DNA from: Halopseudomonas pelagia
GTDB lineage: Bacteria; Pseudomonadota; Gammaproteobacteria; Pseudomonadales; Pseudomonadaceae
Assembly (NCBI RefSeq): GCF_009497895.1
Contig: NZ_CP033116.1
Coordinates: 124,001 to 188,000 of the forward strand
DNA length: 64,000 bases
Direction: 5' to 3'
The position numbers and the translations under genes were made by a program. A model generated the notes under the pieces. It saw only the letters and a list, made by a program, of their open reading frames with translations, did not search any database and was not told the origin of the DNA. Within the stretch, counting starts at the first letter, position 1, and every line of letters begins with the position of its first letter. This document shows, piece after piece, positions 1-64,000 of this stretch.

Positions 1-471
1 CAGTGCGCGCCCGATGGCGACCATCTGCTGTTCACCACCGGAGAGATTGCCGGTAAGATGAGCGAAGCGTTCCCCTAGGCGCGGGAAGGTTTCAAGCACC
101 CGATCCAGGCTCCAGCCGCGGCGCCCGTTGACCCCGGGACGTGCGGCCATCAGCAGACTTTCGCGCACCGTCAGGTTGGGGAACATGCCGCGGCCCTCCG
201 GCACATAGCCGATGCCACGGCGGATCATCTGGTGCGGGGCGCTGCCGGTGACGTCTTTGCCCTTGATCCGCACCTCGCCACTGCGCGCCGGCGTTAGGCC
301 GAGCAGCGAGCGTATGGTGGTGCTCTTGCCCATGCCGTTGCGCCCGAGCAGGGCCAGGGTTTCCCCCGGCGCGATTTGCAGGTCGACGCCATGTAGCACA
401 TGGCTGTTGCCGTAGAAGGTGTGCAGGCCACGCACCTCGACCAACGGGGTTGCTGTCGTTGTAGTCCTCAT
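1..471 (-). CDS. livF: Branched-chain amino acid-type ABC transporter ATPase LivF (3' end outside window)
   Basis: This is one of the two cytoplasmic ATPases that power a branched-chain/aromatic-type importer. The reading frame starts at the ATG ending at 471 and overlaps the livG stop by one base. The N-terminal part is visible: a Walker A (GRNGMGKST), the Q-loop region, a YVPEGRGMFPNLTVRE stretch typical of LivF, and an LSGGEQQM signature just before the window edge. The Walker B and C-terminus lie outside. It is the last visible gene of a minus-strand operon (porin, binding protein, livH, livM, livG, livF). Family assignment is firm; the transported substrate is not known, and amides, aromatics or organic acids are as possible as leucine. 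Confidence 0.93.
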   Translation of the reverse strand, partial: MRTTTTATPLVEVRGLHTFYGNSHVLHGVDLQIAPGETLALLGRNGMGKSTTIRSLLGLTPARSGEVRIKGKDVTGSAPHQMIRRGIGYVPEGRGMFPNLTVRESLLMAARPGVNGRRGWSLDRVLETFPRLGERFAHLTGNLSGGEQQMVAIGRAL

Positions 472-1229
472 CAGAACTGCTCCTCGCCGTCACCCAGATA
501 GGCTTCCTGCACCGCCGGGTCGTTACGCACGTGATCCAGAGGACCGCTGGCCAGCATCTGCCCGTTGACCATCACGGTCAGGGTCTTGGCGATGCTGAAC
601 ACCGCGTCCATATCGTGCTCGACCAGCAACAGCGAGTAGTCGCGCGACAGCTCGGCGAGCAGTTCAACCACCCGGTTCGACTCCTCCTTGCCCATGCCGG
701 CCATCGGCTCATCCAGCAATAGAAAGCTCGGCTCGGTGGCCAGCACCATGCCAATCTCCAACTGGCGCTGCTCGCCGTAGCTCATGGAGCTGGCGATGCT
801 GTGACCCTTGCTGCTCAGGCCGCACGCCTCCAAGGCTTTTTCGGCGCGCTCGCGCACCAGCGGGTAGCGGTCGCCGCGGCGGAAGAAGCGGAAGGAGTTC
901 TTCAGCCGTGACTGCGCGGCGAGCAGGCAGTTTTCCAGACAGGTAAAGCTGGGAAAGATGTTGGTGCGCTGGAAGCTGCGCCCTACGCCCAGGTGCGACA
1001 CCTTGTTCGGCGCCAGGCCGGTGATGTCCTGGCCGTTGAATATCACCTGGCCGGCGCAGGGGAGCAGGTGACCGGAGAGCAGATTGACCATGGTGCTCTT
1101 GCCCGCCCCGTTGGGCCCTATGATCGCGTGGATCTCGCGGGGGGCCACTTGCAGGCTGATTCCGCTGACGGCGGTCAGGCCACCGAACGTTTTAGTCAGG
1201 CCACGGGTTTCCAGAATCAGGTCGCTCAT
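471..1229 (-). CDS. livG: Branched-chain amino acid-type ABC transporter ATPase LivG
   Basis: A 252-residue ABC ATPase, the partner of LivF. Walker A (GPNGAGKS) lies at about residues 38-45, the signature SYGEQRQLE near 150, and Walker B (FLLLDEP) follows. The LivG-type insertion and the C-terminal 'YLGDGEE' ending are present, and length is normal for the family. Its start overlaps the livM stop by four bases and its stop overlaps the livF start by one base, so the two ATPases are probably made in step by translational coupling. Confidence 0.95.
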   Translation of the reverse strand: MSDLILETRGLTKTFGGLTAVSGISLQVAPREIHAIIGPNGAGKSTMVNLLSGHLLPCAGQVIFNGQDITGLAPNKVSHLGVGRSFQRTNIFPSFTCLENCLLAAQSRLKNSFRFFRRGDRYPLVRERAEKALEACGLSSKGHSIASSMSYGEQRQLEIGMVLATEPSFLLLDEPMAGMGKEESNRVVELLAELSRDYSLLLVEHDMDAVFSIAKTLTVMVNGQMLASGPLDHVRNDPAVQEAYLGDGEEQF

Positions 1230-2254
1230 TGTTCAGCCTCCTCGCTGACGGAATCCGCTAGCGACTTGGTGGTGTCGCCCGGCTTGCGCTGCGCCAGTTG
1301 CAGCAACAGGCCGGCGATCCCGCGTGGCAACAACAAAACCATGCAGATTACCACCACGCCCATCGGCAGCTCCCAGTGTGGGGTCAGACTGGCGAACCAG
1401 TGGTGCAGACCCTCGAAGGCGAAGGCACCGAGAATCGGCCCGAACAGGGTGCCCATCCCGCCGAGAATCACCATTACCAAGATGTGTGCCGACATTTGCC
1501 AGCTCAGTTGATCGGGGCTGACGAAGCCGTACTGGGTTGCCGACAGCATGCCGGCGTAACCGGCGATAGTGCTGGCAATGACGAACGCCGCCAGTTTGTA
1601 GAATAATGGGTTGTAGCCCATCGCGCGGACCCGTTGTTCATTCTCCTTGATGCCCAGCAACACCCGGCCAAAGGGCGCACGCAGGAAGGTGCGCAGCAGC
1701 GCCAACAAAAATCCGAGGGAGGCCAGCGCCACATAGAACAAGGTAGTACGGTTCCCTAGGTCGAGCAACTGAACGCCGGCGATAGCGACCTCCGGTTTCA
1801 TAAACAGGTAGATACCGTCCGAGCCACCGGCGAAGGTAGCATCGTGAAACAAATAATAGAGCATCTGCGAAAAGGCTATGGTCACCATGATAAAAAAGAT
1901 CCCCGAGGTGCGGATAATCAGCACCCCCATCAGCAGCGAGGCCAAGGCGGTGAGGCCTAAGCACAACGGTAAGGCGATCCAGATGCTCAGCGCCTCGTAT
2001 TCGGGGGAGAACAGCACCAGGGCATAACCGGCCATACCGAAGAACGCGGCGGAGGCTAGGCTTACCATGCCGCTGACACCGACTAGCAGGTCGAGGCCCA
2101 GTGCGACGATGGCCAGGATCATGATGCTGGTCAGTTGTTGAAGATAGAAGTCGTGCTTTTCACCTGCCAGAGTTACGCCGAACAACGGGTAGGCGGCCAT
2201 CAGCAGCAGCAACAGCGCAAGCAGCAGCAGGACCGGGCGAGGTAATTTTTGCAT
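1226..2254 (-). CDS. livM: Branched-chain amino acid-type ABC transporter permease LivM
   Basis: A 342-residue polytopic inner-membrane permease. Hydrophobic segments run through most of the chain, beginning with a strong one at about residues 8-28. It contains the LivM-type stretch GSDGIY and the cytoplasmic coupling loop 'GIKENEQRVRAMGYN', which is highly characteristic of this permease subfamily. The C-terminus is a short charged cytoplasmic tail rich in Glu. It sits between livH and livG and overlaps livG by four bases. With LivH it forms the membrane channel of the importer. Confidence 0.95.
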   Translation of the reverse strand: MQKLPRPVLLLLALLLLLMAAYPLFGVTLAGEKHDFYLQQLTSIMILAIVALGLDLLVGVSGMVSLASAAFFGMAGYALVLFSPEYEALSIWIALPLCLGLTALASLLMGVLIIRTSGIFFIMVTIAFSQMLYYLFHDATFAGGSDGIYLFMKPEVAIAGVQLLDLGNRTTLFYVALASLGFLLALLRTFLRAPFGRVLLGIKENEQRVRAMGYNPLFYKLAAFVIASTIAGYAGMLSATQYGFVSPDQLSWQMSAHILVMVILGGMGTLFGPILGAFAFEGLHHWFASLTPHWELPMGVVVICMVLLLPRGIAGLLLQLAQRKPGDTTKSLADSVSEEAEQ

Positions 2255-2276
2255 AAGAAAGTCCTGAAATTGGTTA

Positions 2277-3146
2277 TTAGGCGAACAGCCCGCGCGGCTT
2301 GAACAACAGCACCGCGGTCATCAGTACGTACACCGCCATGCCGGCGTATTGCGGCACCAGCACCGCGCCCCAGGTGGCAGCCATGCCCACCAGCAAGGCT
2401 CCGAAAAAGGCACCGCGAATCGAACCTAGGCCGCCGATTACCACCACCACGAACGCGATGATAAGGATCTGATTGCCCATGCCCGGATACACCGAGGACA
2501 CCGGCGCTGCGATCATTCCTGCGAAGGCAGTCAGCGCCGCCCCGGCGGCGAACACCAAGGTGTAGATCAGGCGGATATCGATACCCAGGGCCTGGACCAT
2601 CTCGCGATTGCTGGAGCCGGCGCGAATGATCATGCCTAGGCGGGTGCGTTGCAGGATCAGGTACATAGCCAGGGCGATCACTGCGCACACTGCGGAGATG
2701 AATAGCCGGTACACCGGGTACTCGAGGGTCTGGGTCAATTGGATCGAGCCGCTGAGCAGCGCGGGGATGGCCACGCTATGCACGTCGTTACCCCAGATGA
2801 TGCTGCGCAGCGAGTCAATCACCATGATCAGGCCGAAAGTCATCAGCACCTGGTCGAGGTGATCGCGCTTGTACAGCGCCTGAATCAGGAAACGCTCGAT
2901 CAGTACCCCCAGTGCGGCCGCCATGGGCACGCCGATGAGGATGGCAAGAAATAGATCGCCGACCAGCCCGGTCAACCAGTACACCAAGTAGGCGCCGACC
3001 ATATAGAGCGCGCCATGAGCCAGATTGATGATGTGCATGATGCCGAAGATCAGGGTCAGGCCGCTGGCGATGAGAAACAGCAGCAGGCCGTACTGCAGAC
3101 CGTTCAGGAGCTGGATGAGAATAGTGGATAGTTCCATTGAAGCCAC
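2277..3146 (-). CDS. livH: Branched-chain amino acid-type ABC transporter permease LivH
   Basis: A 289-residue permease with about eight hydrophobic segments and the LivH-typical N-terminal 'LNGLQYGLLLFLIASGLTL' and 'NLAHGALYMVGAY' motifs. The coupling-loop motif 'GMIIRAGSSNREMVQALGI' is also present. It lies 22 bases ahead of livM in the same operon. It is the second membrane subunit of the importer. Start at the ATG ending at 3146, just after the binding-protein gene. Confidence 0.95.
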   Translation of the reverse strand: MASMELSTILIQLLNGLQYGLLLFLIASGLTLIFGIMHIINLAHGALYMVGAYLVYWLTGLVGDLFLAILIGVPMAAALGVLIERFLIQALYKRDHLDQVLMTFGLIMVIDSLRSIIWGNDVHSVAIPALLSGSIQLTQTLEYPVYRLFISAVCAVIALAMYLILQRTRLGMIIRAGSSNREMVQALGIDIRLIYTLVFAAGAALTAFAGMIAAPVSSVYPGMGNQILIIAFVVVVIGGLGSIRGAFFGALLVGMAATWGAVLVPQYAGMAVYVLMTAVLLFKPRGLFA

Positions 3147-3188
3147 CTGTCCGAGGGGAGATAGGCTGGGGGGAAGAAGCGCTCCCCC

Positions 3189-4370
3189 TCAGTTCATTTT
3201 GCATCCCGTCGCCGGATCGGCCAACGACTCTGTGGCGGTACCAACCACGACGTTGGTGCCGCCCTGCACTTCGCGCAGGTAGATGTTCTGCACCGGATTA
3301 TGCGCCTTGGAAAAACCCCACTCACCGCGCGGACTGTCGACCCGAGTCTGTTCCATCGCAGCGATCCAGGCTTGGCGGTCACGGCTGTTGCCACCGACCG
3401 CTTGCAGCGACTGAGCCAGCAGCAGTCCGGTGTCGTAGCCCTGCACCGCGTAGACGTCCGCCTCCTTGTTGAACCTCTGCCGGTAGGCATCGCGAAACTC
3501 TAGATTCTTCTCGGTAGCCAGACTCTCAGCATAATGGAGGGTGGTCAGGAGACCCTCGGCCGCCTTGCCCTGGGCAGCCAGTGTGCCCTCGGTGAGGAAG
3601 CCTGAGCCGAGCAGCGGGATCTTGCCCTGCAGACCGGCCGCCGCGTAATCCTGGACGAACTTGGCGGCGCCGCCACCGGCAAAGAAAACGAAGACCGCGT
3701 CCGGCTTGAGCGCGGCAATCTGAGTGAGCTGAGCCTGAAACTCCACATCCGGGAATGGCAAGTAAATCTCCTGGAGCAACTTGCCGCCGGCCTTTTCGAA
3801 GCCCTCCTTGAAGCCATCCACCGATTCTGTGCCGAAACCGTAGCGCCAGGCTAGCGTAACGATGTTTTTGTAGCCTTTGTCCACCGCCACCTGGCCCATC
3901 GGGTAGGCGGTCTGCCAGGACGTGAAGGAGGTTCGGAAAATGTTCGGTGCGCACAGCGGGCCGGTGGCCGCGTTGAAACCGGCGTTGGGAATGATCAGCG
4001 GCACACCGGTTTCGCGAGCGACCTTAACCGCAGCCATGCCTACGCCGGAATGTACCGGGCCGACCACCACATCGACATTGGAGCCGGACACCAAGCGCTG
4101 CATGTTCTGCACCGCCTTACCTGGATTAGCTTCATCATCGACCACTACGTACTCGACTGGACGTCCGCCAAGTAGGCCGCCGGACTGCTCAACAGCCAGC
4201 TTCAAACCATTGGTAGTAGCTTCACTAGGGGCGGCAAATGTGCCGCTGTAGGACATTAAAAGGCCAATCTTGATAGGCTCCACCGCCTGAGCTTGCCCGC
4301 ACAGAGCGGCGAGCAGGGCGCCGATCAGAAGGCTGTTGAAGATAACAGGGCGTTTCTTATTCTTGTACAT
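3189..4370 (-). CDS. Periplasmic substrate-binding protein of the branched-chain-type importer
   Basis: A type I periplasmic binding protein (LivK/AmiC-like fold, about 393 residues). I chose the ATG at 4370 because a GGAGAG box sits five bases upstream; an upstream in-frame start at 4391 lacks this. The product begins MYKNKKR, followed by a hydrophobic segment and a signal-peptidase site after AQA, leaving a mature start VEPIKIGLLMSYSG typical of the family. Sequence blocks such as 'GPVHSGVGMAAVKVARE' and 'FGTESVDGFKEGFEKAGG' fit urea/amide/aromatic-acid binding members rather than classical leucine binders, but the ligand cannot be read from sequence. Its position directly after the porin suggests one dedicated outer- to inner-membrane uptake route. 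Confidence 0.92.
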   Translation of the reverse strand: MYKNKKRPVIFNSLLIGALLAALCGQAQAVEPIKIGLLMSYSGTFAAPSEATTNGLKLAVEQSGGLLGGRPVEYVVVDDEANPGKAVQNMQRLVSGSNVDVVVGPVHSGVGMAAVKVARETGVPLIIPNAGFNAATGPLCAPNIFRTSFTSWQTAYPMGQVAVDKGYKNIVTLAWRYGFGTESVDGFKEGFEKAGGKLLQEIYLPFPDVEFQAQLTQIAALKPDAVFVFFAGGGAAKFVQDYAAAGLQGKIPLLGSGFLTEGTLAAQGKAAEGLLTTLHYAESLATEKNLEFRDAYRQRFNKEADVYAVQGYDTGLLLAQSLQAVGGNSRDRQAWIAAMEQTRVDSPRGEWGFSKAHNPVQNIYLREVQGGTNVVVGTATESLADPATGCKMN

Positions 4371-4450
4371 GGTAACTCTCCAAGGTTGCAAGGCTGTTCT
4401 TATCGGTTTTCGCCTTGCTTCCCGACGGACCGGCCGCCGGGAAGCAAGAC

Positions 4451-5716
4451 TTACAGTAAGTTCCAGGTGTAACTGAGGATCAAACGGTTCTCGTTGATGT
4501 CGGAGCGGTAGTTGGAGCGCGCGGTGACGTTGCGCACACGCAAGCCGAGATTCTTAAGCAAGCCGTGCTGAAAGTTGTAACCAACATCCAGATCACGCTC
4601 CCACTCCTTGCCCTCGAAGCCCCTGCCAGTGTCAACGTTGTTGCCATTGATGTAGCGCACGGTGGTTACCAAGCCGGGAATACCCAGAGCAGCGAAGTCG
4701 TAGTCATGGCGAACCTGCCACGAGCGCTCGTCAGCTCCGGCGAACTCATAAGTGGGGACTTCATTGCCTAGCGGCGAGACGTTGTTGAAGACGCGAGGGA
4801 AAGCGTCATCGCCGAACATAGCCTGATAGCCGACCATGAAGGTGTGCCCGCCAAACTTGGCCGAAAACTGGGAAAAAGCCGCCTGATTGTCGATATTGCC
4901 CAGCAACTGCTCACCGTCTTCTTTGGAGTCGAAGAGGCCTATGTTCGCGCCCAGTACCCAGTCGCTCACCGGCTCGCTGTGCTTGAGGCTATAAAAACGC
5001 TGGTTATAGATATCTTCCAGCTGCGCGTACCAGACGCCGACCGAGGTACGCTTACTGTTGAAGATATAATCGGCCCCGGCGTAGTTGAATCGGTCAGTCG
5101 CAACACCAGCCCCCAGCTGTGGCAAATGGCCAAGCTTGGCACGAATTTTGCTTTCGCCAGCCGCATTCAGTAAACTGCCGGAACGGAACTGACCTCCTTG
5201 CAGGGTCAATCCATCAAACTCTCGGGAAATGATGCTAGCGCCTTGGTAAGTCGGGGGCAGCAGGCGGATATCACTGAAGGTAAGCACTGGCAGGTTCGGG
5301 GTTTGCTCGCCAACCTTAAGCTCGGTCTGCGACAGGCGCACCTTCAACGCCGCTCCAAGACGGCTGTAATCATCAGCCGCCTCGCCGCTATCCAGGGGGA
5401 GCAAGCCGGTACCCGCCCGATCAGGGCTACTGTCGAGCTTAATGCCCAACTGTCCCAGCAGATCGATACCGAAACCGACTGTGCCTTGCGTGTACCCGGA
5501 ATTCACTTTGATAATGAAGCCTTGGGCCCACTCTTCCGCCTTGGACTGCTGGTTGGGCCCGACGATGTCGGAGAAGTCGCGGCTGAAATAGTAGTTGCGT
5601 GCCTGCAGGGTGGCCGTGGCGTCCTCGAAAAAACCGCCGTCGGCGGCCAGGCCACTGAGCGGTAGACAGGTACCAGCGCACAGTAAAAGACGGGTTGCAT
5701 TCTTAAGTTGGTTCAT
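4451..5716 (-). CDS. OprD-family outer-membrane porin
   Basis: A 421-residue outer-membrane beta-barrel of the OprD family, which in pseudomonads provides substrate-specific channels for amino acids (OccD) or carboxylates (OccK). The signal peptide runs to about 'GLAADGGFF'. The mature N-terminus '[20 protein letters not shown]' is the OprD signature, and the last residue pattern (LSYTWNLL) fits a C-terminal barrel strand. Two start codons are close: I prefer the ATG at 5716 because an AGGGA box is spaced seven bases from it, while the ATG at 5722 nearly touches the box. It heads the liv-type operon, so it likely admits the same substrate. Confidence 0.93.
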
Positions 5717-5953
5717 CGTCATGTCCCTTTATTATTGTTTTAGCAGTACAGACAATGCATGCCCTCCCCCCCCGGAAAATAGCCATTTTTAGCACTCCTG
5801 CATCCGATTTCTGCAAAAAGGGAAGCTCTGCGGTGATTTTTTGCGATCTTGGTTTTTACCAGCAAAGAATCGAAGATTCAGACGCTCTTTTTCTATTATT
5901 TTTGTGTTTTTTCCGTTCCCCCCATTTTGTGGCGGAAAACAAGCGCATTAGCC
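5717..5953 (-). promoter_or_regulatory. Upstream region of the porin/liv operon with a homopolymeric G8 tract
   Basis: No gene is seen here. The region should hold the promoter of the porin-liv operon. It contains eight consecutive C on the plus strand at 5766-5773, which is a G8 tract about 50 bases upstream of the porin start on the coding strand. I could not fix a convincing -35/-10 pair. Base composition is AT-rich toward 5880-5930. Confidence 0.35.
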
Positions 5954-6187
5954 TTACGCCAACAGGTATTTTTCACCGATCTGCAGGTGGCTGGACGCGG
6001 CCAGGAAATGCAGCCGGTTGTTGTTCTTGGCCAGGACTAGATAGGACTTTGCTATAGCCGAAAACCTGCTTGATGTACCGGAAGGGATGCTCGAGCTTGG
6101 CACGAACACTGGCTTTGATTTTTTCTGCTTTCAGTTTGTCGGTATCCAGATTCTTCCCAGTGCCAGGGCGTTTTGCAATGAACTAGC
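5954..6187 (-). pseudogene. IS5-family transposase, frameshifted 3' remnant
   Basis: Reading the minus strand gives a typical IS5-family C-terminus in two frames. The first reads 'KIKASVRAKLEHPFRYIKQ' followed by VFGYSKV, as in intact transposases (VEHPFRVIKRQFGY). After a frameshift the second frame continues 'LAKNNNRLHFLAASSHLQ' and ends IGEKYLLA-stop at 5954-5956. The N-terminal catalytic portion is missing. This is a dead relic of an insertion event, lying between the porin operon and the monooxygenase block. Confidence 0.75.
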
Positions 6188-6509
6188 GTAGAGAGCAGTG
6201 TATGGAGTCACGCAAGAGATCATCATCGTCGAAAAGTGCTGGCGCTCAAACCCGAAGAGATACCGGTCCGCGCTACTTCAGGACTAGCCAAGCACGGAGG
6301 GATATCAGCTTCTATAGGTTGATAGCCTGCCATTGGGCTGCGCCCACAAACACCCGGTAGTGCTCCGGCAGCTACCAGGAGCGAAAATAAACCTTGCGCC
6401 ATTCCGGATAGCGAACCGCTCTCCTTTCCCCCAAACGGGTGGTTAAAGCCGGACGCAGCTTCATTCACCTTGGTTATAGAGATCGGCTGCGGCGGATCCT
6501 ATCAACCAA
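6188..6509. other. Intergenic stretch with no recognised gene
   Basis: Between the IS5 remnant and the monooxygenase no protein, RNA gene or repeat was recognised on either strand. It must carry the promoter for the plus-strand monooxygenase block. I looked for a -24/-12 type sigma-54 promoter and did not find a convincing one. Confidence 0.4.
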
Positions 6510-6524
6510 TTGCAGGGGAACGAG

Positions 6525-8192
6525 ATGAAACAACAAAAAACTTTCGACGAGACCCGGCGAGTCTGCGTGATCGGCGCCGGGCCTAGCGGCATCGCCGCCG
6601 CCAAGAACTGCGTGCAGTCCGGACTGGATGTGGTGGTCTTCGAGAAGAACGACAAAGTCGGCGGCAATTGGGTATTCAATTCTAAGACAGGACATTCCAG
6701 CGTCTACGAGAATACCCATATCATCAGTTCCAAGGCCTGGTCTGAATACGAAGACTTCCCCATGCCGGACGACTACCCGGAGTATCCCAATCATCGTCAG
6801 CTCCAGGCCTACTTCGAGTCCTATGCGAAACACTTTGGAGCCTACGACCAGATTCGTTTCAACCATACGGTTCAGCGTGTTAGTCGCACTCCTGCTGGTC
6901 TCTGGCAGGTTTGCTATCTTGATAATCAAAACGTCGAACACACAGAAATATTCGACGTAATGATGGTCTCCAATGGGCACCATTGGGACCCCAAAAACCC
7001 CAGCTATCCAGGTGAGTTTTCCGGAAAGTTCATGCACTCGCATGACTTCAAGGGCGTGACCGAGGAATGGCGCGGTAAAAATGTGCTGGTGATTGGTGCA
7101 GGCAACTCCGCTTGCGACGTCGCTGTAGAATCCGCCCGCATTGCGAGCAAGGTCTGCCTGTCGATGCGCAGCCCTCAATGGTTCCTGCCGAAGTTTCTGT
7201 TCGGGGGCGTACCGACTGATGCTTATATGGCCCGGGATCCCTGGGTGCCGACAGCGGTCGGCCAGTACATGGTCTCGAACCTGCTTCGAATGTTGCAGGG
7301 ATCTTATAAAAAGATGGGACTGCCCGAGCCCAAGCGCCCAGTCATGAGCCACCACCCTACCCTGAATTCGGACCTGCTCGACTTCATCCGCCACGGTCGG
7401 GTAAAGCCGCGCCCAGGCATCAAGGCACTGCATGGCGAGGAGGTGGAATTCACCGACGGATCGCGGGAGGCATTCGATCTTATCTGTGCCTGCACGGGTT
7501 ACTGGACCACCTTCCCCTTCTTTGATACCGACTTCATCAACTTCAAACACCTGGAGAAGGTACCGCTGTATCACAAGATGATGCATGCCGATTACCAGAA
7601 CCTGTATTTCATCGGGCTGTTCCAGCCCACAGGCTGTATCTGGCCCATGGCGGACAGGCAGGCGAAACTGGCTTGTGCCGAAATCCTCGGGCTGTATCAG
7701 CGCCCGAGCGACATGAAAGCAGCTATACAGCATCAGCTCGACAATCCCCACGTTGAGTTCGAGGGCGGCCAGCGACATGCGGTCCAGGTTGAGTACCATC
7801 AGTTCCGCCAGGATCTGAGAAACGAGCTGCGCACCGCCGGCATCGATATCGGCGAAGCGCCGAAGAAGGACATCTACCCAGTGCAGGAAGGCGAGCCGGA
7901 TCTCAAAACCGCAAATGCGCGGGCCATGCATGGCATCGAGATCAAGATCGTGGACACGAACGGCCAGACTCTGCCTAACGATGGCGTTACCGAAGGCGAG
8001 TTGCTGGTCTGCGGGCCAACCTGTGGGGATGGGTCGCTCGACAACCCAGTCCCGGTCGAACAGAACGAATGGCTCCCGTCTGGCTATGTCGCCCGCATCG
8101 ACGCTAAAGGCACGTTGATGCTGGGTGATCGGATCGAAAGCGCCCAGCCAGCTCAGACAGCAAGCGCCGACCTGGCCGAGGCCACTCCGTAA
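6525..8192 (+). CDS. Flavin-containing monooxygenase with a degenerate acyl-CoA-ligase-like C-terminal tail
   Basis: A class B flavoprotein monooxygenase of about 555 residues. The ATG at 6525 is preceded by an AGGGGA box, whereas an in-frame ATG at 6510 is not. FAD site GAGPSG lies near residue 18, the FMO fingerprint (FSGKFMHSHDF) near 165, and the NADPH site GAGNSA near 190, all as expected for FMO or Baeyer-Villiger-like enzymes. The last Phe of the fingerprint is FMO-like rather than the Trp of classical BVMOs. The last ~106 residues are not FMO sequence: they resemble the AMP-binding (AlkK-like) ligase core, with 'IVDTNGQTLPNDGV', GELLVCGP, and 'GYVARIDAKGTLMLGDR' in place of the ligase TGDVA..IDR motif. 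Key ligase residues are lost. It leads a block with a hydrolase and a 3-hydroxyacyl-CoA dehydrogenase, which suggests oxidation of a ketone, alkyl or cyclic substrate; the substrate is unknown. Confidence 0.88.
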   Translation: MKQQKTFDETRRVCVIGAGPSGIAAAKNCVQSGLDVVVFEKNDKVGGNWVFNSKTGHSSVYENTHIISSKAWSEYEDFPMPDDYPEYPNHRQLQAYFESYAKHFGAYDQIRFNHTVQRVSRTPAGLWQVCYLDNQNVEHTEIFDVMMVSNGHHWDPKNPSYPGEFSGKFMHSHDFKGVTEEWRGKNVLVIGAGNSACDVAVESARIASKVCLSMRSPQWFLPKFLFGGVPTDAYMARDPWVPTAVGQYMVSNLLRMLQGSYKKMGLPEPKRPVMSHHPTLNSDLLDFIRHGRVKPRPGIKALHGEEVEFTDGSREAFDLICACTGYWTTFPFFDTDFINFKHLEKVPLYHKMMHADYQNLYFIGLFQPTGCIWPMADRQAKLACAEILGLYQRPSDMKAAIQHQLDNPHVEFEGGQRHAVQVEYHQFRQDLRNELRTAGIDIGEAPKKDIYPVQEGEPDLKTANARAMHGIEIKIVDTNGQTLPNDGVTEGELLVCGPTCGDGSLDNPVPVEQNEWLPSGYVARIDAKGTLMLGDRIESAQPAQTASADLAEATP

Positions 8193-8323
8193 GGTCAGAT
8201 CTGGAGTTAATAATCGACCGCTCGCTGAGCGGATCAGGCAAAAACCAGGTGCTGGGCCGCTTGTAAGGCACTCTCGCTGGCGGCTCAATTCTCGGTCAGA
8301 TGCAAACTGAAGGAGGCAACACT

Positions 8324-9547
8324 GTGAGTACGAATATCGTAGAACAGCCGGCAGAGCATGGCGTGAGCCCCAACTCGGATGCCGGCTTCACTATTGATGA
8401 AACTCTCGCTCAGGCTGTGCAGAGTGGAAATATCCCTGGCGTCGTGGCGATGGCCGCAACTAGGGACAACGTTGTTTATGAGGGCGCCTACGGTCAGTCC
8501 GGCGAGGAGCAAAGCGTCCAAGTCAGTGCCGACTCGATGTTCTGGATTGCTTCGATGAGCAAACCTATCACCTCTATCGCCGCCATGCAGCTCCTGGAAC
8601 AGAACAAGCTGCAGCTAGATAGGCCCATAGGAGAGCTGCTACCTGAGCTGGCCAATCCGCAGGTACTGGAGGGTTTCGCCACTGACGGTCGTCCGCTGAT
8701 GCGACCTGCCAAGGGGCCGATCACCCTGCGGCAATTGCTCACCCATACCTCGGGATTCGGCTATGCCTTTGGCGAAGCCCAACTGTTGAAATATGTTCAA
8801 AAAGAAGCAATTCCGGACGTAACCACGTGTACCCCGAATGCCTTTCGCTTGCCACTCATGTTCGATCCTGGCGAGCGTTGGCACTATGGAATTAGCCTGG
8901 ACTGGGTCGGGAAGGTCATAGAAGCGGCCAGCGGACAGCGCCTCGAGGAATATTTTCAGCAACACATCTTCGGCCCCTTGGGCATGGTGGACACCACCTT
9001 CGCACCGACCTCGGAACGACGTGAGCGTCTGATGCCCATGCACGCCCGTCTGCCAGACGGCTCCTTGCAGCCGATCCCGTTTGAGTTACCTGAAGACCCA
9101 GAGTTTTACCTGGCCGGCGGCGGTCTGTTCGGTACCGCACGGGACTATCTGAAGCTGCTGCAAATGATACTCAATGAAGGCACTTTCAACGGTTTGCAGA
9201 TCCTCCGCCCCGAGACTGTTCGGCTGATGGCACAGAACCACATTGGTGACTTGCAAGCCGGAAAGATGACCTCAGCGATGCCCGAGTTAACCCAGGATGT
9301 GGAGTTCTTCCCGGGCATGGAGAAGAGGTGGGGGCTGGGTTATCTGATCAACACCGAGGCCACGCCTGAAGGCCGTAGCGCAGGGAGCCTCGGTTGGGCC
9401 GGCCTGGCCAATACGTACTTCTGGGTGGACCCGGCCAGGCAAGTAACCGGAGTGATCATGACCCAGATTCTGCCCTTTGCTGATCCGGCGATGATGGAAG
9501 TATTCAACCAGTTCGAAGCTGGCGTATATCGCCAACTGGACGCATGA
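8324..9547 (+). CDS. Serine hydrolase, beta-lactamase/family VIII esterase type
   Basis: A 407-residue cytoplasmic serine hydrolase of the class C beta-lactamase fold. The GTG at 8324 is the likely start: a perfect AGGAGG sits seven bases upstream, while the ATG at 8300 lacks a box. The catalytic SxxK is SMSK at about residues 77-80, followed by 'QLLTHTSGFGY', a Tyr motif at 188 (YGISLDW) and 'AGGGLFGTARDY' toward the C-terminus. No signal peptide is seen, which favours an EstB-like esterase/lactonase over a drug beta-lactamase. Next to a flavin monooxygenase, hydrolysis of an ester or lactone product is a reasonable inference. Confidence 0.88.
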   Translation: MSTNIVEQPAEHGVSPNSDAGFTIDETLAQAVQSGNIPGVVAMAATRDNVVYEGAYGQSGEEQSVQVSADSMFWIASMSKPITSIAAMQLLEQNKLQLDRPIGELLPELANPQVLEGFATDGRPLMRPAKGPITLRQLLTHTSGFGYAFGEAQLLKYVQKEAIPDVTTCTPNAFRLPLMFDPGERWHYGISLDWVGKVIEAASGQRLEEYFQQHIFGPLGMVDTTFAPTSERRERLMPMHARLPDGSLQPIPFELPEDPEFYLAGGGLFGTARDYLKLLQMILNEGTFNGLQILRPETVRLMAQNHIGDLQAGKMTSAMPELTQDVEFFPGMEKRWGLGYLINTEATPEGRSAGSLGWAGLANTYFWVDPARQVTGVIMTQILPFADPAMMEVFNQFEAGVYRQLDA

Positions 9548-9608
9548 CAGCGAGTTCGCTGCCGGCCGGCCCAAGGTCGATTGGAAACTACTCTTGAAAG
9601 GACTACAT

Positions 9609-10502
9609 ATGAATATCAAGCGTGTAACTGTAGCTGGAAGTGGCGTACTCGGTAGTCAAATCGCCTTCCAGACAGCGTTCCAAGGGTTCAGCGTTTCGGT
9701 CTACGACATCAATGACGAAGCCGTGCACAAGGCTCGAGACCGATTCAACGCTTTGAAGGCAAGATACCTGGAAGATGAATACGGAACAGAAAAAGAGCTG
9801 GACGCTGCGTCCAATCGCATCTCGTCGTACACCGACCTGGCAGCCTCGGTAGAACAAGCTGACCTGGTAATCGAAGCGATCCCCGAGGTGCTCGAAGTCA
9901 AGCAAGGCTTCTATGAACACTTATCACGAGTCGCACGCAAGGAAGCCATCTTCGCCTCCAACTCTTCCACCTTCATCCCCAGCCAGCTCATAGACCATAC
10001 GGACCGCCCTGAGAAGTACCTGCACCTGCATTTTGCCAATGATATCTCGAAACTCAACGTGGCCGAGGTCATGAAGCATCCCGGCACCTCTTCTGAGGTA
10101 TTCGACGAGGTGATCGAGTTCGCCAAGGCGATCGCCATGGTTCCCATCCCTATTCACAAAGAGCAACCCGGTTATGTTTTGAACACGTTGCTGGTACCGT
10201 TTTTGAGGGCCGCCCTGGAGTTGGTTGTTGATGGGGTTGCGGAACCGGAAACGGTAGACAAGACCTGGATGATTTCCAGCCGTGCTCCACTGGGTCCGTT
10301 CGGATTTCTGGACATGATAGGCCCTAATACACCCTACAACCTCAACAAGGCCTATGCAGAAGCGGGAGATGAAGGCGCTGCGAGGATCGCTGAGTGGCTA
10401 AAGCGTGAGTTCCTAGACAAGGGGAGAATGGGAAAACAGAACGGAAAAGGTATCTATACCTATCCGAACCCTGCCTTCGAGAGCCCTGGCTTTTTGAAGT
10501 GA
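9609..10502 (+). CDS. 3-hydroxyacyl-CoA dehydrogenase family protein
   Basis: A 297-residue NAD-dependent dehydrogenase. The ATG at 9609 has an AAAGGA box at ideal spacing and is preferred over the one at 9594. The N-terminus has the NAD motif GSGVLGSQIAFQ and an acidic residue ending strand two (VYDIND). The catalytic His region is LHLHFANDI, the variant seen in a side branch of the family that uses HFAN in place of HFFNP. The C-terminal helical domain carries 'GYVLNTLLVPFLRAALELV' and a PLGPFGFLDMIG motif. It probably oxidises a 3-hydroxyacyl-CoA or related beta-hydroxy acid downstream of the monooxygenase and hydrolase. Confidence 0.9.
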   Translation: MNIKRVTVAGSGVLGSQIAFQTAFQGFSVSVYDINDEAVHKARDRFNALKARYLEDEYGTEKELDAASNRISSYTDLAASVEQADLVIEAIPEVLEVKQGFYEHLSRVARKEAIFASNSSTFIPSQLIDHTDRPEKYLHLHFANDISKLNVAEVMKHPGTSSEVFDEVIEFAKAIAMVPIPIHKEQPGYVLNTLLVPFLRAALELVVDGVAEPETVDKTWMISSRAPLGPFGFLDMIGPNTPYNLNKAYAEAGDEGAARIAEWLKREFLDKGRMGKQNGKGIYTYPNPAFESPGFLK

Positions 10503-10504
10503 AC

Positions 10505-10555
10505 GGCAAGAAAGAACGCTCCGACTTTGACTCGAAGCGTTCCTTTCCTTTTGCC
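10505..10555. terminator. Bidirectional rho-independent terminator between convergent genes
   Basis: GGCAA...GAACGCT at 10505-10520 pairs with AGCGTTC...TTGCC at 10536-10555, giving an interrupted stem with an A-rich left side and a T-rich right side. It separates the plus-strand dehydrogenase from the minus-strand SDR relic and can serve both directions. Confidence 0.65.
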
Positions 10556-10582
10556 CCCATCGTGTCGCTAACTATGCCGCAA

Positions 10583-11392
10583 TCAGGTAGCTGTTACACC
10601 ACCATCGAGCACCAGTTCGGCTCCGGTCATCCATGCTGAAGCCGGGCTGGCGAGGTGAAGCGCGGCTGCGGCTACATCACGAGGCTGGCCATATCCCATC
10701 GGGTGCAGGGATTGGACAAACGCATCGGCGCTCTCCTCGTCCGGAGCAAGGCCGACCCGCACCAGGTTGTTCACCACATTGGTGCCCATGTAGGTCTTGA
10801 TGATCGCGGGGTGCACCGAGTTGATCCGTACGCCATAGCCCAATTGGGCCACCTCGATAGCAGCCGCCTTGGTCATCAGGCGTACCGCACCTTTTGGAGC
10901 GCAATGGGCCGTCAGGCTCGGCGAGCCGACCAGGCCGGCTATCGAAGACAACTTGATGATTGATCCGCCGCGCCCGCCTGCCCCGCCCGGACGCATAGCG
11001 CGCAGGACGTGCTTCATGCCCTAAAGACACCATCCACGTTAGTTGCCATAGTTCGCTAAGAATCCTCCAGCTCGCACTCAGTCACCAACGCCGAGGTCTC
11101 GATTCCGGCATTGTTAACTAGAATGTCAAGGCCGCCAAAGCGCTTGATCGTCGCCTCGACCGCAGCTACCCACTCCACTTCCTGCGTTACGTCATGACGC
11201 ATGAATTCAGCGCGAGCATTAGCCAGGTCAGTCGCCTTGACTCTCCCCCAGCTCAACGCGCACATCCGTCAGCATTACGCTGCACCCCGCCTGCAGCAAG
11301 GCTTCGACAATTTCGGTGCCCAGGCCCCGCGCTGCGCCGCTAACCAGGGCGACTTTGCCGTCCAAACGATTCTGGTCTAGATAGCTGGTCAT
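10583..11392 (-). pseudogene. Short-chain dehydrogenase/reductase, inactivated by several lesions
   Basis: The pieces add up to one classical SDR of about 260 residues. The N-terminus (start at 11392) reads 'GKVALVSGAARGLGTEIVEA' with the TGxxxGxG-like nucleotide site, then runs out at 'VELGESQGD'. A second frame continues with 'FGGLDILVNNAGIETSALV' and ends at an in-frame TAG near 11055. A third begins 'MATNVDGVFRA', stops, and the remaining frame (10583-11017) holds IKLSSIAG through 'MTGAELVLDGG'. The active-site YxxxK reads HCAPK, so the catalytic Tyr is His. At least two frameshifts and a nonsense codon make it dead. It likely once formed part of the same catabolic block and is convergent with it. 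Confidence 0.85.
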
Positions 11393-11563
11393 GGTCGTTC
11401 TCCGTTTCAGTTCGAGTCGGGCGCATGGCCGAATCGGACATGCGTTTTCTTGCTGGTGGAATGGAAACGCGCGACGTGATATTGCTGTCACAGCCATACC
11501 GACAAAAACAATACTGATCGGAAAATCTATTGTTGCCCCCCCTGATGGGGTGCGCGAGATGAG

Positions 11564-14224
11564 ATGAGTAACGACGCCAGAACAAAAACAATGATATCGC
11601 CCTTGCTGAGAACGAAACTGGTCCCCCCCCGTCAAGGTCGAGGGACACTGCCGCGCCCTCGGCTCGAACAACTCATCGAGCGGGTTGCAGAAACCACTCT
11701 GACCGTTATCAAAGCACCTCCTGGCTTTGGCAAGAGCACGCTCGCCAGCGCGTGGGCCGAAGCCGCAGTCGTTCGTGGTGCACGCGTCGCCTGGCTTTCC
11801 TTAGACGAAGCCGATAACACCTCGGAGCGGCTTCTCCGGTACGTGGCTGCCGCCGTTGAACGAGGTTTTGAAGGTGATGACGAAGCAGAGTTGCCCAAAG
11901 ACCTATCGCTGATTCCGGCCGGCCACTTGAGCACGCTCTTGCTGAACGCCTTGGCGCGGCGGCGAGAGCAGTGCTTCTTATTCATCGACGATTACCACTG
12001 CGTTCCCGAACCGGTGCTCACCGAAGCCTTAGAGCAGTTGATCCGCTTTGCACCGGACAATCTGCATCTGGTGCTTTGCGGTCGTACCAATCTACCTGCC
12101 TGCCTCTTCGCTCATATTTATTGCCATGCCTGTCTGGAGGTGAACACCGATCAACTCCGATTCGATGTCGAGGAGACTCGGGATCTGCTGCTGCGCACCG
12201 GGGTGCCGATTCTCGACGCTAGCGACGTACTTGACCTGCACGCTGCCACCGAGGGATGGATCACCGCTTTGCGCGCCAGCTTGATCAACCACCCCCAACG
12301 TCGTGCCGACAACCCACGACTGACAAAGAGCATCAGCGGTGTGTTCGACGAGCTGATCAATCGACTGACGCCAGAGCTCTCAGCGCAATTACCGCACCTG
12401 GCTGCAGTCAAGAAGTTCAACGCGCCGCTGGTCGAACGCCTGATCGACGGAGCAGAGGGGCGAACTTTCATTGCGGAGCTCGAGCGGCTTCAGCTGTTCA
12501 TTACCGGGCTTGACGAGACCGGTGAGTGGTTCAGCCTCCACCCGCTCTTTTGCGAGCACCTTCAGCGCCGCCTTTCCCCGCAGGACATCATCGCAGCGCT
12601 GCGCAGAGCTGCTTGGTGGTTTGCCGATCAATCCGCCTGGACTGACGCGGTGCGTTGCGCCCTAGCGGCCGGCGATAATGACAGCGCGCAGGAATGGATC
12701 GCTTATTGCGCCATGGGCATGGTGGAGCGCGGCGACTTCGCTATTTTGCTTGATTGGCAACGCCAACTACGCGACCGCCTATTGCGGCCATCAGTAGCCT
12801 TAAGGCTTGCCCTGGCGTGGGCTGCCGGTCTGGCCATGAGCTGCACTGAAGCGCGCGAACAGCTGGAAAGCGTCCGATCCGAGTCAACGCAGATCGAGAA
12901 TAGCGAGCTGTACTGGGAATGTCAGGCGCTTGAGGGGATGATCCTGTCGATGGAAGATCATTCCGAAGCAGGCGGCCGCCTCGCCCAGGCCAGCCTGCAG
13001 CATCTCGAACGAAGTCCGTGGATCTACAACACGCTTCTAAATGTGGTGTGTTTCAGCCATCTACACGCCAATAACTGGGAAGCGTTTTATAGCGTCCCGC
13101 CAGTGCTCTACCCTCCTTCGGATAGCCACCGTTGCCTGTTCAATAAGGTGTACAGACTATGCGTGGTGGGCTTGGGTGAGCACGTGCAGGGGCGTCTTTC
13201 GCAGGCCGCGGCGACCTACAAGGAAGGCCTGCGCCTGGCTAATGACGAGGCCTGGGGGCACCCGGTATTGCGTGCTTTGCCGTCAAGTTTTCTGGCGACG
13301 GTTCGCTATCAGCAGGGCGACCTTGTGGAGGCTGGGCGGCTGAACCTGAAAAGCACCGAACTCATCAAGCTAGGCGGATCCCTAGATTGCGTCGTCAGCA
13401 CGATCATCACCGCCAGCCGCCTCAGCAGCCACAACGCAGCCGAGCAACGAGCTCGCCATTACCTGGATGAGGGCGAACGTCTCGCGCACTCCCGAGACTG
13501 GCCGCGACTGAGTGCGGAATTACTTCTTGAGCGCACGCGCATCAGCCTACTTGAAAACAAGCAGCACGAAGCCTTGGCCTGCGCCCGGAAACTCGAAGCA
13601 CTAAACGCGGCCGCCAGCCCCGGCCAATGGGAGGGATATTCATACCAGACCACGCTCGCAATACTCTGGTGCGAAGCAGCTGGCCTGCCCTTGCAGGCCA
13701 GCACTGGCGCTGCCGAGGCGCTGATCGAAGGCGCCGAGCGCAGCAACCGCCGCCTGATGCAACTTCAACTCAATGCAGGACTGGCTTTGCTGCACTGGCG
13801 ACGCAACGCGCCAGATGGCGCAATCGACTACCTGTTGGAGGCGTGCCGACTCGCCGAGGCCTGTGAAGCGCCACAACTTCTCGCAGACTTTCCCGTACGC
13901 GAGGCACTAGAAGAGCTGGCCGCCCACGGATTGGAGCGCAAAGCCCTGAGCGACTCCCAGCAAGCCCAGCTCAAACGCTACGCACTCCCCTCCAGGGAAT
14001 CGCGTACCAATGCTATCTTGCAACATGCCGCCATCGGCCTCACCGGCAAAGAGCGCAACATTCTTGCGCTGGTTGCCCAAGGCAAGTCAAACAAGGAAAT
14101 GGCCAGACTGCTTGGCATTACTCCGGAGACCGTCAAGAGCTACATGAAAAATATTTTCGCCAAGCTGGGCGTGAACAATCGGGCTCAGGCCGCGGCGGCT
14201 GCGATGGCCAACGGACTGATTTAG
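11564..14224 (+). CDS. MalT/LuxR-type ATP-dependent transcriptional activator
   Basis: An 886-residue STAND-family regulator (LAL type). A P-loop (APPGFGKST) lies at about residues 51-59, followed by a NACHT/NB-ARC-like region with FLFIDDYH as Walker B, a long helical TPR-like sensor region, and a C-terminal LuxR helix-turn-helix (about 823-886: 'LTGKERNILALVAQGKSNKE' through 'TVKSYMKNIFAKLGV'). Such proteins bind an inducer and ATP, oligomerise and activate transcription. It is divergent from the SDR relic. Its location at the end of the monooxygenase block makes it the probable activator of that block. Confidence 0.9.
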   Translation: MSNDARTKTMISPLLRTKLVPPRQGRGTLPRPRLEQLIERVAETTLTVIKAPPGFGKSTLASAWAEAAVVRGARVAWLSLDEADNTSERLLRYVAAAVERGFEGDDEAELPKDLSLIPAGHLSTLLLNALARRREQCFLFIDDYHCVPEPVLTEALEQLIRFAPDNLHLVLCGRTNLPACLFAHIYCHACLEVNTDQLRFDVEETRDLLLRTGVPILDASDVLDLHAATEGWITALRASLINHPQRRADNPRLTKSISGVFDELINRLTPELSAQLPHLAAVKKFNAPLVERLIDGAEGRTFIAELERLQLFITGLDETGEWFSLHPLFCEHLQRRLSPQDIIAALRRAAWWFADQSAWTDAVRCALAAGDNDSAQEWIAYCAMGMVERGDFAILLDWQRQLRDRLLRPSVALRLALAWAAGLAMSCTEAREQLESVRSESTQIENSELYWECQALEGMILSMEDHSEAGGRLAQASLQHLERSPWIYNTLLNVVCFSHLHANNWEAFYSVPPVLYPPSDSHRCLFNKVYRLCVVGLGEHVQGRLSQAAATYKEGLRLANDEAWGHPVLRALPSSFLATVRYQQGDLVEAGRLNLKSTELIKLGGSLDCVVSTIITASRLSSHNAAEQRARHYLDEGERLAHSRDWPRLSAELLLERTRISLLENKQHEALACARKLEALNAAASPGQWEGYSYQTTLAILWCEAAGLPLQASTGAAEALIEGAERSNRRLMQLQLNAGLALLHWRRNAPDGAIDYLLEACRLAEACEAPQLLADFPVREALEELAAHGLERKALSDSQQAQLKRYALPSRESRTNAILQHAAIGLTGKERNILALVAQGKSNKEMARLLGITPETVKSYMKNIFAKLGVNNRAQAAAAAMANGLI

Positions 14225-14351
14225 CCGGCCCGCTCGAAACAGCCGCATCAACGCCGAGTTAGCATCACGCGCGACGTCTCTGACTGAGTCTGCGGAGCGG
14301 CGCGCACCCCTTGGGTGCCGTAATCCCCCGAAAGCATCGGTGCCTTCAGCG

Positions 14352-14568
14352 ATCAACGAGTGTTGTCCATGGACTTCATGCACGACCACTTCAGGAACGG
14401 TCGAAGCTATCGCCTGTTCAATACGCTGGGTGGCTAACCGTCAAAGACGTGGAATGGAGATGAATTTGTCAATGTCTTCCGAGCGTGTGATCAGTGCCTT
14501 AAACCAGATCATCGAATGGCCGGTAAGCCGACTTTAATCCCCTGGGACAATGGCCCCTAGTACATCAG
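14352..14568 (+). pseudogene. IS3-family transposase (OrfB), decayed internal fragment
   Basis: Three frames together give an IS3-family integrase core: MDFMHDHFRNGRSYRLFN, then after a shift 'MNLSMSSERVISALNQIIEW', then WDNGP-stop-YIS where intact proteins have CDNGPEYIS. The first Asp and the DNGPEY block of the DDE site are recognisable, but with stops and shifts. No ends or OrfA were found. The rest of the gap from 14225 to 14664 holds nothing else I recognise. Confidence 0.75.
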
Positions 14569-14664
14569 TTCGAGGAAGAGTTGATGCCCAGGATTGAAAG
14601 CTCGTAACCGTTTTATAACCGTCCGAGGAAACGGGGTAGAACCCAGCTGTCGCTCGGGGGGTGT

Positions 14665-14889
14665 CTATGAATCCAAGGGTGATTCAGTTCTTGACTGAAG
14701 CTCAAGCAAGTCCCCCACCTCACAGCCCAGGTATCTGCAAAGCTCTTCAATAACATCCAGCTCTATACGGGTGGCTGTTTCATGGTACAGGCGCGTAATG
14801 GTTCCACGGTTAATACCTGTATCCCGAGCGACGTCGATTACTTTGAGCTTTTTCTCGCCCATCAATCTCGACAAATGGCACTTGATCAT
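14665..14889 (-). CDS. Small XRE-family helix-turn-helix repressor
   Basis: A 74-residue protein that is essentially one Cro/CI-type HTH: 'LKVIDVARDTGINRGTITRL' through 'ELDVIEELCRYLGCEVGDLL'. It belongs to the compact XRE group that controls lysogeny-like switches of integrative elements. It is divergent from the AlpA-like gene and integrase, and two inverted repeats lie in the shared promoter region. It probably represses the integrase side and/or itself. Confidence 0.82.
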   Translation of the reverse strand: MIKCHLSRLMGEKKLKVIDVARDTGINRGTITRLYHETATRIELDVIEELCRYLGCEVGDLLELQSRTESPLDS

Positions 14890-14925
14890 TTTCCCACCAA
14901 AAGACTATTTGACCCCCAGGAGAAC

Positions 14926-14978
14926 AAAAAGACTTGCAGAAGGTCTTTTTGCATGCATAATGATCTTCAGGAGATCAT
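14926..14978 (+). promoter_or_regulatory. Integrase-side promoter with two inverted-repeat operators
   Basis: On the plus strand a sigma-70-like promoter is visible: TTGCAG at 14934-14939, 16 bases, CATAAT at 14956-14961. AAAAAGAC (14926-14933) and GTCTTTTT (14943-14950) form an inverted repeat around the -35 box. ATGATCT (14960-14966) and AGATCAT (14972-14978) form a second one overlapping the -10 box and start region. The neighbouring XRE protein is the obvious candidate ligand. Confidence 0.6.
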
Positions 14979-15038
14979 ATCGCTCTTCAAGAGGACCTGA
15001 TGACCTCCAGCAACAAACATTACCAGAGGATCATTGCC

Positions 15039-15275
15039 ATGTCACAGATATACCTAACTACCGACGAACTAGCCGCACGTATCAAATACGACGCCCGTAC
15101 CATTCGCGATCGCCTCAAGGACTCCGTGCTGTTTGAAGGCACCCATTACATCCGGCCCTTTGGGGGCCGAAAAATCTTGTACCTGTGGGACGCCATTGAG
15201 CGGGATATGGCAGTAAGTTCCGGCGCTTCCAGTTTCAGCATCCCAATGGCAAATGGAGGTGTGATGCATGGCTAG
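15039..15275 (+). CDS. AlpA/excisionase-like small DNA-binding protein
   Basis: A 78-residue protein beginning MSQIYLTTDELAARIKYD, a MerR/AlpA-type winged helix pattern ('LAARIKYDARTIRDRLKDS'), followed by the conserved 'EGTHYIRPFGGRKILYLWDA'. An AGAGGA box precedes the ATG at 15039; an upstream in-frame ATG at 15000 also has a box, so a longer form is possible. It overlaps the integrase start by eight bases. Proteins of this type act as recombination directionality factors or transcription activators of the integrase. Confidence 0.75.
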   Translation: MSQIYLTTDELAARIKYDARTIRDRLKDSVLFEGTHYIRPFGGRKILYLWDAIERDMAVSSGASSFSIPMANGGVMHG

Positions 15276-16473
15276 CATTCGAGCGAGAGATACGACCGGG
15301 AAGCTGTTCTTCGACTTCCGCTTCCAGAACACCCGTTGCAGAGAGCAGACCGCCCTGGACGACAATCCTGTCAACAGACGCAAGCTGGAGGGAATTCTAA
15401 AAAGGATCGAGGCGGAAATCACCTTGGGCACCTTCGAGTACAGCCGGTACTTTCCAGGTAGCAGCAACGCTAAGAAATTTGACGAGGCCGCCAACCAGAG
15501 GGCGAGGGCCCAAGTCAAAGCCACCCCGCTATTTTCTGATTTTGCCGAGGTCTGGTTGTCGGAAATGAGTGCTCAATGGCGCAACTCACACATAAGCACG
15601 ATTGAGTCGACTTTGCGCGCACATCTGAAACCGATGTTCGGAGAAAAAGAGGTCGGCTCCATCACCAAAGCAGAGATTTTGTCATTTCGGTCCCAGCTCG
15701 CCAAAGTCAGAAACGGAAAAGACAAGCCTCTCTCAGCCGAGCGAATCAACCACATCATGACGCCTTTGCGCATGATCCTTAATGAAGCAGCCGACCGCTT
15801 CGAGTTTACCTCACCTTATCTGGGCATCAAATCCATAAAGGTACCCAGGACGGATGTTGAGCCCTTCACCTTCGATGAGGTGAAGCAAATTCTCGACACC
15901 GTCAGGGCCGACTTCAAGAACTACTACATCGTGCGGTTTCTGACCGGCATGCGCACTGGTGAAATTGATGGCCTGCAGTGGCAATACGTTGACTTTGAAC
16001 GACGGCAGATCCTGGTACGCCAGGCGCTGGTCAAAGATGAATTGGTTTACACCAAAAATGATGGCTCGTTCCGCACCATCGATATGTCGGGGCCGGTCTA
16101 TGAGGCATTACAGTCCCAACACCAAGCCACCGGCGAGTTCGAATATGTGTTCAGTACACGAAACGGCAAGCCAATGGCGCATCGCAATATCACCCAGAGG
16201 GTTTGGTATCCGCTATTACGTCATCTAGGCCTCAGAAAACGCAGGCCCTATCAGACCCGACATACTGCGGCGACACTCTGGCTTGCTTCAGGCGAGGCGC
16301 CCGAATGGATCGCACGGCAAATGGGGCATACCACGACAGAAATGCTGTTCCGTGTGTATTCCCGTTATGTACCCAATCTGACTCGCCGTGACGGCTCAGC
16401 GATGGAGCGTCTGTTAATGAATGAGCTTAACCACACCAGCCAGACTGAAGCACAGGAGAAGGACCATGCTTAA
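15268..16473 (+). CDS. Tyrosine integrase with DUF3596-type arm-binding domain
   Basis: A 401-residue site-specific tyrosine recombinase. The N-terminus (about 1-75) fits the DUF3596 arm-binding type; a SAM-like core-binding domain follows (about 90-180). The catalytic domain shows the first Arg in TGMRTGEIDGLQW, the second box as PYQTRHTAATLWLA, GH in RQMGHTTTEML, and the nucleophile Tyr in 'RVYSRYVPN'. It is coupled to the upstream AlpA-like gene and overlaps the next small gene by eight bases. It should catalyse integration and excision of the element whose accessory genes follow. Confidence 0.93.
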   Translation: MASIRARDTTGKLFFDFRFQNTRCREQTALDDNPVNRRKLEGILKRIEAEITLGTFEYSRYFPGSSNAKKFDEAANQRARAQVKATPLFSDFAEVWLSEMSAQWRNSHISTIESTLRAHLKPMFGEKEVGSITKAEILSFRSQLAKVRNGKDKPLSAERINHIMTPLRMILNEAADRFEFTSPYLGIKSIKVPRTDVEPFTFDEVKQILDTVRADFKNYYIVRFLTGMRTGEIDGLQWQYVDFERRQILVRQALVKDELVYTKNDGSFRTIDMSGPVYEALQSQHQATGEFEYVFSTRNGKPMAHRNITQRVWYPLLRHLGLRKRRPYQTRHTAATLWLASGEAPEWIARQMGHTTTEMLFRVYSRYVPNLTRRDGSAMERLLMNELNHTSQTEAQEKDHA

Positions 16474-16711
16474 CGTCTCTAACCGCACTTGCCGCCGCCT
16501 TGCCAGCGCTATTCAGGTCGCTTTGCGCATCCCTGACGGTGATTCGCTGGTCTTTCTGATTGGTCGCGGACATGAGGCATCCAACCTCGATGCCCTGGAA
16601 ACCTGGGTTAAAGAGACACTTCCGCAGCTGGAGGAAGAGTGCGGCAAAGCAGTTTTACCTTACCTGCTGGACCACCTGGAAAGCACGATGGAACGCTGGG
16701 GGGCTGCCTGA
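16466..16711 (+). CDS. Small hypothetical protein of the integrase operon
   Basis: An 81-residue acidic protein starting at the ATG at 16466, which has an AGGAGAAGG box just upstream. Sequence: 'MLNVSNRTCRRLASAIQVAL' followed by a helical, Glu/Leu-rich remainder. It overlaps the integrase end by eight bases and the next gene start by one base (TGATG), so it is translated as part of the integrase operon. I do not recognise a family. Confidence 0.7.
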   Translation: MLNVSNRTCRRLASAIQVALRIPDGDSLVFLIGRGHEASNLDALETWVKETLPQLEEECGKAVLPYLLDHLESTMERWGAA

Positions 16712-17640
16712 TGAATCAATATAACCCGCCCATTATTCATGGGCAGGATCATGAGGTGTTCTGCCTGGCCGGTTGCTTGGTACCGCAGCAGGCTTACCAG
16801 GTGTCACCTCTGAAATCAGCCATCTTTCTTGTTTTAGAAAATCTGTTCGGCTGCCATGAGGTACTGCTGGGCGTGGAAGATCACCCTGCGACTTGGCCCT
16901 CCAAAGGTTTGGTTGCCGTCAGCATGCAGGCGACCAGACACGGTAGTTATCTGCTCGGCGAGGATAGTCAGGTAATGACACCGCAGAACTTTGAATCGCT
17001 ATGTCACCTGCCAGTCAGCCGGGTCAGCTCGATGGATACTGTGATGGGCGTTGAGCAATGGCTGGAGCTCTGCCCGTTTCCGCCCTTGAAGAGGTTTGTC
17101 TATCAGGTATTGGGAGTGCCCGCAGTTGGCTGCTCTTTTTTCAATCTTCCCGCCAGTGCCCGCCATCACCACTGTTATCCCGGTGGGCTGGCCGAACACA
17201 GCCTGGAAGTCGCGCAATCGGTTTATGCCGCAAGCGGCTGTTTTCCCGAGCATGAACGTTGGCTAGCAGCGGTTGCCGGGCTGCTGCATGACCTCGGCAA
17301 GGTCCGCAGCTTTCATCCTGACGGAAGCCGAACCGAGACGGGTTATCTGGTAAGCCATGAACTACTGGGGCTGGAACTGGCATTACCAGCGCTAGCTCAG
17401 CTCGACACGCATTGGCCTGACGGAGCCAATGCACTGCGCTACCTGTTTGACTGGATACTTCGCCCCAAACAGCAAAGGCCTTTGATGCCGATTGCGCTAA
17501 CCATTAGACAAGCTGACGTAATGAGCGCTGCCGCCAGCAATCGTCAAAGGGCGTTCAGCAAGCTACCCGCGTGGCAAACCTTCGCCAAGGATCAAGGCCC
17601 CGGGCCCACCAGCAGCTACTGGCTGCCGAGCCCGCCGTAG
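16711..17640 (+). CDS. HD-domain protein related to TraI/MobH N-terminal domains
   Basis: A 309-residue protein. The central part has 'HHHCYPGGLAEHSLEVAQS' and, after about 35 residues, LLHDLGKVRSF, a pair of metal-binding motifs of HD phosphohydrolases. The arrangement resembles the HD domain of TraI_2/MobH-type proteins in integrative elements, but there is no relaxase extension, so I do not call it a relaxase. It could hydrolyse a nucleotide or nucleic acid end. Start overlaps the preceding stop by one base. Confidence 0.75.
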   Translation: MNQYNPPIIHGQDHEVFCLAGCLVPQQAYQVSPLKSAIFLVLENLFGCHEVLLGVEDHPATWPSKGLVAVSMQATRHGSYLLGEDSQVMTPQNFESLCHLPVSRVSSMDTVMGVEQWLELCPFPPLKRFVYQVLGVPAVGCSFFNLPASARHHHCYPGGLAEHSLEVAQSVYAASGCFPEHERWLAAVAGLLHDLGKVRSFHPDGSRTETGYLVSHELLGLELALPALAQLDTHWPDGANALRYLFDWILRPKQQRPLMPIALTIRQADVMSAAASNRQRAFSKLPAWQTFAKDQGPGPTSSYWLPSPP

Positions 17641-17646
17641 GTCATG

Positions 17647-17683
17647 TGGTATTCAGGGTTTGTAGTGTAAGCCCTGAATACCA
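17647..17683. repeat. Stem-loop after the HD-domain gene
   Basis: Twelve-base arms, TGGTATTCAGGG at 17647-17658 and CCCTGAATACCA at 17672-17683, flank a 13-base loop. It starts seven bases after the stop codon of the HD gene. There is no T-run, so it may be a transcript-stabilising hairpin or a weak terminator. Confidence 0.6.
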
Positions 17684-17833
17684 GAGGCGCGGCCCGACTG
17701 AGCATCTGCCCTTAACTGGCCTGTTCAAAAGCGGCTCGGTCGCTTGACAAGCATCAAAGCCATGCCAGTATAAATACTGGCTATACATACAGCTATTGGC
17801 TCTTGCGTACCACCACTGATAGCCAAGGCATAC

Positions 17834-18247
17834 ATGACGGAATCTAATATGACTGATCTTAAAGAAATGACAGACCTGCTATACGGTGAGGGCGAACCCA
17901 TGCAGGGCGGCACCCTTACGTTGGAAGAAGCCAAAGAACAGGGGCAAGCCTTTGCCAAGTACATGCCCTATTGCATCGTACGCGACTGGATTTGGGCTGA
18001 CCTGGATATCGACGATAAAATCATCAAGGATCTGGAGACGCGGAATATCAAACCTGTGATGGTGTATGCACATCACGTCATGTACGACAGCAGTCGGCGT
18101 TTCGAGTCGGGCAATTGGGTTAGGACCTCGCCCCTGATTAAATTTACACCGCCCTGCTTTTTTCAAACTAGTAACACCGTCTACATTCTGGTGGGTGATG
18201 GGAAGCGTAAGACCACCTCCTTCGAAGCGATCATGAGTATTTTCTGA
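17834..18247 (+). CDS. Hypothetical protein, possibly DUF6957-like
   Basis: A 137-residue soluble protein with a central 'YCIVRDWIWADLDIDDK' block and a C-terminal 'NTVYILVGDGKRKTTSFEA'. The pattern recalls a Pseudomonas family (DUF6957) found mainly on mobile islands, but I cannot confirm this. No signal peptide or membrane segment. An AAGG box lies five bases before the ATG. It begins a run of small accessory genes on the same strand. Confidence 0.65.
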   Translation: MTESNMTDLKEMTDLLYGEGEPMQGGTLTLEEAKEQGQAFAKYMPYCIVRDWIWADLDIDDKIIKDLETRNIKPVMVYAHHVMYDSSRRFESGNWVRTSPLIKFTPPCFFQTSNTVYILVGDGKRKTTSFEAIMSIF

Positions 18248-18306
18248 GCATCAGCCGGCGGCGATTTTTTCGTCACCGGCTGCTACCGCAAGAGGGAGTC
18301 TGCGAG

Positions 18307-18618
18307 ATGAACATTCGTGATGGTTTGCCGGCGTCACGGCTAGCCGAATTTGAAAGCACTGTAAGCCGCGTCCCAGCCATGCTAAATATCCTGGAACTTC
18401 GATCCTCCGGCGCTCGACCTGCATATCGGCAGGCAACTGAAACCCTGGCTCTAACACTGTTGACCTTTGGCACCCCTGATGAAGCAAGACACTATTTGCA
18501 CAAGCGAACGTCGAGATTGGCAGGAACTACCCCGTTGGCCTGCATCAAAGATAGCGACGCGTCCTGTGAAATGGTCATAGAAGACCTGTTCAGGATCATT
18601 GAGGGATACGTGTTCTGA
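18307..18618 (+). CDS. MbcA/ParS (DUF2384)-like antitoxin domain protein
   Basis: A 103-residue protein. The C-terminal half reads 'FGTPDEARHYLHKRTSRLAG' then TTPLACIKDSDAS and 'VIEDLFRIIEGYVF', matching the toxin-binding DUF2384 pattern (gG.tPl.ll.t..g...V...L.ri..G). The N-terminal XRE-like portion is reduced. Such antitoxins normally pair with a RES-domain toxin; none lies next to it, so it is an orphan or has another role. Confidence 0.55.
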   Translation: MNIRDGLPASRLAEFESTVSRVPAMLNILELRSSGARPAYRQATETLALTLLTFGTPDEARHYLHKRTSRLAGTTPLACIKDSDASCEMVIEDLFRIIEGYVF

Positions 18619-18700
18619 GCAGCGCTCAAGGAATTCAGCCGCTCAGCAACTACCAATCATGACCAGTCATCTCTCCTAACAATGACTACAGCGGATAACC

Positions 18701-18997
18701 ATGAAGATCATTGAAGAAAAACTGTCTCCAGTCATCACCGATGTGATGTGTGATGTCTGCAGCTGCTCAACAATACCCCCTGGCGGCTCAGCGGAGTTTG
18801 GGGTGTTATCTGCCGACTGGGGCTATGGATCCCAGCATGATGGTGAACGATATGAGGTTCATCTGTGCGAGCCGTGCTTTTTCGCCACCTTATCTCATTT
18901 GCGCCGTCAGAAAATGGTTGATGACACTGCTAACGAAACAGGTGAGTCAAGCGCGCCTTTTGGCTTGGTAGAACGCGATAACTACTTCAAGGGTTAG
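18701..18997 (+). CDS. Small putative zinc-binding hypothetical protein
   Basis: A 98-residue protein with two Cys pairs, CDVC near residue 17 and CEPC near residue 60, separated by an acidic/aromatic stretch ('FGVLSADWGYGSQHDGERY'). The spacing suggests a zinc ribbon. Close relatives seem to be mobile-element accessory proteins, but no function is known to me. It is followed after two bases by the exonuclease gene. Confidence 0.6.
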   Translation: MKIIEEKLSPVITDVMCDVCSCSTIPPGGSAEFGVLSADWGYGSQHDGERYEVHLCEPCFFATLSHLRRQKMVDDTANETGESSAPFGLVERDNYFKG

Positions 18998-18999
18998 CC

Positions 19000-19593
19000 A
19001 TGCCAGACGAACACTCGCCCATTCTTGTGGTTGATCTTGAAGCAACCTGCTGGCAGTCAGCAACGCCAGAGGGTGAGCCGCAGAGCATCCACACCATGGA
19101 AATTATTGAGATTGGCTGCGCGCTGACCAATCGACAGGGCGCGGTGCTGGATAAGCGCGCCTTCATTGTCCGGCCTGAACGCCAGCCTGTACTCAGTGCG
19201 TTCTGCACCGAGCTGACTCATATTACTCAAGGCATGGTTGATAACGCCTTGACGCTGCCGAGTGTTATTGCGCAAATGAACGTCTGGCTTGAGGACACCG
19301 GAACAGACTTAATCTGGTGTAGTTGGGGCAACTACGACTTGAATCACCTTACAGCTCAGTGCGCCCTCGATAACGCTGATTCGAAGCTACTGCACCTTCC
19401 GCACCTCAATTTAAAAAAGCTCTGGCGACGCACAACCAAGCAGCGCAAAAAAACCAGCCTTGCCAGCGCCCTTGCTTACCACGGACTGACATTTGACGGT
19501 CAGCCACACCGGGGCATAGATGATGCGAGGAACATCGCACGGTTGCTGCCGTTTCTAAATTGGTCGCTGGCGGACGATCTGGATGAAAACTGA
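19000..19593 (+). CDS. DEDDh-type 3'-5' exonuclease
   Basis: A 197-residue exonuclease of the RNase T/ERI1-KapD kind. Exo I is 'ILVVDLEATCW' (DxE), Exo II lies around SWGNYDLNHL, and Exo III is HRGIDDARNIA, where His and Asp define the DEDDh class. A GGG box precedes the ATG at 19000. It overlaps the following HAD gene by 11 bases. The substrate may be RNA or DNA ends; in this context a role in element maintenance or defence is possible but unproven. Confidence 0.85.
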   Translation: MPDEHSPILVVDLEATCWQSATPEGEPQSIHTMEIIEIGCALTNRQGAVLDKRAFIVRPERQPVLSAFCTELTHITQGMVDNALTLPSVIAQMNVWLEDTGTDLIWCSWGNYDLNHLTAQCALDNADSKLLHLPHLNLKKLWRRTTKQRKKTSLASALAYHGLTFDGQPHRGIDDARNIARLLPFLNWSLADDLDEN

Positions 19594-20098
19594 GATACTC
19601 ATTTTTCTCGACTATGACGGGGTCCTACACCCGGATGCCGTATACCGCCGTTTGAATGGGCACATTGAGCTAAGAGCTCCGGGCGAGCTGTTCATGTGGG
19701 CGCCGGTACTTATTGAAGCTCTGGCCCCGTATCCCGACTTGAGCATTGTCCTGTCCACCAGCTGGGTACGAGAATTGGGGTTTCGTCGAGCATTAGCCTT
19801 TTTGCCTGCTCACCTCGCGGAAAGGGTTATTGGTGCCACCTGGCATTCAGCGATGAGCACAACCCCCGATGGCATCATTGAGTGGGATCAGCAATCTCGT
19901 TACGACCAGATTTCTGCGCACCTCAGTCGGCGAGCCATTGCTATGCCCTGGCTGGCTATCGATGATGACGCTGCCGGATGGCCCTCTGGCCAACATCAAA
20001 ACCTCGTGCAGACAGATCCGATGCTTGGCCTTTCATCAATTGAAACCCAGCTACGGCTGCAGGAGCAGTTGAAGGCTCTTAATGTGAGAAACCCATGA
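19583..20098 (+). CDS. HAD-like phosphatase domain protein
   Basis: A 171-residue protein whose N-terminus has the HAD motif I FLDYDGVLHPDA, motif II-like VLSTSWVREL, and a late acidic motif LAIDDDAAGW. The cap is minimal. Members of this 'HAD domain in Swiss Army Knife' type group are often found with nucleic-acid-processing genes. It overlaps both neighbours, which implies coupled translation with the exonuclease and the metallophosphoesterase. Confidence 0.8.
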   Translation: MKTEILIFLDYDGVLHPDAVYRRLNGHIELRAPGELFMWAPVLIEALAPYPDLSIVLSTSWVRELGFRRALAFLPAHLAERVIGATWHSAMSTTPDGIIEWDQQSRYDQISAHLSRRAIAMPWLAIDDDAAGWPSGQHQNLVQTDPMLGLSSIETQLRLQEQLKALNVRNP

Positions 20099-20754
20099 AG
20101 CTAGTATGCATATCCGACACCCATAGCATGCACAGCAGCATCCGGGACATTCCAGATGGCGATGTCCTTATTCACGCAGGAGACAGTCTTGGCCAAGGCA
20201 CACTGGACAATGTTCATGAGCTAGATGATTGGCTGGGCACTCTGCCTCACAAACACAAGATCGTCATTGCCGGCAACCATGACTGGGCCTTTCAAGACAG
20301 CCCAGAGCTGGCAAGCGACGTACTTAGCAACGCGATTTACCTGGAAGATAGCGGTGTTGTGATTGAGGGTGTTAGATTTTGGGGTTCGCCCTGGACACCC
20401 ATCTTTTGGAATTGGGCCTTAATGCTGGACCGGGGGCAACCGCTTTATGGTGCCTAGGCACTCATCCCTGACGACACTGATGTTCTTATTACCCATGGGC
20501 CACCACAGGGTATTGGTGATGAAGTCGAGATGGGGCTTGGGTTTAGAAATGTAGGATGTCTTGACCTTCTGGAGCGGATTGACCGTCTTTTCTTAAAAGC
20601 TCATATATTTGGACATATTCATGAAGGTTACGGCGTTTACCAGCGGGGACCGCTAAGCCTGGTCAATGCGAGTACCTGTAATGAGCGATACGAGCCAAAT
20701 AATCCACCGATAGTGTTGGAGCTCGAAATTGGTGAAAAGCCATCGCCTGTCTGA
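20095..20754 (+). pseudogene. Calcineurin-like metallophosphoesterase interrupted by one amber codon
   Basis: The frame from 20095 to 20754 encodes a complete 219-residue metallophosphoesterase except for a TAG at 20455-20457. Before it are the metal motifs ISDTHSMH, HAGDSLG and IAGNHDWAF; after it are LITHGPP and FGHIHEGYG, all in the same frame. Related proteins have a Trp at the stop position (K/A-W-ALIPDDTDVL), so a single TGG to TAG change explains it. It overlaps the HAD gene by four bases (ATGA). It is probably non-functional unless suppressed or a sequencing error. Confidence 0.85.
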
Positions 20755-20822
20755 GTGCCTGATTATCGCCTATAGCGTGCTGCCAGCACGTGCTGGATAA
20801 ACGACAGCTGGCCTCTCAGGAT

Positions 20823-21239
20823 TTACCAAAGGCCGTTGCGCAGTCGATTAATTCGACGATAGGTTTCAACAAGCGTCAGCATACTGCCATGTGAGATAAC
20901 GTCCAACGGTGCTCGCCCATTAAAAAACTCGTTGCCATTCGGGCGCCCCATAAAGCCATAGACGTTTGCTGGATTTTTAAAAAGAGTGCGCATGGTTGCG
21001 TGTATGTTCAGCACAATGCTGATGCGCTCAAGCTGGTCACAGTCCAGCCTCGATGCGGTTGCTTCGCCCTTTGTTCGGAGCAGGGTAGCCCGGGAAATGC
21101 GTAATACCTGCTGGATCTGGTTACGGTTGGCTTTCCAATGCTCAAGAATAGTAACGGCCGCGCGCAAGCCAATCATGTGCTTCGCATTCTCGCTAGGGAG
21201 ACTATGTTCTTGAGCGATAACCATCATGATGTTCTGCAT
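20823..21239 (-). CDS. Xre/MbcA/ParS-type antitoxin (DUF2384), orphan
   Basis: A 138-residue protein with an N-terminal helical HTH-like region ('QIQQVLRISRATLLRTKG') and a C-terminal toxin-binding domain ('RPNGNEFFNGRAPLDVISHG' followed by LVETYRRINRLRNG). This matches Xre/MbcA/ParS antitoxins of RES-type systems. No RES toxin is adjacent. It is convergent with the metallophosphoesterase relic. Confidence 0.7.
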   Translation of the reverse strand: MQNIMMVIAQEHSLPSENAKHMIGLRAAVTILEHWKANRNQIQQVLRISRATLLRTKGEATASRLDCDQLERISIVLNIHATMRTLFKNPANVYGFMGRPNGNEFFNGRAPLDVISHGSMLTLVETYRRINRLRNGLW

Positions 21240-21622
21240 GCTGAGTTGATTCTATTCAGACCATAGTGCTCGGAGTCTGCGACGTCAATCGGCAATGGTG
21301 CTATTTAAAAATGATGCAACAGTGTGCGTTCTAAGAGCGTACGGTACGGGAATTCGATAACTCGCTGAACAAACCATTGGCCTGAATTGAGAAATGGCAG
21401 GCTTTAGCCGGTTGTAGCCTGCACTGAGGGCCAGATATCGGTCACAAGTGGCCGTCATTAATGATAGTTGCCAGCCCCAAAAGCTAACATTGTGAATGAG
21501 AATGAGCATCGCGGGGCATGGTCAGCGCGCTGTCGGAGAAAATTTTTCACGTTCATGGTTAGTGGTCAAGGCTACCACCGAATGAATAGCCCCAAGTTTC
21601 GGAGACCCCTCCAGGGTTTTCG
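21240..21622. other. Intergenic stretch left of the insertion sequence
   Basis: Contains the promoter region of the antitoxin gene and sequence interrupted by the IS3-family element. No open frame with recognisable protein was found and no RNA gene. Confidence 0.4.
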
Positions 21623-21681
21623 TGGAATGCCCCGGGTTACCTGGACACTTCTAGCCTATTATTTGAGCATAGGAGGAAGTG

Positions 21682-21966
21682 ATGAGTAACCAGCGATATT
21701 CACCCGAATTCAAAGACGAAGCGGTCCGGCAGATCGTCGAGAGGGGTTACCCAGTAGCCGAGGTCTCGGAGCGACTGGGTGTCTCTGCCCACAGCCTTCA
21801 CAAATGGGTCAAGGCCATCAAGCCAAGTAAATCCGACGAACAGACCTCAGAGCTCAACGACGCAAAGAAGGAAATTCTTAAGCTGCGAGCCCAGCTTCGA
21901 CGAACTGAGGAGGAGCGAGATATCTTAAAAAAGGCCGCTCGGTACTTCGCAAGCCAACCCGAGTGA
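21682..21966 (+). CDS. IS3-family transposase OrfA (HTH protein)
   Basis: A 94-residue DNA-binding subunit starting at the ATG at 21682, preceded by AGGAGG. It has the HTH 'VSERLGVSAHSLHKWVKAI' and a C-terminal leucine-zipper-like helix ('LRAQLRRTEEERDILKKAAR'). A run of A6G at 21927-21933 in the end of the gene is a typical -1 ribosomal slippage site that would fuse OrfA to OrfB. Confidence 0.92.
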   Translation: MSNQRYSPEFKDEAVRQIVERGYPVAEVSERLGVSAHSLHKWVKAIKPSKSDEQTSELNDAKKEILKLRAQLRRTEEERDILKKAARYFASQPE

Positions 21967-22817
21967 AGTACCGATTTGTTGCTGACCACAGTAGCGAGTT
22001 TCCGGTGCGCACCATGTGCAACCTGCTTGATATCTCGCGAAGCGGCTACTACGCATGGCGTTTCCGGCCGTTGTCCGACAGAGCTGTCGAAGATGCTCGG
22101 CTGCTGCCTTTGATACATGCTTCTTACGGTGCCAGCTTTGGCGTCTATGGCTATCGGCGGATATCAATGGACCTGAAAGAGGCTGGTGAGACGTGCGGTA
22201 AGCACAGAGTCCATCGCATCATGAAGACCAATAATATCAAAGCGATACACGGTTATAAAAAGCCAAGAGTTGTGAACGGCCGACCATCGATCCTGGCACC
22301 CAATACGCTTAACCGGGAATTTAAGGTGACCACACCAGACACCGCTTGGGTAACCGATATTACTTACATTAGGACCTGGCAAGGGTGGCTATACCTGGCA
22401 GTCGTACTGGATCTGTTCTCACGCAGAGTAGTGGGCTGGTCCATGAAACCGACGCTAGCACGCGAGATTGTTCTAGACGCGCTCATGATGGCTGTCTGGC
22501 GTCGCAAACCCACTAGCCGAGTGCTGGTTCACTCAGATCAGGGGTCTCAATATGGTAGCGACGACTGGAGACGATTCTGTCATCACCACAACCTTGAACC
22601 CAGTATGAGTCGGCGCGGCAATTGTTGGGACAATGCTGTCGCGGAGTCATTTTTTAGTAGTTTGAAAAAAGAGCGCATTAGGAAGCGCATCTACAAAACC
22701 AGAGACTTAGCTCGCGCAGATATCTTTGATTACATCGAAGTGTTTTATAATCGAAATCGGCGCCACAACCATCTGGGCGGCTTAAGCCCAGAGGCTTTCG
22801 AGGCCGCTTCAGCATGA
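21963..22817 (+). CDS. IS3-family transposase OrfB (DDE integrase core)
   Basis: A 284-residue catalytic part. The DDE residues are in WVTDITYI, VHSDQGSQY and NAVAESFFSSLK, with the HHNL and 'NCWDN' neighbours typical of the family. Its formal start is GTG at 21963, overlapping the OrfA stop, but the active transposase is probably the OrfAB fusion made by frameshifting at the A6G run upstream. Confidence 0.93.
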   Translation: MKYRFVADHSSEFPVRTMCNLLDISRSGYYAWRFRPLSDRAVEDARLLPLIHASYGASFGVYGYRRISMDLKEAGETCGKHRVHRIMKTNNIKAIHGYKKPRVVNGRPSILAPNTLNREFKVTTPDTAWVTDITYIRTWQGWLYLAVVLDLFSRRVVGWSMKPTLAREIVLDALMMAVWRRKPTSRVLVHSDQGSQYGSDDWRRFCHHHNLEPSMSRRGNCWDNAVAESFFSSLKKERIRKRIYKTRDLARADIFDYIEVFYNRNRRHNHLGGLSPEAFEAASA

Positions 22818-22878
22818 GGCTTCAACGTGTCCAAAAACCCGGGGCATTCCATCGCATGTTACTAAACCACACGGGGAT

Positions 22879-23808
22879 TTATGGAATAGGCAGGGTGGCA
22901 CAGTCATACATCTGACCGCGTAACCATTGCAGACTGTCATCGTTGTCAAATCGGCTATGCCAATATAGCTTGAGCTCGGGCTCCGGGAATATTACAGGCG
23001 TAGCGTGGCAGCTCAATTTGAAGACGTCAGCAAATACTCGTGCAAGCGGGCTGGGCAGGTTGCAGAGATAGCCAGTTTGAGCCGCAATAGCGGGCATAGC
23101 CATAAAGTTTTGGACCACGGCACCAATACGCCTTTTTAACCCCTGCGCGGTGAGAGCTTGATCAATTACGCTACCACCATAGCTCTGCATTCCAATCACA
23201 ACATGCGGACGCTCTAAGTAAAGATCCAGCGGTACAGGCCCAGAGGGCAGCCCTTCGCGTTGCCATACTAAAGTAACTAATGGTATGCCAGTTAAGTGCT
23301 CAAAACGCATGGTGGCGCCGGTGATTGGATTAACGTCTATAGCTAAGTCAATCTCACCACTTTCAAGCATGCTCTGTATCTGCCCGGTATTTGGAGCCGG
23401 GAGTGGCTGCATTTGCAAAACTACGCCAGGCGCAAGGCGACTAATTTGCTCGATAAGCTTGGGCATAATCGCAAACTCGACATAGTCGCTGGCTGCAATA
23501 CGAAACTTACGCTGGGTTAGCTCGGGTATGAAATGATCACCACCTCGTAAAGCCTGATCTATTTTCTCCAACGCTTCTCGTATGGGGACTATCAGCTCGC
23601 TAGTCCTAGGCGTAGGCAGAAGCCCCTCTCGCCCATAGACAAACAATTCCTCTCCCAGCCGCTCGCGTAAACGACGGAGACCATGACTGACTGCGGACTG
23701 ACTCAGGGCGAGCCTTTCGCCGGCTCGAGTGACGTTGCGCGTCTCCCAAAGGGTCACAAACAGTACTAAGAGATTAAGATCGATATTACGGATATGCATT
23801 TCATTCAT
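22879..23808 (-). CDS. LysR-family transcriptional regulator
   Basis: A 309-residue LysR protein: N-terminal winged HTH ('ETRNVTRAGERLALSQSAVS' through LRRLRERLG), then an effector-binding domain of the NodD/NahR-like subgroup ('NLDLNLLVLF'-type beginning and 'SDYVEFAIMPKLIEQ'). An AGGA box precedes its ATG at 23808. It is divergent from the LLM oxygenase gene with a clear T-N11-A operator between them, so it likely controls the monooxygenase/transport operon in response to substrate or a pathway intermediate. Confidence 0.93.
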   Translation of the reverse strand: MNEMHIRNIDLNLLVLFVTLWETRNVTRAGERLALSQSAVSHGLRRLRERLGEELFVYGREGLLPTPRTSELIVPIREALEKIDQALRGGDHFIPELTQRKFRIAASDYVEFAIMPKLIEQISRLAPGVVLQMQPLPAPNTGQIQSMLESGEIDLAIDVNPITGATMRFEHLTGIPLVTLVWQREGLPSGPVPLDLYLERPHVVIGMQSYGGSVIDQALTAQGLKRRIGAVVQNFMAMPAIAAQTGYLCNLPSPLARVFADVFKLSCHATPVIFPEPELKLYWHSRFDNDDSLQWLRGQMYDCATLPIP

Positions 23809-23810
23809 AC

Positions 23811-23835
23811 TTGAAATCCTACATATTCATTTCAA
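23811..23835. promoter_or_regulatory. LysR-type operator (T-N11-A palindrome)
   Basis: TTGAAAT at 23811-23817 and ATTTCAA at 23829-23835 are perfect inverted arms with an 11-base spacer. This is the classical LysR recognition geometry. It begins three bases from the regulator's start codon and about 60 bases ahead of the oxygenase gene. Confidence 0.75.
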
Positions 23836-23893
23836 ACATCGCAATTAAATTGCTCTACTCAACACTGTCCTCCACACAGCAGAGAGCCCAATA

Positions 23894-24961
23894 ATGTCAA
23901 ATAAAAAGCCGCTTACCATGGGTTGGTTTTGCCCTACCTTGGGCGATACCACTGCATTTGGTGATCCTAACCAGAGTATTCCCCAATCTTTAGATCATTT
24001 TGAAAGAGTTACCCTCGCCGCTGAAGAAGCGGGTTTCGAGTACATGCTCATCCCAGTCAGTTCAGTCTGTTGGGATGCCTGGGTAGTCGCCAGTCATCTG
24101 GCAGCACGCACCGAAAAGATGAAAATGCTCTTGGCAGTCAAGCCAGGGAACGTACATCCGGTCGTACAAGCCAAAATGATTACGACCTTCGACCAGATGT
24201 CCAAGGGACGTATCTATTTGAATTTGATTGCCGGTATCAGTGAAAAGGATGCCTTTGCTGAAGGCCAATTGGAGGCCAAAGAGGATCGCTACGATCAGAT
24301 GCTGGAAGAAGTGGAGCTGATGAAGCGGCTGTGGACTGAGGAAGATGTGGAGCACACCGGCAAGTACTATCAAGTACACGGCCCGAAGATCATGCCGAAG
24401 CCCTTCCAGCAGCCGCATCCGCCGTTCTTCCTAGGCGGCGGGTCTGAACAAGCCGCTGATATTTCCGCCCGTCACTCATCTACCCACCTGTTCTGGGGCG
24501 ACTATCCGGAACGCATTGCTGAACAGATCAAGGAAATGCGTGACCGTGCAGCCAAATATGGTCGGCGGGATGACATTGATTTCGCCATGCGGCTCCAGAT
24601 CATTTGCCGCGAGACCGAGGAGGAGGCCTGGGCTGCTGCGGACGCATTGATTGCGGGGACAGAAAACACTGCCATGGCTGAGATGGCGAAAACAGCGGCA
24701 AAAGCCGATTCCGTTGCTAACAGGCGTGCAGCCGAACTATCCAAAACAGTCGGACGCAAGATGACTCCCCATCTCTGGACTGGTATTACCGAGGTCCGGC
24801 CTGGAGCTGGCGTTGCGGTGGTGGGCAACCCGCAGCAGGTTGCTTCGCAATTGCAGGAATTTGTAGATGCTGGTTGCTCGGGTTTCTGCCTTTCAGGTTA
24901 TCCACACCATGAAGAAGCAGAACGGTTCGGCCGTTTGGTGATGCCTTTGTTGTGTTCTTGA
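23894..24961 (+). CDS. LLM-class FMNH2-dependent monooxygenase (SsuD-like)
   Basis: A 355-residue bacterial luciferase-family oxygenase with the alkanesulfonate-monooxygenase layout: an N-terminal TIM-barrel strand 'GWFCPTLGDTTAFGDP', then 'FEYMLIPVSSVCWDAWVVAS', 'LLAVKPGNVHPVVQAKMITT', RIYLNLIAG, 'EDRYDQMLEEVELMKRLW' and PPFFLGGGSEQA. These blocks are shared with SsuD. The enzyme would use reduced FMN supplied by the next gene product to oxygenate a substrate. Together with a YeiH-type exporter downstream, an organosulfonate substrate is my inference; another sulfone/sulfonate or a non-sulfur substrate cannot be excluded. Confidence 0.9.
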   Translation: MSNKKPLTMGWFCPTLGDTTAFGDPNQSIPQSLDHFERVTLAAEEAGFEYMLIPVSSVCWDAWVVASHLAARTEKMKMLLAVKPGNVHPVVQAKMITTFDQMSKGRIYLNLIAGISEKDAFAEGQLEAKEDRYDQMLEEVELMKRLWTEEDVEHTGKYYQVHGPKIMPKPFQQPHPPFFLGGGSEQAADISARHSSTHLFWGDYPERIAEQIKEMRDRAAKYGRRDDIDFAMRLQIICRETEEEAWAAADALIAGTENTAMAEMAKTAAKADSVANRRAAELSKTVGRKMTPHLWTGITEVRPGAGVAVVGNPQQVASQLQEFVDAGCSGFCLSGYPHHEEAERFGRLVMPLLCS

Positions 24962-25007
24962 TCAGCTTCCTGTTAGCCACTGGACCAACACATGCGAGGA
25001 TCACATT

Positions 25008-26003
25008 ATGAGTAATGCTCCTGAATTCAACGCCAAGCAGCTGCGTACAGCACTCGGCACCTTTTCTACAGGTGTGACGATCATTACCACTCGCGGCGAG
25101 GATGGCTTGGACTATGGCCTTACTGCCAACAGCTTTAACTCAGTTTCCATGGATCCACCCTTGGTGTTATGGAGCCTGAGTCATAACGCTTTATCCGCAC
25201 CGGCTTTCATTTCATCCGATCACTTTGCGGTGCATGTGTTAGCGGCAGATCAAACCTCGCTATCAAACCGATTTGCCAAAAGCGGCAGTGATAAGTTCGC
25301 CGGCTTATCGCTTACACGGGGTAAGGGCGAGGTACCCCTGTTACAAGACTGCTCCGCCCGCTTCGAATGCCGGGCTGTCCATCAATATGAAGGTGGAGAC
25401 CACGTAATTTTGGTTGGGGAGGTGCTTTCATTTGAACATCGCGTCGCCGCACCTTTGGTTTTTCATAGTGGTGGATATCGGCAACTGCAACAACAGGCTG
25501 ACCACGCCGACTCAGCTTCCCAAAACGATTGGTTGGGATTTCTGTTTGGTCGCGCCTATTACCAGATTCAGCTGCTTATTAGGCAGCAATTGGTTCGTCA
25601 AGATTTACAGGACGAAGACTACGAGCTGCTAGCAATACTCAGTCTTGGTGATGGTAGGACTGCCGAGGAACTCTACCAACTACACGGCTTTATAGGTAAG
25701 CAATTGACTCCTGAGCATCTCGACGAATGGGTGACGAAAGGCTTTCTAGAATTTCGGCGAGAGCACGATGGGCTAGATCGCGCATATTTTACCCCGGAGG
25801 GCCAATGCTTGGCGAAGCAATGGCTCAACTCGGCGCGATCTGCTGAAATACAAGGGCTAGAGTGTCTTGACCTGACGGAGACGCTTGAGCTGAGACGCCT
25901 CATTGGTAAGGTAATTCAACACACTGGGGCTGACCTGCCCGCACATTGGCAGAAGGAAAGAATCTGGAAGGCAAATAATTTATGGCAGCAGGTCGTTAAT
26001 TGA
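25008..26003 (+). CDS. Flavin reductase with C-terminal MarR-like domain (HpaC/C1-HpaH type)
   Basis: A 331-residue two-domain protein. Residues 1 to ~165 are a flavin reductase-like domain ('LRTALGTFSTGVTIITT', 'GLTANSFNSVSMDPPLVLWS' and GDHVILVGEVLSFEH). Residues ~175-331 form a MarR-like winged-helix domain (starting 'FGRAYYQIQLLIRQQLVR', with 'YELLAILSLGDGRTAEEL' as the HTH core). This composition is known from the reductase component of p-hydroxyphenylacetate hydroxylase in Acinetobacter, where the MarR-like domain holds the reductase back until substrate binds. It follows the oxygenase by 46 bases and probably feeds it FMNH2 only when substrate is present. Confidence 0.88.
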   Translation: MSNAPEFNAKQLRTALGTFSTGVTIITTRGEDGLDYGLTANSFNSVSMDPPLVLWSLSHNALSAPAFISSDHFAVHVLAADQTSLSNRFAKSGSDKFAGLSLTRGKGEVPLLQDCSARFECRAVHQYEGGDHVILVGEVLSFEHRVAAPLVFHSGGYRQLQQQADHADSASQNDWLGFLFGRAYYQIQLLIRQQLVRQDLQDEDYELLAILSLGDGRTAEELYQLHGFIGKQLTPEHLDEWVTKGFLEFRREHDGLDRAYFTPEGQCLAKQWLNSARSAEIQGLECLDLTETLELRRLIGKVIQHTGADLPAHWQKERIWKANNLWQQVVN

Positions 26004-26092
26004 AGCCATAAAAATGGCTAAGCCCAAGGGACCGATGCACGGGTTATCTGCGCCCACGGTTAAACAACTTTTGCGACGCGGGCCTACATAAA

Positions 26093-27484
26093 ATGAGTAC
26101 CGATGCCAATCTGATCAATGCCAGCCAGCTCGCAGCAAAGGCCTTTTTGCCTAGTCGCAACCGGGCGGTTTACTCTCTCGGCGTTCTGCTGCTGGGCTAT
26201 ATCTTCTCGATTATGGATCGCCAGGTCCTCACCTTACTGATCGGTCCCATCCAGCAGTCATTGCAAATCAATGACAGCTGGATGGGTATATTGCATGGTT
26301 TTACCTTCGCTCTGTTCTATTCCATCGTAGGTCTGCCTATCGCGCGTTTGATTGATCGCGGCAACCGCCGTCTCATTATCAGCGTCGGTGTTGGCCTCTG
26401 GTGTATCGCTACCGCTGCAAGTGGTCTCGCTACTGAGTTTTGGCATTTGCTGCTGGCACGTGCCTGCGTCGCGGTGGGTGAAGCCGTGCTACTTCCCGGA
26501 GCAGTGTCTTTAATAAGCGAGTTTTTTACCGCAGAAAAACGTGGACGAGCATTAGGGGCATTTGGTACCGCCGGTCCTTTTGGTGCTGGCATTGGCTTGC
26601 TGACCACAGGCTTGGTGCTTGGCTATTTTACTGCCCATCCACTCACACTGCCCTTTATAGGACAGCTGGAGCCGTGGCAACTGACGCTAATGTGCATCGG
26701 CTTACCTGGGCTGGTGGTACTAGTGTTGATGCAGGGGGTTCCAGAGCCAAGGAAGGACAGACGATCTGTCGCCACACATGCCATGAGCCGTTCCGTACCC
26801 CTCCCTGAAGTGTTCACATATCTGAGATCAAATAAGCGCAGCTTCACGGGTATTGTTCTCGGCGCAGGTTGTTTCTACGCCGCGACGTATGGTGGAAGCT
26901 CCTGGCTGCCAACCTACTTTGTACGTGAGTATGGTTGGAGCTACGCACGGATCGGCACTTGGATGGGCCTTATCTTGTGTATCTGCTCGCCCATTGGGGT
27001 TATGGCAGCCAGCTGGCTTGGCGAGTACTGGCGTAATCGCGGCATAGTAAACGGTAACCTGAGGGTGGCCATACTCGTCTGTGGAGCTCTATTTATAGTC
27101 AGCCCGCCCCTGCTGTTATCGGCAAACGCAAGCATGGCATTGCCCTTCGTCGCATTGATAGCAACGCTATGGTTCTGTCTACTTGGGATAGGCCCAGCAC
27201 TAATCATTGAAATGTCACCTTTGCCTATGCGCGGACAATTCATCGCCCTCTTCACTGGTGCTCTCAACTTCATCGGCGCGGGCATAGGTCCGGTTAGCGT
27301 AGGGGTGTTGACGGACTATGTGCTGGGTGACCCGACAGATATCAAGTACGCCATTCTAATAGTCACACTCGTTTCAAGTGGGCTTGGCTGCGTTTTATTT
27401 ATCAGCGCGCGTAAAGGTTTTGCAGCCACCACTAAGCAAGCTCAGCGATGGCAAGCTCACAGTGCAACGACAGCAGAAAAATAA
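26093..27484 (+). CDS. MFS transporter (spinster-like)
   Basis: A 463-residue major facilitator with about twelve hydrophobic segments. The first loop carries 'MDRQVLTLLIGPIQQSLQ' and the inter-helix 2-3 motif GLPIARLIDRGNRR, a form typical of spinster-like organic-anion/aromatic carriers in catabolic operons. It is co-directional with the oxygenase and reductase and is the likely substrate importer. Confidence 0.88.
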   Translation: MSTDANLINASQLAAKAFLPSRNRAVYSLGVLLLGYIFSIMDRQVLTLLIGPIQQSLQINDSWMGILHGFTFALFYSIVGLPIARLIDRGNRRLIISVGVGLWCIATAASGLATEFWHLLLARACVAVGEAVLLPGAVSLISEFFTAEKRGRALGAFGTAGPFGAGIGLLTTGLVLGYFTAHPLTLPFIGQLEPWQLTLMCIGLPGLVVLVLMQGVPEPRKDRRSVATHAMSRSVPLPEVFTYLRSNKRSFTGIVLGAGCFYAATYGGSSWLPTYFVREYGWSYARIGTWMGLILCICSPIGVMAASWLGEYWRNRGIVNGNLRVAILVCGALFIVSPPLLLSANASMALPFVALIATLWFCLLGIGPALIIEMSPLPMRGQFIALFTGALNFIGAGIGPVSVGVLTDYVLGDPTDIKYAILIVTLVSSGLGCVLFISARKGFAATTKQAQRWQAHSATTAEK

Positions 27485-27609
27485 CTTAACGCAGTTGGTT
27501 GTGAAGCCAGTTCAATTCTTCTCGCCACTATGCAGCTAATGGCATACACAGCTACGCCTGTTCGGAGCCCTCAATGCGAAACATGCGAGGCATGCTCAGA
27601 GATGGGTAA

Positions 27610-28650
27610 ATGACTAAATATACACAGCACGCCTTTTCCGATTACTTTCGCACATTGTTGAGCCAGGCCCGTGGGCTGCTGCCAGGAATACTCATCAGCC
27701 TAGTCATAGCTCTGGCCTCTTCTTTTATTGCCGAGCACTATGGTGGGCCAGCACTGCTGTTTGCGCTGATGTTCGGTATGTCCTGTCATTTTCTCATCGA
27801 CGACGGACGTTGCGTGCCAGGTATAGAATTCGCATCCAAAACAATATTACGCCTAGGCGTTGCGCTGCTGGGCGCGCGTATCACCGTTGGCCAAATTGGT
27901 GGGTTGGGCTCTAGCGTGATGCTGGGTGCGATACTAGCAGTGGCGGCAACTATAGGCTTCGGTTGGCTAGCTGCTCGTTTATTAGGGCTGAGATCAGACT
28001 TTGGAGTGCTAACGGGTGGAGCAGTGGCTATCTGCGGAGCGTCGGCAGCGCTGGCTATTTCGGCCATATTGCCCAAGCATGAAAACAGTGAGCGAGACAC
28101 GTTGTTGACGGTGGTCGGAGTAACCGGGCTTTCGACTTTGGCGATGATTCTGTATCCCATCTTAACTGCCTTCCTGGGGCTTAAAGAAGAACAGACGGGA
28201 GTATTTTTGGGTGGAACCATTCACGATGTTGCACAAGTAGTAGGTGCAGGTTATATGATCTCGCCGTTGACGGGTGATACAGCGACGCTCGTCAAACTAA
28301 TGCGCGTAGCTTTGCTGGTACCTTCTGTAATGATTATTGGATGGCTCTTTTACCGCCGTCAATCAAAACAAAAAGTGCTCGGAAAAAACCGCGCTCAGTT
28401 GCTGCCGGGGTTCTTGATTGCTTTTGCGGTACTGGTAGTGATCAACAGCGTGGGTGTGATCCCCTCTTTGTTAACGGATACCATGGGTGAGATATCGCGT
28501 GGCTGCCTGATGCTGGCTATTTCGGCATTAGGGGTGAAGACATCACTAAAAGAGCTGGCGATAGTTGGGTGGCGGCCAATTCTATTGCTATGCGCCGAAA
28601 CGGTTTTCTTAGCTATACTGGTTTTGTGCTTACTACTTTTAGCGGTTTAA
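27610..28650 (+). CDS. YeiH/UPF0324-family putative sulfite/sulfate exporter
   Basis: A 346-residue polytopic membrane protein with ten or so hydrophobic segments and YeiH-family landmarks: 'GIEFASKTILRLGVALLGAR', 'GGAVAICGASAALAISAILP' and 'GGTIHDVAQVVGAGYM'. Members are annotated as putative sulfate exporters and are often coupled with sulfonate degradation, where sulfite release must be relieved. Its place at the end of an SsuD-like operon supports that role here by inference. Confidence 0.88.
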   Translation: MTKYTQHAFSDYFRTLLSQARGLLPGILISLVIALASSFIAEHYGGPALLFALMFGMSCHFLIDDGRCVPGIEFASKTILRLGVALLGARITVGQIGGLGSSVMLGAILAVAATIGFGWLAARLLGLRSDFGVLTGGAVAICGASAALAISAILPKHENSERDTLLTVVGVTGLSTLAMILYPILTAFLGLKEEQTGVFLGGTIHDVAQVVGAGYMISPLTGDTATLVKLMRVALLVPSVMIIGWLFYRRQSKQKVLGKNRAQLLPGFLIAFAVLVVINSVGVIPSLLTDTMGEISRGCLMLAISALGVKTSLKELAIVGWRPILLLCAETVFLAILVLCLLLLAV

Positions 28651-28737
28651 TTATTGTGGATCTTCAGTTAATGCTACACACCTGATTCACACTGAGTATT
28701 ATGGAGGCGGTCTAGTTTAACTCTGGCCGGTGTGCTG

Positions 28738-28757
28738 TTGGTCCCTGAGACCGCCCT
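28738..28757 (+). repeat. Direct repeat, copy 1 (left of antitoxin gene)
   Basis: Twenty bases, TTGGTCCCTGAGACCGCCCT, identical to 29461-29480. It contains a small palindrome (GGTC-CCTGA-GACC). The two copies flank the 28923-29384 antitoxin gene. Confidence 0.7.
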
Positions 28758-28922
28758 TCAGTGAAATCTGCTGGGCTGATGTAGACGCCGAACAATCGGT
28801 CTATAGCGGCCGGTCAACATTTCTATAGAATCAAGGGCGAATAAATCTTATGTGGAGCTTAGACGGAAATAGCATCCGCTATGTGACTTTTCTGCCTGGT
28901 TGGCTCTAGCAACTGAGGTATG

Positions 28923-29384
28923 TCATGCCGCATGTCCCCACTCGATTGAGCGAAGGGTGCGCCGAACTTGCCTCGCACCTAGCTCCGTGTCGCAGAAGGT
29001 GAAGGGATTCGCTCCGCCCAACGCATCATTAGGAGTTAACAGCCAATGCGCAGCCCGTTCCTCGCTCTCAAATAAGTCACGCGCCAATAGGGCTATCTGC
29101 AACAATCGAACGACGCGTTCTGAAGCCACAGCATCCAGCCGTTTGCCGTTCTTTAGTATCCGATTGACCGTCGATATAGACACGCTCAGTGCGCGGCACA
29201 AGACTTGGCGATTGACGTTGAGAGCCGCCGCGGCCATACGGATCGTCGCCGAAGGCAGCCCTGTCCGTATGATTGCTATGTGCTCGGCTTCTCTTAGTTT
29301 CGCCAAGCTTTCTGCAGCCTGCCAAAAGCCGACTTTCAATTGATTGGCAGGAACCCTATTGAGAGACTCCGAGATATCAATCAT
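28923..29384 (-). CDS. Xre/MbcA/ParS-type antitoxin (DUF2384), orphan
   Basis: A 153-residue protein. The middle part is an HTH ('ALNVNRQVLCRALSVSISTV'), followed by 'ERVVRLLQIALLARDLFESE' and a C-terminal toxin-binding domain with LTPNDALGGANPF and 'ELGARQVRRTLRSIEWG'. This is the Xre/MbcA/ParS antitoxin arrangement. A GTG at 29393 is an alternative start. No RES-type toxin is found up- or downstream; a 20-base direct repeat brackets the gene. Confidence 0.75.
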   Translation of the reverse strand: MIDISESLNRVPANQLKVGFWQAAESLAKLREAEHIAIIRTGLPSATIRMAAAALNVNRQVLCRALSVSISTVNRILKNGKRLDAVASERVVRLLQIALLARDLFESEERAAHWLLTPNDALGGANPFTFCDTELGARQVRRTLRSIEWGHAA

Positions 29385-29460
29385 TGACAACACCCACTCA
29401 GGTTATTGATACAAACAAGATAGGCGATTTTCTGGCAGCACTCTATCTCATGTGTTGCAC

Positions 29461-29480
29461 TTGGTCCCTGAGACCGCCCT
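29461..29480 (+). repeat. Direct repeat, copy 2 (between antitoxin and mks operon)
   Basis: Second exact copy of TTGGTCCCTGAGACCGCCCT, 703 bases after the first copy. It lies upstream of mksF. A weaker resemblance (GAGACCGCC core) occurs near 35204, after the mks operon. Confidence 0.7.
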
Positions 29481-29566
29481 GCAGAATCCCATGCAATTAG
29501 TGCACAATGCAGCTATGGATAACACTCGCAGAAATCACAACGCCACACATGGAAGGCAAGGCTAAG

Positions 29567-30829
29567 GTGACCACTACTCCACGCTCATTGGTCCATTCAC
29601 TTTATACACACTGGGACGCCGTGGAGATCCTGATGCGGCTATCACGCGAATTTGCCGTGCTGACCAGCGATCAGGTATTGAACAGCATCGCCAGGGTGTC
29701 TGCACAAGCTGATGTTGAAGCGCAGGGTGCTGTGCTGCGTGCGCTCGTCAACGCCAATATTTTGCAAACTCTACCGCGCAGTAGTGATCTTCAGCTAAAC
29801 GCCTATGTGTTGGAGTTCGTGCGGGGCCTCACCCGCGAGCACGAACTCGGTCTGGCTGCTGTGCTGCAGGCACGAGTCATCGCCATCCGCGAGGCCACCG
29901 AGGTACTCAACGAAGGGATGGCGGAAGCAGACATGGACCGCGTGCGCTCCGCCGCCAACAAGCTCGCTGAACTCTTTCGCCAGATCAGCCTGCAGCTTGA
30001 TCAGGACCGACACGCACTGCTTGAGCTGGCCGAAAACGCCAAAAGCGCCGATAGTAGTATGCCGATCAGCCAGCGCTACCGCCGTGTACTGGAAGCCTAT
30101 GATCAGTATGTGGAACCAATGAACCAGATGATGGACACCGGCCCGCAGGGCACCTTCTATCATTACCTGGAGGACGCGGAGCACGCCCTCGATTTGGGGC
30201 TGGAAAGGCTCTCGGTACAAGGCGTGCTTTATTCGCATCGCCTGCAATTGCGTCAGGTAGCACATCAAGCCAAAGAGCTGCGGCGCTTTGGTCGACTGGT
30301 CGCACAACAGTGTGCCGACACTCTGCTGCCCTTGCGCGAAGAGCTACGTCAACACAATGTGCTGAGTAGCGCGATCAGTCTGCTGCTGGGCCAGGTTCGC
30401 AAGCGTGGGCTGCGGCGTGCTCTGTCTCGCTATACCGACAATACGGCACTCCCCGTCTGGCGCAACGAGCGCGGCTTTAAGCTGCAGCTAGGCGACGAAG
30501 TGCGCATGGTCATGGCTGCCGCACGAGCCTACCAACCGCAGGCCGTGGTTTTTCCACAGGACGAGCCCAGTGAGGCCATGCAGTTGCTGGAGCACGTCGA
30601 AGAAGCTGCTATTCGTGCACACCTGGCCCGAAGCCTGCCGGTGGAAGACCTGCTCGACTGGCTGAACAGCCATTACGCTGACCTACAGGATGCCACCCTG
30701 CTGCGTCTGTTCCATGACCTGCAACACGAACCAGACTGGCAGTTCGAGCCGGCAGCGCACCCCGTAAAAACCCGTCTACAGACAATCCGTGTGTTGCACC
30801 ACCCCCACCGTGTGAGTACGCCAGAATGA
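29567..30829 (+). CDS. mksF: MksF, kleisin-like subunit of the Mks/Wadjet condensin (JetA)
   Basis: About 420 residues. The true start is uncertain: the GTG at 29567 has an AAGG box at good spacing, an ATG lies at 29549, and an upstream frame reaches 29507. The N-terminus reads as a winged helix ('PRSLVHSLYTHWDAVEILMR'), and long helices fill the rest, as in MukF/MksF kleisins. It bridges the two SMC heads and recruits MksE. It is first of four tightly coupled genes, overlapping mksE by four bases. Confidence 0.85.
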   Translation: MTTTPRSLVHSLYTHWDAVEILMRLSREFAVLTSDQVLNSIARVSAQADVEAQGAVLRALVNANILQTLPRSSDLQLNAYVLEFVRGLTREHELGLAAVLQARVIAIREATEVLNEGMAEADMDRVRSAANKLAELFRQISLQLDQDRHALLELAENAKSADSSMPISQRYRRVLEAYDQYVEPMNQMMDTGPQGTFYHYLEDAEHALDLGLERLSVQGVLYSHRLQLRQVAHQAKELRRFGRLVAQQCADTLLPLREELRQHNVLSSAISLLLGQVRKRGLRRALSRYTDNTALPVWRNERGFKLQLGDEVRMVMAAARAYQPQAVVFPQDEPSEAMQLLEHVEEAAIRAHLARSLPVEDLLDWLNSHYADLQDATLLRLFHDLQHEPDWQFEPAAHPVKTRLQTIRVLHHPHRVSTPE

Positions 30830-31440
30830 CAATTTCTCACCCTTTGACAGGCACACTGTCGCAGATGCCGGCATTGGCGGAGCTATTTCGATTGTTTCTT
30901 TCCGGCAAGCACCTGAACCGGCTGGCAGAGCCTGCGCTGTGGGCTGAACTGGAACAACAAGAAGACAGCTATACCGCCTTGTTTGTCGCGCTGGGGTTTG
31001 ACCTGCGTTTGGATGCCAGAGGTTTTGCCTGGTTCCACAGCGGAGAAGCCAACAGCAACATAGGCAAAGCCAGCCGCCAGCTGGCCTTGCTTTTCATGGT
31101 GATCTTCGACGCCCAGTCCAATGCAGGCAAAGCCCTGCAACGCTTTACTGACTGGCTGATCGACAGCGACTGGCTGAGCGAAGTCTACAAGCAACAGCAA
31201 GAGCTGCTGGACGCTGAGGGCCTGCACCCTGATGCTCTTCAAGATCATTTGGTTCGCGCCTGCAACCTGGGCTTCGCCGTGGCCGAGCCAAACGGCTGGC
31301 GACTGCTGCCTGCGGTGTGCCGCTACCTTGACCACTTCGAAGGCCTGGCACTGACCGCCAAGGACGACAGCGATGAGGCAAGCCCGGTTGCTGACGAGGA
31401 TACTGCCCTTGAGATAACGGACGACGGGGAGAAGGACTGA
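30826..31440 (+). CDS. mksE: MksE, kite-like subunit of the Mks/Wadjet condensin (JetB)
   Basis: A 204-residue acidic protein. Its sequence ('LAELFRLFLSGKHLNRLAEP', then 'DSYTALFVALGFDLRLDARG' and 'NSNIGKASRQLALLFMVIFD') follows the MksE/JetB pattern of tandem winged helices that bind the kleisin. The C-terminus is a short acidic tail. It overlaps mksF by four bases and mksB by one (TGATG), so production of subunits is coupled. Confidence 0.87.
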   Translation: MTISHPLTGTLSQMPALAELFRLFLSGKHLNRLAEPALWAELEQQEDSYTALFVALGFDLRLDARGFAWFHSGEANSNIGKASRQLALLFMVIFDAQSNAGKALQRFTDWLIDSDWLSEVYKQQQELLDAEGLHPDALQDHLVRACNLGFAVAEPNGWRLLPAVCRYLDHFEGLALTAKDDSDEASPVADEDTALEITDDGEKD

Positions 31441-34193
31441 TGCAGTACGGCTTCCAACGCCTTGTCTTGCTGGGTAGTGCCGGGTACTCGCGCGCCGAGT
31501 TGCCACTGGATGGCGCTGTCTCACTGGTCGCCCCCAACAACACCGGCAAGACCAGCCTGATCAATGCCCTGCAGTTCTTGCTGATTATCGACCGGCGCCG
31601 CATGGACTTTGGTGCGCACGATGTGGAGAAGAGCCGGCGTTTCTATTTCCCCAACAACAGCGCCTATGTGCTCCTGGAAGTCACCCTGCCGGAGTCCGGA
31701 ACAGTGGTACTCGGCTGCGTAGGCAAAGGGGTCAGCTTCGACTACGAATACTTTGCCTATGCCGGCCCGCTCAAGACCGAACAGTTCTGTCTGCCGGATG
31801 GCACACTGGTTGCGCAGCCTCAACTAGCCAGCCATCTGGGCAGCCACGGACGCAGGGTATTCAGCTACAGCGGAAGCGAATTCGCCGACATGGTGTACGG
31901 GGGACGCAGCCGCAAACTCACTAGCCAACAGGACTTTTGCGTGTTCAGACTCGAGCACGCAAACGACGCCAGCGTTTTTCAGCGCGTGCTCACCCGTACA
32001 CTAAGGCTGGACAAATTGCGCTCCAGCGAAGTGAAGGACTACCTCCTGCAGATATTCCGCCGTGACTTGCCAGATGCCAGCATAGATTTCAAGGCTGAGT
32101 GGGACAAGGCGTTCGCCGACCTCAACGCCGAGCGCAGCCAGTACCAAGCCGCCGTGCGCCAGCAACCCTCCTTGAGCGAACTGGAACGGCGACAGGATGC
32201 CCGACAGATACTGCGCGGCAAGTTGCTGTGCTGGCGTCCGCTGATTGATGCGGCGCTGGGGCAGTGGCAGCAGCATTATGAGACCCGCCGACACACACTG
32301 CAGCATGAGCTGGTGCATTGCGATGAAGCGCTACAGCAGTTGCGCGAGCAAGACATTCAGTCGGCAGTAGAGCAGACCCAGTGCAAACAGGAACAGGCAC
32401 AGCTGCGGCAGCAATGCGAACAATTGCACGAACTGCAGCAACGCTTTGCCCTGATTCCCGAGCGCAGCACGCTTGAGTCGCGCCGCCGCAAACTCCAGGA
32501 ACAGCGCGATGCGCTAATGGGACGTATCAGTCAGGTACAGAAACGCTCACCAGTAGCCATTGAGCGAGAGTTGGCTCGACTGGATACGGAGCTGGCCCAA
32601 CTGGTCCAGGAGATACGTACCCAGGGACAGAATCTGTATCAGCAACTGGCCAGCCTGATCCCGGCAGAACAACTTGATGGACTTACCAGGCTACTGGCCA
32701 AACCGGTGCTGACCCTAGGCGCAGTGGATTACCAGCTCGATAGCCATGCACTGGCAGTGGCGCTGGCAGGCACTGATACCGGGCAGCTCAACTTATCCGG
32801 CCTGCGCCTGCGGCTGGAAGCCCTGCCAACACAGTATCAACAACGCACCTTGGAAGAACTTGACGAGCTACAACAGGACTTACAGCAGCAACAGGCTCTG
32901 CTTCGAGAGCAACTGACGACTGTCCGGGAACTGGAAAGTGTAAAACAGCAATGCCATGCACTGGACCGAGAACTGGCAGAGCTGGATAGTGAACTACGCG
33001 ATTACACACACATGCAGGACTTGCAACACAGCAAAGCCGCGCGCCAGGATCGGCTTGAATCCCTGACGCACAGGCTCGTCGAACTCTCTGCCAGCCTGGC
33101 GCAGTCGGCAGACAGGCACCGGGCGCTGGATCAGCAGCGTCAACAGCGAAAGCAGGATCTAGATGTCTTGCAGCAACAGCACCGGCAGATCGAACAGCGC
33201 CGCAACCAACGCATTGATCACGAAGGTTCCTTTATCTGGCTGGCCGACCTACCGCACCAGCCGTGGTTGGCACAACCCGAGTTCCCGCTGGAACAGCTGG
33301 CTGAGCGCCTGAAGACCTATCTGGAGGACTGCCGCCAGTTGCTGGATCTCGATGGACAAATTCGCCAACTGCTGGGTGAAATCCATACCGGCGGACTGAC
33401 CAAATATCAATTTGTTGGCGATCAGGAGAGTGAAATCGCCCGCCTGATTGAATTTGCCCATCACTTGCCGCAAGAAGCCGAAGCCTTGGAAAAGAAAGTG
33501 CGTTCGGCGGTAGTAAACGTGGCTGCCTGCCTGCGCGAGCTGCGCGACGGGCTGCTTGCCTTCAAGAGGCGCATGCGCGAGTTCAACCGCAAGATCAGCG
33601 GGCGCCAACTGTCCGATCTGGCGGTGTTTAAGATCGAACCGGAAGACGAAACCACCCTGGTCGAAGCCATCGAGTTACTGATCAATACCGCGGCCACCGT
33701 GAACAATGGAGATACCTTCGAGCTGTTCAACCAGCAGAGTGTGCTCGACGATGACCAGCTAAACCGTGCCAAGGCCCTGCTGATCGAGGAGGGCAACGCA
33801 CGTCACGGCTTGCGGGTGGCTGATCTGTTCCGCCTGCGTTTCTGGGTCGGCAAGGCGGATCGTGAGCCTGAAGGCTTTGATGACCTCGACAGTGCCGCCT
33901 CCAACGGCACCGTGCTGATGGCCAAGCTGGTGACCGGTCTGGCAATGCTGCACCTGATGCAAGATCAGCGCCGGCCCATTCAAGGCATCTGTTACCTGGA
34001 CGAGGCGCTGGCTCTGGATGCCCGCAACCAGCGCAGCCTGATCGACACGGCTGCGGAGTTCGGTTTTTCGTTGATCTTTGCCTCCCCCGCGCCGCTGACC
34101 ACAGTGCGCTATTGCGTCCCGATCCACCAGCGTAATGGAAGCAACCAGATCAGCCGCTTCAGTTGGCAGATCATCGAACCAGTGGAAGCCTGA
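31440..34193 (+). CDS. mksB: MksB, SMC-like ATPase of the Mks/Wadjet condensin (JetC)
   Basis: A 917-residue SMC-like protein. The N-terminal head has the P-loop APNNTGKTSL (about residues 31-40), with a Q-loop region after it. A long central part (about 270-740) is heptad-rich coiled coil dense in Gln, Leu and Arg, with a hinge-like break near 420-470. The C-terminal head has Walker B GICYLDEALALD. The length fits MksB rather than the longer MukB. It should load on and extrude DNA loops. The operon with a Toprim subunit makes a plasmid-restriction role likely. Confidence 0.9.
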   Translation: MQYGFQRLVLLGSAGYSRAELPLDGAVSLVAPNNTGKTSLINALQFLLIIDRRRMDFGAHDVEKSRRFYFPNNSAYVLLEVTLPESGTVVLGCVGKGVSFDYEYFAYAGPLKTEQFCLPDGTLVAQPQLASHLGSHGRRVFSYSGSEFADMVYGGRSRKLTSQQDFCVFRLEHANDASVFQRVLTRTLRLDKLRSSEVKDYLLQIFRRDLPDASIDFKAEWDKAFADLNAERSQYQAAVRQQPSLSELERRQDARQILRGKLLCWRPLIDAALGQWQQHYETRRHTLQHELVHCDEALQQLREQDIQSAVEQTQCKQEQAQLRQQCEQLHELQQRFALIPERSTLESRRRKLQEQRDALMGRISQVQKRSPVAIERELARLDTELAQLVQEIRTQGQNLYQQLASLIPAEQLDGLTRLLAKPVLTLGAVDYQLDSHALAVALAGTDTGQLNLSGLRLRLEALPTQYQQRTLEELDELQQDLQQQQALLREQLTTVRELESVKQQCHALDRELAELDSELRDYTHMQDLQHSKAARQDRLESLTHRLVELSASLAQSADRHRALDQQRQQRKQDLDVLQQQHRQIEQRRNQRIDHEGSFIWLADLPHQPWLAQPEFPLEQLAERLKTYLEDCRQLLDLDGQIRQLLGEIHTGGLTKYQFVGDQESEIARLIEFAHHLPQEAEALEKKVRSAVVNVAACLRELRDGLLAFKRRMREFNRKISGRQLSDLAVFKIEPEDETTLVEAIELLINTAATVNNGDTFELFNQQSVLDDDQLNRAKALLIEEGNARHGLRVADLFRLRFWVGKADREPEGFDDLDSAASNGTVLMAKLVTGLAMLHLMQDQRRPIQGICYLDEALALDARNQRSLIDTAAEFGFSLIFASPAPLTTVRYCVPIHQRNGSNQISRFSWQIIEPVEA

Positions 34194-34195
34194 GC

Positions 34196-35056
34196 ATGGA
34201 TAGCACTCTGCGCGCCGCCTTGCTCAAGCTGCACGGCCAGTCAACACTGCCCGCCAGCCAGTTCACCCCCGCTCAACGCAGCGCCCTTGATGGCTTTGCC
34301 CGGCAAACCGGCGCGGTGACTTGCCAACGGCAGGGGCGCGGCGATGTGTACCGCGTCAGCGATTCGCAACTGTTTAACATCCACCTAGCCGGACTCTCCC
34401 CCCAGGTCGAGATGCCAAACACTGAAAGTTTACCGCTTCGCGCGCAACACATCGCTCATGCGCGAAACAGCAAGGCACGCAATCACCAGCATGACAGCTA
34501 CTACCCCCAGCTGAAGGCAGTCGGTGACCGAGTGTTCTGGCATCAGGACGAAAACGGCAACCAGCTCCCCCTCAGCCAGCTGACCCAGAATTACGGCGCA
34601 GCCAGCTTGCGACTACAGGCCGAGGACAGCTGGCAAACCTCACAGCCGCTCTGGCTGGTGGAAAACCAGGCGCTGTTCGATCGTACCGACTGGCTGCCGG
34701 CAGATACCCAAGCGACCTTGTTGTACTACGGCGGACAGCTGGATGGCCGACTCCTAGCCTGGCTGGCGAGGCAACCACGCGCCAGCCGCGTGATACTGTT
34801 CCCGGACTATGACGGTGTCGGGCTGGCCAATGTTGCGCGGCTTGTCGCGCTGCTCGGTGAAGCCTGCGAATGCTGGTTGATGCCTGACTGGCAAACCAGG
34901 CTGGAACGCTACGGCAGCCACAGGCTATGGCAGGATACTTATCGCGAGTTCAACAGTGTTGTGTCGCTATTACCGCAGTACCTGAGCCCGCTAACGGTTC
35001 GCATGTGCCAGACGGGACTGGCACTCGAGCAGGAAGCCGTGTGGCTACCGATTTGA
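34196..35056 (+). CDS. mksG: MksG, Toprim nuclease subunit of the Mks/Wadjet system (JetD-like)
   Basis: A 286-residue protein starting at the ATG at 34196, two bases after the mksB stop. The N-terminus is a winged-helix region. The C-terminal half is a Toprim fold: the acidic strand LWLVENQALF holds the Glu, and VILFPDYDGVG holds the DxD. JetD/MksG proteins cleave plasmid DNA sensed by the condensin. It is shorter than many JetD proteins (DUF3322+DUF2220) and may be the variant form used by pseudomonads. All key acidic residues are present. Confidence 0.82.
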   Translation: MDSTLRAALLKLHGQSTLPASQFTPAQRSALDGFARQTGAVTCQRQGRGDVYRVSDSQLFNIHLAGLSPQVEMPNTESLPLRAQHIAHARNSKARNHQHDSYYPQLKAVGDRVFWHQDENGNQLPLSQLTQNYGAASLRLQAEDSWQTSQPLWLVENQALFDRTDWLPADTQATLLYYGGQLDGRLLAWLARQPRASRVILFPDYDGVGLANVARLVALLGEACECWLMPDWQTRLERYGSHRLWQDTYREFNSVVSLLPQYLSPLTVRMCQTGLALEQEAVWLPI

Positions 35057-35357
35057 AGACTCAGCCTCGTGAGCCGTTATTGCAGCAAACTAGAAATTTA
35101 TAACGATATTATCTATAGCTGATTAAGCGCAGGCTCAATCTTTCGCTCTGCACTACCATCAGGATGATCCGTTAGTCAGTTGTTAAATGCGTATATGGCC
35201 CTCGAGACCGCCGAGACGAGAATACGCCTTGCGTCGCCGCAGTCCGCCGCTTAGCATGTTATACAGGTGTCTTACCCTAGATGCGGCTGTAACACATTGG
35301 CCCAAAAATAAATTAAACAGGCCTTGCGCTTCGGAGTGCGAGAAAAAGGAGATTATC
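35057..35357. other. AT-rich spacer upstream of the GRDP/2OG/rSAM/UvrA operon
   Basis: No convincing gene. An open frame runs in from 35187 but its Arg-rich start region has no ribosome site and non-biological composition, so I treat it as upstream sequence. The region must hold the promoter of the following operon. A TATAAT-like AT-rich patch lies near 35098-35118, but no clear -35 match was settled. No short peptide gene with a good ribosome site was found. Confidence 0.4.
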
Positions 35358-35861
35358 GTGTCCCAACAATTTGATGAAGCGGTATTTGAGCAAGCCTTGG
35401 CGGTGACTGCAGCTTGGGATTTCAGTTTAGCTATTGAAAAAATATTGGATGTGAAAAGGGGAGAATGGACTCAAGTGCGTGCCAAAAAAGCCGTGCAAAA
35501 CTATAAGCGTTACATGGCAGTGACTAAGGCGCTGGGTGGTGTGCAAATGGTGCCTAACGGGGATATTGATGAAATTTGGCACCTACATATCCTTGATACC
35601 AGAGCCTATATGGATGATTGCAATGCGCTGTTTGGTGAGTACCTTCACCATTATCCTTATTTCGGCATGCTCGGCGAAGAGAACCGACAGCAATGGCTTC
35701 AGGTACAAAGCGTGTCTACAAGCCTATGGGAGCAGCTATTTGACGAGCCGCTTTACGGTGCCGATAGTGCCGCACAAAAATGTCCACAAGTTTGCCCCTG
35801 CCATATCGACGATTTGACGATCACATCGTCAGGACTGTCTGATGCCCTTAGACGCGCGTGA
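35358..35861 (+). CDS. GRDP-like (glycine-rich-domain-protein type) helical protein with Cys-rich tail
   Basis: A 167-residue protein. I start it at the GTG at 35358, six bases after an AAGGAG box. The core shows 'GDIDEIWHLHILDTRAYMDD' (about residues 68-87) and LFGEYLHHYPYFGM, the DxxWHxH...H.P pattern of GRDP-like proteins, which suggests a metal or ligand site. The last 30 residues are different: they carry three Cys in KCPQVCPCH (142, 146, 148) and end 'DDLTITSSGLSDALRRA'. It heads an operon with a 2OG oxygenase and a radical SAM enzyme, so it could be the protein substrate (core in the tail), a scaffold or a chaperone. I do not know a characterised homologue. Confidence 0.72.
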   Translation: MSQQFDEAVFEQALAVTAAWDFSLAIEKILDVKRGEWTQVRAKKAVQNYKRYMAVTKALGGVQMVPNGDIDEIWHLHILDTRAYMDDCNALFGEYLHHYPYFGMLGEENRQQWLQVQSVSTSLWEQLFDEPLYGADSAAQKCPQVCPCHIDDLTITSSGLSDALRRA

Positions 35862-35864
35862 TTC

Positions 35865-36641
35865 GTGTCGGTGAGTGAGCACCCTATCAGCCATAATGTG
35901 GTGCGTTGGCCCGGCGAAAAGAAAATTCGGAGCAGCGCTCTGCAGCTGGACCAAGTTGCGCTCTCCGAAAATGGCTTCCAAATTATACGCCAATACGGAA
36001 CTGATGTTTCGCGGCTTGAATGTGACTTGGATCGGCTATCGGGTGGCCAGCTGTATTATTCCAACCGGATGGGAGTGCTTTGCCACCAATACAGCGTACT
36101 TCCTGAGAGCCCAAATTTTTCTGAGCAGATGCTTTGCGGTGGTTTCCACTCGGATTTCATGTTCCAACCGAATCCTCCAGCCTACATTGCATTGCTTTGT
36201 CTTCAACAAGACCCCAGGCACCCACTTTATGGCCGCAACCAAGTGGTACACATGCGATCTTTTGTTGAGCGGGTGCAGCAAGCGTTTGGGTTGAGCGAGC
36301 AGGACCTTAAGGAATACAGATTAGTGTATGACCTTGCTGAACGAGGCCGCTTTGAGCAACCGATCCTAGACGATCTAGACGGAAAAACCATTTTCCGGTT
36401 TCACGAACTGTTGTTGGGTAAAAAACAGATGCAGTGGGGCTCGGCCGAAATGTCCGTGGTGAGCATGCTGCATGCTGTAATGATGGATATCACGTCTGAC
36501 ATATGCCTAGAGAGCGGCGATCTGCTGCTTTTATCAAATCATCATGTTCTGCACCGACGCGGAGAGTGCAGTATCAAGTTCGAAGGTTTGACCGGTGAAT
36601 GGCACGCACGGAAAATGGCTAGCATCAGGTTTAACCTATGA
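35865..36641 (+). CDS. TauD/clavaminate-synthase-like 2-oxoglutarate Fe(II) oxygenase
   Basis: A 258-residue oxygenase. The iron-binding HxD is in 'GGFHSDFMFQPNPPAYIALL', the distal His and the 2OG-binding Arg are in 'LLLLSNHHVLHRRGECSIKF', a layout like asparagine/arginine hydroxylases (AsnO, VioC) in the TauD fold. It starts with GTG at 35865, three bases after the preceding stop (another GTG lies at 35871), and its stop overlaps the next ATG (ATGA). A free amino acid or a peptide residue is a likely substrate. The pairing with a radical SAM maturase favours a peptide. Confidence 0.75.
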   Translation: MSVSEHPISHNVVRWPGEKKIRSSALQLDQVALSENGFQIIRQYGTDVSRLECDLDRLSGGQLYYSNRMGVLCHQYSVLPESPNFSEQMLCGGFHSDFMFQPNPPAYIALLCLQQDPRHPLYGRNQVVHMRSFVERVQQAFGLSEQDLKEYRLVYDLAERGRFEQPILDDLDGKTIFRFHELLLGKKQMQWGSAEMSVVSMLHAVMMDITSDICLESGDLLLLSNHHVLHRRGECSIKFEGLTGEWHARKMASIRFNL

Positions 36642-37915
36642 ATTATGGCTTCAACACTCGGTACAGTATTGAGAATCAGACCGCTGCAGGTCACGGGATA
36701 GTTTTTTTTATTCGAAAAGAGCATCGAGACGATATAGTCGTCTTAGATGAACTCTCAGTTGCACTATTAGAAAGAGCAGAAAAAACAGGGGGAATCAGTG
36801 AAAGTGATGCGGACAAAGCCACCTTCGCACGACTAGTAGGCGAAAATATCTTAGTCCCCTTCACTCCTTCTGACTCCTTAGAACATCTTCCATATGTTGA
36901 AGATCTCAATTTCTGGTTGCAGGTAACGGATAGCTGCAATCTAGCTTGTAGCTATTGCTATATCCCATCATTGAATAGCAATCAGCTGTTTCGCTCCGAT
37001 CTGTTTGACGTCCTTACGCGCAAGCTATTGGAGGTAAAAGGCCTGCGTACTGTGAGCATCAAACTCGCAGGTGGCGAACCCTTGATGGCGTTCAAAAAGT
37101 GGCATGCGAATGTTGCCAAACTCAAGAAGGTACTGGCGGAAGAGAAAATCGAACTGCAGCTGCGGCTAATAACCAATCTTACAACACTGACAGATTCGAT
37201 GATCGATTTCATTAAGGAATACGATATTGCAATCTCAGTCTCTCTTGATGGCCTCGCCGCCTACCATGACAAGAACAGAATTTACACGGGCACACAAAAG
37301 GGTACCTTTGAGGTTGTCGATAAGAACATCAAACGGTTGCAACATGCGGGTATCACTCCAAGTGTAATGGTCACAGTAACGTCAGAAAATCACAAGGGCA
37401 TTCCGGATCTGGTGGGCTATCTAATAGAGAACGATATCACCTTCCGTCTTGCCGATGCTAAAGGCGGGTACATTAATCCCGGTGAGTTCCTTTCTGCTAT
37501 GGAGAAAGTCTCTGATGTGATCCAAGCCGGTGTGGATGATGGCTTTCCAGTAAGTAGGCGTATTGTTGTCTCCGATTTGCGTACCCATTACCCCAGCTCA
37601 ACCCCCTGCTCGATGGGTAAGAATGCTGCAGCCATTTATCTAGATGGCTCAGTCTATTTTTGCCATACCGAATTTGGCAAGGGTAAGCCGCTGGGGCATC
37701 TCGATGATGACAAGGGGCTTCTGGATATTATTCAAAAAGGCAGGGAAAGACACTTTGGTTTGAGCGATGACTGCCAGCAATGCGAGTACCGACTGATTTG
37801 TGCGGGTGGTTGCCCTCTCTATCGTGTAGAGGGAAAGAGTCCCATGTGCCAATCCTACAAGAAGATCATCAGGCAGGTATTCGATTTATATGAGCGCGAA
37901 AAAGACCTTCTTTGA
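36638..37915 (+). CDS. Radical SAM/SPASM peptide- or protein-modifying enzyme
   Basis: A 425-residue iron-sulfur enzyme. The [4Fe-4S]-SAM motif is CNLACSYC (Cys 100, 104, 107), preceded by an ~85-residue N-terminal part that could be a leader-recognition-type winged helix ('LSVALLERAEKTGGISESDA'). GGEPL follows (KLAGGEPLMAF). The SPASM domain is rich in Cys: TPCSMG, VYFCHTEFG, 'DDCQQCEYRLICAGGCPLYR' and PMCQSYK, enough for two auxiliary clusters. SPASM proteins usually modify ribosomal peptides or activate sulfatases. Here no sulfatase is present, so peptide or protein modification is preferred. Overlaps the next gene by 26 bases. Confidence 0.88.
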   Translation: MNYGFNTRYSIENQTAAGHGIVFFIRKEHRDDIVVLDELSVALLERAEKTGGISESDADKATFARLVGENILVPFTPSDSLEHLPYVEDLNFWLQVTDSCNLACSYCYIPSLNSNQLFRSDLFDVLTRKLLEVKGLRTVSIKLAGGEPLMAFKKWHANVAKLKKVLAEEKIELQLRLITNLTTLTDSMIDFIKEYDIAISVSLDGLAAYHDKNRIYTGTQKGTFEVVDKNIKRLQHAGITPSVMVTVTSENHKGIPDLVGYLIENDITFRLADAKGGYINPGEFLSAMEKVSDVIQAGVDDGFPVSRRIVVSDLRTHYPSSTPCSMGKNAAAIYLDGSVYFCHTEFGKGKPLGHLDDDKGLLDIIQKGRERHFGLSDDCQQCEYRLICAGGCPLYRVEGKSPMCQSYKKIIRQVFDLYEREKDLL

Positions 37916-40900
37916 AATCACCGGTATTACCGAGAACAATCTCAAGAACATTGACTTCTATGCAGAAGCCGCAGAAGTGATTTTGATTAATGGTGTTAGC
38001 GGGTCTGGAAAATCCACCTTAGTCAATCAGGTAATAGCGGCTGAGGCAATGCGGCAGAGCAAGCTACGCCGCAAGAGCGATAATCTCTTTGATTACTGTG
38101 TCCGCCCTAATTTTCAGGCCGCAACTCGCATGCCTGAGTCAGCCATAATTTCTCAGCGCTCCGTCATGCCTTCTGCGTCATCGACCTTCGGAACACGAAC
38201 AGGACTCAATGATTTGCTGATCAGGCTATTCGTTCAGCGGGGCGAGATTCATTATCGCGGGAGCACGATTTCTAAACCGAGTATTGAGACTATCATACAG
38301 TTTCGTCAGCTGTATCACCCGCAGGCTCGAATACTAGGTTGCATTGCTCGCTATGAGGAAATTGGACGTACCCAAATAGACCTTCTACGTAATGCTGGGA
38401 TCAAGCAGGTTTTCCTTCGGGCAGAAGGAAAACATGCACTGAGGCCACTTGCTCTGGGCAAGCTGGTCACCTCCAAGCTTACTGCATGTGAGGTCTTCAT
38501 TGATTTAGATATTGGCGATGCCCCAGCTCTGTTGAAAAAAAGCAAAGCAGTCCCAGTACTGATGGATGACTCCCTTGAGATAGATTTCAACGAATGCGGC
38601 GTTGCGCTAGAAGACGGGACGGTCTTTAGGTTGCCATCCAAACTGTTGTTTTCACGCTCAGCAATGTCGTCCCACTCAGGATGCTGCCGAGTATGTGGCG
38701 GCACTGGAACTGTGACTCACTACGATGTTGAACGGACCGTTGATGGACAGGCTCCATTAAAAAACGGTTTCCTGAATGTCCCGCTCTCCCCATCGGGACG
38801 TTACAAAGGTTTTAAGTTTCTACCTTCTGGCCTCTTAGCCTTGCTGAAGAAGGAAGGAATCGATGTTAATAAGTCATATTGCTCTCTCAGTAATGAGCAC
38901 AAATCAACAATTCTGAATATTTTGAAAGACAAGCTAGCCCGAAACAATAACGACCCCGCAGCTCAGCAATTTATTTCTATTGAGCCATGCAATGACTGCG
39001 AGGGAAGTGGCTTAGGCTGGCAGGCTCGATCGGTCACCTTCAATGGAAAGTCCATAGCCTACTTTTTCGGGCTAACACCATCCAAATTACTTACCGAGTT
39101 ACTATTTCCGGTTACTAATAAGGATGATGGCATGCACAAGCTACGAGTCGTGCTGGATTACCTATCGGCGCTGTCCATTGACCACATCAATCTGAACAGA
39201 CCTACTTTGAGCATGAGCTCAGGTGAACTTCAAAGAATGAGGTTACTGCCTGTACTAATCAATCAATATTCAGGACGCCTCGTAATTATTGATGAGCCCT
39301 CCTCGAACCTACAATATCGTGACAACCTAAAAATACTCCAACTCATCAATCAGCTAAGAGCGCGCAACAATTCGATTCTCATTGTGGACCATAACCCGGT
39401 GTATCGCACGATCGCTGATAGGACAGTAAAGATTGGACCTGGTCCGGGACATAGGGGCGGTTTTTACTGCGTAGCTGACGATTACGCTCAATCAGTCGCT
39501 GGCTTGGGCAATTTGGTTAAAAATTTCAAGCCAGCAGCCGATTTTAAATATATCACCCTCGAGTTACAACGCTTACGATCTCTACATTTGGAAAAGGTAC
39601 GTATTCCTTATAGTGCTTTCACCGCAATTATCGGATCCAGTGGGGCAGGAAAGTCTACATTATGTCGCGAACTAATCTACCCGGCACTACTGCAGCGTAG
39701 TGAAAACGTCGTTCTGCTTGACAGCACTCCACCGCGTGGCGCCTCAAACTCTATTGTGGCTACCTACCTTAACGTATTCGATAAAATACGAAAGTTTTAT
39801 GCCCAAAGTGACGGTTGCGAGTTAGCTGAAAGCGATTTCAGTTTTAATTCAACGGGGGCATGCGGTCACTGCCAAGGCACGGGTATTGTTGCCGAACAGG
39901 TCTGCAGTCTGTGCTTTGGTAGTCGCTTCAGATCTGAAATAGCGCTATTAGGTGTTGAGGGAATTACTCTTACTGATCTATTGGCCGCCGACCTAGACCA
40001 AATTCCTTTGGACGGCGGACTAGCCTTTCTCTCTGCAGCGATAAATATTTTGAAACGGCTTTCTCTTTCTCACCTTAGTTTGGGGCGAAAGACCGGAAGT
40101 CTTAGCGGTGGCGAACTGCAGAGACTAAAAGTCGCCAGATTCTTAATGGCGCATCAGTCTGACCGCAACTCTAGTAGCTCGTTTGTGATCCTGGACGAGC
40201 CTTGCCGTGGGCTTGACCCTCAAGCAGTGAAAGACCTTTTCGAAACACTGAAGGATTTTCTGTCAGATGCGACTGTATTAGTAATCGAGCACAATCCTCA
40301 TTTTATATACAGGTGCGAATTCATAATAGATATGGGCGAGGGCTCTGGGCTTAAAGACGACTCCACGGTGGTTCAAGGGCAAATAGGAGAGAAAGAATTC
40401 CCCAGTCTCAATCACGCGCGGATATTGACAGAGTCTGGTTCGCCTAACGGTCTTCTAATTCCTTGTGAAGAAACTGATCTTCACATCGAGGATGACGAGT
40501 TTCCTAAGGAGCTAAACGGAAAACGTTATGGGTTAATCCTTCCACTTTTTATCAAGCAGAAAAACTTTGCTCTCGAAGAGAAATTCAGTGAATATTTTAA
40601 CCTTGTAACCCCTGATGACAATATTTTTTTACACAGAAGTCGAGAAGCGTTGGAGCGCGCATTGCAGAAGGAGCGCCGGTTTTTCTTCAATCCGTTCATT
40701 GCGCTACTAGAGCGTTTCCCACGAGTACCGATATCACTGCAGCGAGAAATTCTCAAGAAATTCGACAAGCGCAATATCGACTGCGATGATAATCCTTGGT
40801 CATTTAGGGTGTGTGCCGATTCGCTGCAGTCAGCTTACTTGAATGGAGCCGGCGTGGTAATAGTGCCTAGGACAAACGGGAACTTTGACTATCACACAGT

Positions 40901-41441
40901 ACGCTTATTAAGCCTTCATGAGCGCGTAGTAGATCGAGCCTTCCCTCACGAGTTCGCTTTTAATTTATATAGGAACTCCTGCCACTATTGCAGCGGTTAC
41001 GGCCACATTCAGAGCTACCCCTTAAGAGAGTGGATCAATTCCTCATGCTCCGTTCTCGAAAGTGATTTCATGCACTACCCCTTACATAAAGTGATCCCTA
41101 AGGCGACGATTAAGCGTTTCGCCAAGGAGGAGCTATTTGATCTTTCAAAGCCTGCTGTAACTTTATCCGAGCATGAACTAAACATCCTACTTTATGGCTT
41201 CAAGGCATATAAATTTAGAAAGCGAGATGAACGCGATGACTCAGAGTCAGCATTCTTTGAGTGGCGTGGAGTGAACTCCTACCTGTATCGTAATGCCGAA
41301 AAGCTGAGTCCAGGCAAAAACATCAATAATTCCATAGAGTGGTTAACTTGCCCTTTCTGCATACAGGGATATTCCGACAAGGTCAGGTTTTATGGGTTTG
41401 AAGGCGGTGTTATTACTGACTTCTTGAGAGAGGATTTATAG
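37890..41441 (+). CDS. UvrA-like double ABC ATPase with C-terminal zinc-finger extension
   Basis: A 1183-residue soluble protein built like UvrA: two ABC cassettes (Walker A GVSGSGKST near 35 and GSSGAGKST in the second half; signatures LSMSSGELQRM and GSLSGGELQRLKVA; Walker B RLVIIDEPSS and FVILDEPCRGLD), each with inserted zinc modules (CCRVCGGTG...CNDCEGSG and CGHCQGTG...CSLCFGSRF). It is not housekeeping UvrA, which is ~940 residues: the first insertion is divergent, and about 310 extra residues follow the second cassette, containing CHYCSGYGH and CPFCIQGY, possibly a third zinc unit. No membrane segment. UvrA paralogues such as DrrC protect producers of DNA-binding compounds. Here it could give immunity, act as effector or handle the modified product. 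It overlaps the radical SAM gene by 26 bases and is lower in GC than its neighbours. Confidence 0.85.
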   Translation: MSAKKTFFEITGITENNLKNIDFYAEAAEVILINGVSGSGKSTLVNQVIAAEAMRQSKLRRKSDNLFDYCVRPNFQAATRMPESAIISQRSVMPSASSTFGTRTGLNDLLIRLFVQRGEIHYRGSTISKPSIETIIQFRQLYHPQARILGCIARYEEIGRTQIDLLRNAGIKQVFLRAEGKHALRPLALGKLVTSKLTACEVFIDLDIGDAPALLKKSKAVPVLMDDSLEIDFNECGVALEDGTVFRLPSKLLFSRSAMSSHSGCCRVCGGTGTVTHYDVERTVDGQAPLKNGFLNVPLSPSGRYKGFKFLPSGLLALLKKEGIDVNKSYCSLSNEHKSTILNILKDKLARNNNDPAAQQFISIEPCNDCEGSGLGWQARSVTFNGKSIAYFFGLTPSKLLTELLFPVTNKDDGMHKLRVVLDYLSALSIDHINLNRPTLSMSSGELQRMRLLPVLINQYSGRLVIIDEPSSNLQYRDNLKILQLINQLRARNNSILIVDHNPVYRTIADRTVKIGPGPGHRGGFYCVADDYAQSVAGLGNLVKNFKPAADFKYITLELQRLRSLHLEKVRIPYSAFTAIIGSSGAGKSTLCRELIYPALLQRSENVVLLDSTPPRGASNSIVATYLNVFDKIRKFYAQSDGCELAESDFSFNSTGACGHCQGTGIVAEQVCSLCFGSRFRSEIALLGVEGITLTDLLAADLDQIPLDGGLAFLSAAINILKRLSLSHLSLGRKTGSLSGGELQRLKVARFLMAHQSDRNSSSSFVILDEPCRGLDPQAVKDLFETLKDFLSDATVLVIEHNPHFIYRCEFIIDMGEGSGLKDDSTVVQGQIGEKEFPSLNHARILTESGSPNGLLIPCEETDLHIEDDEFPKELNGKRYGLILPLFIKQKNFALEEKFSEYFNLVTPDDNIFLHRSREALERALQKERRFFFNPFIALLERFPRVPISLQREILKKFDKRNIDCDDNPWSFRVCADSLQSAYLNGAGVVIVPRTNGNFDYHTVRLLSLHERVVDRAFPHEFAFNLYRNSCHYCSGYGHIQSYPLREWINSSCSVLESDFMHYPLHKVIPKATIKRFAKEELFDLSKPAVTLSEHELNILLYGFKAYKFRKRDERDDSESAFFEWRGVNSYLYRNAEKLSPGKNINNSIEWLTCPFCIQGYSDKVRFYGFEGGVITDFLREDL

Positions 41442-41698
41442 TGGTCAACTTATTCGGGACAGTCATCAAATCTTCCTGTGCTTGGCGGCTACCAAGCCGC
41501 CACTGGGCTGACGCGATCTCAGCCGAGTTTAGCTCATCATCAGTATTAAATTATATTCCGCCGTGCCTCTTTGAACGCCTTATATCCAGCACTTTGTATC
41601 TTTTCAGACTTTTAGCTGGCGGACTGCCTCTTCGATGGCGCATTGGCGAGTCAGCGCAGCAATTTCTTCATAAGCTCATGATTCTTTCCATACGGTAG
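41441..41698 (+). CDS. Small unknown ORF coupled to the UvrA-like gene
   Basis: An 85-residue frame starting at a GTG that overlaps the UvrA-like stop by one base (TAGTG) and has an AGAGGA box six bases upstream, so translation is plausible. The sequence ('MVNLFGTVIKSSCAWRLPSR' to 'GESAQQFLHKLMILSIR') has hydrophobic patches but no clear membrane helix or signal. I recognise no family. It could be a genuine small protein, or the 5' end of a longer gene cut off when the recombinase module arrived; the module's last stop is 75 bases further. Confidence 0.45.
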   Translation: MVNLFGTVIKSSCAWRLPSRHWADAISAEFSSSSVLNYIPPCLFERLISSTLYLFRLLAGGLPLRWRIGESAQQFLHKLMILSIR

Positions 41699-41772
41699 CA
41701 CCATAGACCGTGGAATAGCTCCTAATCTTTATCGGCAATTGGACACACATACTTGCTTCCAACCTTAACTAT

Positions 41773-44700
41773 TTACTGCTTTGCGCCGGCGCACTGCGGT
41801 TGCTCATAACCGACTCCGTCGACCATTATCGCAAGCATGTGAAACACATAGTTCAGCAGCTGCGAGGAAAACTGCTTTATGTGCTTCCTTTTACCAATGA
41901 TTTCTTTTTCGTTGATATGCCTTAATCTCAGATATGCCTGAACCGAGCTGCCCTGGGAGACCTCTTGCATTTGGTAGCTTATGCCTAGCGAACGCCAGGT
42001 ATCCAGCTCTTCAATGGAAACCTTTGGAGCTACTAAAATATTCAAGCCCCAGCGTCCTTTAGGTATGACCCGTTCAAGTGAATTTACAAATTTTGCTGCA
42101 TCTTCAAAATGGGTAAACCGTGTACCTGGCTTCGCTTGGCTCGTGTTATTTTTCCAATATTCTATACACCACCTAATTCCTATACTGTCTTCGCCGTATG
42201 CGTCCCGCAGAAGCGAGATCACCTTATCAGTCTCAGCCGCGGTCGCTCTATCTTGAGGTCTTATCGGCGCCAAGGGGATTCCGATGGCCTTTGGGACCAC
42301 ATCCTTGGGGAAGTGTCGACTGTTTCCGGCCTTTGTAGTTAAACTTTGTATTTCCTTAGCAGCCTCACGCCATCCAAGTATTTTGTTTTTATCAATGGCA
42401 TAACGCACAGAAAGCGTAAGGACAGGGTCACCATCCTCCAGATCACGAAGTACAGCGTGGCAATCACGAACTGTTGGCTTCGGTCTCAAAGGCGTGTAGG
42501 GAGCTTCTTCAGTCGCAACAGTGCTTAACGTTTTTGTCTTAAAGGTCCGAGACATCGGCGCAAGCCGTTTCAAAATCTCGGGCCGCATAGCTGAAAGCCT
42601 GACTGTTTCGTCATTAGCAATGAAATACGGATTTATGGCCTTAGACGAAAGACCACTTAGACGAGAAATTTGCTCTTTGTCCAGCACTGGATCGAATTTA
42701 GCAAGCTGCTGCCAGAAGAGCAGGCTTGTCTCATGAACGTAGTACAAAAATGTTGTATCAGGCACCAGGTGCCCAGCAAGCCCGGCTATCGCACTGTACT
42801 TGTCTCGACTACTCATCGGATTTGAGCAGAACAACTCAGAGCGTATTTTTTTGGCCTGATCAACACTGTATCCGGTCAGCTTTTGAATTAAGTCCGGATT
42901 CTCCTCCATCACGACAAATATGTTTGTCAAAGTACTGTGTCTGAAGTGATGGAATGACAGCTCATCCAGGCCCTGGAAGCTTAGAAGGTCCTTGGTGAGG
43001 CCTGAAACGATGCTGCCTCTATACGGTACACTCACTGCATGCGGTTCTGAAAAAAGCAGTGTGTTTATGTGATTCTTGTTTTGAGCAAGACGGTGGTTTA
43101 AATACTGACGAAACCGTTCTAGCTCGTTAGGCAGCAGCAGTAAGTAAACGGGAATTCTTCGACGTGCCGAGTCGGTTTTATTGTTCCCGTAGCGATTATT
43201 TACCACATAGAACCAGTACTCATCAGACTTTTCGATGTCTGACAGTCTCAGCTTGAGCAGCTCCCCTCGCCGCAGGCCGGTGCGGTATGCCAGGATCAGG
43301 AGCACAGCAAGACCTTCCTTTGTGTCTCGGTCAACGCCCGTCAGGTTTCGCACGCCTCGAATCATGGCTTGGTAGTTGTGCTCCGGGATGTACCCTGTCC
43401 TGACCTGTGGCTGTAACTGTGTATCGCCCGCGCACTCAAAAAAGCCGGTTAACTCGGGTAGTCCGTAATGATCCGACTGGGTTGCGAATCGATGTAAATC
43501 CCGCAAGCGAGCTTGGAGATAATTCAGGGACTTGATTTTCTCCCCAGGCTTGAAAGTAAGTATCTGCCGATAGACCTGTTCGAGCTCGCTTTCATCCATA
43601 TCATCGATGTCAGCTTCGTTTGTATGAAACAGCCAAAGACTTCCCAACTCGGAAAAGTAACGCGAAGCCGAAGACACCTTGATTTTGCGTGTGACAAGAC
43701 AGTCGAGGAGCCAGTCGACCAGAAGGGCAGCGTTCAACGGGAGCGCTTGACCACCTATTTCCTGCAGCCGCGCTATGGCACGAGCTGGCGTATTTTTTAC
43801 TCCGGAAATCTCTGCCTGCAAAGCAGCACTAATTTGCTTTATAAGAGCGTCTACTGATCTCTTTTCGCCGGAATCTGAGTAGCTGTTTTGGGTTCCGTGG
43901 TTTAGAGAGGTTTTTGGCTGGCCACATTTCCAGGCGATCTGCACGCCGCTTAGGGAAAACGTCTTCGGCGTGGCGTCGTCAAGAGTTATCAGAAGCCACT
44001 TCTGTAACAATTTCGACGGTAGCGACACTGAACCAACACGACCCGCTGCGCACTCTAGCAATGCTTGCGGCAACTCAACATCAGGTAATGTTTCTGTAAC
44101 CGCTTGAGCACCTTGGCAGAAGGCGCTGAGACTAGTGATCGAATTTTTTTGAGTGCTGCCTGCCAGCCTCTTCCTCAGAATCTCCCAAACGTCAGATTGA
44201 TTACGCTCTCCAGATTCTCTTAGGTCGGTGTATTTCTTTATGTGCTGAAACTGAACGAGCTGTCCGAGTGTTCTGTTGTCTGGATAAAACCTATGGAGTG
44301 ATTGCCATTTTGTACCGCTTTCGTCAGAAGCCTTATCATTCAAGGGGTCTTTATCACCAATTAAGATCAAATCTATCCAAGCAAACGCACCGTTGTCCCC
44401 GGCAATTTGTAATGGCTTAGGCTCACTAACGAGCACATTGGCGAGGCTGGTAACTGCTCGGGGATTTGCCAAGCCTCCATAAAAAAGTGCTGAAATAAGT
44501 ACATCGGCCAGCCTGGTTTCTGGATCTGATGAATGCTTTTCGATAGCCAACTGGTGCAGCCAACTCTGGTACAGCTTGCCGGCCCTGATGCCTGCCTTGA
44601 AATTGTGATGACTTCGGCTAGTGGTCGTCCTCGAAACACTGACAATAATTGCCGGTATGTCCAGTTGCCATAAACCTTGCTCATTGCCTTTCGCTACAAA

Positions 44701-44943
44701 ATCAGCCAGAAACTCGTAAGCGATCTTAAACCTTTTAATATCAGGGTATTCCGTCCTGAGAAAGCGTTGAAAGTTATGTACTTGAGCACCAAACTCCTCA
44801 CGATCAAGTGGACATCCCGATAGTGCAGGCAGGTGAGTAGCTATCAAGCCGGGCATAGCGTCATGCACCTGCGCTTCAGCATTCGAGTAATTTATGTTAT
44901 TTCTTTTTGCCCGCAAAGCCGAGCCATACAGAGGCCTACTCAT
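41773..44943 (-). CDS. Very large tyrosine recombinase, third gene of the recombinase trio
   Basis: About 1056 residues from the ATG at 44943 (AGG box eight bases upstream). The catalytic domain is central: AYRTGLRRGELLKLRLSD holds the first Arg, FHHFRHSTLTNIF the HxxR pair, and GHLVPDTTFLYYVHE the GH and Tyr nucleophile. Long N- and C-terminal regions (about 550 and 300 residues) are unlike ordinary phage integrases. It overlaps the preceding recombinase gene by eight bases. The three-gene set resembles mobile modules with two large recombinases and a small partner, such as the Gamma-Mobile-Trio; I cannot confirm that identity. Confidence 0.82.
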   Translation of the reverse strand: MSRPLYGSALRAKRNNINYSNAEAQVHDAMPGLIATHLPALSGCPLDREEFGAQVHNFQRFLRTEYPDIKRFKIAYEFLADFVAKGNEQGLWQLDIPAIIVSVSRTTTSRSHHNFKAGIRAGKLYQSWLHQLAIEKHSSDPETRLADVLISALFYGGLANPRAVTSLANVLVSEPKPLQIAGDNGAFAWIDLILIGDKDPLNDKASDESGTKWQSLHRFYPDNRTLGQLVQFQHIKKYTDLRESGERNQSDVWEILRKRLAGSTQKNSITSLSAFCQGAQAVTETLPDVELPQALLECAAGRVGSVSLPSKLLQKWLLITLDDATPKTFSLSGVQIAWKCGQPKTSLNHGTQNSYSDSGEKRSVDALIKQISAALQAEISGVKNTPARAIARLQEIGGQALPLNAALLVDWLLDCLVTRKIKVSSASRYFSELGSLWLFHTNEADIDDMDESELEQVYRQILTFKPGEKIKSLNYLQARLRDLHRFATQSDHYGLPELTGFFECAGDTQLQPQVRTGYIPEHNYQAMIRGVRNLTGVDRDTKEGLAVLLILAYRTGLRRGELLKLRLSDIEKSDEYWFYVVNNRYGNNKTDSARRRIPVYLLLLPNELERFRQYLNHRLAQNKNHINTLLFSEPHAVSVPYRGSIVSGLTKDLLSFQGLDELSFHHFRHSTLTNIFVVMEENPDLIQKLTGYSVDQAKKIRSELFCSNPMSSRDKYSAIAGLAGHLVPDTTFLYYVHETSLLFWQQLAKFDPVLDKEQISRLSGLSSKAINPYFIANDETVRLSAMRPEILKRLAPMSRTFKTKTLSTVATEEAPYTPLRPKPTVRDCHAVLRDLEDGDPVLTLSVRYAIDKNKILGWREAAKEIQSLTTKAGNSRHFPKDVVPKAIGIPLAPIRPQDRATAAETDKVISLLRDAYGEDSIGIRWCIEYWKNNTSQAKPGTRFTHFEDAAKFVNSLERVIPKGRWGLNILVAPKVSIEELDTWRSLGISYQMQEVSQGSSVQAYLRLRHINEKEIIGKRKHIKQFSSQLLNYVFHMLAIMVDGVGYEQPQCAGAKQ

Positions 44944-47233
44944 GAGCACGACCTTGGCCGGTAAGAGGGATAATTCCCAACCTACTGAAGAGCTGCTCTA
45001 TCACCAGAGCAATCGTCTCCAGCGCCTTAATGCTCATTCCGCTATATCGGGTTAGTCCTTCCTGTCCTGGCTTCGCATGACCCATCCAGGTATCGATTGA
45101 TTCCCCAGTAACCTCTTTTTGCCTTAGCAGGTAGCTGCGTAAAAAATGACGGTGCCAGTTCGATGGCAGACCTAAAGTACCCTCCCAGAGATCTTCAACA
45201 CTTTTAGGGGAGACAGAAACCATGCTGAACTCGTCAGTCATGTCACCTTGCCGTATGAAGAAGAACAGTCGGTCTTTCCCATTGAGTGCGTCTCCGAGCT
45301 GTTTAGCAAATGTAGGGGATAAGCTCTGCATCTGGATATGCAGTCTTTCCAGGTGTTTGTTGTAGAGCTTGATTTGGGTTACGGCGGTGTCTGGCAGAAC
45401 GAGGGTCCGCGCAGAGCTGGACGTCAGTCGCGACTCCTTATCTGAAATGAAGATTTTTTTACTTATTAGGTCGATGTGGTCGATGTCATCAAAGGGATCT
45501 GTAACGGGGCGATGACCAGTAGCAATATTCAAGAGATGAATTGTGTACATCACGTACCGGTTGTGTGCTTCGATCCAGCTTCGGTCTTTTAATCGCTGAA
45601 GGCTTTTCTGTAGGTGGTCAAAAATTGCGATAACTGCTTCTTCCTTGACCACCAACTGCGAGCCGCCAAGCTCAGATTTACTCTCATCTGGATCTGGAGT
45701 TTCAGTCCTCAGCTCGGTTTTCAGGTAACTTTGATAAGCCCTATAGATGGAAACGGTGTCATATTGGGTGTAATAAAGCCCTGCCTCCTGGATGTCAGGG
45801 CTTCCAATAATCAGGGCGGTCAGAACATCATCTACTCCCTGACGATGTAGGTAATTCGCCAAGTGATCAGCAATTTTGCTGACCGACAACTTGGTAGAGT
45901 TCGCTTTATTGATCCTTTTGAGAAGCTCCTCAGCTTGAAGCTCTAACTCTTTGCCATCAGGAAGGGTACGAACCGCCTTCGCGGCGCAGGGCACTGGCAT
46001 CACCACGGCAGCTTTTTGCTGATCCAGCAGTCGCTGTTGCTTTTCGGGTAGCCGATGAGGTGGTAGTTCGTAGCGGTATAGCCAGTAGATACTGCCTGAC
46101 TGTCCTAAACGGTATGCATCGCCGGTTTCATGAAAATCACCGGTTCGAGCTACCTGCCTAGCCTGTAGAAGCTTTTCGGGCTTACGACCTGTCGCCAGTA
46201 CCAGATATAGCATGTATGAAACATCGCAGAATTCCATCCGGCTTGCGAGCTCCGACAGCAGTATCCCCACTTCGTATTTGGTTAGTCTGTTAGTCAGGCA
46301 AACCAGTCTCTTTTCGCGCCTTTCAAGGGCGCCGGCTACGATCTTCGCGTGCATAGCACTCAGGGCATACGATCTCCGCAAACTGGCTGGAGCATTTTTT
46401 TCAGCCTGTGCTGCCAGAAAAACACCCGGGGTTTGGTGGTCCGCACGGTACTCTGAGGTCTCTTGTGTTACGTCCGACAGGGTCGTCTGCAGCGACAATT
46501 CGATATAACCTGGTGTTTCGTCTGTCTCAAGCGCATATCGCGTGCTGACTGATTGAGAGACTGTATATATCAGAGAACCACCGCTTCTTTGACCGCCGAC
46601 CGAGACAGTTCCCTCATCTTCAGAAGCGTTGCGTCGTGTACGTTTGTTCTTAAGATTTCTCGAAACGACATCTTCCAGTATTCGCCGCACTGGCATCAGC
46701 CGCTGCTGGGCGTAGCTTTTATGTGAGGCGGCCAGGCTGCCCAAGATCAGATCAATGCTTCCTAACAGGCTCTCCAAGGTGCGGCTTGCAATAGGCAGCA
46801 GCTTTTCAACCTCGAGGCTATTCAGACGTTTACTAGTTTTTGTACGATCCTCGACGAGTAGACGATACGCAGACATTGCTCGCAGCGTCCTTCCCAAATC
46901 TCCAAATGTCTTTTGGTGTTCAAGGGCGGCTAATAGGACGAAGGACTGCAAATTTTGTAGTGATGCTGACGGAGGAGGTGTACACAAAAAAGCCTCGGCT
47001 TGCGCCTCCGTGATTTGCTTCTTCTCCCGCAGCTGTCCAAGAAGGTTTTTTAAATGCTCCTCACAAGGATCATCATCGTGCGGGTAGGCACTGGCATACT
47101 GCTCTGCGAGGCCTTTTAAATCATTACCATATTCAGAATCCAGCACGCATCCAGATAGAATTTCGTTCGCCCGTCGCACGAGGACATTAGTAGTGTGTGC
47201 GTCATGCTCCAGCCTCATCAGTATTTGAATCAC
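44936..47233 (-). CDS. Large divergent tyrosine recombinase, second gene of the trio
   Basis: A 765-residue protein starting at GTG (47233), overlapping the ParB-like gene by four bases (GTGA). The C-terminal catalytic pattern is present but divergent: GHRPVTDPFDDID for the first Arg, NWHRHFLRSYLL for HxxR, WMGHAKPGQEGLTRYS for GH and Tyr. The N-terminal 450 residues are helical and without known domain to me. It is translated together with its neighbours and presumably acts with the 1056-residue recombinase at one or two attachment sites. Confidence 0.78.
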   Translation of the reverse strand: MIQILMRLEHDAHTTNVLVRRANEILSGCVLDSEYGNDLKGLAEQYASAYPHDDDPCEEHLKNLLGQLREKKQITEAQAEAFLCTPPPSASLQNLQSFVLLAALEHQKTFGDLGRTLRAMSAYRLLVEDRTKTSKRLNSLEVEKLLPIASRTLESLLGSIDLILGSLAASHKSYAQQRLMPVRRILEDVVSRNLKNKRTRRNASEDEGTVSVGGQRSGGSLIYTVSQSVSTRYALETDETPGYIELSLQTTLSDVTQETSEYRADHQTPGVFLAAQAEKNAPASLRRSYALSAMHAKIVAGALERREKRLVCLTNRLTKYEVGILLSELASRMEFCDVSYMLYLVLATGRKPEKLLQARQVARTGDFHETGDAYRLGQSGSIYWLYRYELPPHRLPEKQQRLLDQQKAAVVMPVPCAAKAVRTLPDGKELELQAEELLKRINKANSTKLSVSKIADHLANYLHRQGVDDVLTALIIGSPDIQEAGLYYTQYDTVSIYRAYQSYLKTELRTETPDPDESKSELGGSQLVVKEEAVIAIFDHLQKSLQRLKDRSWIEAHNRYVMYTIHLLNIATGHRPVTDPFDDIDHIDLISKKIFISDKESRLTSSSARTLVLPDTAVTQIKLYNKHLERLHIQMQSLSPTFAKQLGDALNGKDRLFFFIRQGDMTDEFSMVSVSPKSVEDLWEGTLGLPSNWHRHFLRSYLLRQKEVTGESIDTWMGHAKPGQEGLTRYSGMSIKALETIALVIEQLFSRLGIIPLTGQGRAHE

Positions 47234-47817
47234 TGCTGCTCTCGCGTTTCATTCAGTATTTGTTCTAACAGGCTTGGTTCTAACTGGGTGTCTGCTGGGT
47301 TGGCGATTCTCTGTGCGGCAGCTCGTGATATACCACACAGACGTTCAAGCGCTGTAGCCGGTGTACGTGGTCTGTCACCGGAGAAAATTCTTGGCCATAG
47401 CGCTTTTTGGGTACTCAGCAGACGGTAGGCCTCTGTTCTGTAGCGCTCATTATTGCCCGCGGCGCTCAGCACCCCCAGCTCAGCCATTATTGCCCACGCC
47501 TCCATATTTAGCGGGGATTCTTCATGAACAACCGCGCAGATCTTTTTGACGCCGCGTCGGCGCAGTTCATGAAACAGGCGCCACCCAGCAAAAAACAGAT
47601 ATCTCGCCGGCTGTGACTTTTCCTGCACGTCATGCTCGGGCTTTGGCTTTTCCTGCACAACATGCGCGGGCTGTGATCGTTGCAAGACCTCCAACATTTC
47701 ATCACTGAATCGCGCGAGATGTTGCGGGTCCTCGAACGCCAGGGATGCATTCACCGACTCTGCTATTACGGGGTGGGGGACAAGGTTGCTGAGCTGCAGG
47801 TCTCTGTACGACGGCAT
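47230..47817 (-). CDS. ParB-like small protein, first gene of the recombinase trio
   Basis: A 195-residue protein beginning 'MPSYRDLQLSNLVPHPVIAE'. 'YLFFAGWRLFHELRRRGVKK' followed by AVVHEES and EAWAIMAELG gives the ParB N-terminal-like pattern, and 'ALERLCGISRAAAQRIA' may form an HTH. Between these the protein has a 10-residue repeat (QEK-[PS]-x-P...). An AGGA box lies ahead of the ATG. It likely binds the element's DNA, as regulator, accessory recombination factor or partition-like protein. Confidence 0.7.
   Translation of the reverse strand: MPSYRDLQLSNLVPHPVIAESVNASLAFEDPQHLARFSDEMLEVLQRSQPAHVVQEKPKPEHDVQEKSQPARYLFFAGWRLFHELRRRGVKKICAVVHEESPLNMEAWAIMAELGVLSAAGNNERYRTEAYRLLSTQKALWPRIFSGDRPRTPATALERLCGISRAAAQRIANPADTQLEPSLLEQILNETREQQ
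47609..47668 (-). repeat. Tandem 30-bp repeat inside the ParB-like gene
   Basis: Two 30-base units (47609-47638, 47639-47668) share most positions (CTTTTCCTGCAC core), and a partial third unit follows to about 47686. They encode the repeated decapeptide pattern (SQPAHVVQEK / PKPEHDVQEK). The number of copies may vary between strains. Confidence 0.6.
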
Positions 47818-47965
47818 CGTGTTTTCCTAAAGGGCCCAGGGGTTGGTTATTTCGATGATCTCTTGGGCTCACGCCCTCTAGCACCTGTATCGGGTGCCGG
47901 CAGGAGTTCGCGACCATCACCGACGAGGCAGGAGGTTAATCTGCGACCCGGAATTTTAGGCAATA

Positions 47966-47988
47966 CTCAAAATTATTGTATTTTTGAG
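47966..47988. promoter_or_regulatory. Inverted repeat upstream of the recombinase trio
   Basis: CTCAAAA (47966-47972) and TTTTGAG (47982-47988) with a nine-base spacer lie about 150 bases upstream of the ParB-like gene in AT-rich sequence. A candidate operator for the trio. The rest of 47818-48184 shows no gene. Confidence 0.35.
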
Positions 47989-48184
47989 CGCTTTTTGTCT
48001 GCATCCTGTGCCCGTTATTCTCGTGGGCCCAAAGATATAGGCATTAATTTACGCTAATTGATTTAAATTTCAAAGCTGATAAATCTTCTGAAAGGCTTTA
48101 CATATGCGGTTTACATGAGATTATACAGATTAAGACCTATCAAGCCATTTAGGCGGTACTGCCCTCCGAAGGCAGTCGGGTGCG

Positions 48185-48234
48185 CCATACAAACGACAAG
48201 GCCCAGCAAATGCTGGGCCTTGTCGTTTGTATGG
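48185..48234. repeat. 50-bp near-perfect palindrome (24-base arms, AA loop)
   Basis: The left arm starts CCATACAAACGACAAGG and continues to CCCAGCA; the right arm is its exact inverse after the two-base loop AA. The stem is GC-rich near the loop and has A- and T-tracts outward. It may be a strong bidirectional terminator between the mobile module and the LysE gene, or an end structure of the island. Confidence 0.85.
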
Positions 48235-48268
48235 TGGATCGGATTGCAGATGAGAACCAAACGTTCGA

Positions 48269-48337
48269 CAAATCGCACCGCGATTTGGGCGGAGCTTCAG
48301 CGACGGGGCACAGCCCCAAGAATCGCCAAAGCGATTC
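48269..48337. repeat. Cluster of three short hairpins next to the long palindrome
   Basis: CAAATCGC/GCGATTTG (48269-48287), GGGGC/GCCCC (48305-48317) and GAATCGC/GCGATTC (48320-48337), with loops of three to four bases. Together with the 48185-48234 palindrome they make four hairpins within about 150 bases and no coding sequence. They resemble REP-like clutter or a structured RNA. Confidence 0.55.
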
Positions 48338-48504
48338 GCAGCCAATCCAGCCTGTCATCGATAGCACGGTTTTGTGCGCACCAAACAGTCACTTCCTTCC
48401 CTTACCGAAATATCCAATTCCGTTTTTCTTTGACTGATTTTGTGCCCAGATTTTTGCGAGCGGCGGTTTGCGACCAGAAGCCGACATCAAGAGCCTACCG
48501 TAAC

Positions 48505-49122
48505 CTAAGACCGCAACGGCAACGGCAACGCCACCCCAATCGCAATAAACGCAGCACCACAACCTTGATTGAAACGACGGCCAACCTTGGTAAGCCACTT
48601 GCTGATGCGATTGGCCAGGCTGGCGACCACCAGCTCGATGCTGAATTCGACGACAGCGAAAGTGCCCGCCAATACGACAAACTGAACCAGCAGGCTGCGA
48701 GACGGATCAATGAACTGCGGCAGAAAGGCGGCAAAAAACAGAATCACCTTGGGGTTGCTGATGGCCGCCAGTGCGCCCTGGCGAAACAGCGAACCTGGAG
48801 ATCTGGATGCTACTGCGGTGTAGTCGGTTATACCGATGGGCGGTGAGCGCCAAACCTGTATGCCAAGCCAGACCAGATAAGCGCCGCCGACCCATTTGAG
48901 CACGGTGAGCCAGGCCAGCGATGCGTTGAGCAGCGCACCAATCCCGAACATCGACAGGGCAATGACGATGATAAAACCAATGCAGCTGCCGAGGATGGTA
49001 TAGAGCGTCATGCGGCGGCCATGCAGCGCGCCATGCGTCAGCGCCAGCAAACCGTTTGGGCCGGGCGACAAGGACAAGCCAATAGCCGCCAGCAGATAGA
49101 TTAACCAGGTTTCAAATGCCAT
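48505..49122 (-). CDS. LysE/RhtB-family amino acid exporter
   Basis: A 205-residue membrane protein with about six hydrophobic segments. 'LSLSPGPNGLLALTHGALHG' is the LysE-family N-terminal signature, and 'GAYLVWLGIQVWRSPP' and 'FRQGALAAISNPKVILFFAA' (with NPK) are the other conserved blocks. I use the ATG at 49122; a TTG frame extends to 49140. It likely exports an amino acid or related metabolite. It is the first ordinary chromosomal gene right of the mobile module. Confidence 0.9.
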   Translation of the reverse strand: MAFETWLIYLLAAIGLSLSPGPNGLLALTHGALHGRRMTLYTILGSCIGFIIVIALSMFGIGALLNASLAWLTVLKWVGGAYLVWLGIQVWRSPPIGITDYTAVASRSPGSLFRQGALAAISNPKVILFFAAFLPQFIDPSRSLLVQFVVLAGTFAVVEFSIELVVASLANRISKWLTKVGRRFNQGCGAAFIAIGVALPLPLRS

Positions 49123-49203
49123 GGCCCAGTGGTGCTCCAAGGGTTGCTCATACGCAGGTTGCCAGTTCGCTTACCCATCACTCTTTGCGTTCAGCCATTG
49201 CCT

Positions 49204-50376
49204 TCAGCTAAGCACAGCGCTAGAGCTGAGAGTCTGGCCATTTCGGATCAATACCTTGGGCATCTCAAGCGTGAACGCACTGCCCAGGTTCGGGCCATCG
49301 CTTGAGGCTTCAATACTGCCACCATGCAACTCTATCAACTGTTTGACCAGCGCAAGACCAATACCCAGCCCGCCATGAGAATGCGCGAGGTGACCTTCCA
49401 CCTGTTCAAACATCCGGAAAATCGCGGCTGATGCCTCAGGCGTCAACCCCAGGCCATTGTCGGCAACGGTCACGCGGAAAGCGTCAGGGGTGTCTTCAAC
49501 AGTAACATCGATGCGGCCGCCAGGCGGCGTGTATTTGGCGGAATTATTCAGCAGGTTGGCGATGCATTGAGTGATACGCACCTGATCGGCCAACAGCTCG
49601 ATGCGGTGGTCGCCCAGGTGCAGGCTGAGAGCGTGATCCTGCGCCTCGATCACTGGCCGGGCCATTTCTACCGCGGCCAATACGGCATCGCGCAGGTCAA
49701 ATGGCGCGGTGCGCAGCTCGATCTTGCCCTGGGTAATGCGCGAGGCGTCCAGCAGGTCGTCCACCAGACGGAAGAGGTGCGTCATCTGATCCTGCATCAG
49801 GCTGCCTATCCGGTCCGCCTGCGGCCCTTCAGGCTTGCGCAGCAACAGCTGCAATCCGCCCTGCAGGGCAGCCATGGGGTTGCGCAGCTCATGCGCCAGC
49901 ACGGCCAGAAACTCGTCCTTGCGCTTGTCAGACAGCTGTAACGCCTGCGCCTGCGCCTGAAGCAGATCCCGCTGCTCGGCAATCATCTGCCGCTGGCGGA
50001 AAATCTCGAAAAAGACTTCGGTCTTGCTACGCAGAATGTCGGGCTCTATCGGCTTCTGAATAAAATCCACCGCCCCAGCTTCATAACCCTGAAACCGGCG
50101 CTCCGCGCTATGCGTGCCTGCGGTGACGAAGATGATCGGAATACGTCGCGTACGCTCATTGCCGCGCATCAGTTCGGCCAGTTCGAAACCGTTAAGACCC
50201 GGCATCTGTACGTCGATCAGTGCCAGCGCAAAGTCGTGATGCAGCAATAGCTCCAGCGCTTCGTCACCGGATTTGGCCATTAGCAGCTCGAGATCATCGC
50301 GGCGAAGCAGCGCCTCCAGAGACAGCAGGTTTTCCGCGAGATCATCAACGAGTAGAAATTTGACCGGCATCGTCAT
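49204..50376 (-). CDS. Response-regulator/histidine-kinase hybrid (REC-HisKA-HATPase)
   Basis: A 390-residue soluble protein: an N-terminal receiver domain (FLLVDDLAEN, phospho-acceptor in LALIDVQMPGLNG, Lys near IDFIQKPIEPD), a HisKA dimerisation helix (AVLAHELRNPMAALQ) and a HATPase domain (NLLNNSAKY, 'VTVADNGLGL', GGLGIGLALV). It lacks membrane segments, so it takes phosphoryl input from its receiver. It is the last gene of a four-gene overlapping operon and overlaps CheB by four bases. Confidence 0.92.
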   Translation of the reverse strand: MTMPVKFLLVDDLAENLLSLEALLRRDDLELLMAKSGDEALELLLHHDFALALIDVQMPGLNGFELAELMRGNERTRRIPIIFVTAGTHSAERRFQGYEAGAVDFIQKPIEPDILRSKTEVFFEIFRQRQMIAEQRDLLQAQAQALQLSDKRKDEFLAVLAHELRNPMAALQGGLQLLLRKPEGPQADRIGSLMQDQMTHLFRLVDDLLDASRITQGKIELRTAPFDLRDAVLAAVEMARPVIEAQDHALSLHLGDHRIELLADQVRITQCIANLLNNSAKYTPPGGRIDVTVEDTPDAFRVTVADNGLGLTPEASAAIFRMFEQVEGHLAHSHGGLGIGLALVKQLIELHGGSIEASSDGPNLGSAFTLEMPKVLIRNGQTLSSSAVLS

Positions 50377-50945
50377 CCAGAGTTACTCATCAGGTAGGCG
50401 GAAATGTCCGCAATAGACAAGACCTGCGCCTGCGGAGAAAACGCAATCGCAGTCTCGGGCATCGCCTTGGCGTAGGCATCCTCGGGATTCTGGACGATCA
50501 CAGTACCGCCCGCTTTTGAAATGGCTTGCAAGCCTCTGGCTCCATCCTGATTGGCTCCGGTGAGGATGATCCCGATCAACTCGGCACCCCAGACCTCGGC
50601 CGCGCTTTCAAAGGCCACATCGATCGAGGGACGCGAGAACAGTACTTCATCCTCATTCGACAGCGCCAAGCTCGACTGGTCTTCGAACAGCATATGATAA
50701 TTGGGCGGAGCGAAGTAGATGACCCCGGGCTCTATCGGCTCCTTGTCTTCCACCTCGATCGCCCGGAGCCGGCATTTGGCATTGAAGATATCTGCCAGCA
50801 CGCTGGGCTTGTGTGGCGGCACGTGCACAATCACGAAAATCGGCAACGGAAAAGTGGCTGGCAGTGCCGGCAGGATAAGTGACAGCGCTTCTAACGCGCC
50901 TGCTGAAGCGCCAATGATCACTGCGCCCTTGGCCGTGCTTGTCAT
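50373..50945 (-). CDS. Stand-alone CheB-type methylesterase domain
   Basis: A 190-residue CheB catalytic domain without the usual receiver. The triad is visible: Ser in IIGASAGALEA, His in IVHVPPH and Asp in GANQDGARGL. It would demethylate or deamidate glutamyl residues. It overlaps CheR and the hybrid kinase gene by four bases each. With CheR but no CheA/CheW beside it, it may modify the large sensor kinase or an MCP. Confidence 0.9.
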   Translation of the reverse strand: MTSTAKGAVIIGASAGALEALSLILPALPATFPLPIFVIVHVPPHKPSVLADIFNAKCRLRAIEVEDKEPIEPGVIYFAPPNYHMLFEDQSSLALSNEDEVLFSRPSIDVAFESAAEVWGAELIGIILTGANQDGARGLQAISKAGGTVIVQNPEDAYAKAMPETAIAFSPQAQVLSIADISAYLMSNSG

Positions 50946-51787
50946 GAGCCGGTCCTCTGGTAAATTTTCTCTTCTCGCACAAAATCGCGAAACGCATCGG
51001 CATGCTCGGAGAACCTCAGGCTTTCCTTGGCGCCAAGCCCCAGAAAGGCATTGCGCGGCAGGGAGTCCTTGAACAGTCCCACTGCACGGTCCTGCAAAAC
51101 GCGGTCAAAATAGATCATGACGTTGCGGCAGGAGACCAAGTGCATCTCGCCAAACACCTGATCCGTCACCAGACTGTGGTCGGAAAACACCACATTGCGA
51201 CGCAGGCTCTTGTCCAGCACGCAGCGGTTATAGCCGCTGTGATAGTAATCCGATAGCGATGTCTTGCCGCCGGCCTGCCGGTGATTTTCGGTGAACAGGC
51301 GCATCCGCTCGAGCTCGTAAACCCCGGCCTCAGCCTGGGCCAGGGCTTCGGGATTGATATCGGTAGCATAGAACAGCGTGCGCTCTTCCAGACCCTCTTC
51401 GCGGAACAGAATCACCAGGGAATAGAGCTCCTCGCCGGTACTGCACCCGGCAATCCAGACCTTCAACGAAGGATAGGTGCGCAGATGCGGCACTACGGTT
51501 TCGCGGATGGCACGGAAATAGCTCGGATCGCGGAACATCTCGCTGACCTGGACGGTGAGGTAGCGCAACATGATCGGCAGCATCTGAGGATCATGCAGCA
51601 CCCGCTCTTGCATGGCGGAGATGGTCGCAAACCCCAGATTATCCCGGACCTGACGCAGCCGCCGCCGGACCGAGGACATCGCATAGCTGCGAAAGTCATA
51701 GTGGTAGCGATGGTAGAGCGCTTCGAGCAACAGACGTATCTCGATGTCCTCGACCTTCTCAAAGGCCTCGGTCATTGCGGCATCCAT
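50942..51787 (-). CDS. CheR-type methyltransferase
   Basis: A 281-residue CheR. The N-terminal helical domain ('YHYDFRSYAMSSVRRRLRQV') is followed by the SAM-binding domain with WIAGCSTGEELYS, FYATDINPEAL and LVSCRNVMIYF. It adds methyl groups to Glu residues of receptors. Overlaps the hybrid kinase by 16 bases. A start at Met5 is also possible. Confidence 0.92.
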   Translation of the reverse strand: MDAAMTEAFEKVEDIEIRLLLEALYHRYHYDFRSYAMSSVRRRLRQVRDNLGFATISAMQERVLHDPQMLPIMLRYLTVQVSEMFRDPSYFRAIRETVVPHLRTYPSLKVWIAGCSTGEELYSLVILFREEGLEERTLFYATDINPEALAQAEAGVYELERMRLFTENHRQAGGKTSLSDYYHSGYNRCVLDKSLRRNVVFSDHSLVTDQVFGEMHLVSCRNVMIYFDRVLQDRAVGLFKDSLPRNAFLGLGAKESLRFSEHADAFRDFVREEKIYQRTGS

Positions 51788-54700
51788 ACTCGTACCAGCG
51801 ACAGCAACTTCTCCACATCCAGTGGTTTGGCCATGTAGTCGTTGGCGCCCGCATCGATACAGCGCTGTTGATCGTCCGGCATGGCTTTAGCCGTCAGCGT
51901 GATGACCGGCAACTTCTTCCAGTCCGGATTGTTGCGGATATGTCGGGTGGCCGTCAGGCCGTCCATGACCGGCATCATCACGTCCATCAGGACCAGATCG
52001 ATACGGCCATCGGGCTTGCTCTGGGCCTGCTTGAGTTTCTGCAACGCCTCTTCGCCATTACGGGCAATTTCGATGAGGGCGCCACGGGGTTCGAGGATAT
52101 TGGTCAGCGCATACACATTGCGCACATCATCCTCGACGATCAGGATGCGCCGGCCTTCCAGCAGCGCATCGCGGTTGCGCGCCTTGCGGATCATCTTCTG
52201 CTGTTCGTCGGGCAGCTCAGACACCACCTGATGCAGGAACAGCGTCACCTCATCCAGCAGACGCTCCGGCGACTTGGCACCCTTGATGATGATCGACTTT
52301 GAATAGCGGCGCAGCTTCTGCTCTTCTTCACGCGCCAGCACCCGGCCGGTGTAAACAATCACCGGCGGAAAGGAGTGGGCGCTGTCCTGGCTGATGGTTT
52401 CCAGCAGATCAAAGCCGGAAGCATCCGGCAGAGACAGATCGAGCACCATACAGTCGAAGGTCTGCTCCTTGAGCAGCGCCAGGCACTCGGCAGCCGTGCC
52501 GGCACAGATGGTTTCGACGTCGTGCGAGGCAATCAGCTTGCTCACCGCCTCACGCTGTACTTCATTGTCCTCGACGATCAGCACGCGCCGCAGGTTCTGC
52601 GAGACTTTCGCCTCGAGCGATTTCAGCACACCCACCAGTTGGTCGCGATGCACCGGCTTCAGCGCATAACCAATTGCGCCCAGCGACATGGCGCGCTCGG
52701 AGTAGTCTTCGGCGGAGATGATGTGAACCGGTATGTGGCGGGTGCGCACGTCACGTTTCAGGCGATCAAGTACCGACAGACCCGACTGATCCGGCAAACC
52801 CACATCCAGCACAATGGCACTGGGCATGAACTGCAGGGCCAGCTCCAGGGCTTCCTGCGCCGTCCCGGCGACCAGCGCCTGGAAGTTCGATTCACGCGCC
52901 AGGTCGCGAAGAATCATCGCGAAGGAGCGGTCATCCTCGATGATCAACAGCTTGCGCGCAGTATCATCCAACCGCAGGCGGTCATCGTCGACCACGCCTG
53001 CCCGTGGCTGCCGCGCTGGCTCTTCTGCAGCTCTGGCCGCAGGCACGGGCGCTGCCGGCAATGGCGATAGCGGCTGAATGTCCGGTGCAGGTATGCGTAA
53101 CGCTGAGGAATCGTATGACCGCGGAATGATGACGGTAAAGGTACTGCCCGAGCCAAGCTGGCTTTTCAGCTGCAGGCGGCCACCCAGCAGTCGCACTACT
53201 TCGCGGGAGATCGAAAGCCCGAGGCCGGTGCCGCCGAACTGGCGGCTGATGGTGCTATCGGCCTGATGAAAGGCCTGGAAAATTCGCTGTTGCTGGTGAT
53301 CCGCAATGCCGATGCCGGTGTCGGACACCGAGATCGCAATCTGATCTTCACCGAGCGGCCGCACTGTCAGCGCTACGCTGCCTTTGGCGGTGAACTTGAT
53401 TGCATTGGCGAGCAGATTCTTGAGTACCTGTTCCAGGCGCTGCGGATCGGTTTCAATGACAGGCGCGACATCAGGCTGAACCTCAAGCGAAAACGCCAGA
53501 CCCTTGTCGTTGGCCACGGGATCGAACAGGTGACGAAGTGAGTTGACCATGCGCTCGACCAGCACCGGCTCGGGATGGATATCGACATGGCCCGCCTCGA
53601 TTTTCGACAGATCGAGGATGTCGTTGATCAGGTTCAGCAGGTCATTACCAGAGGATTGTATGGTCTGCGCGTATTTCACCTGTTCGGCGGTGAGATTTTC
53701 ATCCGCGTTGTCTGCCAGCAGCTTGGCCAGGATCAGCGAAGAATTCAGTGGCGTGCGCAGCTCGTGGGACATATTGGCCAGGAAGTCCGATTTATACCGA
53801 CTGGCCTGTTCCACTTCCTGCGCCTTGAGCTGGATCGCCTCGTTGGCCTTCTCCAGATCATCGCGCTGGGTCTCCAGTTCCTGCGCCTGCTCTTCAAGCT
53901 GCGAGTTGGTCTGTTCCAGCTCGACCTGCTGCTGCTCCAGACGTGCCTGGGACTCCTTGAGCGCTCTGCCTTGCTCTTCCAGTTCCTCATTGGAAACGCG
54001 CAACTCCTCGCCCTGCACCTGCAACTCCTCCGCCTGACGCTGCATTTCATACAGCAGTGTGCGCAGACGTGTGCGGTACTCGGCCGAACTGATTGCCGTT
54101 GCAATAGTGTGCGACACCTCTTCCAGCAGAGCGAGGACGTGATCGCCCACCGGATACAGGAAGCCGAGCTCGAACAGTGCTTTGACCTCGCCATCCATCA
54201 TCGCTGGCGCCAGCGCCAGATAGCGTGGCTTCTGCTGCCCCAGGCTGGAGCCGAAGGCGATATAGCCGTCCGGCACCTCACCTACAGTGATCGGTCGGTG
54301 ATCCTGCAGCACATGGCTGAAGAGGCTGTCATGCTGATCGAAATGCGCCGGAAGGTTGACGTCGGTTGGCACACCGTGGCCGGCCAAAAGTGCATAGCGA
54401 TCGCCATCCTTGACGTAGAGAGCGCCAGCAACCGCGCCCAGGTGGCTGGTGAGAAAGCGCAGGATGTTCTGGCCGAGTTCCTGGGTGGATTGCTCCCCGA
54501 TCACCTCAGAGGCGAGACCCACCTGAGCACCTTGAAGCCACTGCTCGCGTCGACGCGCGAGTGTCGCGCTGCGCACCAGCAGCGCAATGACAATCGTCAA
54601 TACGAGACCCAGAGAGCCGGATAACGCGCTGGTGATGAAGGCTACCGTGTAGGCATTGTTCATCTCCTCGACGCGCCGGGTTCGCACTTGCGTTTCCTCG

Positions 54701-55227
54701 TTGCGAAGTTCGGCAATCACATCGCGGATAGCATCCATCTCGGTCTTGCCGCTATCGGAATTGACCAGGCCAAGCGCTGCAATTTGCCCGTCGTCCCGGT
54801 ACACGCTCAGTGTGCGTGCCAGCTCATTGAACTTGGAGGTGACGTAGCCGCGAAGCGTTTCAAAACGCAAACGCTGCGACTCATTATTGGCGACCAACCC
54901 CTCAACCAGCGTAATCCGGCTCTGCACCTGGGATACCGCGCGGTGATAGGGCTCCAGATATTCCTCATCGCCGGTCAGCAAATAGCCGCGCTGCCCGGTT
55001 TCGGCATCCTGGACATCCGCCAGCAGCAGGTCGATGGCGACGATGACATTGTGCGTCTGCACGACGCTCTGGTTGCTCGTTCTGAGTAGCTGGGTGGTGT
55101 AAACAGCGACCACCGTGCCCAGCATGAAGATGACGAAGGCGACTGCCAGGCCGACGGCAACTGTCGGATCGAGGCCAAGTGTGCCCTTGTTGTTCACGCT
55201 CGCGTTTTTTCTGTGCATTTGACTCAC
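51772..55227 (-). CDS. CHASE3-GAF hybrid histidine kinase with three receiver domains
   Basis: A 1151-residue sensor kinase. TM1 (about 24-46) and TM2 (about 194-219) enclose a periplasmic CHASE3 domain ('DAETGQRGYLLTGDEEYLEP'). A GAF-like domain (about 240-385), a long coiled coil (385-478), HisKA with the phospho-accepting His488 (NMSHELRTPLN), HATPase (about 590-705) and three receivers follow (IVLDVGLPDQS, MVLDLSLPDASG and VLMDVMMPVMDG acceptor sites). It leads the CheR-CheB-REC/kinase operon and probably controls a stress or surface-related output; the target is not visible. Confidence 0.93.
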   Translation of the reverse strand: MSQMHRKNASVNNKGTLGLDPTVAVGLAVAFVIFMLGTVVAVYTTQLLRTSNQSVVQTHNVIVAIDLLLADVQDAETGQRGYLLTGDEEYLEPYHRAVSQVQSRITLVEGLVANNESQRLRFETLRGYVTSKFNELARTLSVYRDDGQIAALGLVNSDSGKTEMDAIRDVIAELRNEETQVRTRRVEEMNNAYTVAFITSALSGSLGLVLTIVIALLVRSATLARRREQWLQGAQVGLASEVIGEQSTQELGQNILRFLTSHLGAVAGALYVKDGDRYALLAGHGVPTDVNLPAHFDQHDSLFSHVLQDHRPITVGEVPDGYIAFGSSLGQQKPRYLALAPAMMDGEVKALFELGFLYPVGDHVLALLEEVSHTIATAISSAEYRTRLRTLLYEMQRQAEELQVQGEELRVSNEELEEQGRALKESQARLEQQQVELEQTNSQLEEQAQELETQRDDLEKANEAIQLKAQEVEQASRYKSDFLANMSHELRTPLNSSLILAKLLADNADENLTAEQVKYAQTIQSSGNDLLNLINDILDLSKIEAGHVDIHPEPVLVERMVNSLRHLFDPVANDKGLAFSLEVQPDVAPVIETDPQRLEQVLKNLLANAIKFTAKGSVALTVRPLGEDQIAISVSDTGIGIADHQQQRIFQAFHQADSTISRQFGGTGLGLSISREVVRLLGGRLQLKSQLGSGSTFTVIIPRSYDSSALRIPAPDIQPLSPLPAAPVPAARAAEEPARQPRAGVVDDDRLRLDDTARKLLIIEDDRSFAMILRDLARESNFQALVAGTAQEALELALQFMPSAIVLDVGLPDQSGLSVLDRLKRDVRTRHIPVHIISAEDYSERAMSLGAIGYALKPVHRDQLVGVLKSLEAKVSQNLRRVLIVEDNEVQREAVSKLIASHDVETICAGTAAECLALLKEQTFDCMVLDLSLPDASGFDLLETISQDSAHSFPPVIVYTGRVLAREEEQKLRRYSKSIIIKGAKSPERLLDEVTLFLHQVVSELPDEQQKMIRKARNRDALLEGRRILIVEDDVRNVYALTNILEPRGALIEIARNGEEALQKLKQAQSKPDGRIDLVLMDVMMPVMDGLTATRHIRNNPDWKKLPVITLTAKAMPDDQQRCIDAGANDYMAKPLDVEKLLSLVRVWMPQ

Positions 55228-55529
55228 GCGTTATCAATATCAGCGTCAACGCAGCAGGCGCTCCTTTGCAGCCGAGAAAAGGGCTGTTTAACGGAGCGGC
55301 ACACTACGCTGTCGATCTAGGTTTGTATGCTGGGCATTCCAGAATTGATTGACGCAGTCAACTGCTCCCGGCCGGCGGGCACAGTCTATCATTTAAAATC
55401 ACCTGCAGACGCGAGATTAGCCAGCTGAACTCGACGCATCCGAACCTCGTGGCCTGGTGCAGAACCTCAGCAGGCTTGGCTGCGCGCGAAAAAAGCTCAG
55501 CGCTGATCCGCTGCGATACAACGATTTGC
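55228..55529. other. Intergenic region between sensor kinase and threonine dehydratase
   Basis: No gene or repeat recognised. It should carry the promoter of the minus-strand signalling operon. The GC-rich CCGGCCGGCGGG near 55369 looks like ordinary composition. Confidence 0.4.
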
Positions 55530-56510
55530 CTACCGGCGATCACTGGCAGAATCGGAGCCGAGCACTTTCGCATACACCGATCTGTCAACATTGCCTCCGG
55601 ACAGAATCACGCCGACCCTTTTTCCTTGCATGGTTTCACGCTCTTGAATGAGCGCGGCCAGTGCCGCCGCACCGGCCCCTTCGGCCAGGTTATGGGTATC
55701 GGTGTAATACACCCGCATCGCTTCGGCAATCTCGCTCTCGCTCACTGATACGATCCGCGCTGCTTCTGCGCCGTAGATGGCGAAAGCGTCTGCAACTGGC
55801 TTACGAACGGCGAGGCCGTCAGCGAAGGTATTCGCCGAGGCGGTCTCGCATATGACGCCCGCGTCAAAAGACAGTTTTGCGGCCGCAGCTTCACGAGCCA
55901 CCACGCCTACCACCTTGGTGTTCAGACCCAACGCTTCCCGGGCGGCGATCACCCCGCAAATCCCCGAGCCACAACCAATCGGCACGTAAAGGGTATCCAG
56001 GTCAGGCGCGGCCTTGAATAGCTCAAGCGCATAAGTGGCCACCCCTTTGACCAGCTCGATGTGGAACGGCGGCACCAGGTAGAGATCATGCACATCTGCC
56101 AGGCGCGCCGCCTCTTCGCGCGCCTCATCGAAATCAATGCCGTACTCAACCACTTCTCCACCAAAGCCGCGCATGGCGTTGTTCTTTTCCAGCGAATTAC
56201 CTTCCGGTACAACAATCAGCGCCTTTAATCCCAGTGCGCTTGCTGCCAGCGCCAGGCTTTGGCCATGGTTGCCGCGGGTAGCAGTAACCACTCCCTTCAC
56301 GTCTGGGTGTACATGCTTGAGCCAGTGCATGAAGGTAATGCCGCCGCGCACCTTGAAAGCACCTGTAGGTGTGTGATTCTCATGCTTGACCCACACCGTG
56401 CAACCCAACCTCTCAGCCAACAAGGGCCAGGCGTACTGCGCAGTGGCAGGCATTACTTGGTATATGCGGCGAGCAGCTTGCTCGATATCGTCGCGATTCA
56501 GTCTGTGCAT
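55530..56510 (-). CDS. Threonine dehydratase-like PLP enzyme
   Basis: A 326-residue fold-type II PLP enzyme. Start at 56510, where GGAGGG lies five bases upstream; longer frames are not needed. The PLP Lys is in PTGAFKVRGG, the phosphate-binding glycine loop is IGCGSGICG, and LSGGNV is near the C-terminus. No C-terminal ACT domain, so a catabolic (TdcB-like) or serine/threonine deaminase role is likely. Divergent from the AraC regulator. Confidence 0.9.
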   Translation of the reverse strand: MHRLNRDDIEQAARRIYQVMPATAQYAWPLLAERLGCTVWVKHENHTPTGAFKVRGGITFMHWLKHVHPDVKGVVTATRGNHGQSLALAASALGLKALIVVPEGNSLEKNNAMRGFGGEVVEYGIDFDEAREEAARLADVHDLYLVPPFHIELVKGVATYALELFKAAPDLDTLYVPIGCGSGICGVIAAREALGLNTKVVGVVAREAAAAKLSFDAGVICETASANTFADGLAVRKPVADAFAIYGAEAARIVSVSESEIAEAMRVYYTDTHNLAEGAGAAALAALIQERETMQGKRVGVILSGGNVDRSVYAKVLGSDSASDRR

Positions 56511-56615
56511 GAGAACCCTCCCTGAAGTTCTGTCCAGTCTAGGCAGGGGTGCACAATGCAGGCTTTCAGAAAACCGACCTGACTTTTGTCGTCGCTCTCT
56601 ACTACTATCATCTGC

Positions 56616-57416
56616 ATGAGTGATCACAACCGCCTACAGCCACAACGCCCAACTGAATCGGTACGTCGTATCGAGGCCGGGCCCTGGGCGGTTGAATTGC
56701 TGCCCGCCGCAGCCTACTCGACCCACTATGTAGCGGCCCAGTCTGCTATCGGTTTTGCCTTTGACAGCCAGCGTGGATTACACGCCATCGGTAGCGACCG
56801 AGTGCAGCCTTTCTCGGCGCGGCCCAACAGTCTGGCGTTCGTTCCTGCCGGCTGTGATGTGTTATCAGAGTCACCTGAAGGTGGTGAATACCTGCGGCTA
56901 ATGCGCATAGACGGTACGCCGTTGGTGGGCGACCGTGCGTTCAACAATCGGATTGATCGGCAGGCAATTACCTTGGCGCAAGCAATGCGCGGCGCGTTAT
57001 TGCAGGCCCGCGTCGACGACGACTGGGAGGCATGGGCTCACGCCCTGGCTGAACGGGCAAACCGCAGCGAAATCCCGGCTGCACCGCTCCAAGGCTCCAT
57101 AACCAACAGGCGGATGCGTCTGCTGGATGAGTTCATTGACGCTGGCCTGGAAAGCACCCTGACGGTAAAGGCCATGGCGGATTTGCTGGAGCTATCCGAA
57201 GGTTATTTTATGCGCGCACTCAAGCAGGCTACGGGCAGAAGCCCGCATAGTTACCTGGTCGACCGGCGCCTGGCCAGAGCCCGCGCAATGCTGCTCGACC
57301 CAACAGCCAGGCTGTCGGAGATCGCCAACAGCTGCGGTTTCAGCTCTCAGGCGCACATGACGAGTGCCTTCAGGCAACGGCTGGGAACAAGCCCGGCAAC
57401 ACTACGCAGAACCTGA
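56616..57416 (+). CDS. AraC-family transcriptional regulator
   Basis: A 266-residue regulator. The N-terminal ~160 residues form an effector domain without clear motif. The C-terminal AraC HTH pair is complete ('DLLELSEGYFMRALKQATGR' and 'LSEIANSCGFSSQAHMTSAF'). I start it at 56616 (MSDHN); an in-frame start at 56586 is possible. It is divergent from the threonine dehydratase and may regulate it. Confidence 0.88.
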   Translation: MSDHNRLQPQRPTESVRRIEAGPWAVELLPAAAYSTHYVAAQSAIGFAFDSQRGLHAIGSDRVQPFSARPNSLAFVPAGCDVLSESPEGGEYLRLMRIDGTPLVGDRAFNNRIDRQAITLAQAMRGALLQARVDDDWEAWAHALAERANRSEIPAAPLQGSITNRRMRLLDEFIDAGLESTLTVKAMADLLELSEGYFMRALKQATGRSPHSYLVDRRLARARAMLLDPTARLSEIANSCGFSSQAHMTSAFRQRLGTSPATLRRT

Positions 57417-57423
57417 AGTCGCG

Positions 57424-58398
57424 TCAGGGTGCTGCGACCGCAAACTCCAGCAACGCCGCATTCACCTGCGCGCAAGCTTCGCTCTGAATCCAATGGCCTT
57501 TGCCAGGCAACATCAGAATCTGCAAGTCGGGGATGCGCCGGCTCATTCTGTTTTGCAGCTGCTCTTCGCTGGCACCCCGGATAACACTGTCGGCGCTGCC
57601 GACCAGAAACAGCACTGGGCAAGTGATCTGCGTGTCGCGGTATGGCTGCATCAAGCGCCAGTTTTCATCGAGGTTACGGTAATAGTTGATGCCGCCCGCA
57701 AAACCGCTGTGCCGGTAGGCGGCAACGTAATACGCCAGCGCCTCATGGGTCAGCCAGCTCGGCTGCTCCTGCGGTTTGCCCAGCCTACCTATCCACCCGC
57801 CACCCTCATCTATTGAGCGGCCAAGCACGGGTGGATCTCGCGGCGTATCCGGTGAGCAATACAGGGCGCGGAGGATGCCCTCTGGATCCGCATCAAACTC
57901 GGCTTCCGCCACACCCGGCTGTTGAAAGTACAGCTGGTAGAAAAAGTTATCCTTGAAGTGCTCGCGCAACAGCGCAGTGGGAGGCTGGTCCGCTATCGGG
58001 TGTAGCGGGACACTCATGTTCACCAGCCGGGAAACCAGTTCAGGGTGACGCAGGGTAAACTGCCAGCAATTGATCGCCCCCCAGTCATGGCCTATCAGCA
58101 ATACTGCTGCTCCGCCGCTGGCCTCAATGAGTAATTCGCGCATGAAGTCGCAAATACGTACCACGTTGTAGTCGGCGATATTCGGCAGGGCCTCCGTCTG
58201 GCTAAACCCCGGCATATCCGGCGCGATGGCACGGTAACCGGCGTTGGCCAAAGCGACCATCTGTTGCCGCCAGGTAAACCAGCATTCGGGCCAGCCATGA
58301 ATAAACAGCGCCACCGGCCCTTGGCCCAGGCTGGCAACACGGGTGCTCAAACCGGTGACTGTCCAGGTTTCATGGGTGATGTCTTCAACGGTGTACAT
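57424..58398 (-). CDS. Alpha/beta hydrolase, epoxide hydrolase type
   Basis: A 324-residue hydrolase from the ATG at 58398 (GGGAG five bases upstream). The oxyanion motif HGWPECWFTW and nucleophile elbow IGHDWGAINC (Asp) are those of epoxide hydrolases, with the cap Tyr region and a C-terminal GKGHWIQSE His. No signal peptide. Haloalkane dehalogenase is the main alternative, but the HGxP motif favours epoxide hydrolase. It stops eight bases from the AraC gene, tail to tail. Confidence 0.87.
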   Translation of the reverse strand: MYTVEDITHETWTVTGLSTRVASLGQGPVALFIHGWPECWFTWRQQMVALANAGYRAIAPDMPGFSQTEALPNIADYNVVRICDFMRELLIEASGGAAVLLIGHDWGAINCWQFTLRHPELVSRLVNMSVPLHPIADQPPTALLREHFKDNFFYQLYFQQPGVAEAEFDADPEGILRALYCSPDTPRDPPVLGRSIDEGGGWIGRLGKPQEQPSWLTHEALAYYVAAYRHSGFAGGINYYRNLDENWRLMQPYRDTQITCPVLFLVGSADSVIRGASEEQLQNRMSRRIPDLQILMLPGKGHWIQSEACAQVNAALLEFAVAAP

Positions 58399-58432
58399 AC
58401 TTACTCCCAGGCTAGCACTGGTGCTCAGCGCC

Positions 58433-60055
58433 TCAATGCTTGATTCGCTTTGTGATATCCCCAAGATCAGCCGATAGCGTGTGCAGCAGCTCGCTAGCCC
58501 GGGTGGTCCTTCCAACGTTATCCTGATTGGTCATACCGATGGCCGTAATCTCCGTCAGGTTGCGCGATATATCGTTCACGACGGCATTTTGCTCCTCTGC
58601 GGCGGTGGCGATCTGGCGGTTCATGTCCCGAATGGCCTCAATGGCTCGGGTGACGTCATGCAGCATTTCCCCGGCTTCGGTGACCATGCGTACTCCTTGA
58701 TCACTGCGTTCCTGACCCGCTTCGATGGCTTTGGCCGCTTCAATCGCGCCGCGCTGCACCGTATCAATAATCTCGTTGATCTCGGCGGTGGAAGCCGCCG
58801 TGCGCTGGGCAAGCGTGCGCACCTCGTCGGCCACGACAGCGAAACCTCGGCCGGCTTCACCGGCACGCGCTGCTTCAATGGCAGCATTCAAAGCAAGCAG
58901 GTTGGTTTGCTCTGCCACACCGCGGATCACGTCCAGCACTTTACCGATCCGGCCGCTGTCATTAGCCAAACGATTGATCACCTCTGCAGTGCGCGTGATC
59001 TCACCGCGCATATCGGTAATGTTGCGCACGGTCGTCTGCATAACAACCTCGCCTTTACGCGCGGCTGAATCCGCCGCGTCGGCTGACTCTGCGGCGGTGC
59101 CCGCGTGAGCGGCCACCTCAGCCGTCGTAGCGGACATCTCCTCCATCGCGGTAGCAACCTGGTCAGTACGAGTGAACTGCTCGCGAGTCCCGCCCGAAAT
59201 GATGGTAGCTACACTGTTGAGTTCGCCGCTGGCCTGGTCCAACTCACGCGTACTGACTTCCAACTGGGCAAAAGTAGCCACAAGAAAATCATCTAATGTA
59301 TTCGCTGCATCCGCCAATCTACCCAGTTCGTCTTCACGCTTGATGCTGGACTTGGCTCCCAGCCGACCCTGACTTAAAGCCGTGACCTGGTCGATGAGCG
59401 TTCGCACCGGAGCCACCATACTGCGGTCAATGCGCCAGATACTCAGGAAGGTCAGGGCAATACCGGTAAAAATAAGCATCAGGGTGCCGATAAGCACTGC
59501 GCGTGCAGCGCTGCTGGCGATATCCGCCGAGTCATCCTCAGCTTGCTTCCGCAACTCGCTGACCAGAGAAGTCATCTGCTCCGAGGCGGCCCGATCAATG
59601 CCTTTTACTGCCAAGTCACCAGCTTGCGGATCCTGACCCGAGGCTACAAAAGCCTGATAACCACTGCGGTATGCCTTACCCAGCCTCAGATGCTCTTGGC
59701 TTAGCGCCTCTACGCTGCCACCAGCTCCTTCCGGGAGACCTTCCAATGCGCTCAGCGTACTAAGCGTCGATTGAACCTCCCGCTCCTGTTGCTGGAAAGC
59801 CATCCAATACTTGTCCAGCGCCGCTGGGTCCTTACCCCGCAACAATACATTCTTCCACTCCTGAACCTGAGTCTTGAACTGGCTATTAGCCCGTTCGATC
59901 AGCAGCGATGCCTGGACTGGGCCCGCAACGAGCTTGCCATATGAACCTACGCTTGAGGATAAGATACTCTGGCTTAATAACGCTATGGCTGTGAGCAGCA
60001 GTAAACTGCCAGCAATCAGCGCCAACGTCTGTGCGCGGATGGATTTTCTGAGCAT
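58433..60055 (-). CDS. Methyl-accepting chemotaxis protein
   Basis: A 540-residue chemoreceptor. TM1 (about 10-30), a four-helix-like periplasmic domain (about 35-190), TM2 (about 190-210), HAMP (about 212-265) and a cytoplasmic hairpin with the conserved tip 'VAEQTNLLALNAAIEAARAG' and EAGRGFAVVADEVR. A GGGAAA box lies just ahead of its ATG. Its ligand cannot be read from sequence. No C-terminal CheR-tethering pentapeptide is seen (ends KRIKH). Confidence 0.93.
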   Translation of the reverse strand: MLRKSIRAQTLALIAGSLLLLTAIALLSQSILSSSVGSYGKLVAGPVQASLLIERANSQFKTQVQEWKNVLLRGKDPAALDKYWMAFQQQEREVQSTLSTLSALEGLPEGAGGSVEALSQEHLRLGKAYRSGYQAFVASGQDPQAGDLAVKGIDRAASEQMTSLVSELRKQAEDDSADIASSAARAVLIGTLMLIFTGIALTFLSIWRIDRSMVAPVRTLIDQVTALSQGRLGAKSSIKREDELGRLADAANTLDDFLVATFAQLEVSTRELDQASGELNSVATIISGGTREQFTRTDQVATAMEEMSATTAEVAAHAGTAAESADAADSAARKGEVVMQTTVRNITDMRGEITRTAEVINRLANDSGRIGKVLDVIRGVAEQTNLLALNAAIEAARAGEAGRGFAVVADEVRTLAQRTAASTAEINEIIDTVQRGAIEAAKAIEAGQERSDQGVRMVTEAGEMLHDVTRAIEAIRDMNRQIATAAEEQNAVVNDISRNLTEITAIGMTNQDNVGRTTRASELLHTLSADLGDITKRIKH

Positions 60056-60222
60056 ATGTTTCCCGGGTTAATCGTGGAGGTCTAGGTGATTGCAGGAACT
60101 GTCGGAACGCGAGGATTATCGGCGCATGCTGCCCAAGCTTTAGAGCGTTTGTGATGCGAGAGACAGACGGTCGAGAAGATTTCCAAGGCAATCTTGGTCC
60201 TGGCTGCGCACTGAACCGCCAA

Positions 60223-60567
60223 TCAGTCTGCGCGAAATCCCCAGACCAACTGCACCATTCTCACTGCCACGATCAGATAAAAAGCCCATACCGCTAGCAG
60301 CAACACCTTGTGGTAACGCCTGCTGGCGACGCGGCGCAATCCGTCGGTGACATTAAGAAACATCAGTAGCGCGGAAATCAGAATTAACCCCGCCCCGGCG
60401 ACCTGCGTACCCAACAGGCCAACAAAAATCGCTTTTTCCGAATGCAGCGCGCTGGTACCTGCGGCAAACAACAGCGCACAAACCAACAAATTTTTTACGT
60501 TATCGAACACCTTGGCGCAAAGGTCCTGCTCCAACAGATCAATGTATTTGTGCCATAGTTTTCTCAT
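60223..60567 (-). CDS. Small hypothetical membrane protein
   Basis: A 114-residue protein with three probable membrane helices (about 26-44, 48-70 and 88-108) after a charged N-terminus ('MRKLWHKYIDLLEQDLCAKV'). Basic residues between helices 2 and 3 suggest a cytoplasmic loop. Family not recognised. It lies alone between the chemoreceptor and the lipoprotein. Confidence 0.7.
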   Translation of the reverse strand: MRKLWHKYIDLLEQDLCAKVFDNVKNLLVCALLFAAGTSALHSEKAIFVGLLGTQVAGAGLILISALLMFLNVTDGLRRVASRRYHKVLLLAVWAFYLIVAVRMVQLVWGFRAD

Positions 60568-60689
60568 GCTCTACCTTTGCGCATCTGCAGGAAAAGAACG
60601 ACTGAGATAGTTCAGGGTACTGCGCTGGCGGCGTAACCCTCCAGCCTCCCCGAACTCTGTAACATGACTTAACGTGATCTGGCCTCAGG

Positions 60690-61367
60690 TTAGTTGTTGA
60701 TGAAGGCGTTCAAGTCAGCAGCCAACCCTCTTATCGCCAACTTGAAGTCATTGGTGGCAATCGCTTGGGTGCTGTCCTCCAGGTTTTCGCCCCGCACTTT
60801 GCGTACGGTTTTCACCACCGCCTGACCAGTGGATGCATCGACCAGGTTGGCCTCCAGAAACAACTCGGTATTCTGGTCGCGATAGCCGGCTGCCCGGGAA
60901 ACCGCGCCGGCGACAGCCGTTACCGGTAGTGCCTCATACCACTGCATACCTTCATTGGTGGCCGATACACCGGTTATCGCGGCGTTGAGAACCAGGGTGC
61001 GGGAGGCCGCGGGAGCGGTATTTGCGCTGGGCACCACGTTGTACTTCTGCGCCAATACACCTTTTACGCTCGAGCTGGTGAGTGCCTGGAGTTCCTGCAG
61101 GGTCTGCAGGTTAACCCGGTCATCTGGTCTTGGCGCCGGGTAGAGCTCGAGTTGATTAAAGACCACTGTGTCGTAGTCGTTCGGGCTGAAACCGTCGGCT
61201 ACCCAGCGCATGACCGGTTGGCCATTTGCCGAAGTGGTTTCGCGTAAACCTTCGTAGCTTGGCAAGAAGCCGGAGTATTGTTCCTCTTCGGTCACTTGCG
61301 AAGCACAACCACCAAGCAACATGCTGCTCAACCCAACGCCAATCAGAAACGTCCTTGAAATATTCAT
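60690..61367 (-). CDS. DUF3313-family lipoprotein
   Basis: A 225-residue lipoprotein. The signal peptide ends at the lipobox LGGCAS, so Cys20 is the likely acylated residue. The mature part ('EQYSGFLPSYEGLRE' through 'LFLEANLVDASTGQAVVKTV') is characteristic of DUF3313 proteins of unknown function. GGAGA precedes the ATG. Probably in the outer membrane's inner leaflet. Confidence 0.85.
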   Translation of the reverse strand: MNISRTFLIGVGLSSMLLGGCASQVTEEEQYSGFLPSYEGLRETTSANGQPVMRWVADGFSPNDYDTVVFNQLELYPAPRPDDRVNLQTLQELQALTSSSVKGVLAQKYNVVPSANTAPAASRTLVLNAAITGVSATNEGMQWYEALPVTAVAGAVSRAAGYRDQNTELFLEANLVDASTGQAVVKTVRKVRGENLEDSTQAIATNDFKLAIRGLAADLNAFINN

Positions 61368-61588
61368 GCAGGTATCTCCAATGTATTACAGCTTTAACTG
61401 CAATCGCGGAAGACGGTTACCTGTAGCGTCGCTTGCTGTTGAAACAGCGAATTACTACCAACAGAGAGGCGTTCAGTCGTAGCCGGCATGTGCCGCTCAA
61501 CCTCACATACCGCACCTGCGTACCTTCTGGCACGCCGCTGCGGTCTCGTGAAAACAAGTGTAGCTGGTCCGTTTCGTCTATCCAGAAC

Positions 61589-62641
61589 TCACCTTTTACC
61601 CGCTACGATGGCCTGCTCAACCACCCGCGGCCGCGGCCAGAGCACAGCAGCCAAAACGATGGTGTAAACAATCGCGAACAGCACATAAGCGATGCGCGTG
61701 GAAAACAGCTCCGGAGTACTGGTCGGCAATGGCGACACACCCAGCCCGAACAGCACCAGAAAAACAATAAGCCCGCCGCCAAACACCTTACCTTTGATAC
61801 CGCCCAGAGCCGCATTGCCGGCAAACAGCAGGCTGACCAGCAGCACGACGAGCGCGACCAGCCACAGCGCAGGACGCAGCTCGAACAGGATATATGCCAG
61901 AGACGCCGCCACCCCGCCGAGCAAGTTGACCAGCACCAGACCCAGCGCGGCGCGCGGGCCCATATCCAGCTCAAGCTGACCGAGCAACGAGGCGACAGTG
62001 ATCGGAACGACCAGCGCCGTGGTCAACCGCGGGTCACTCAAACAGAGGGTAACGATGGCCAACAGAATCACTGCGCTACCCATCGCCTGGCGGATTATCA
62101 CAGTAGCCGTATGGGGAGCTGCGATCGGGGCATTGGCCTGTTCACCGCCCGGGTCTGGCAACAATGCATGGGCTGCCCATGCCAGCAATAAGCCCAGACT
62201 GATGGCCTTGGCCAGTAACAGCACGATTGACTCACCCAGGTCAGGATGCAGGATATCCAGCAACGGCACAGCAATAGCAATCACCAGCATCAGGGCCGGT
62301 CCGGCACCGCCCAGTTGCCGACCCTGGACGACAAAGCAGGCGAAGTAAAACAACCAAAGCAGCGGTAACAGGATCCATGGTCGTTCTCGTAGCACGCCGG
62401 TCAACAACACCAATAGCGCACCGGCAAGCAGAACAATCAGCACTGTCATCAACCCTTGACGCAGGGTTAAGGGGCGGCGGCTGGCCAGCAGGAACTGCGT
62501 CGCAAACAAAGGGGCGAGAAAGGGTAACGGCCCGCCTAAAACCAGACCCAGGCAAAATCCCACAGTCACCGCTGAAGCGACGCGCAATCCCTGACGTTTG
62601 GCCCGCCTGAGTTCCAGCTGCAGTTCTTTATCAATTGACAT
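61589..62641 (-). CDS. DUF2955/FUSC-like inner-membrane efflux protein
   Basis: A 350-residue membrane protein with about ten hydrophobic segments in two groups of five separated by a polar stretch (about 160-185). This is the DUF2955 layout, which resembles the membrane half of AaeB/FUSC-type exporters. Its start overlaps the end of the HlyD-type adaptor gene by 11 bases, so the two probably work together in efflux of aromatic acids or similar compounds. Confidence 0.85.
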   Translation of the reverse strand: MSIDKELQLELRRAKRQGLRVASAVTVGFCLGLVLGGPLPFLAPLFATQFLLASRRPLTLRQGLMTVLIVLLAGALLVLLTGVLRERPWILLPLLWLFYFACFVVQGRQLGGAGPALMLVIAIAVPLLDILHPDLGESIVLLLAKAISLGLLLAWAAHALLPDPGGEQANAPIAAPHTATVIIRQAMGSAVILLAIVTLCLSDPRLTTALVVPITVASLLGQLELDMGPRAALGLVLVNLLGGVAASLAYILFELRPALWLVALVVLLVSLLFAGNAALGGIKGKVFGGGLIVFLVLFGLGVSPLPTSTPELFSTRIAYVLFAIVYTIVLAAVLWPRPRVVEQAIVAGKR

Positions 62642-63761
62642 AGCTGAGCCAGGCGCCGAGGCGCGCGGTGAACGCGCCCAGCCAATTGGTCAGGGGGTTG
62701 TCATCGGTATAAATCACTACTGTCACCTGCGAGCCGTAACGCGGGCCGACTGGATAAGGTTTTTCAACAATCAGGCGCACCGGAAAACGCTGCGGGTCGC
62801 GCACCCAGCCGCTTTGATTGCGCACCGACGGCAGCGCGGTGTGGCTGCTGCCTTCCTGCGACACGCCCCAGCCGACGCTTTCAACGCGTCCCTTGAACAC
62901 GCGGCCGGGTAACAGATCAAACACCAGCTCTGCAGGATCATCGGCCTGCACGTGCTCCAGGCTGTTTTCCTTGAAGGCAGCAGATACCCAGACAATGTCG
63001 GCGTCAATAAACGTCAGCGACGGCTGACCCACGCTAACTACTTGGCCCACCGCGAGTTGCAGGTTGGTCACCACTCCATCTGACGGCGCGACAACATCAG
63101 TGCGTCCCAACTCGAGCCGAGCTTTTTCCAATGCTGCCAGGGCCTGCTTAAGTTGCGGGTTGTCGCTACCTTCCGCCCCTAACTGTTGCCGCGCGCGCTG
63201 CAAGTCAGCCTGGGCTTTGCTGACTGCGGCCTCGGCGGAACCCAAGGAGGCATCGGCATCATCCTGGCGCGCTGTAGCAAATACACCACGCTCGACCATC
63301 TGCGCTACGCGCTTGGCCTGCTCGCGTACGTTATCGCGCTGGGCACGGGCAGACACCAGCATCGCCTGGGCAGCATCCACTGAAGCCGTGTTGGCGCCGA
63401 TTGCCTGACCCGCTTCCTCCAGCCGCGCCTCAGCCTCCCTGACTGCTAGTCTGTAGGGCAGAGGGTCTACACGAAACAATAATTGGCCGGCCTCTACCCG
63501 CGCGTTGTCGAGCACCGCTATTTCGGTGACTCGACCCGACACCTCGGGAGCCATGTTGACCACGTAGGCCTGCACCACGGCCTGTGAAGTCGATGGCGTG
63601 CGCCGCTCCATGACGATTGACACGGCGAACAACAGCACAATCAGGATCACCACGGCCAGGGCAACGCCTCGTAGCGGGTTGGCTGGAGCCGCTTTCTTGG
63701 GCGGAGGCTCGTGGGCAATCGCCGTCTCCGTAGGGTCGGGCGCATTCAGTGTGTCGGCCAT
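62631..63761 (-). CDS. HlyD/EmrA-type membrane fusion (periplasmic adaptor) protein
   Basis: A 376-residue adaptor. I start it at the ATG at 63761 (AGG box seven bases upstream); an in-frame ATG lies at 63800. One membrane helix (about 30-48) is followed by a barrel-sandwich domain (YVVNMAPEVSGRVTEIAV and SDGVVTNLQLAVGQVV), a coiled-coil hairpin rich in Ala/Gln/Arg, and a beta-barrel domain. It links the DUF2955 pump to the outer membrane. It is coupled with that gene by overlap. Confidence 0.9.
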   Translation of the reverse strand: MADTLNAPDPTETAIAHEPPPKKAAPANPLRGVALAVVILIVLLFAVSIVMERRTPSTSQAVVQAYVVNMAPEVSGRVTEIAVLDNARVEAGQLLFRVDPLPYRLAVREAEARLEEAGQAIGANTASVDAAQAMLVSARAQRDNVREQAKRVAQMVERGVFATARQDDADASLGSAEAAVSKAQADLQRARQQLGAEGSDNPQLKQALAALEKARLELGRTDVVAPSDGVVTNLQLAVGQVVSVGQPSLTFIDADIVWVSAAFKENSLEHVQADDPAELVFDLLPGRVFKGRVESVGWGVSQEGSSHTALPSVRNQSGWVRDPQRFPVRLIVEKPYPVGPRYGSQVTVVIYTDDNPLTNWLGAFTARLGAWLSYVN

Positions 63762-63826
63762 ATATACACCTGCTAGGTATACAAAAATGGGTAATGCCAT
63801 TGGCGCCGGATCTGAGCCGCGCAGCC

Positions 63827-64000
63827 TCAGACCGCGTCGGCGTTGATCACCCGTGCCTTGCGGATAAACAGCGCGCGCAGCTTTTCCCAGAAGTTGCCAC
63901 CGAGCACAAAGAAACTGCTGATCAGCAGCACATCACCTAACAGCTGCAATGCCCAGCTATTGGGCCGCAGGCCAGGTGCCAGGGCGTCAATATAGGGCTC
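63827..64000 (-). CDS. Membrane protein C-terminus (5' part outside window)
   Basis: A minus-strand frame enters at the window edge and ends at 63827: EPYIDALAPGLRPNSW, then a hydrophobic helix 'LLGDVLLISSFFVLGGNFWE' and a basic tail KLRALFIRKARVINADAV. It reads as the end of a small polytopic protein, possibly of the 'transporter suffix' type. It precedes the HlyD-type adaptor by 66 bases and may belong to the same efflux operon. Confidence 0.65.
   Translation of the reverse strand, partial: EPYIDALAPGLRPNSWALQLLGDVLLISSFFVLGGNFWEKLRALFIRKARVINADAV

Follow-up and report, generated by a model that had tools for sequence, protein, structure and literature searches.

A possible RiPP-like protein-modification operon with a GRDP-like protein and a UvrA-like ATPase in Halopseudomonas pelagia

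The 64,000-nucleotide stretch of Halopseudomonas pelagia DNA analysed here (the window) carries four plus-strand genes, for a GRDP-like protein, a 2-oxoglutarate (2OG) oxygenase, a radical SAM/SPASM enzyme and a UvrA-like ATPase, in that order, and raises the question of what such a set might modify and what a UvrA-like protein does beside it. A sequence-only reading had described five frames. Four of them are real genes with the order and spacings it gave: a gap of 3 bases between the GRDP-like and oxygenase genes, a 4-base overlap (ATGA) of the oxygenase and radical SAM genes, a 26-base overlap of the radical SAM and UvrA-like genes, and the junction TAGTG between the last of these and ORF5 (Table 1). 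The fifth frame, ORF5 (41441-41698, 85 aa), reached no curated cut-off in profile searches, and at 1e-3 tblastn matched it in none of the 15 loci compared; it looks spurious and not conserved, and we therefore count four genes. The families named in that reading were recovered by Pfam (GRDP-like, TauD, Radical_SAM with SPASM, and ABC and UvrA domains), and the GC content is indeed lower than in the preceding operon (about 0.46-0.49 vs 0.58-0.61). The start codon of the GRDP-like gene is GTG 35358, with AAGGAG ending six bases before it; a longer frame from ATG 35187 was rejected as mechanical.

Table 1. Positions of the operon's features in the window.
Feature	Position	Strand	Basis
Likely ribosome-binding site of the GRDP-like gene, AAGGAG	35346..35351	+	Sequence; six bases before GTG 35358
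GRDP-like precursor protein (putative), 167 aa; residues 1 to about 132 form a helical domain, followed by a disordered cysteine tail	35358..35861	+	Pfam PF07173, AlphaFold2 model, 116 homologues
Proposed core/substrate motif QKCPQVCPC, residues 140-148	35775..35801	+	Homologue conservation and synonymous-only codon differences
TauD-like 2-oxoglutarate/Fe oxygenase, 258 aa	35865..36641	+	PF02668, catalytic residues, solved-structure neighbours
Radical SAM/SPASM enzyme, 425 aa	36638..37915	+	PF04055, PF13186, Cys pattern, structural neighbours
UvrA-like ATPase, 1183 aa; two ABC ATPase modules and a third zinc/insertion-type C-terminal module without ATPase	37890..41441	+	TIGR00630, motifs, tree, PF17755

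The four families are found together well beyond this genome. Their order is kept in all ten complete type A loci, namely that of the window and nine others (eight on genome contigs and one in another genome), whose hosts span Pseudomonas, Caballeronia, Azospira and Amphritea. These loci have few neighbour genes in common and their flanks are unrelated, so the recurrence on which the earlier proposal of a single system had been made to depend is present. Two partial UvrA-like loci (L017 and L021) showed no GRDP or oxygenase gene.

The GRDP-like protein matches PF07173 at 7.5e-5, and its AlphaFold2 model consists of a folded helical domain, in which WHxH and HH motifs are invariant, followed by a tail in which the confidence drops. 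The tail carries the motif [KN]CPQxCP[CG] in 101 of 103 full-length homologues, a frequency biased upward by the words that the homologue search shares with the tail; CPQxCP occurs in tandem, in 2-3 copies, in six of the 116 homologues. Among the 91 single-motif homologues, the mean share of the commonest residue is 0.96 in the motif columns, 0.55 in the linker before them and 0.43 after the motif. Four close comparisons of the motif codons each gave 0 nonsynonymous vs 2-4 synonymous differences, and the fixed motif positions differ only synonymously across ten loci. As a sequence pattern, this conserved tail motif, repeated in relatives, fits a gene-encoded RiPP precursor with a conserved core. 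Because the motif is conserved, varies only synonymously and occurs in tandem, because a related type has its peptide in trans, and because the type of tail tracks the enzyme set (both described below), we consider a substrate role for the tail moderately supported, making the GRDP-like protein itself the likely object of modification. The sequence-only reading had proposed a modified peptide or protein; the kind of product is upheld, and the GRDP-like protein as its probable carrier, which had gone unseen, is added here.

Both candidate tailoring enzymes retain their catalytic residues, so that peptide-modifying enzymes, as in RiPP systems, are encoded in the operon itself. The oxygenase matches TauD (PF02668) at 1.5e-9 and 38.6 bits, above the Pfam cut-off of 27 bits; the HxD motif (read by eye), the distal His (LHxR) and an Arg 18-19 residues after it are present in 13 of 13 aligned rows, which places it among the TauD/TfdA 2OG enzymes. 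Its nearest solved structures are clavaminate synthase and amino acid hydroxylases. The radical SAM enzyme matches Radical_SAM (PF04055) at 7.3e-18 and SPASM (PF13186) at 5.7e-5, and its CxxxCxxC motif and seven more cysteines in a SPASM pattern are invariant in ten of ten sequences. Its structural neighbours are anSMEcpe, 5wgg (presumably CteB) and ChlB; its nearest known kin are anSME and the cysteine-acting maturases (the PapB family, CteB, ChlB and SkfB). Membership of the PapB family of ranthipeptide maturases was rejected, the score of 125.3 bits being under the 340-bit cut-off of NF047865; unlike the short leader-core peptides of PapB-type maturases, the proposed substrate is here the tail of a folded protein. 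As to a PqqD-like leader-binding domain at the N-terminus, as in RRE-containing maturases, residues 1-76 form a separate beta/alpha domain without a PqqD Pfam match, and most structural alignments start only at residue 84-90.

The type of tail goes with the type of enzyme. The KCPQxCPC tail is accompanied by oxygenase, radical SAM and UvrA-like genes in 10/10 loci, tails ending in CR (NPCxxTxCR, SCGCR..SSCR) by an oxygenase, a methyltransferase and a UvrA-like gene in 3/3, and tails ending in xCxxQxCP by a methyltransferase, an oxygenase, a UvrA-like gene and a further methyltransferase, also in 3/3. In two further types, then, methyltransferases take the place of the radical SAM enzyme, and the oxygenase and the UvrA-like ATPase are retained. 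One tail-less GRDP type has instead, in all five distinct loci, a separate peptide of 40-65 aa, ending in GHCQGGG and Trp, just upstream of the GRDP gene, and a membrane-type protein of 427-444 aa downstream; this protein is 26-33% identical to the Halomonas one in the four other loci. Further GRDP proteins repeat other Cys motifs 3, 5, 8 and 9 times. That GRDP proteins often lack these partners weighs against the reading preferred below: of 37 GRDP-anchored stretches, 32 had neither an oxygenase match nor, apart from one short ABC match, a UvrA-like one; some of these have Cys tails. Eight loci drawn for the class (L030-L037) showed no Cys tail, and no HCQGGG peptide in the stretches covered.

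Our preferred reading, held with moderate confidence, is that the operon encodes a RiPP-like protein-modification system in which a GRDP domain and the precursor form one polypeptide and the UvrA-like ATPase serves immunity or action at the level of DNA. Sequence and model show a folded domain that bears a disordered C-terminal peptide with QKCPQxCPC, which would be the substrate. The radical SAM enzyme, which has the fold of Cys-acting peptide maturases, would act on the tail cysteines by radical chemistry, forming for instance a thioether or an oxidised Cys, and the oxygenase would hydroxylate a tail residue. The UvrA-like ATPase, with its two ATPase modules and an additional module of a DNA-binding type, would act on DNA, most likely to keep the product off by removal or blocking, which would protect the producer; a less probable role is to bring the modified protein to DNA. 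The operon may spread as mobile-island cargo, and integrases are found in unshared flanks of some loci. We know of RiPPs with repeated cores or large folded leaders, which likewise have a tail that varies around a short conserved motif, repeats of it in relatives and an operon with tailoring enzymes, but to our knowledge no RiPP class has a GRDP-like helical leader with invariant WHxH and HH.

A bolder form of this reading, which we offer only tentatively, is that the GRDP-like domain is a new peptide-modification module, possibly a metal-dependent enzyme or carrier given its His-rich character (WHxH...HH), which is fused to its own Cys substrate peptides (one to nine copies) or acts on a separate small peptide; the self-substrate in the window would be changed further by the radical SAM enzyme and the oxygenase into a DNA-targeting warhead, against or with which the UvrA-like ATPase acts. 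If the preferred reading were right, the bacterial GRDP-like domain would gain a function, a class of peptide precursors would be defined that ordinary RiPP searches overlook because of its folded leader domain of about 130 residues, and such a product would be tied to a UvrA-like ATPase, its target (DNA) and chemistry being directly testable with four genes.

A possible role in conflict is pointed to by the neighbours. They include an Mks/Wadjet-like operon with a weak PADLOC match in the window, an HNH restriction-type gene in L009, MkoA (2.7e-93, Mokosh-like) and PDC-M26A in L014, and Dcm/Vsr/DUF2357 genes adjoining the type C operon on an Azospirillum plasmid; type I R-M homologues lie in the flanks covered for 9/15 GRDPs with a HACH-type tail, three by HsdM alone. 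These neighbours, and the lack of a protease or exporter gene in the type A operon itself by Pfam (flanks being only sampled or partly annotated), itself a point against the preferred reading, would agree with an intracellular anti-phage or anti-plasmid system in which nothing is secreted and the whole modified GRDP protein works with a UvrA-like ATPase recognising foreign or modified DNA. We think this unlikely: the PADLOC scan yields no specific match for any of the four proteins, and the GRDP with a small peptide and a MATE-like protein, together with the tandem tails, fits peptide cores better than an effector. PADLOC gave no match for the GRDP-like protein, the oxygenase or ORF5; the radical SAM enzyme matches viperin at 5e-16, and the UvrA-like protein matches many ABC models (25 of 59 listed), mad3 (4.1e-48) and mad8 (8e-22) among them. 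No other operon protein matches a mad model.

The combination of Cys and His in tails and peptides (CPQxCPCH, RC..HACHxxxxCACR, YCAGPH repeats, GHCQGGG) would also suit metal-binding (copper, zinc) or redox peptides, modified or not, of a metal or thiol stress operon whose UvrA-like ATPase repairs the resulting DNA damage. As in methanobactin and bufferin, the cores are Cys-based, and the MATE-like protein beside the in-trans peptide resembles MbnM, the methanobactin exporter; unlike in those systems, the listed Pfam matches of the operon proteins include no MNIO (DUF692) domain. Of the three proteins scanned, one matches MatE, and that marginally (5.1e-4, short of the cut-off), the type A operon has no metal transporter or metal regulator, and an oxygenase, a radical SAM enzyme and a UvrA would be unusual for metal storage, all of which makes this explanation distinctly improbable.

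The UvrA-like protein carries Walker A and Walker B sites twice each, as well as Cys pairs; with its two ABC ATPase modules and the zinc and insertion modules of UvrA it belongs to the UvrA-type superfamily, and PF17755 matches its C-terminus at 7.8e-5. It scores 321.5 bits with TIGR00630 vs an equivalog cut-off of 729.8, and a 100/100 branch sets the UvrA-like proteins apart from canonical and double UvrA. The genome encodes its own 944-aa UvrA at another site, so the operon protein is a paralogue and not the nucleotide excision repair UvrA of this strain, an identity that the earlier reading had left as a way for its proposal to fail. The UvrB-interaction domain PF17760, found at 1.2e-39 in residues 100-260 of the strain's own UvrA, gave no match up to E 10 over the same residues of the UvrA-like protein; because Walker A and the first zinc pair lie about as far apart (231) as in the own UvrA (246), a diverged form of the domain may remain, and the type C protein keeps a partial match (2.1e-5). 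That an accessory UvrA2-like repair paralogue lies beside unrelated genes by chance, for which the conserved ATPase and zinc modules might speak, is very improbable given the constant gene order among differing neighbours, the tree and the lack of a recognisable UvrB-interaction domain.

DrrC and Ecm16 are UvrA-like self-resistance proteins of DNA-binding antibiotics whose products are made by large synthases. Here, too, a stand-alone UvrA paralogue is encoded with tailoring enzymes, but it has an extra C-terminal module without ATPase, and the small operon has no large synthases. Pentapeptide-repeat proteins are, like UvrA paralogues, means of self-resistance to DNA or gyrase poisons; in L018 and L019 the operon includes such a gene, and in L055 one adjoins a Cys-tail GRDP, which agrees with the role proposed for the UvrA-like ATPase.

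The sequence-only reading had proposed an operon of five frames, lower in GC than the operon before it. The difference in GC was confirmed, and four closely packed genes remain, here called type A; the fifth frame (41441-41698) was excluded because it had no family above the cut-off and matched none of 15 related loci. The operon is new in the sense that, as a system, it is matched by none of the family libraries used and is not known to us. An Mks/Wadjet-like operon lies immediately upstream, of which PADLOC recognised the large protein alone, and weakly (JetC 8.6e-6, LmuB 1.5e-8). L and G numbers below denote homologous loci or GRDP hits in other genomes.

Features of the window and of related loci (GRDP, Pfam PF07173)
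Feature	Locus	Coordinates	Strand	Size or gene order
Four closely packed genes (type A)	window	35358-41441	+	
GRDP-like protein, gene 1	window		+	167 aa
TauD-like 2OG oxygenase, gene 2	window		+	258 aa
Radical SAM/SPASM enzyme, gene 3	window		+	425 aa
UvrA-like ATPase, gene 4	window		+	1183 aa
Mks/Wadjet-like operon	window	29507-35056		four genes
Large tyrosine-recombinase set adjoining the operon	window	41773-47817	-	
Type B	L018, L019, L105			GRDP, oxygenase, methyltransferase, UvrA-like
Type C	L076, L077, L086			GRDP, methyltransferase, oxygenase, UvrA-like (~1400 aa), methyltransferase
GHCQGGG peptide, tail-less GRDP, MATE-like protein	L089	6752-8733		
same	L112	7708-9681		
same	L113	8632-10622		
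same	L126	207-2160		
same	L127	1243-3274		
Conserved protein immediately ahead of GRDP gene	L108	8778-9089		90-118 aa
same	L109	8093-8449		90-118 aa
same	L110	9272-9544		90-118 aa
same	L111	8875-9186		90-118 aa
Relatives of two window recombinase-set members	L109	10253-16031	-	
Radical SAM/SPASM, WG-repeat-like protein, histidine phosphatase, half-length UvrA-like	L017	3600-7370		one run
GRDP with KRCPNCGRR tail, then pentapeptide-repeat protein	L055	7793-9139	-	
Two adjacent repeat-tail GRDP proteins	L124	8772-11138		

Genome contigs scanned with the C-terminal part of the window UvrA-like protein yielded 15 loci, eight of which (L009-L016) carry the complete four-gene set in unchanged order, in two Pseudomonas species, a Pseudomonadaceae MAG, Caballeronia, Amphritea, Azospira, Azohydromonas and an Alcaligenaceae MAG. 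A tenth case (G959/L104) came from the GRDP-anchored search. The expectation that the four families would recur as one operon was thus borne out, since the window, these eight loci and G959/L104 carry an identical gene set in the same order (10/10 complete type A loci). Among the remaining seven scan loci, L018 (Sulfurovum) and L019 (Mariprofundaceae) are of type B, L020 and L022 are cut by contig ends, L023 was rejected as ordinary UvrA, and L017 and L021 hold UvrA pieces, but neither GRDP nor oxygenase was detected in them. In L017 (Thioploca) another radical SAM/SPASM gene stands in a run with a half-length UvrA-like gene.

The flanks were compared using 98 ORFs of at least 80 aa within 8 kb of the ten type A operons. 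At 1e-5 nine similar pairs were found between loci, none including the window; seven join integrase-like ORFs at 22-31% identity, and the other two show 45% and 34%. Integrases were identified by Pfam immediately downstream of the operon in L010 and L011, and large tyrosine recombinases lie downstream in the window, with a Phage_integrase match in one of the two scanned. Relatives of two of the window set (23-24% identity) adjoin a Cys-tail GRDP gene in L109, so that the operon and this GRDP gene may travel on one kind of element.

In the AlphaFold2 model of the window GRDP-like protein, residues 1 to about 130 form a helical domain, confidently modelled for the most part but with a dip near 100-110. 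The tail drops below pLDDT 50 from residue 146 on and contains QKCPQVCPC (residues 140-148), the candidate substrate motif. Of 116 homologues, 103 were full enough for judging, and 101 of these carry [KN]CPQxCP[CG] (96 single, 3 double, 2 triple), one has CPQxCP twice minus the final C/G and one has no motif, while over all 116, fragments counted, CPQxCP is absent in nine and present in two or three copies in six; these frequencies are upper estimates because the homologue search and the tail of the query have words in common. Across 91 single-motif sequences the mean share of the commonest residue was 0.96 in the motif, against 0.55 in the preceding linker, 0.43 in the following residues and 0.91 in the folded core. 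The motif codons of the window differ from those of each of the four closest loci by 2-4 synonymous and no nonsynonymous changes, and at least two codons are in use at all eight fixed positions across ten loci.

The UvrA-like gene is not the ordinary uvrA of the strain, as a separate 944-aa UvrA is encoded in the same genome. In a tree of 25 rows (midpoint-rooted for drawing purposes only), a branch with 100/100 support parts all type A, B and C UvrA-like proteins from nine rows of canonical and double UvrA. Walker A and Walker B sites occur twice each in 12/12 UvrA-like rows of the three types. A third pair of Cys motifs (window residues ~1031 and ~1154) lies within a C-terminal module lacking an ATPase; a simple pattern detects both halves in type A and C rows, whereas in type B it picks up the second half alone in two rows and neither half in the third. 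A match of this module to the UvrA DNA-binding domain was obtained for the window (7.8e-5) and, more weakly, for L104 and L013; L105 and L077 gave none. The Pfam UvrB-interaction domain was not detected in the protein of the window with E values of up to 10 allowed; the strain's own UvrA matches it at 1.2e-39 across that region. Type C has a partial match (2.1e-5) and the spacing is similar, which suggests that this domain has diverged rather than been cleanly lost.

GRDP profile searches matched 31 of 369 class genomes (1e-3), 11 of 390 order genomes (1e-30), and 12 of 398 family and 6 of 398 phylum genomes (both 1e-20), each count including the window's genome and the draws overlapping. When 37 stretches around GRDP hits were re-searched at 1e-5 with queries from all three types, oxygenase and UvrA-like gene were both found in five (L076, L077, L104, L105 and L121, the last on the same contig as L019), and the pair was absent from the other 32. 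Type B tails read NPCxxTxCR or SCGCRSGNGSSCR, and type C tails ARSCAPQRCP or ARGCKSQNCP; L086 lies on an Azospirillum plasmid. The gene sets of types A, B and C (10, 3 and 3 loci) thus show that the tail varies in step with the remaining tailoring enzymes, with the oxygenase and the UvrA-like ATPase constant.

These findings are consistent with a RiPP-like system in which the precursor would be fused to a folded GRDP domain. UvrA paralogues beside tailoring enzymes can give self-resistance to DNA-binding products, and by analogy the UvrA-like ATPase may play this part here. Pentapeptide-repeat proteins can act as gyrase protectors; one is found next to GRDP in three loci, ahead of the UvrA-like gene in L018 and L019 and directly after the GRDP gene in L055. 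The main rival is that the operon acts in intracellular defence, as type A contains neither an exporter nor a protease gene and defence-type genes are frequent near GRDP/UvrA-like operons: MkoA (Mokosh) and PDC-M26A in L014, an HNH restriction-type gene in L009, and Dcm, Vsr and DUF2357 beside the type C operon L086.

Outside these operons, a 40-65 aa peptide ending in GHCQGGG plus Trp immediately precedes a tail-less GRDP in 5/5 distinct loci (L089 from Halomonas, G1069, G1036, G1593 and G1568), and the 427-444 aa proteins that follow are mutually related in all five. Peptide, GRDP and MATE-like protein together look like a compact peptide system; the Halomonas locus adjoins an acyl-homoserine-lactone synthase. 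Neither a Cys tail nor the HCQGGG peptide is universal in the domain family, since both were absent from the sequence examined at eight class-draw loci (L030-L037; the L036 GRDP gene has an internal stop).

Fifteen GRDP proteins (L068-L075, L093-L098 and L123) share the tail RC..H(A/S)CHxxxxC(A/G)CRxxxAC(K/R). For nine of these fifteen, type I restriction homologues (1e-5) occur in the flanking DNA that was retrieved (L079, L081, L082, L083, L085, L106, L107, L109 and L111), in three of the nine by HsdM alone; the HsdR and HsdS queries were named by Pfam in L083, and the HsdM query solely by its position next to HsdS. Several GRDPs with HACH..CACR-type tails (L078-L085, L106-L111, L123) have conserved small neighbours (F3, F4 and a DUF2188-like protein), and the protein ahead of the gene in L108-L111 is perhaps a RelE-like toxin, judged by eye. 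Repeat tails were also seen, with three WCSL in Variovorax (L087) and five YCAR or YCAL in Cupriavidus (L088); at both loci EAL or CHASE-GGDEF-EAL proteins lie upstream. The adjacent pair in L124, preceded by a sensor-like protein (CHASE-like by eye), carries nine YCA(G/S)PH and eight FCAGPH copies; the FCAGPH motif is constant and its spacers variable, and the nine-copy gene holds a 69-bp unit repeated 7.8 times in tandem.
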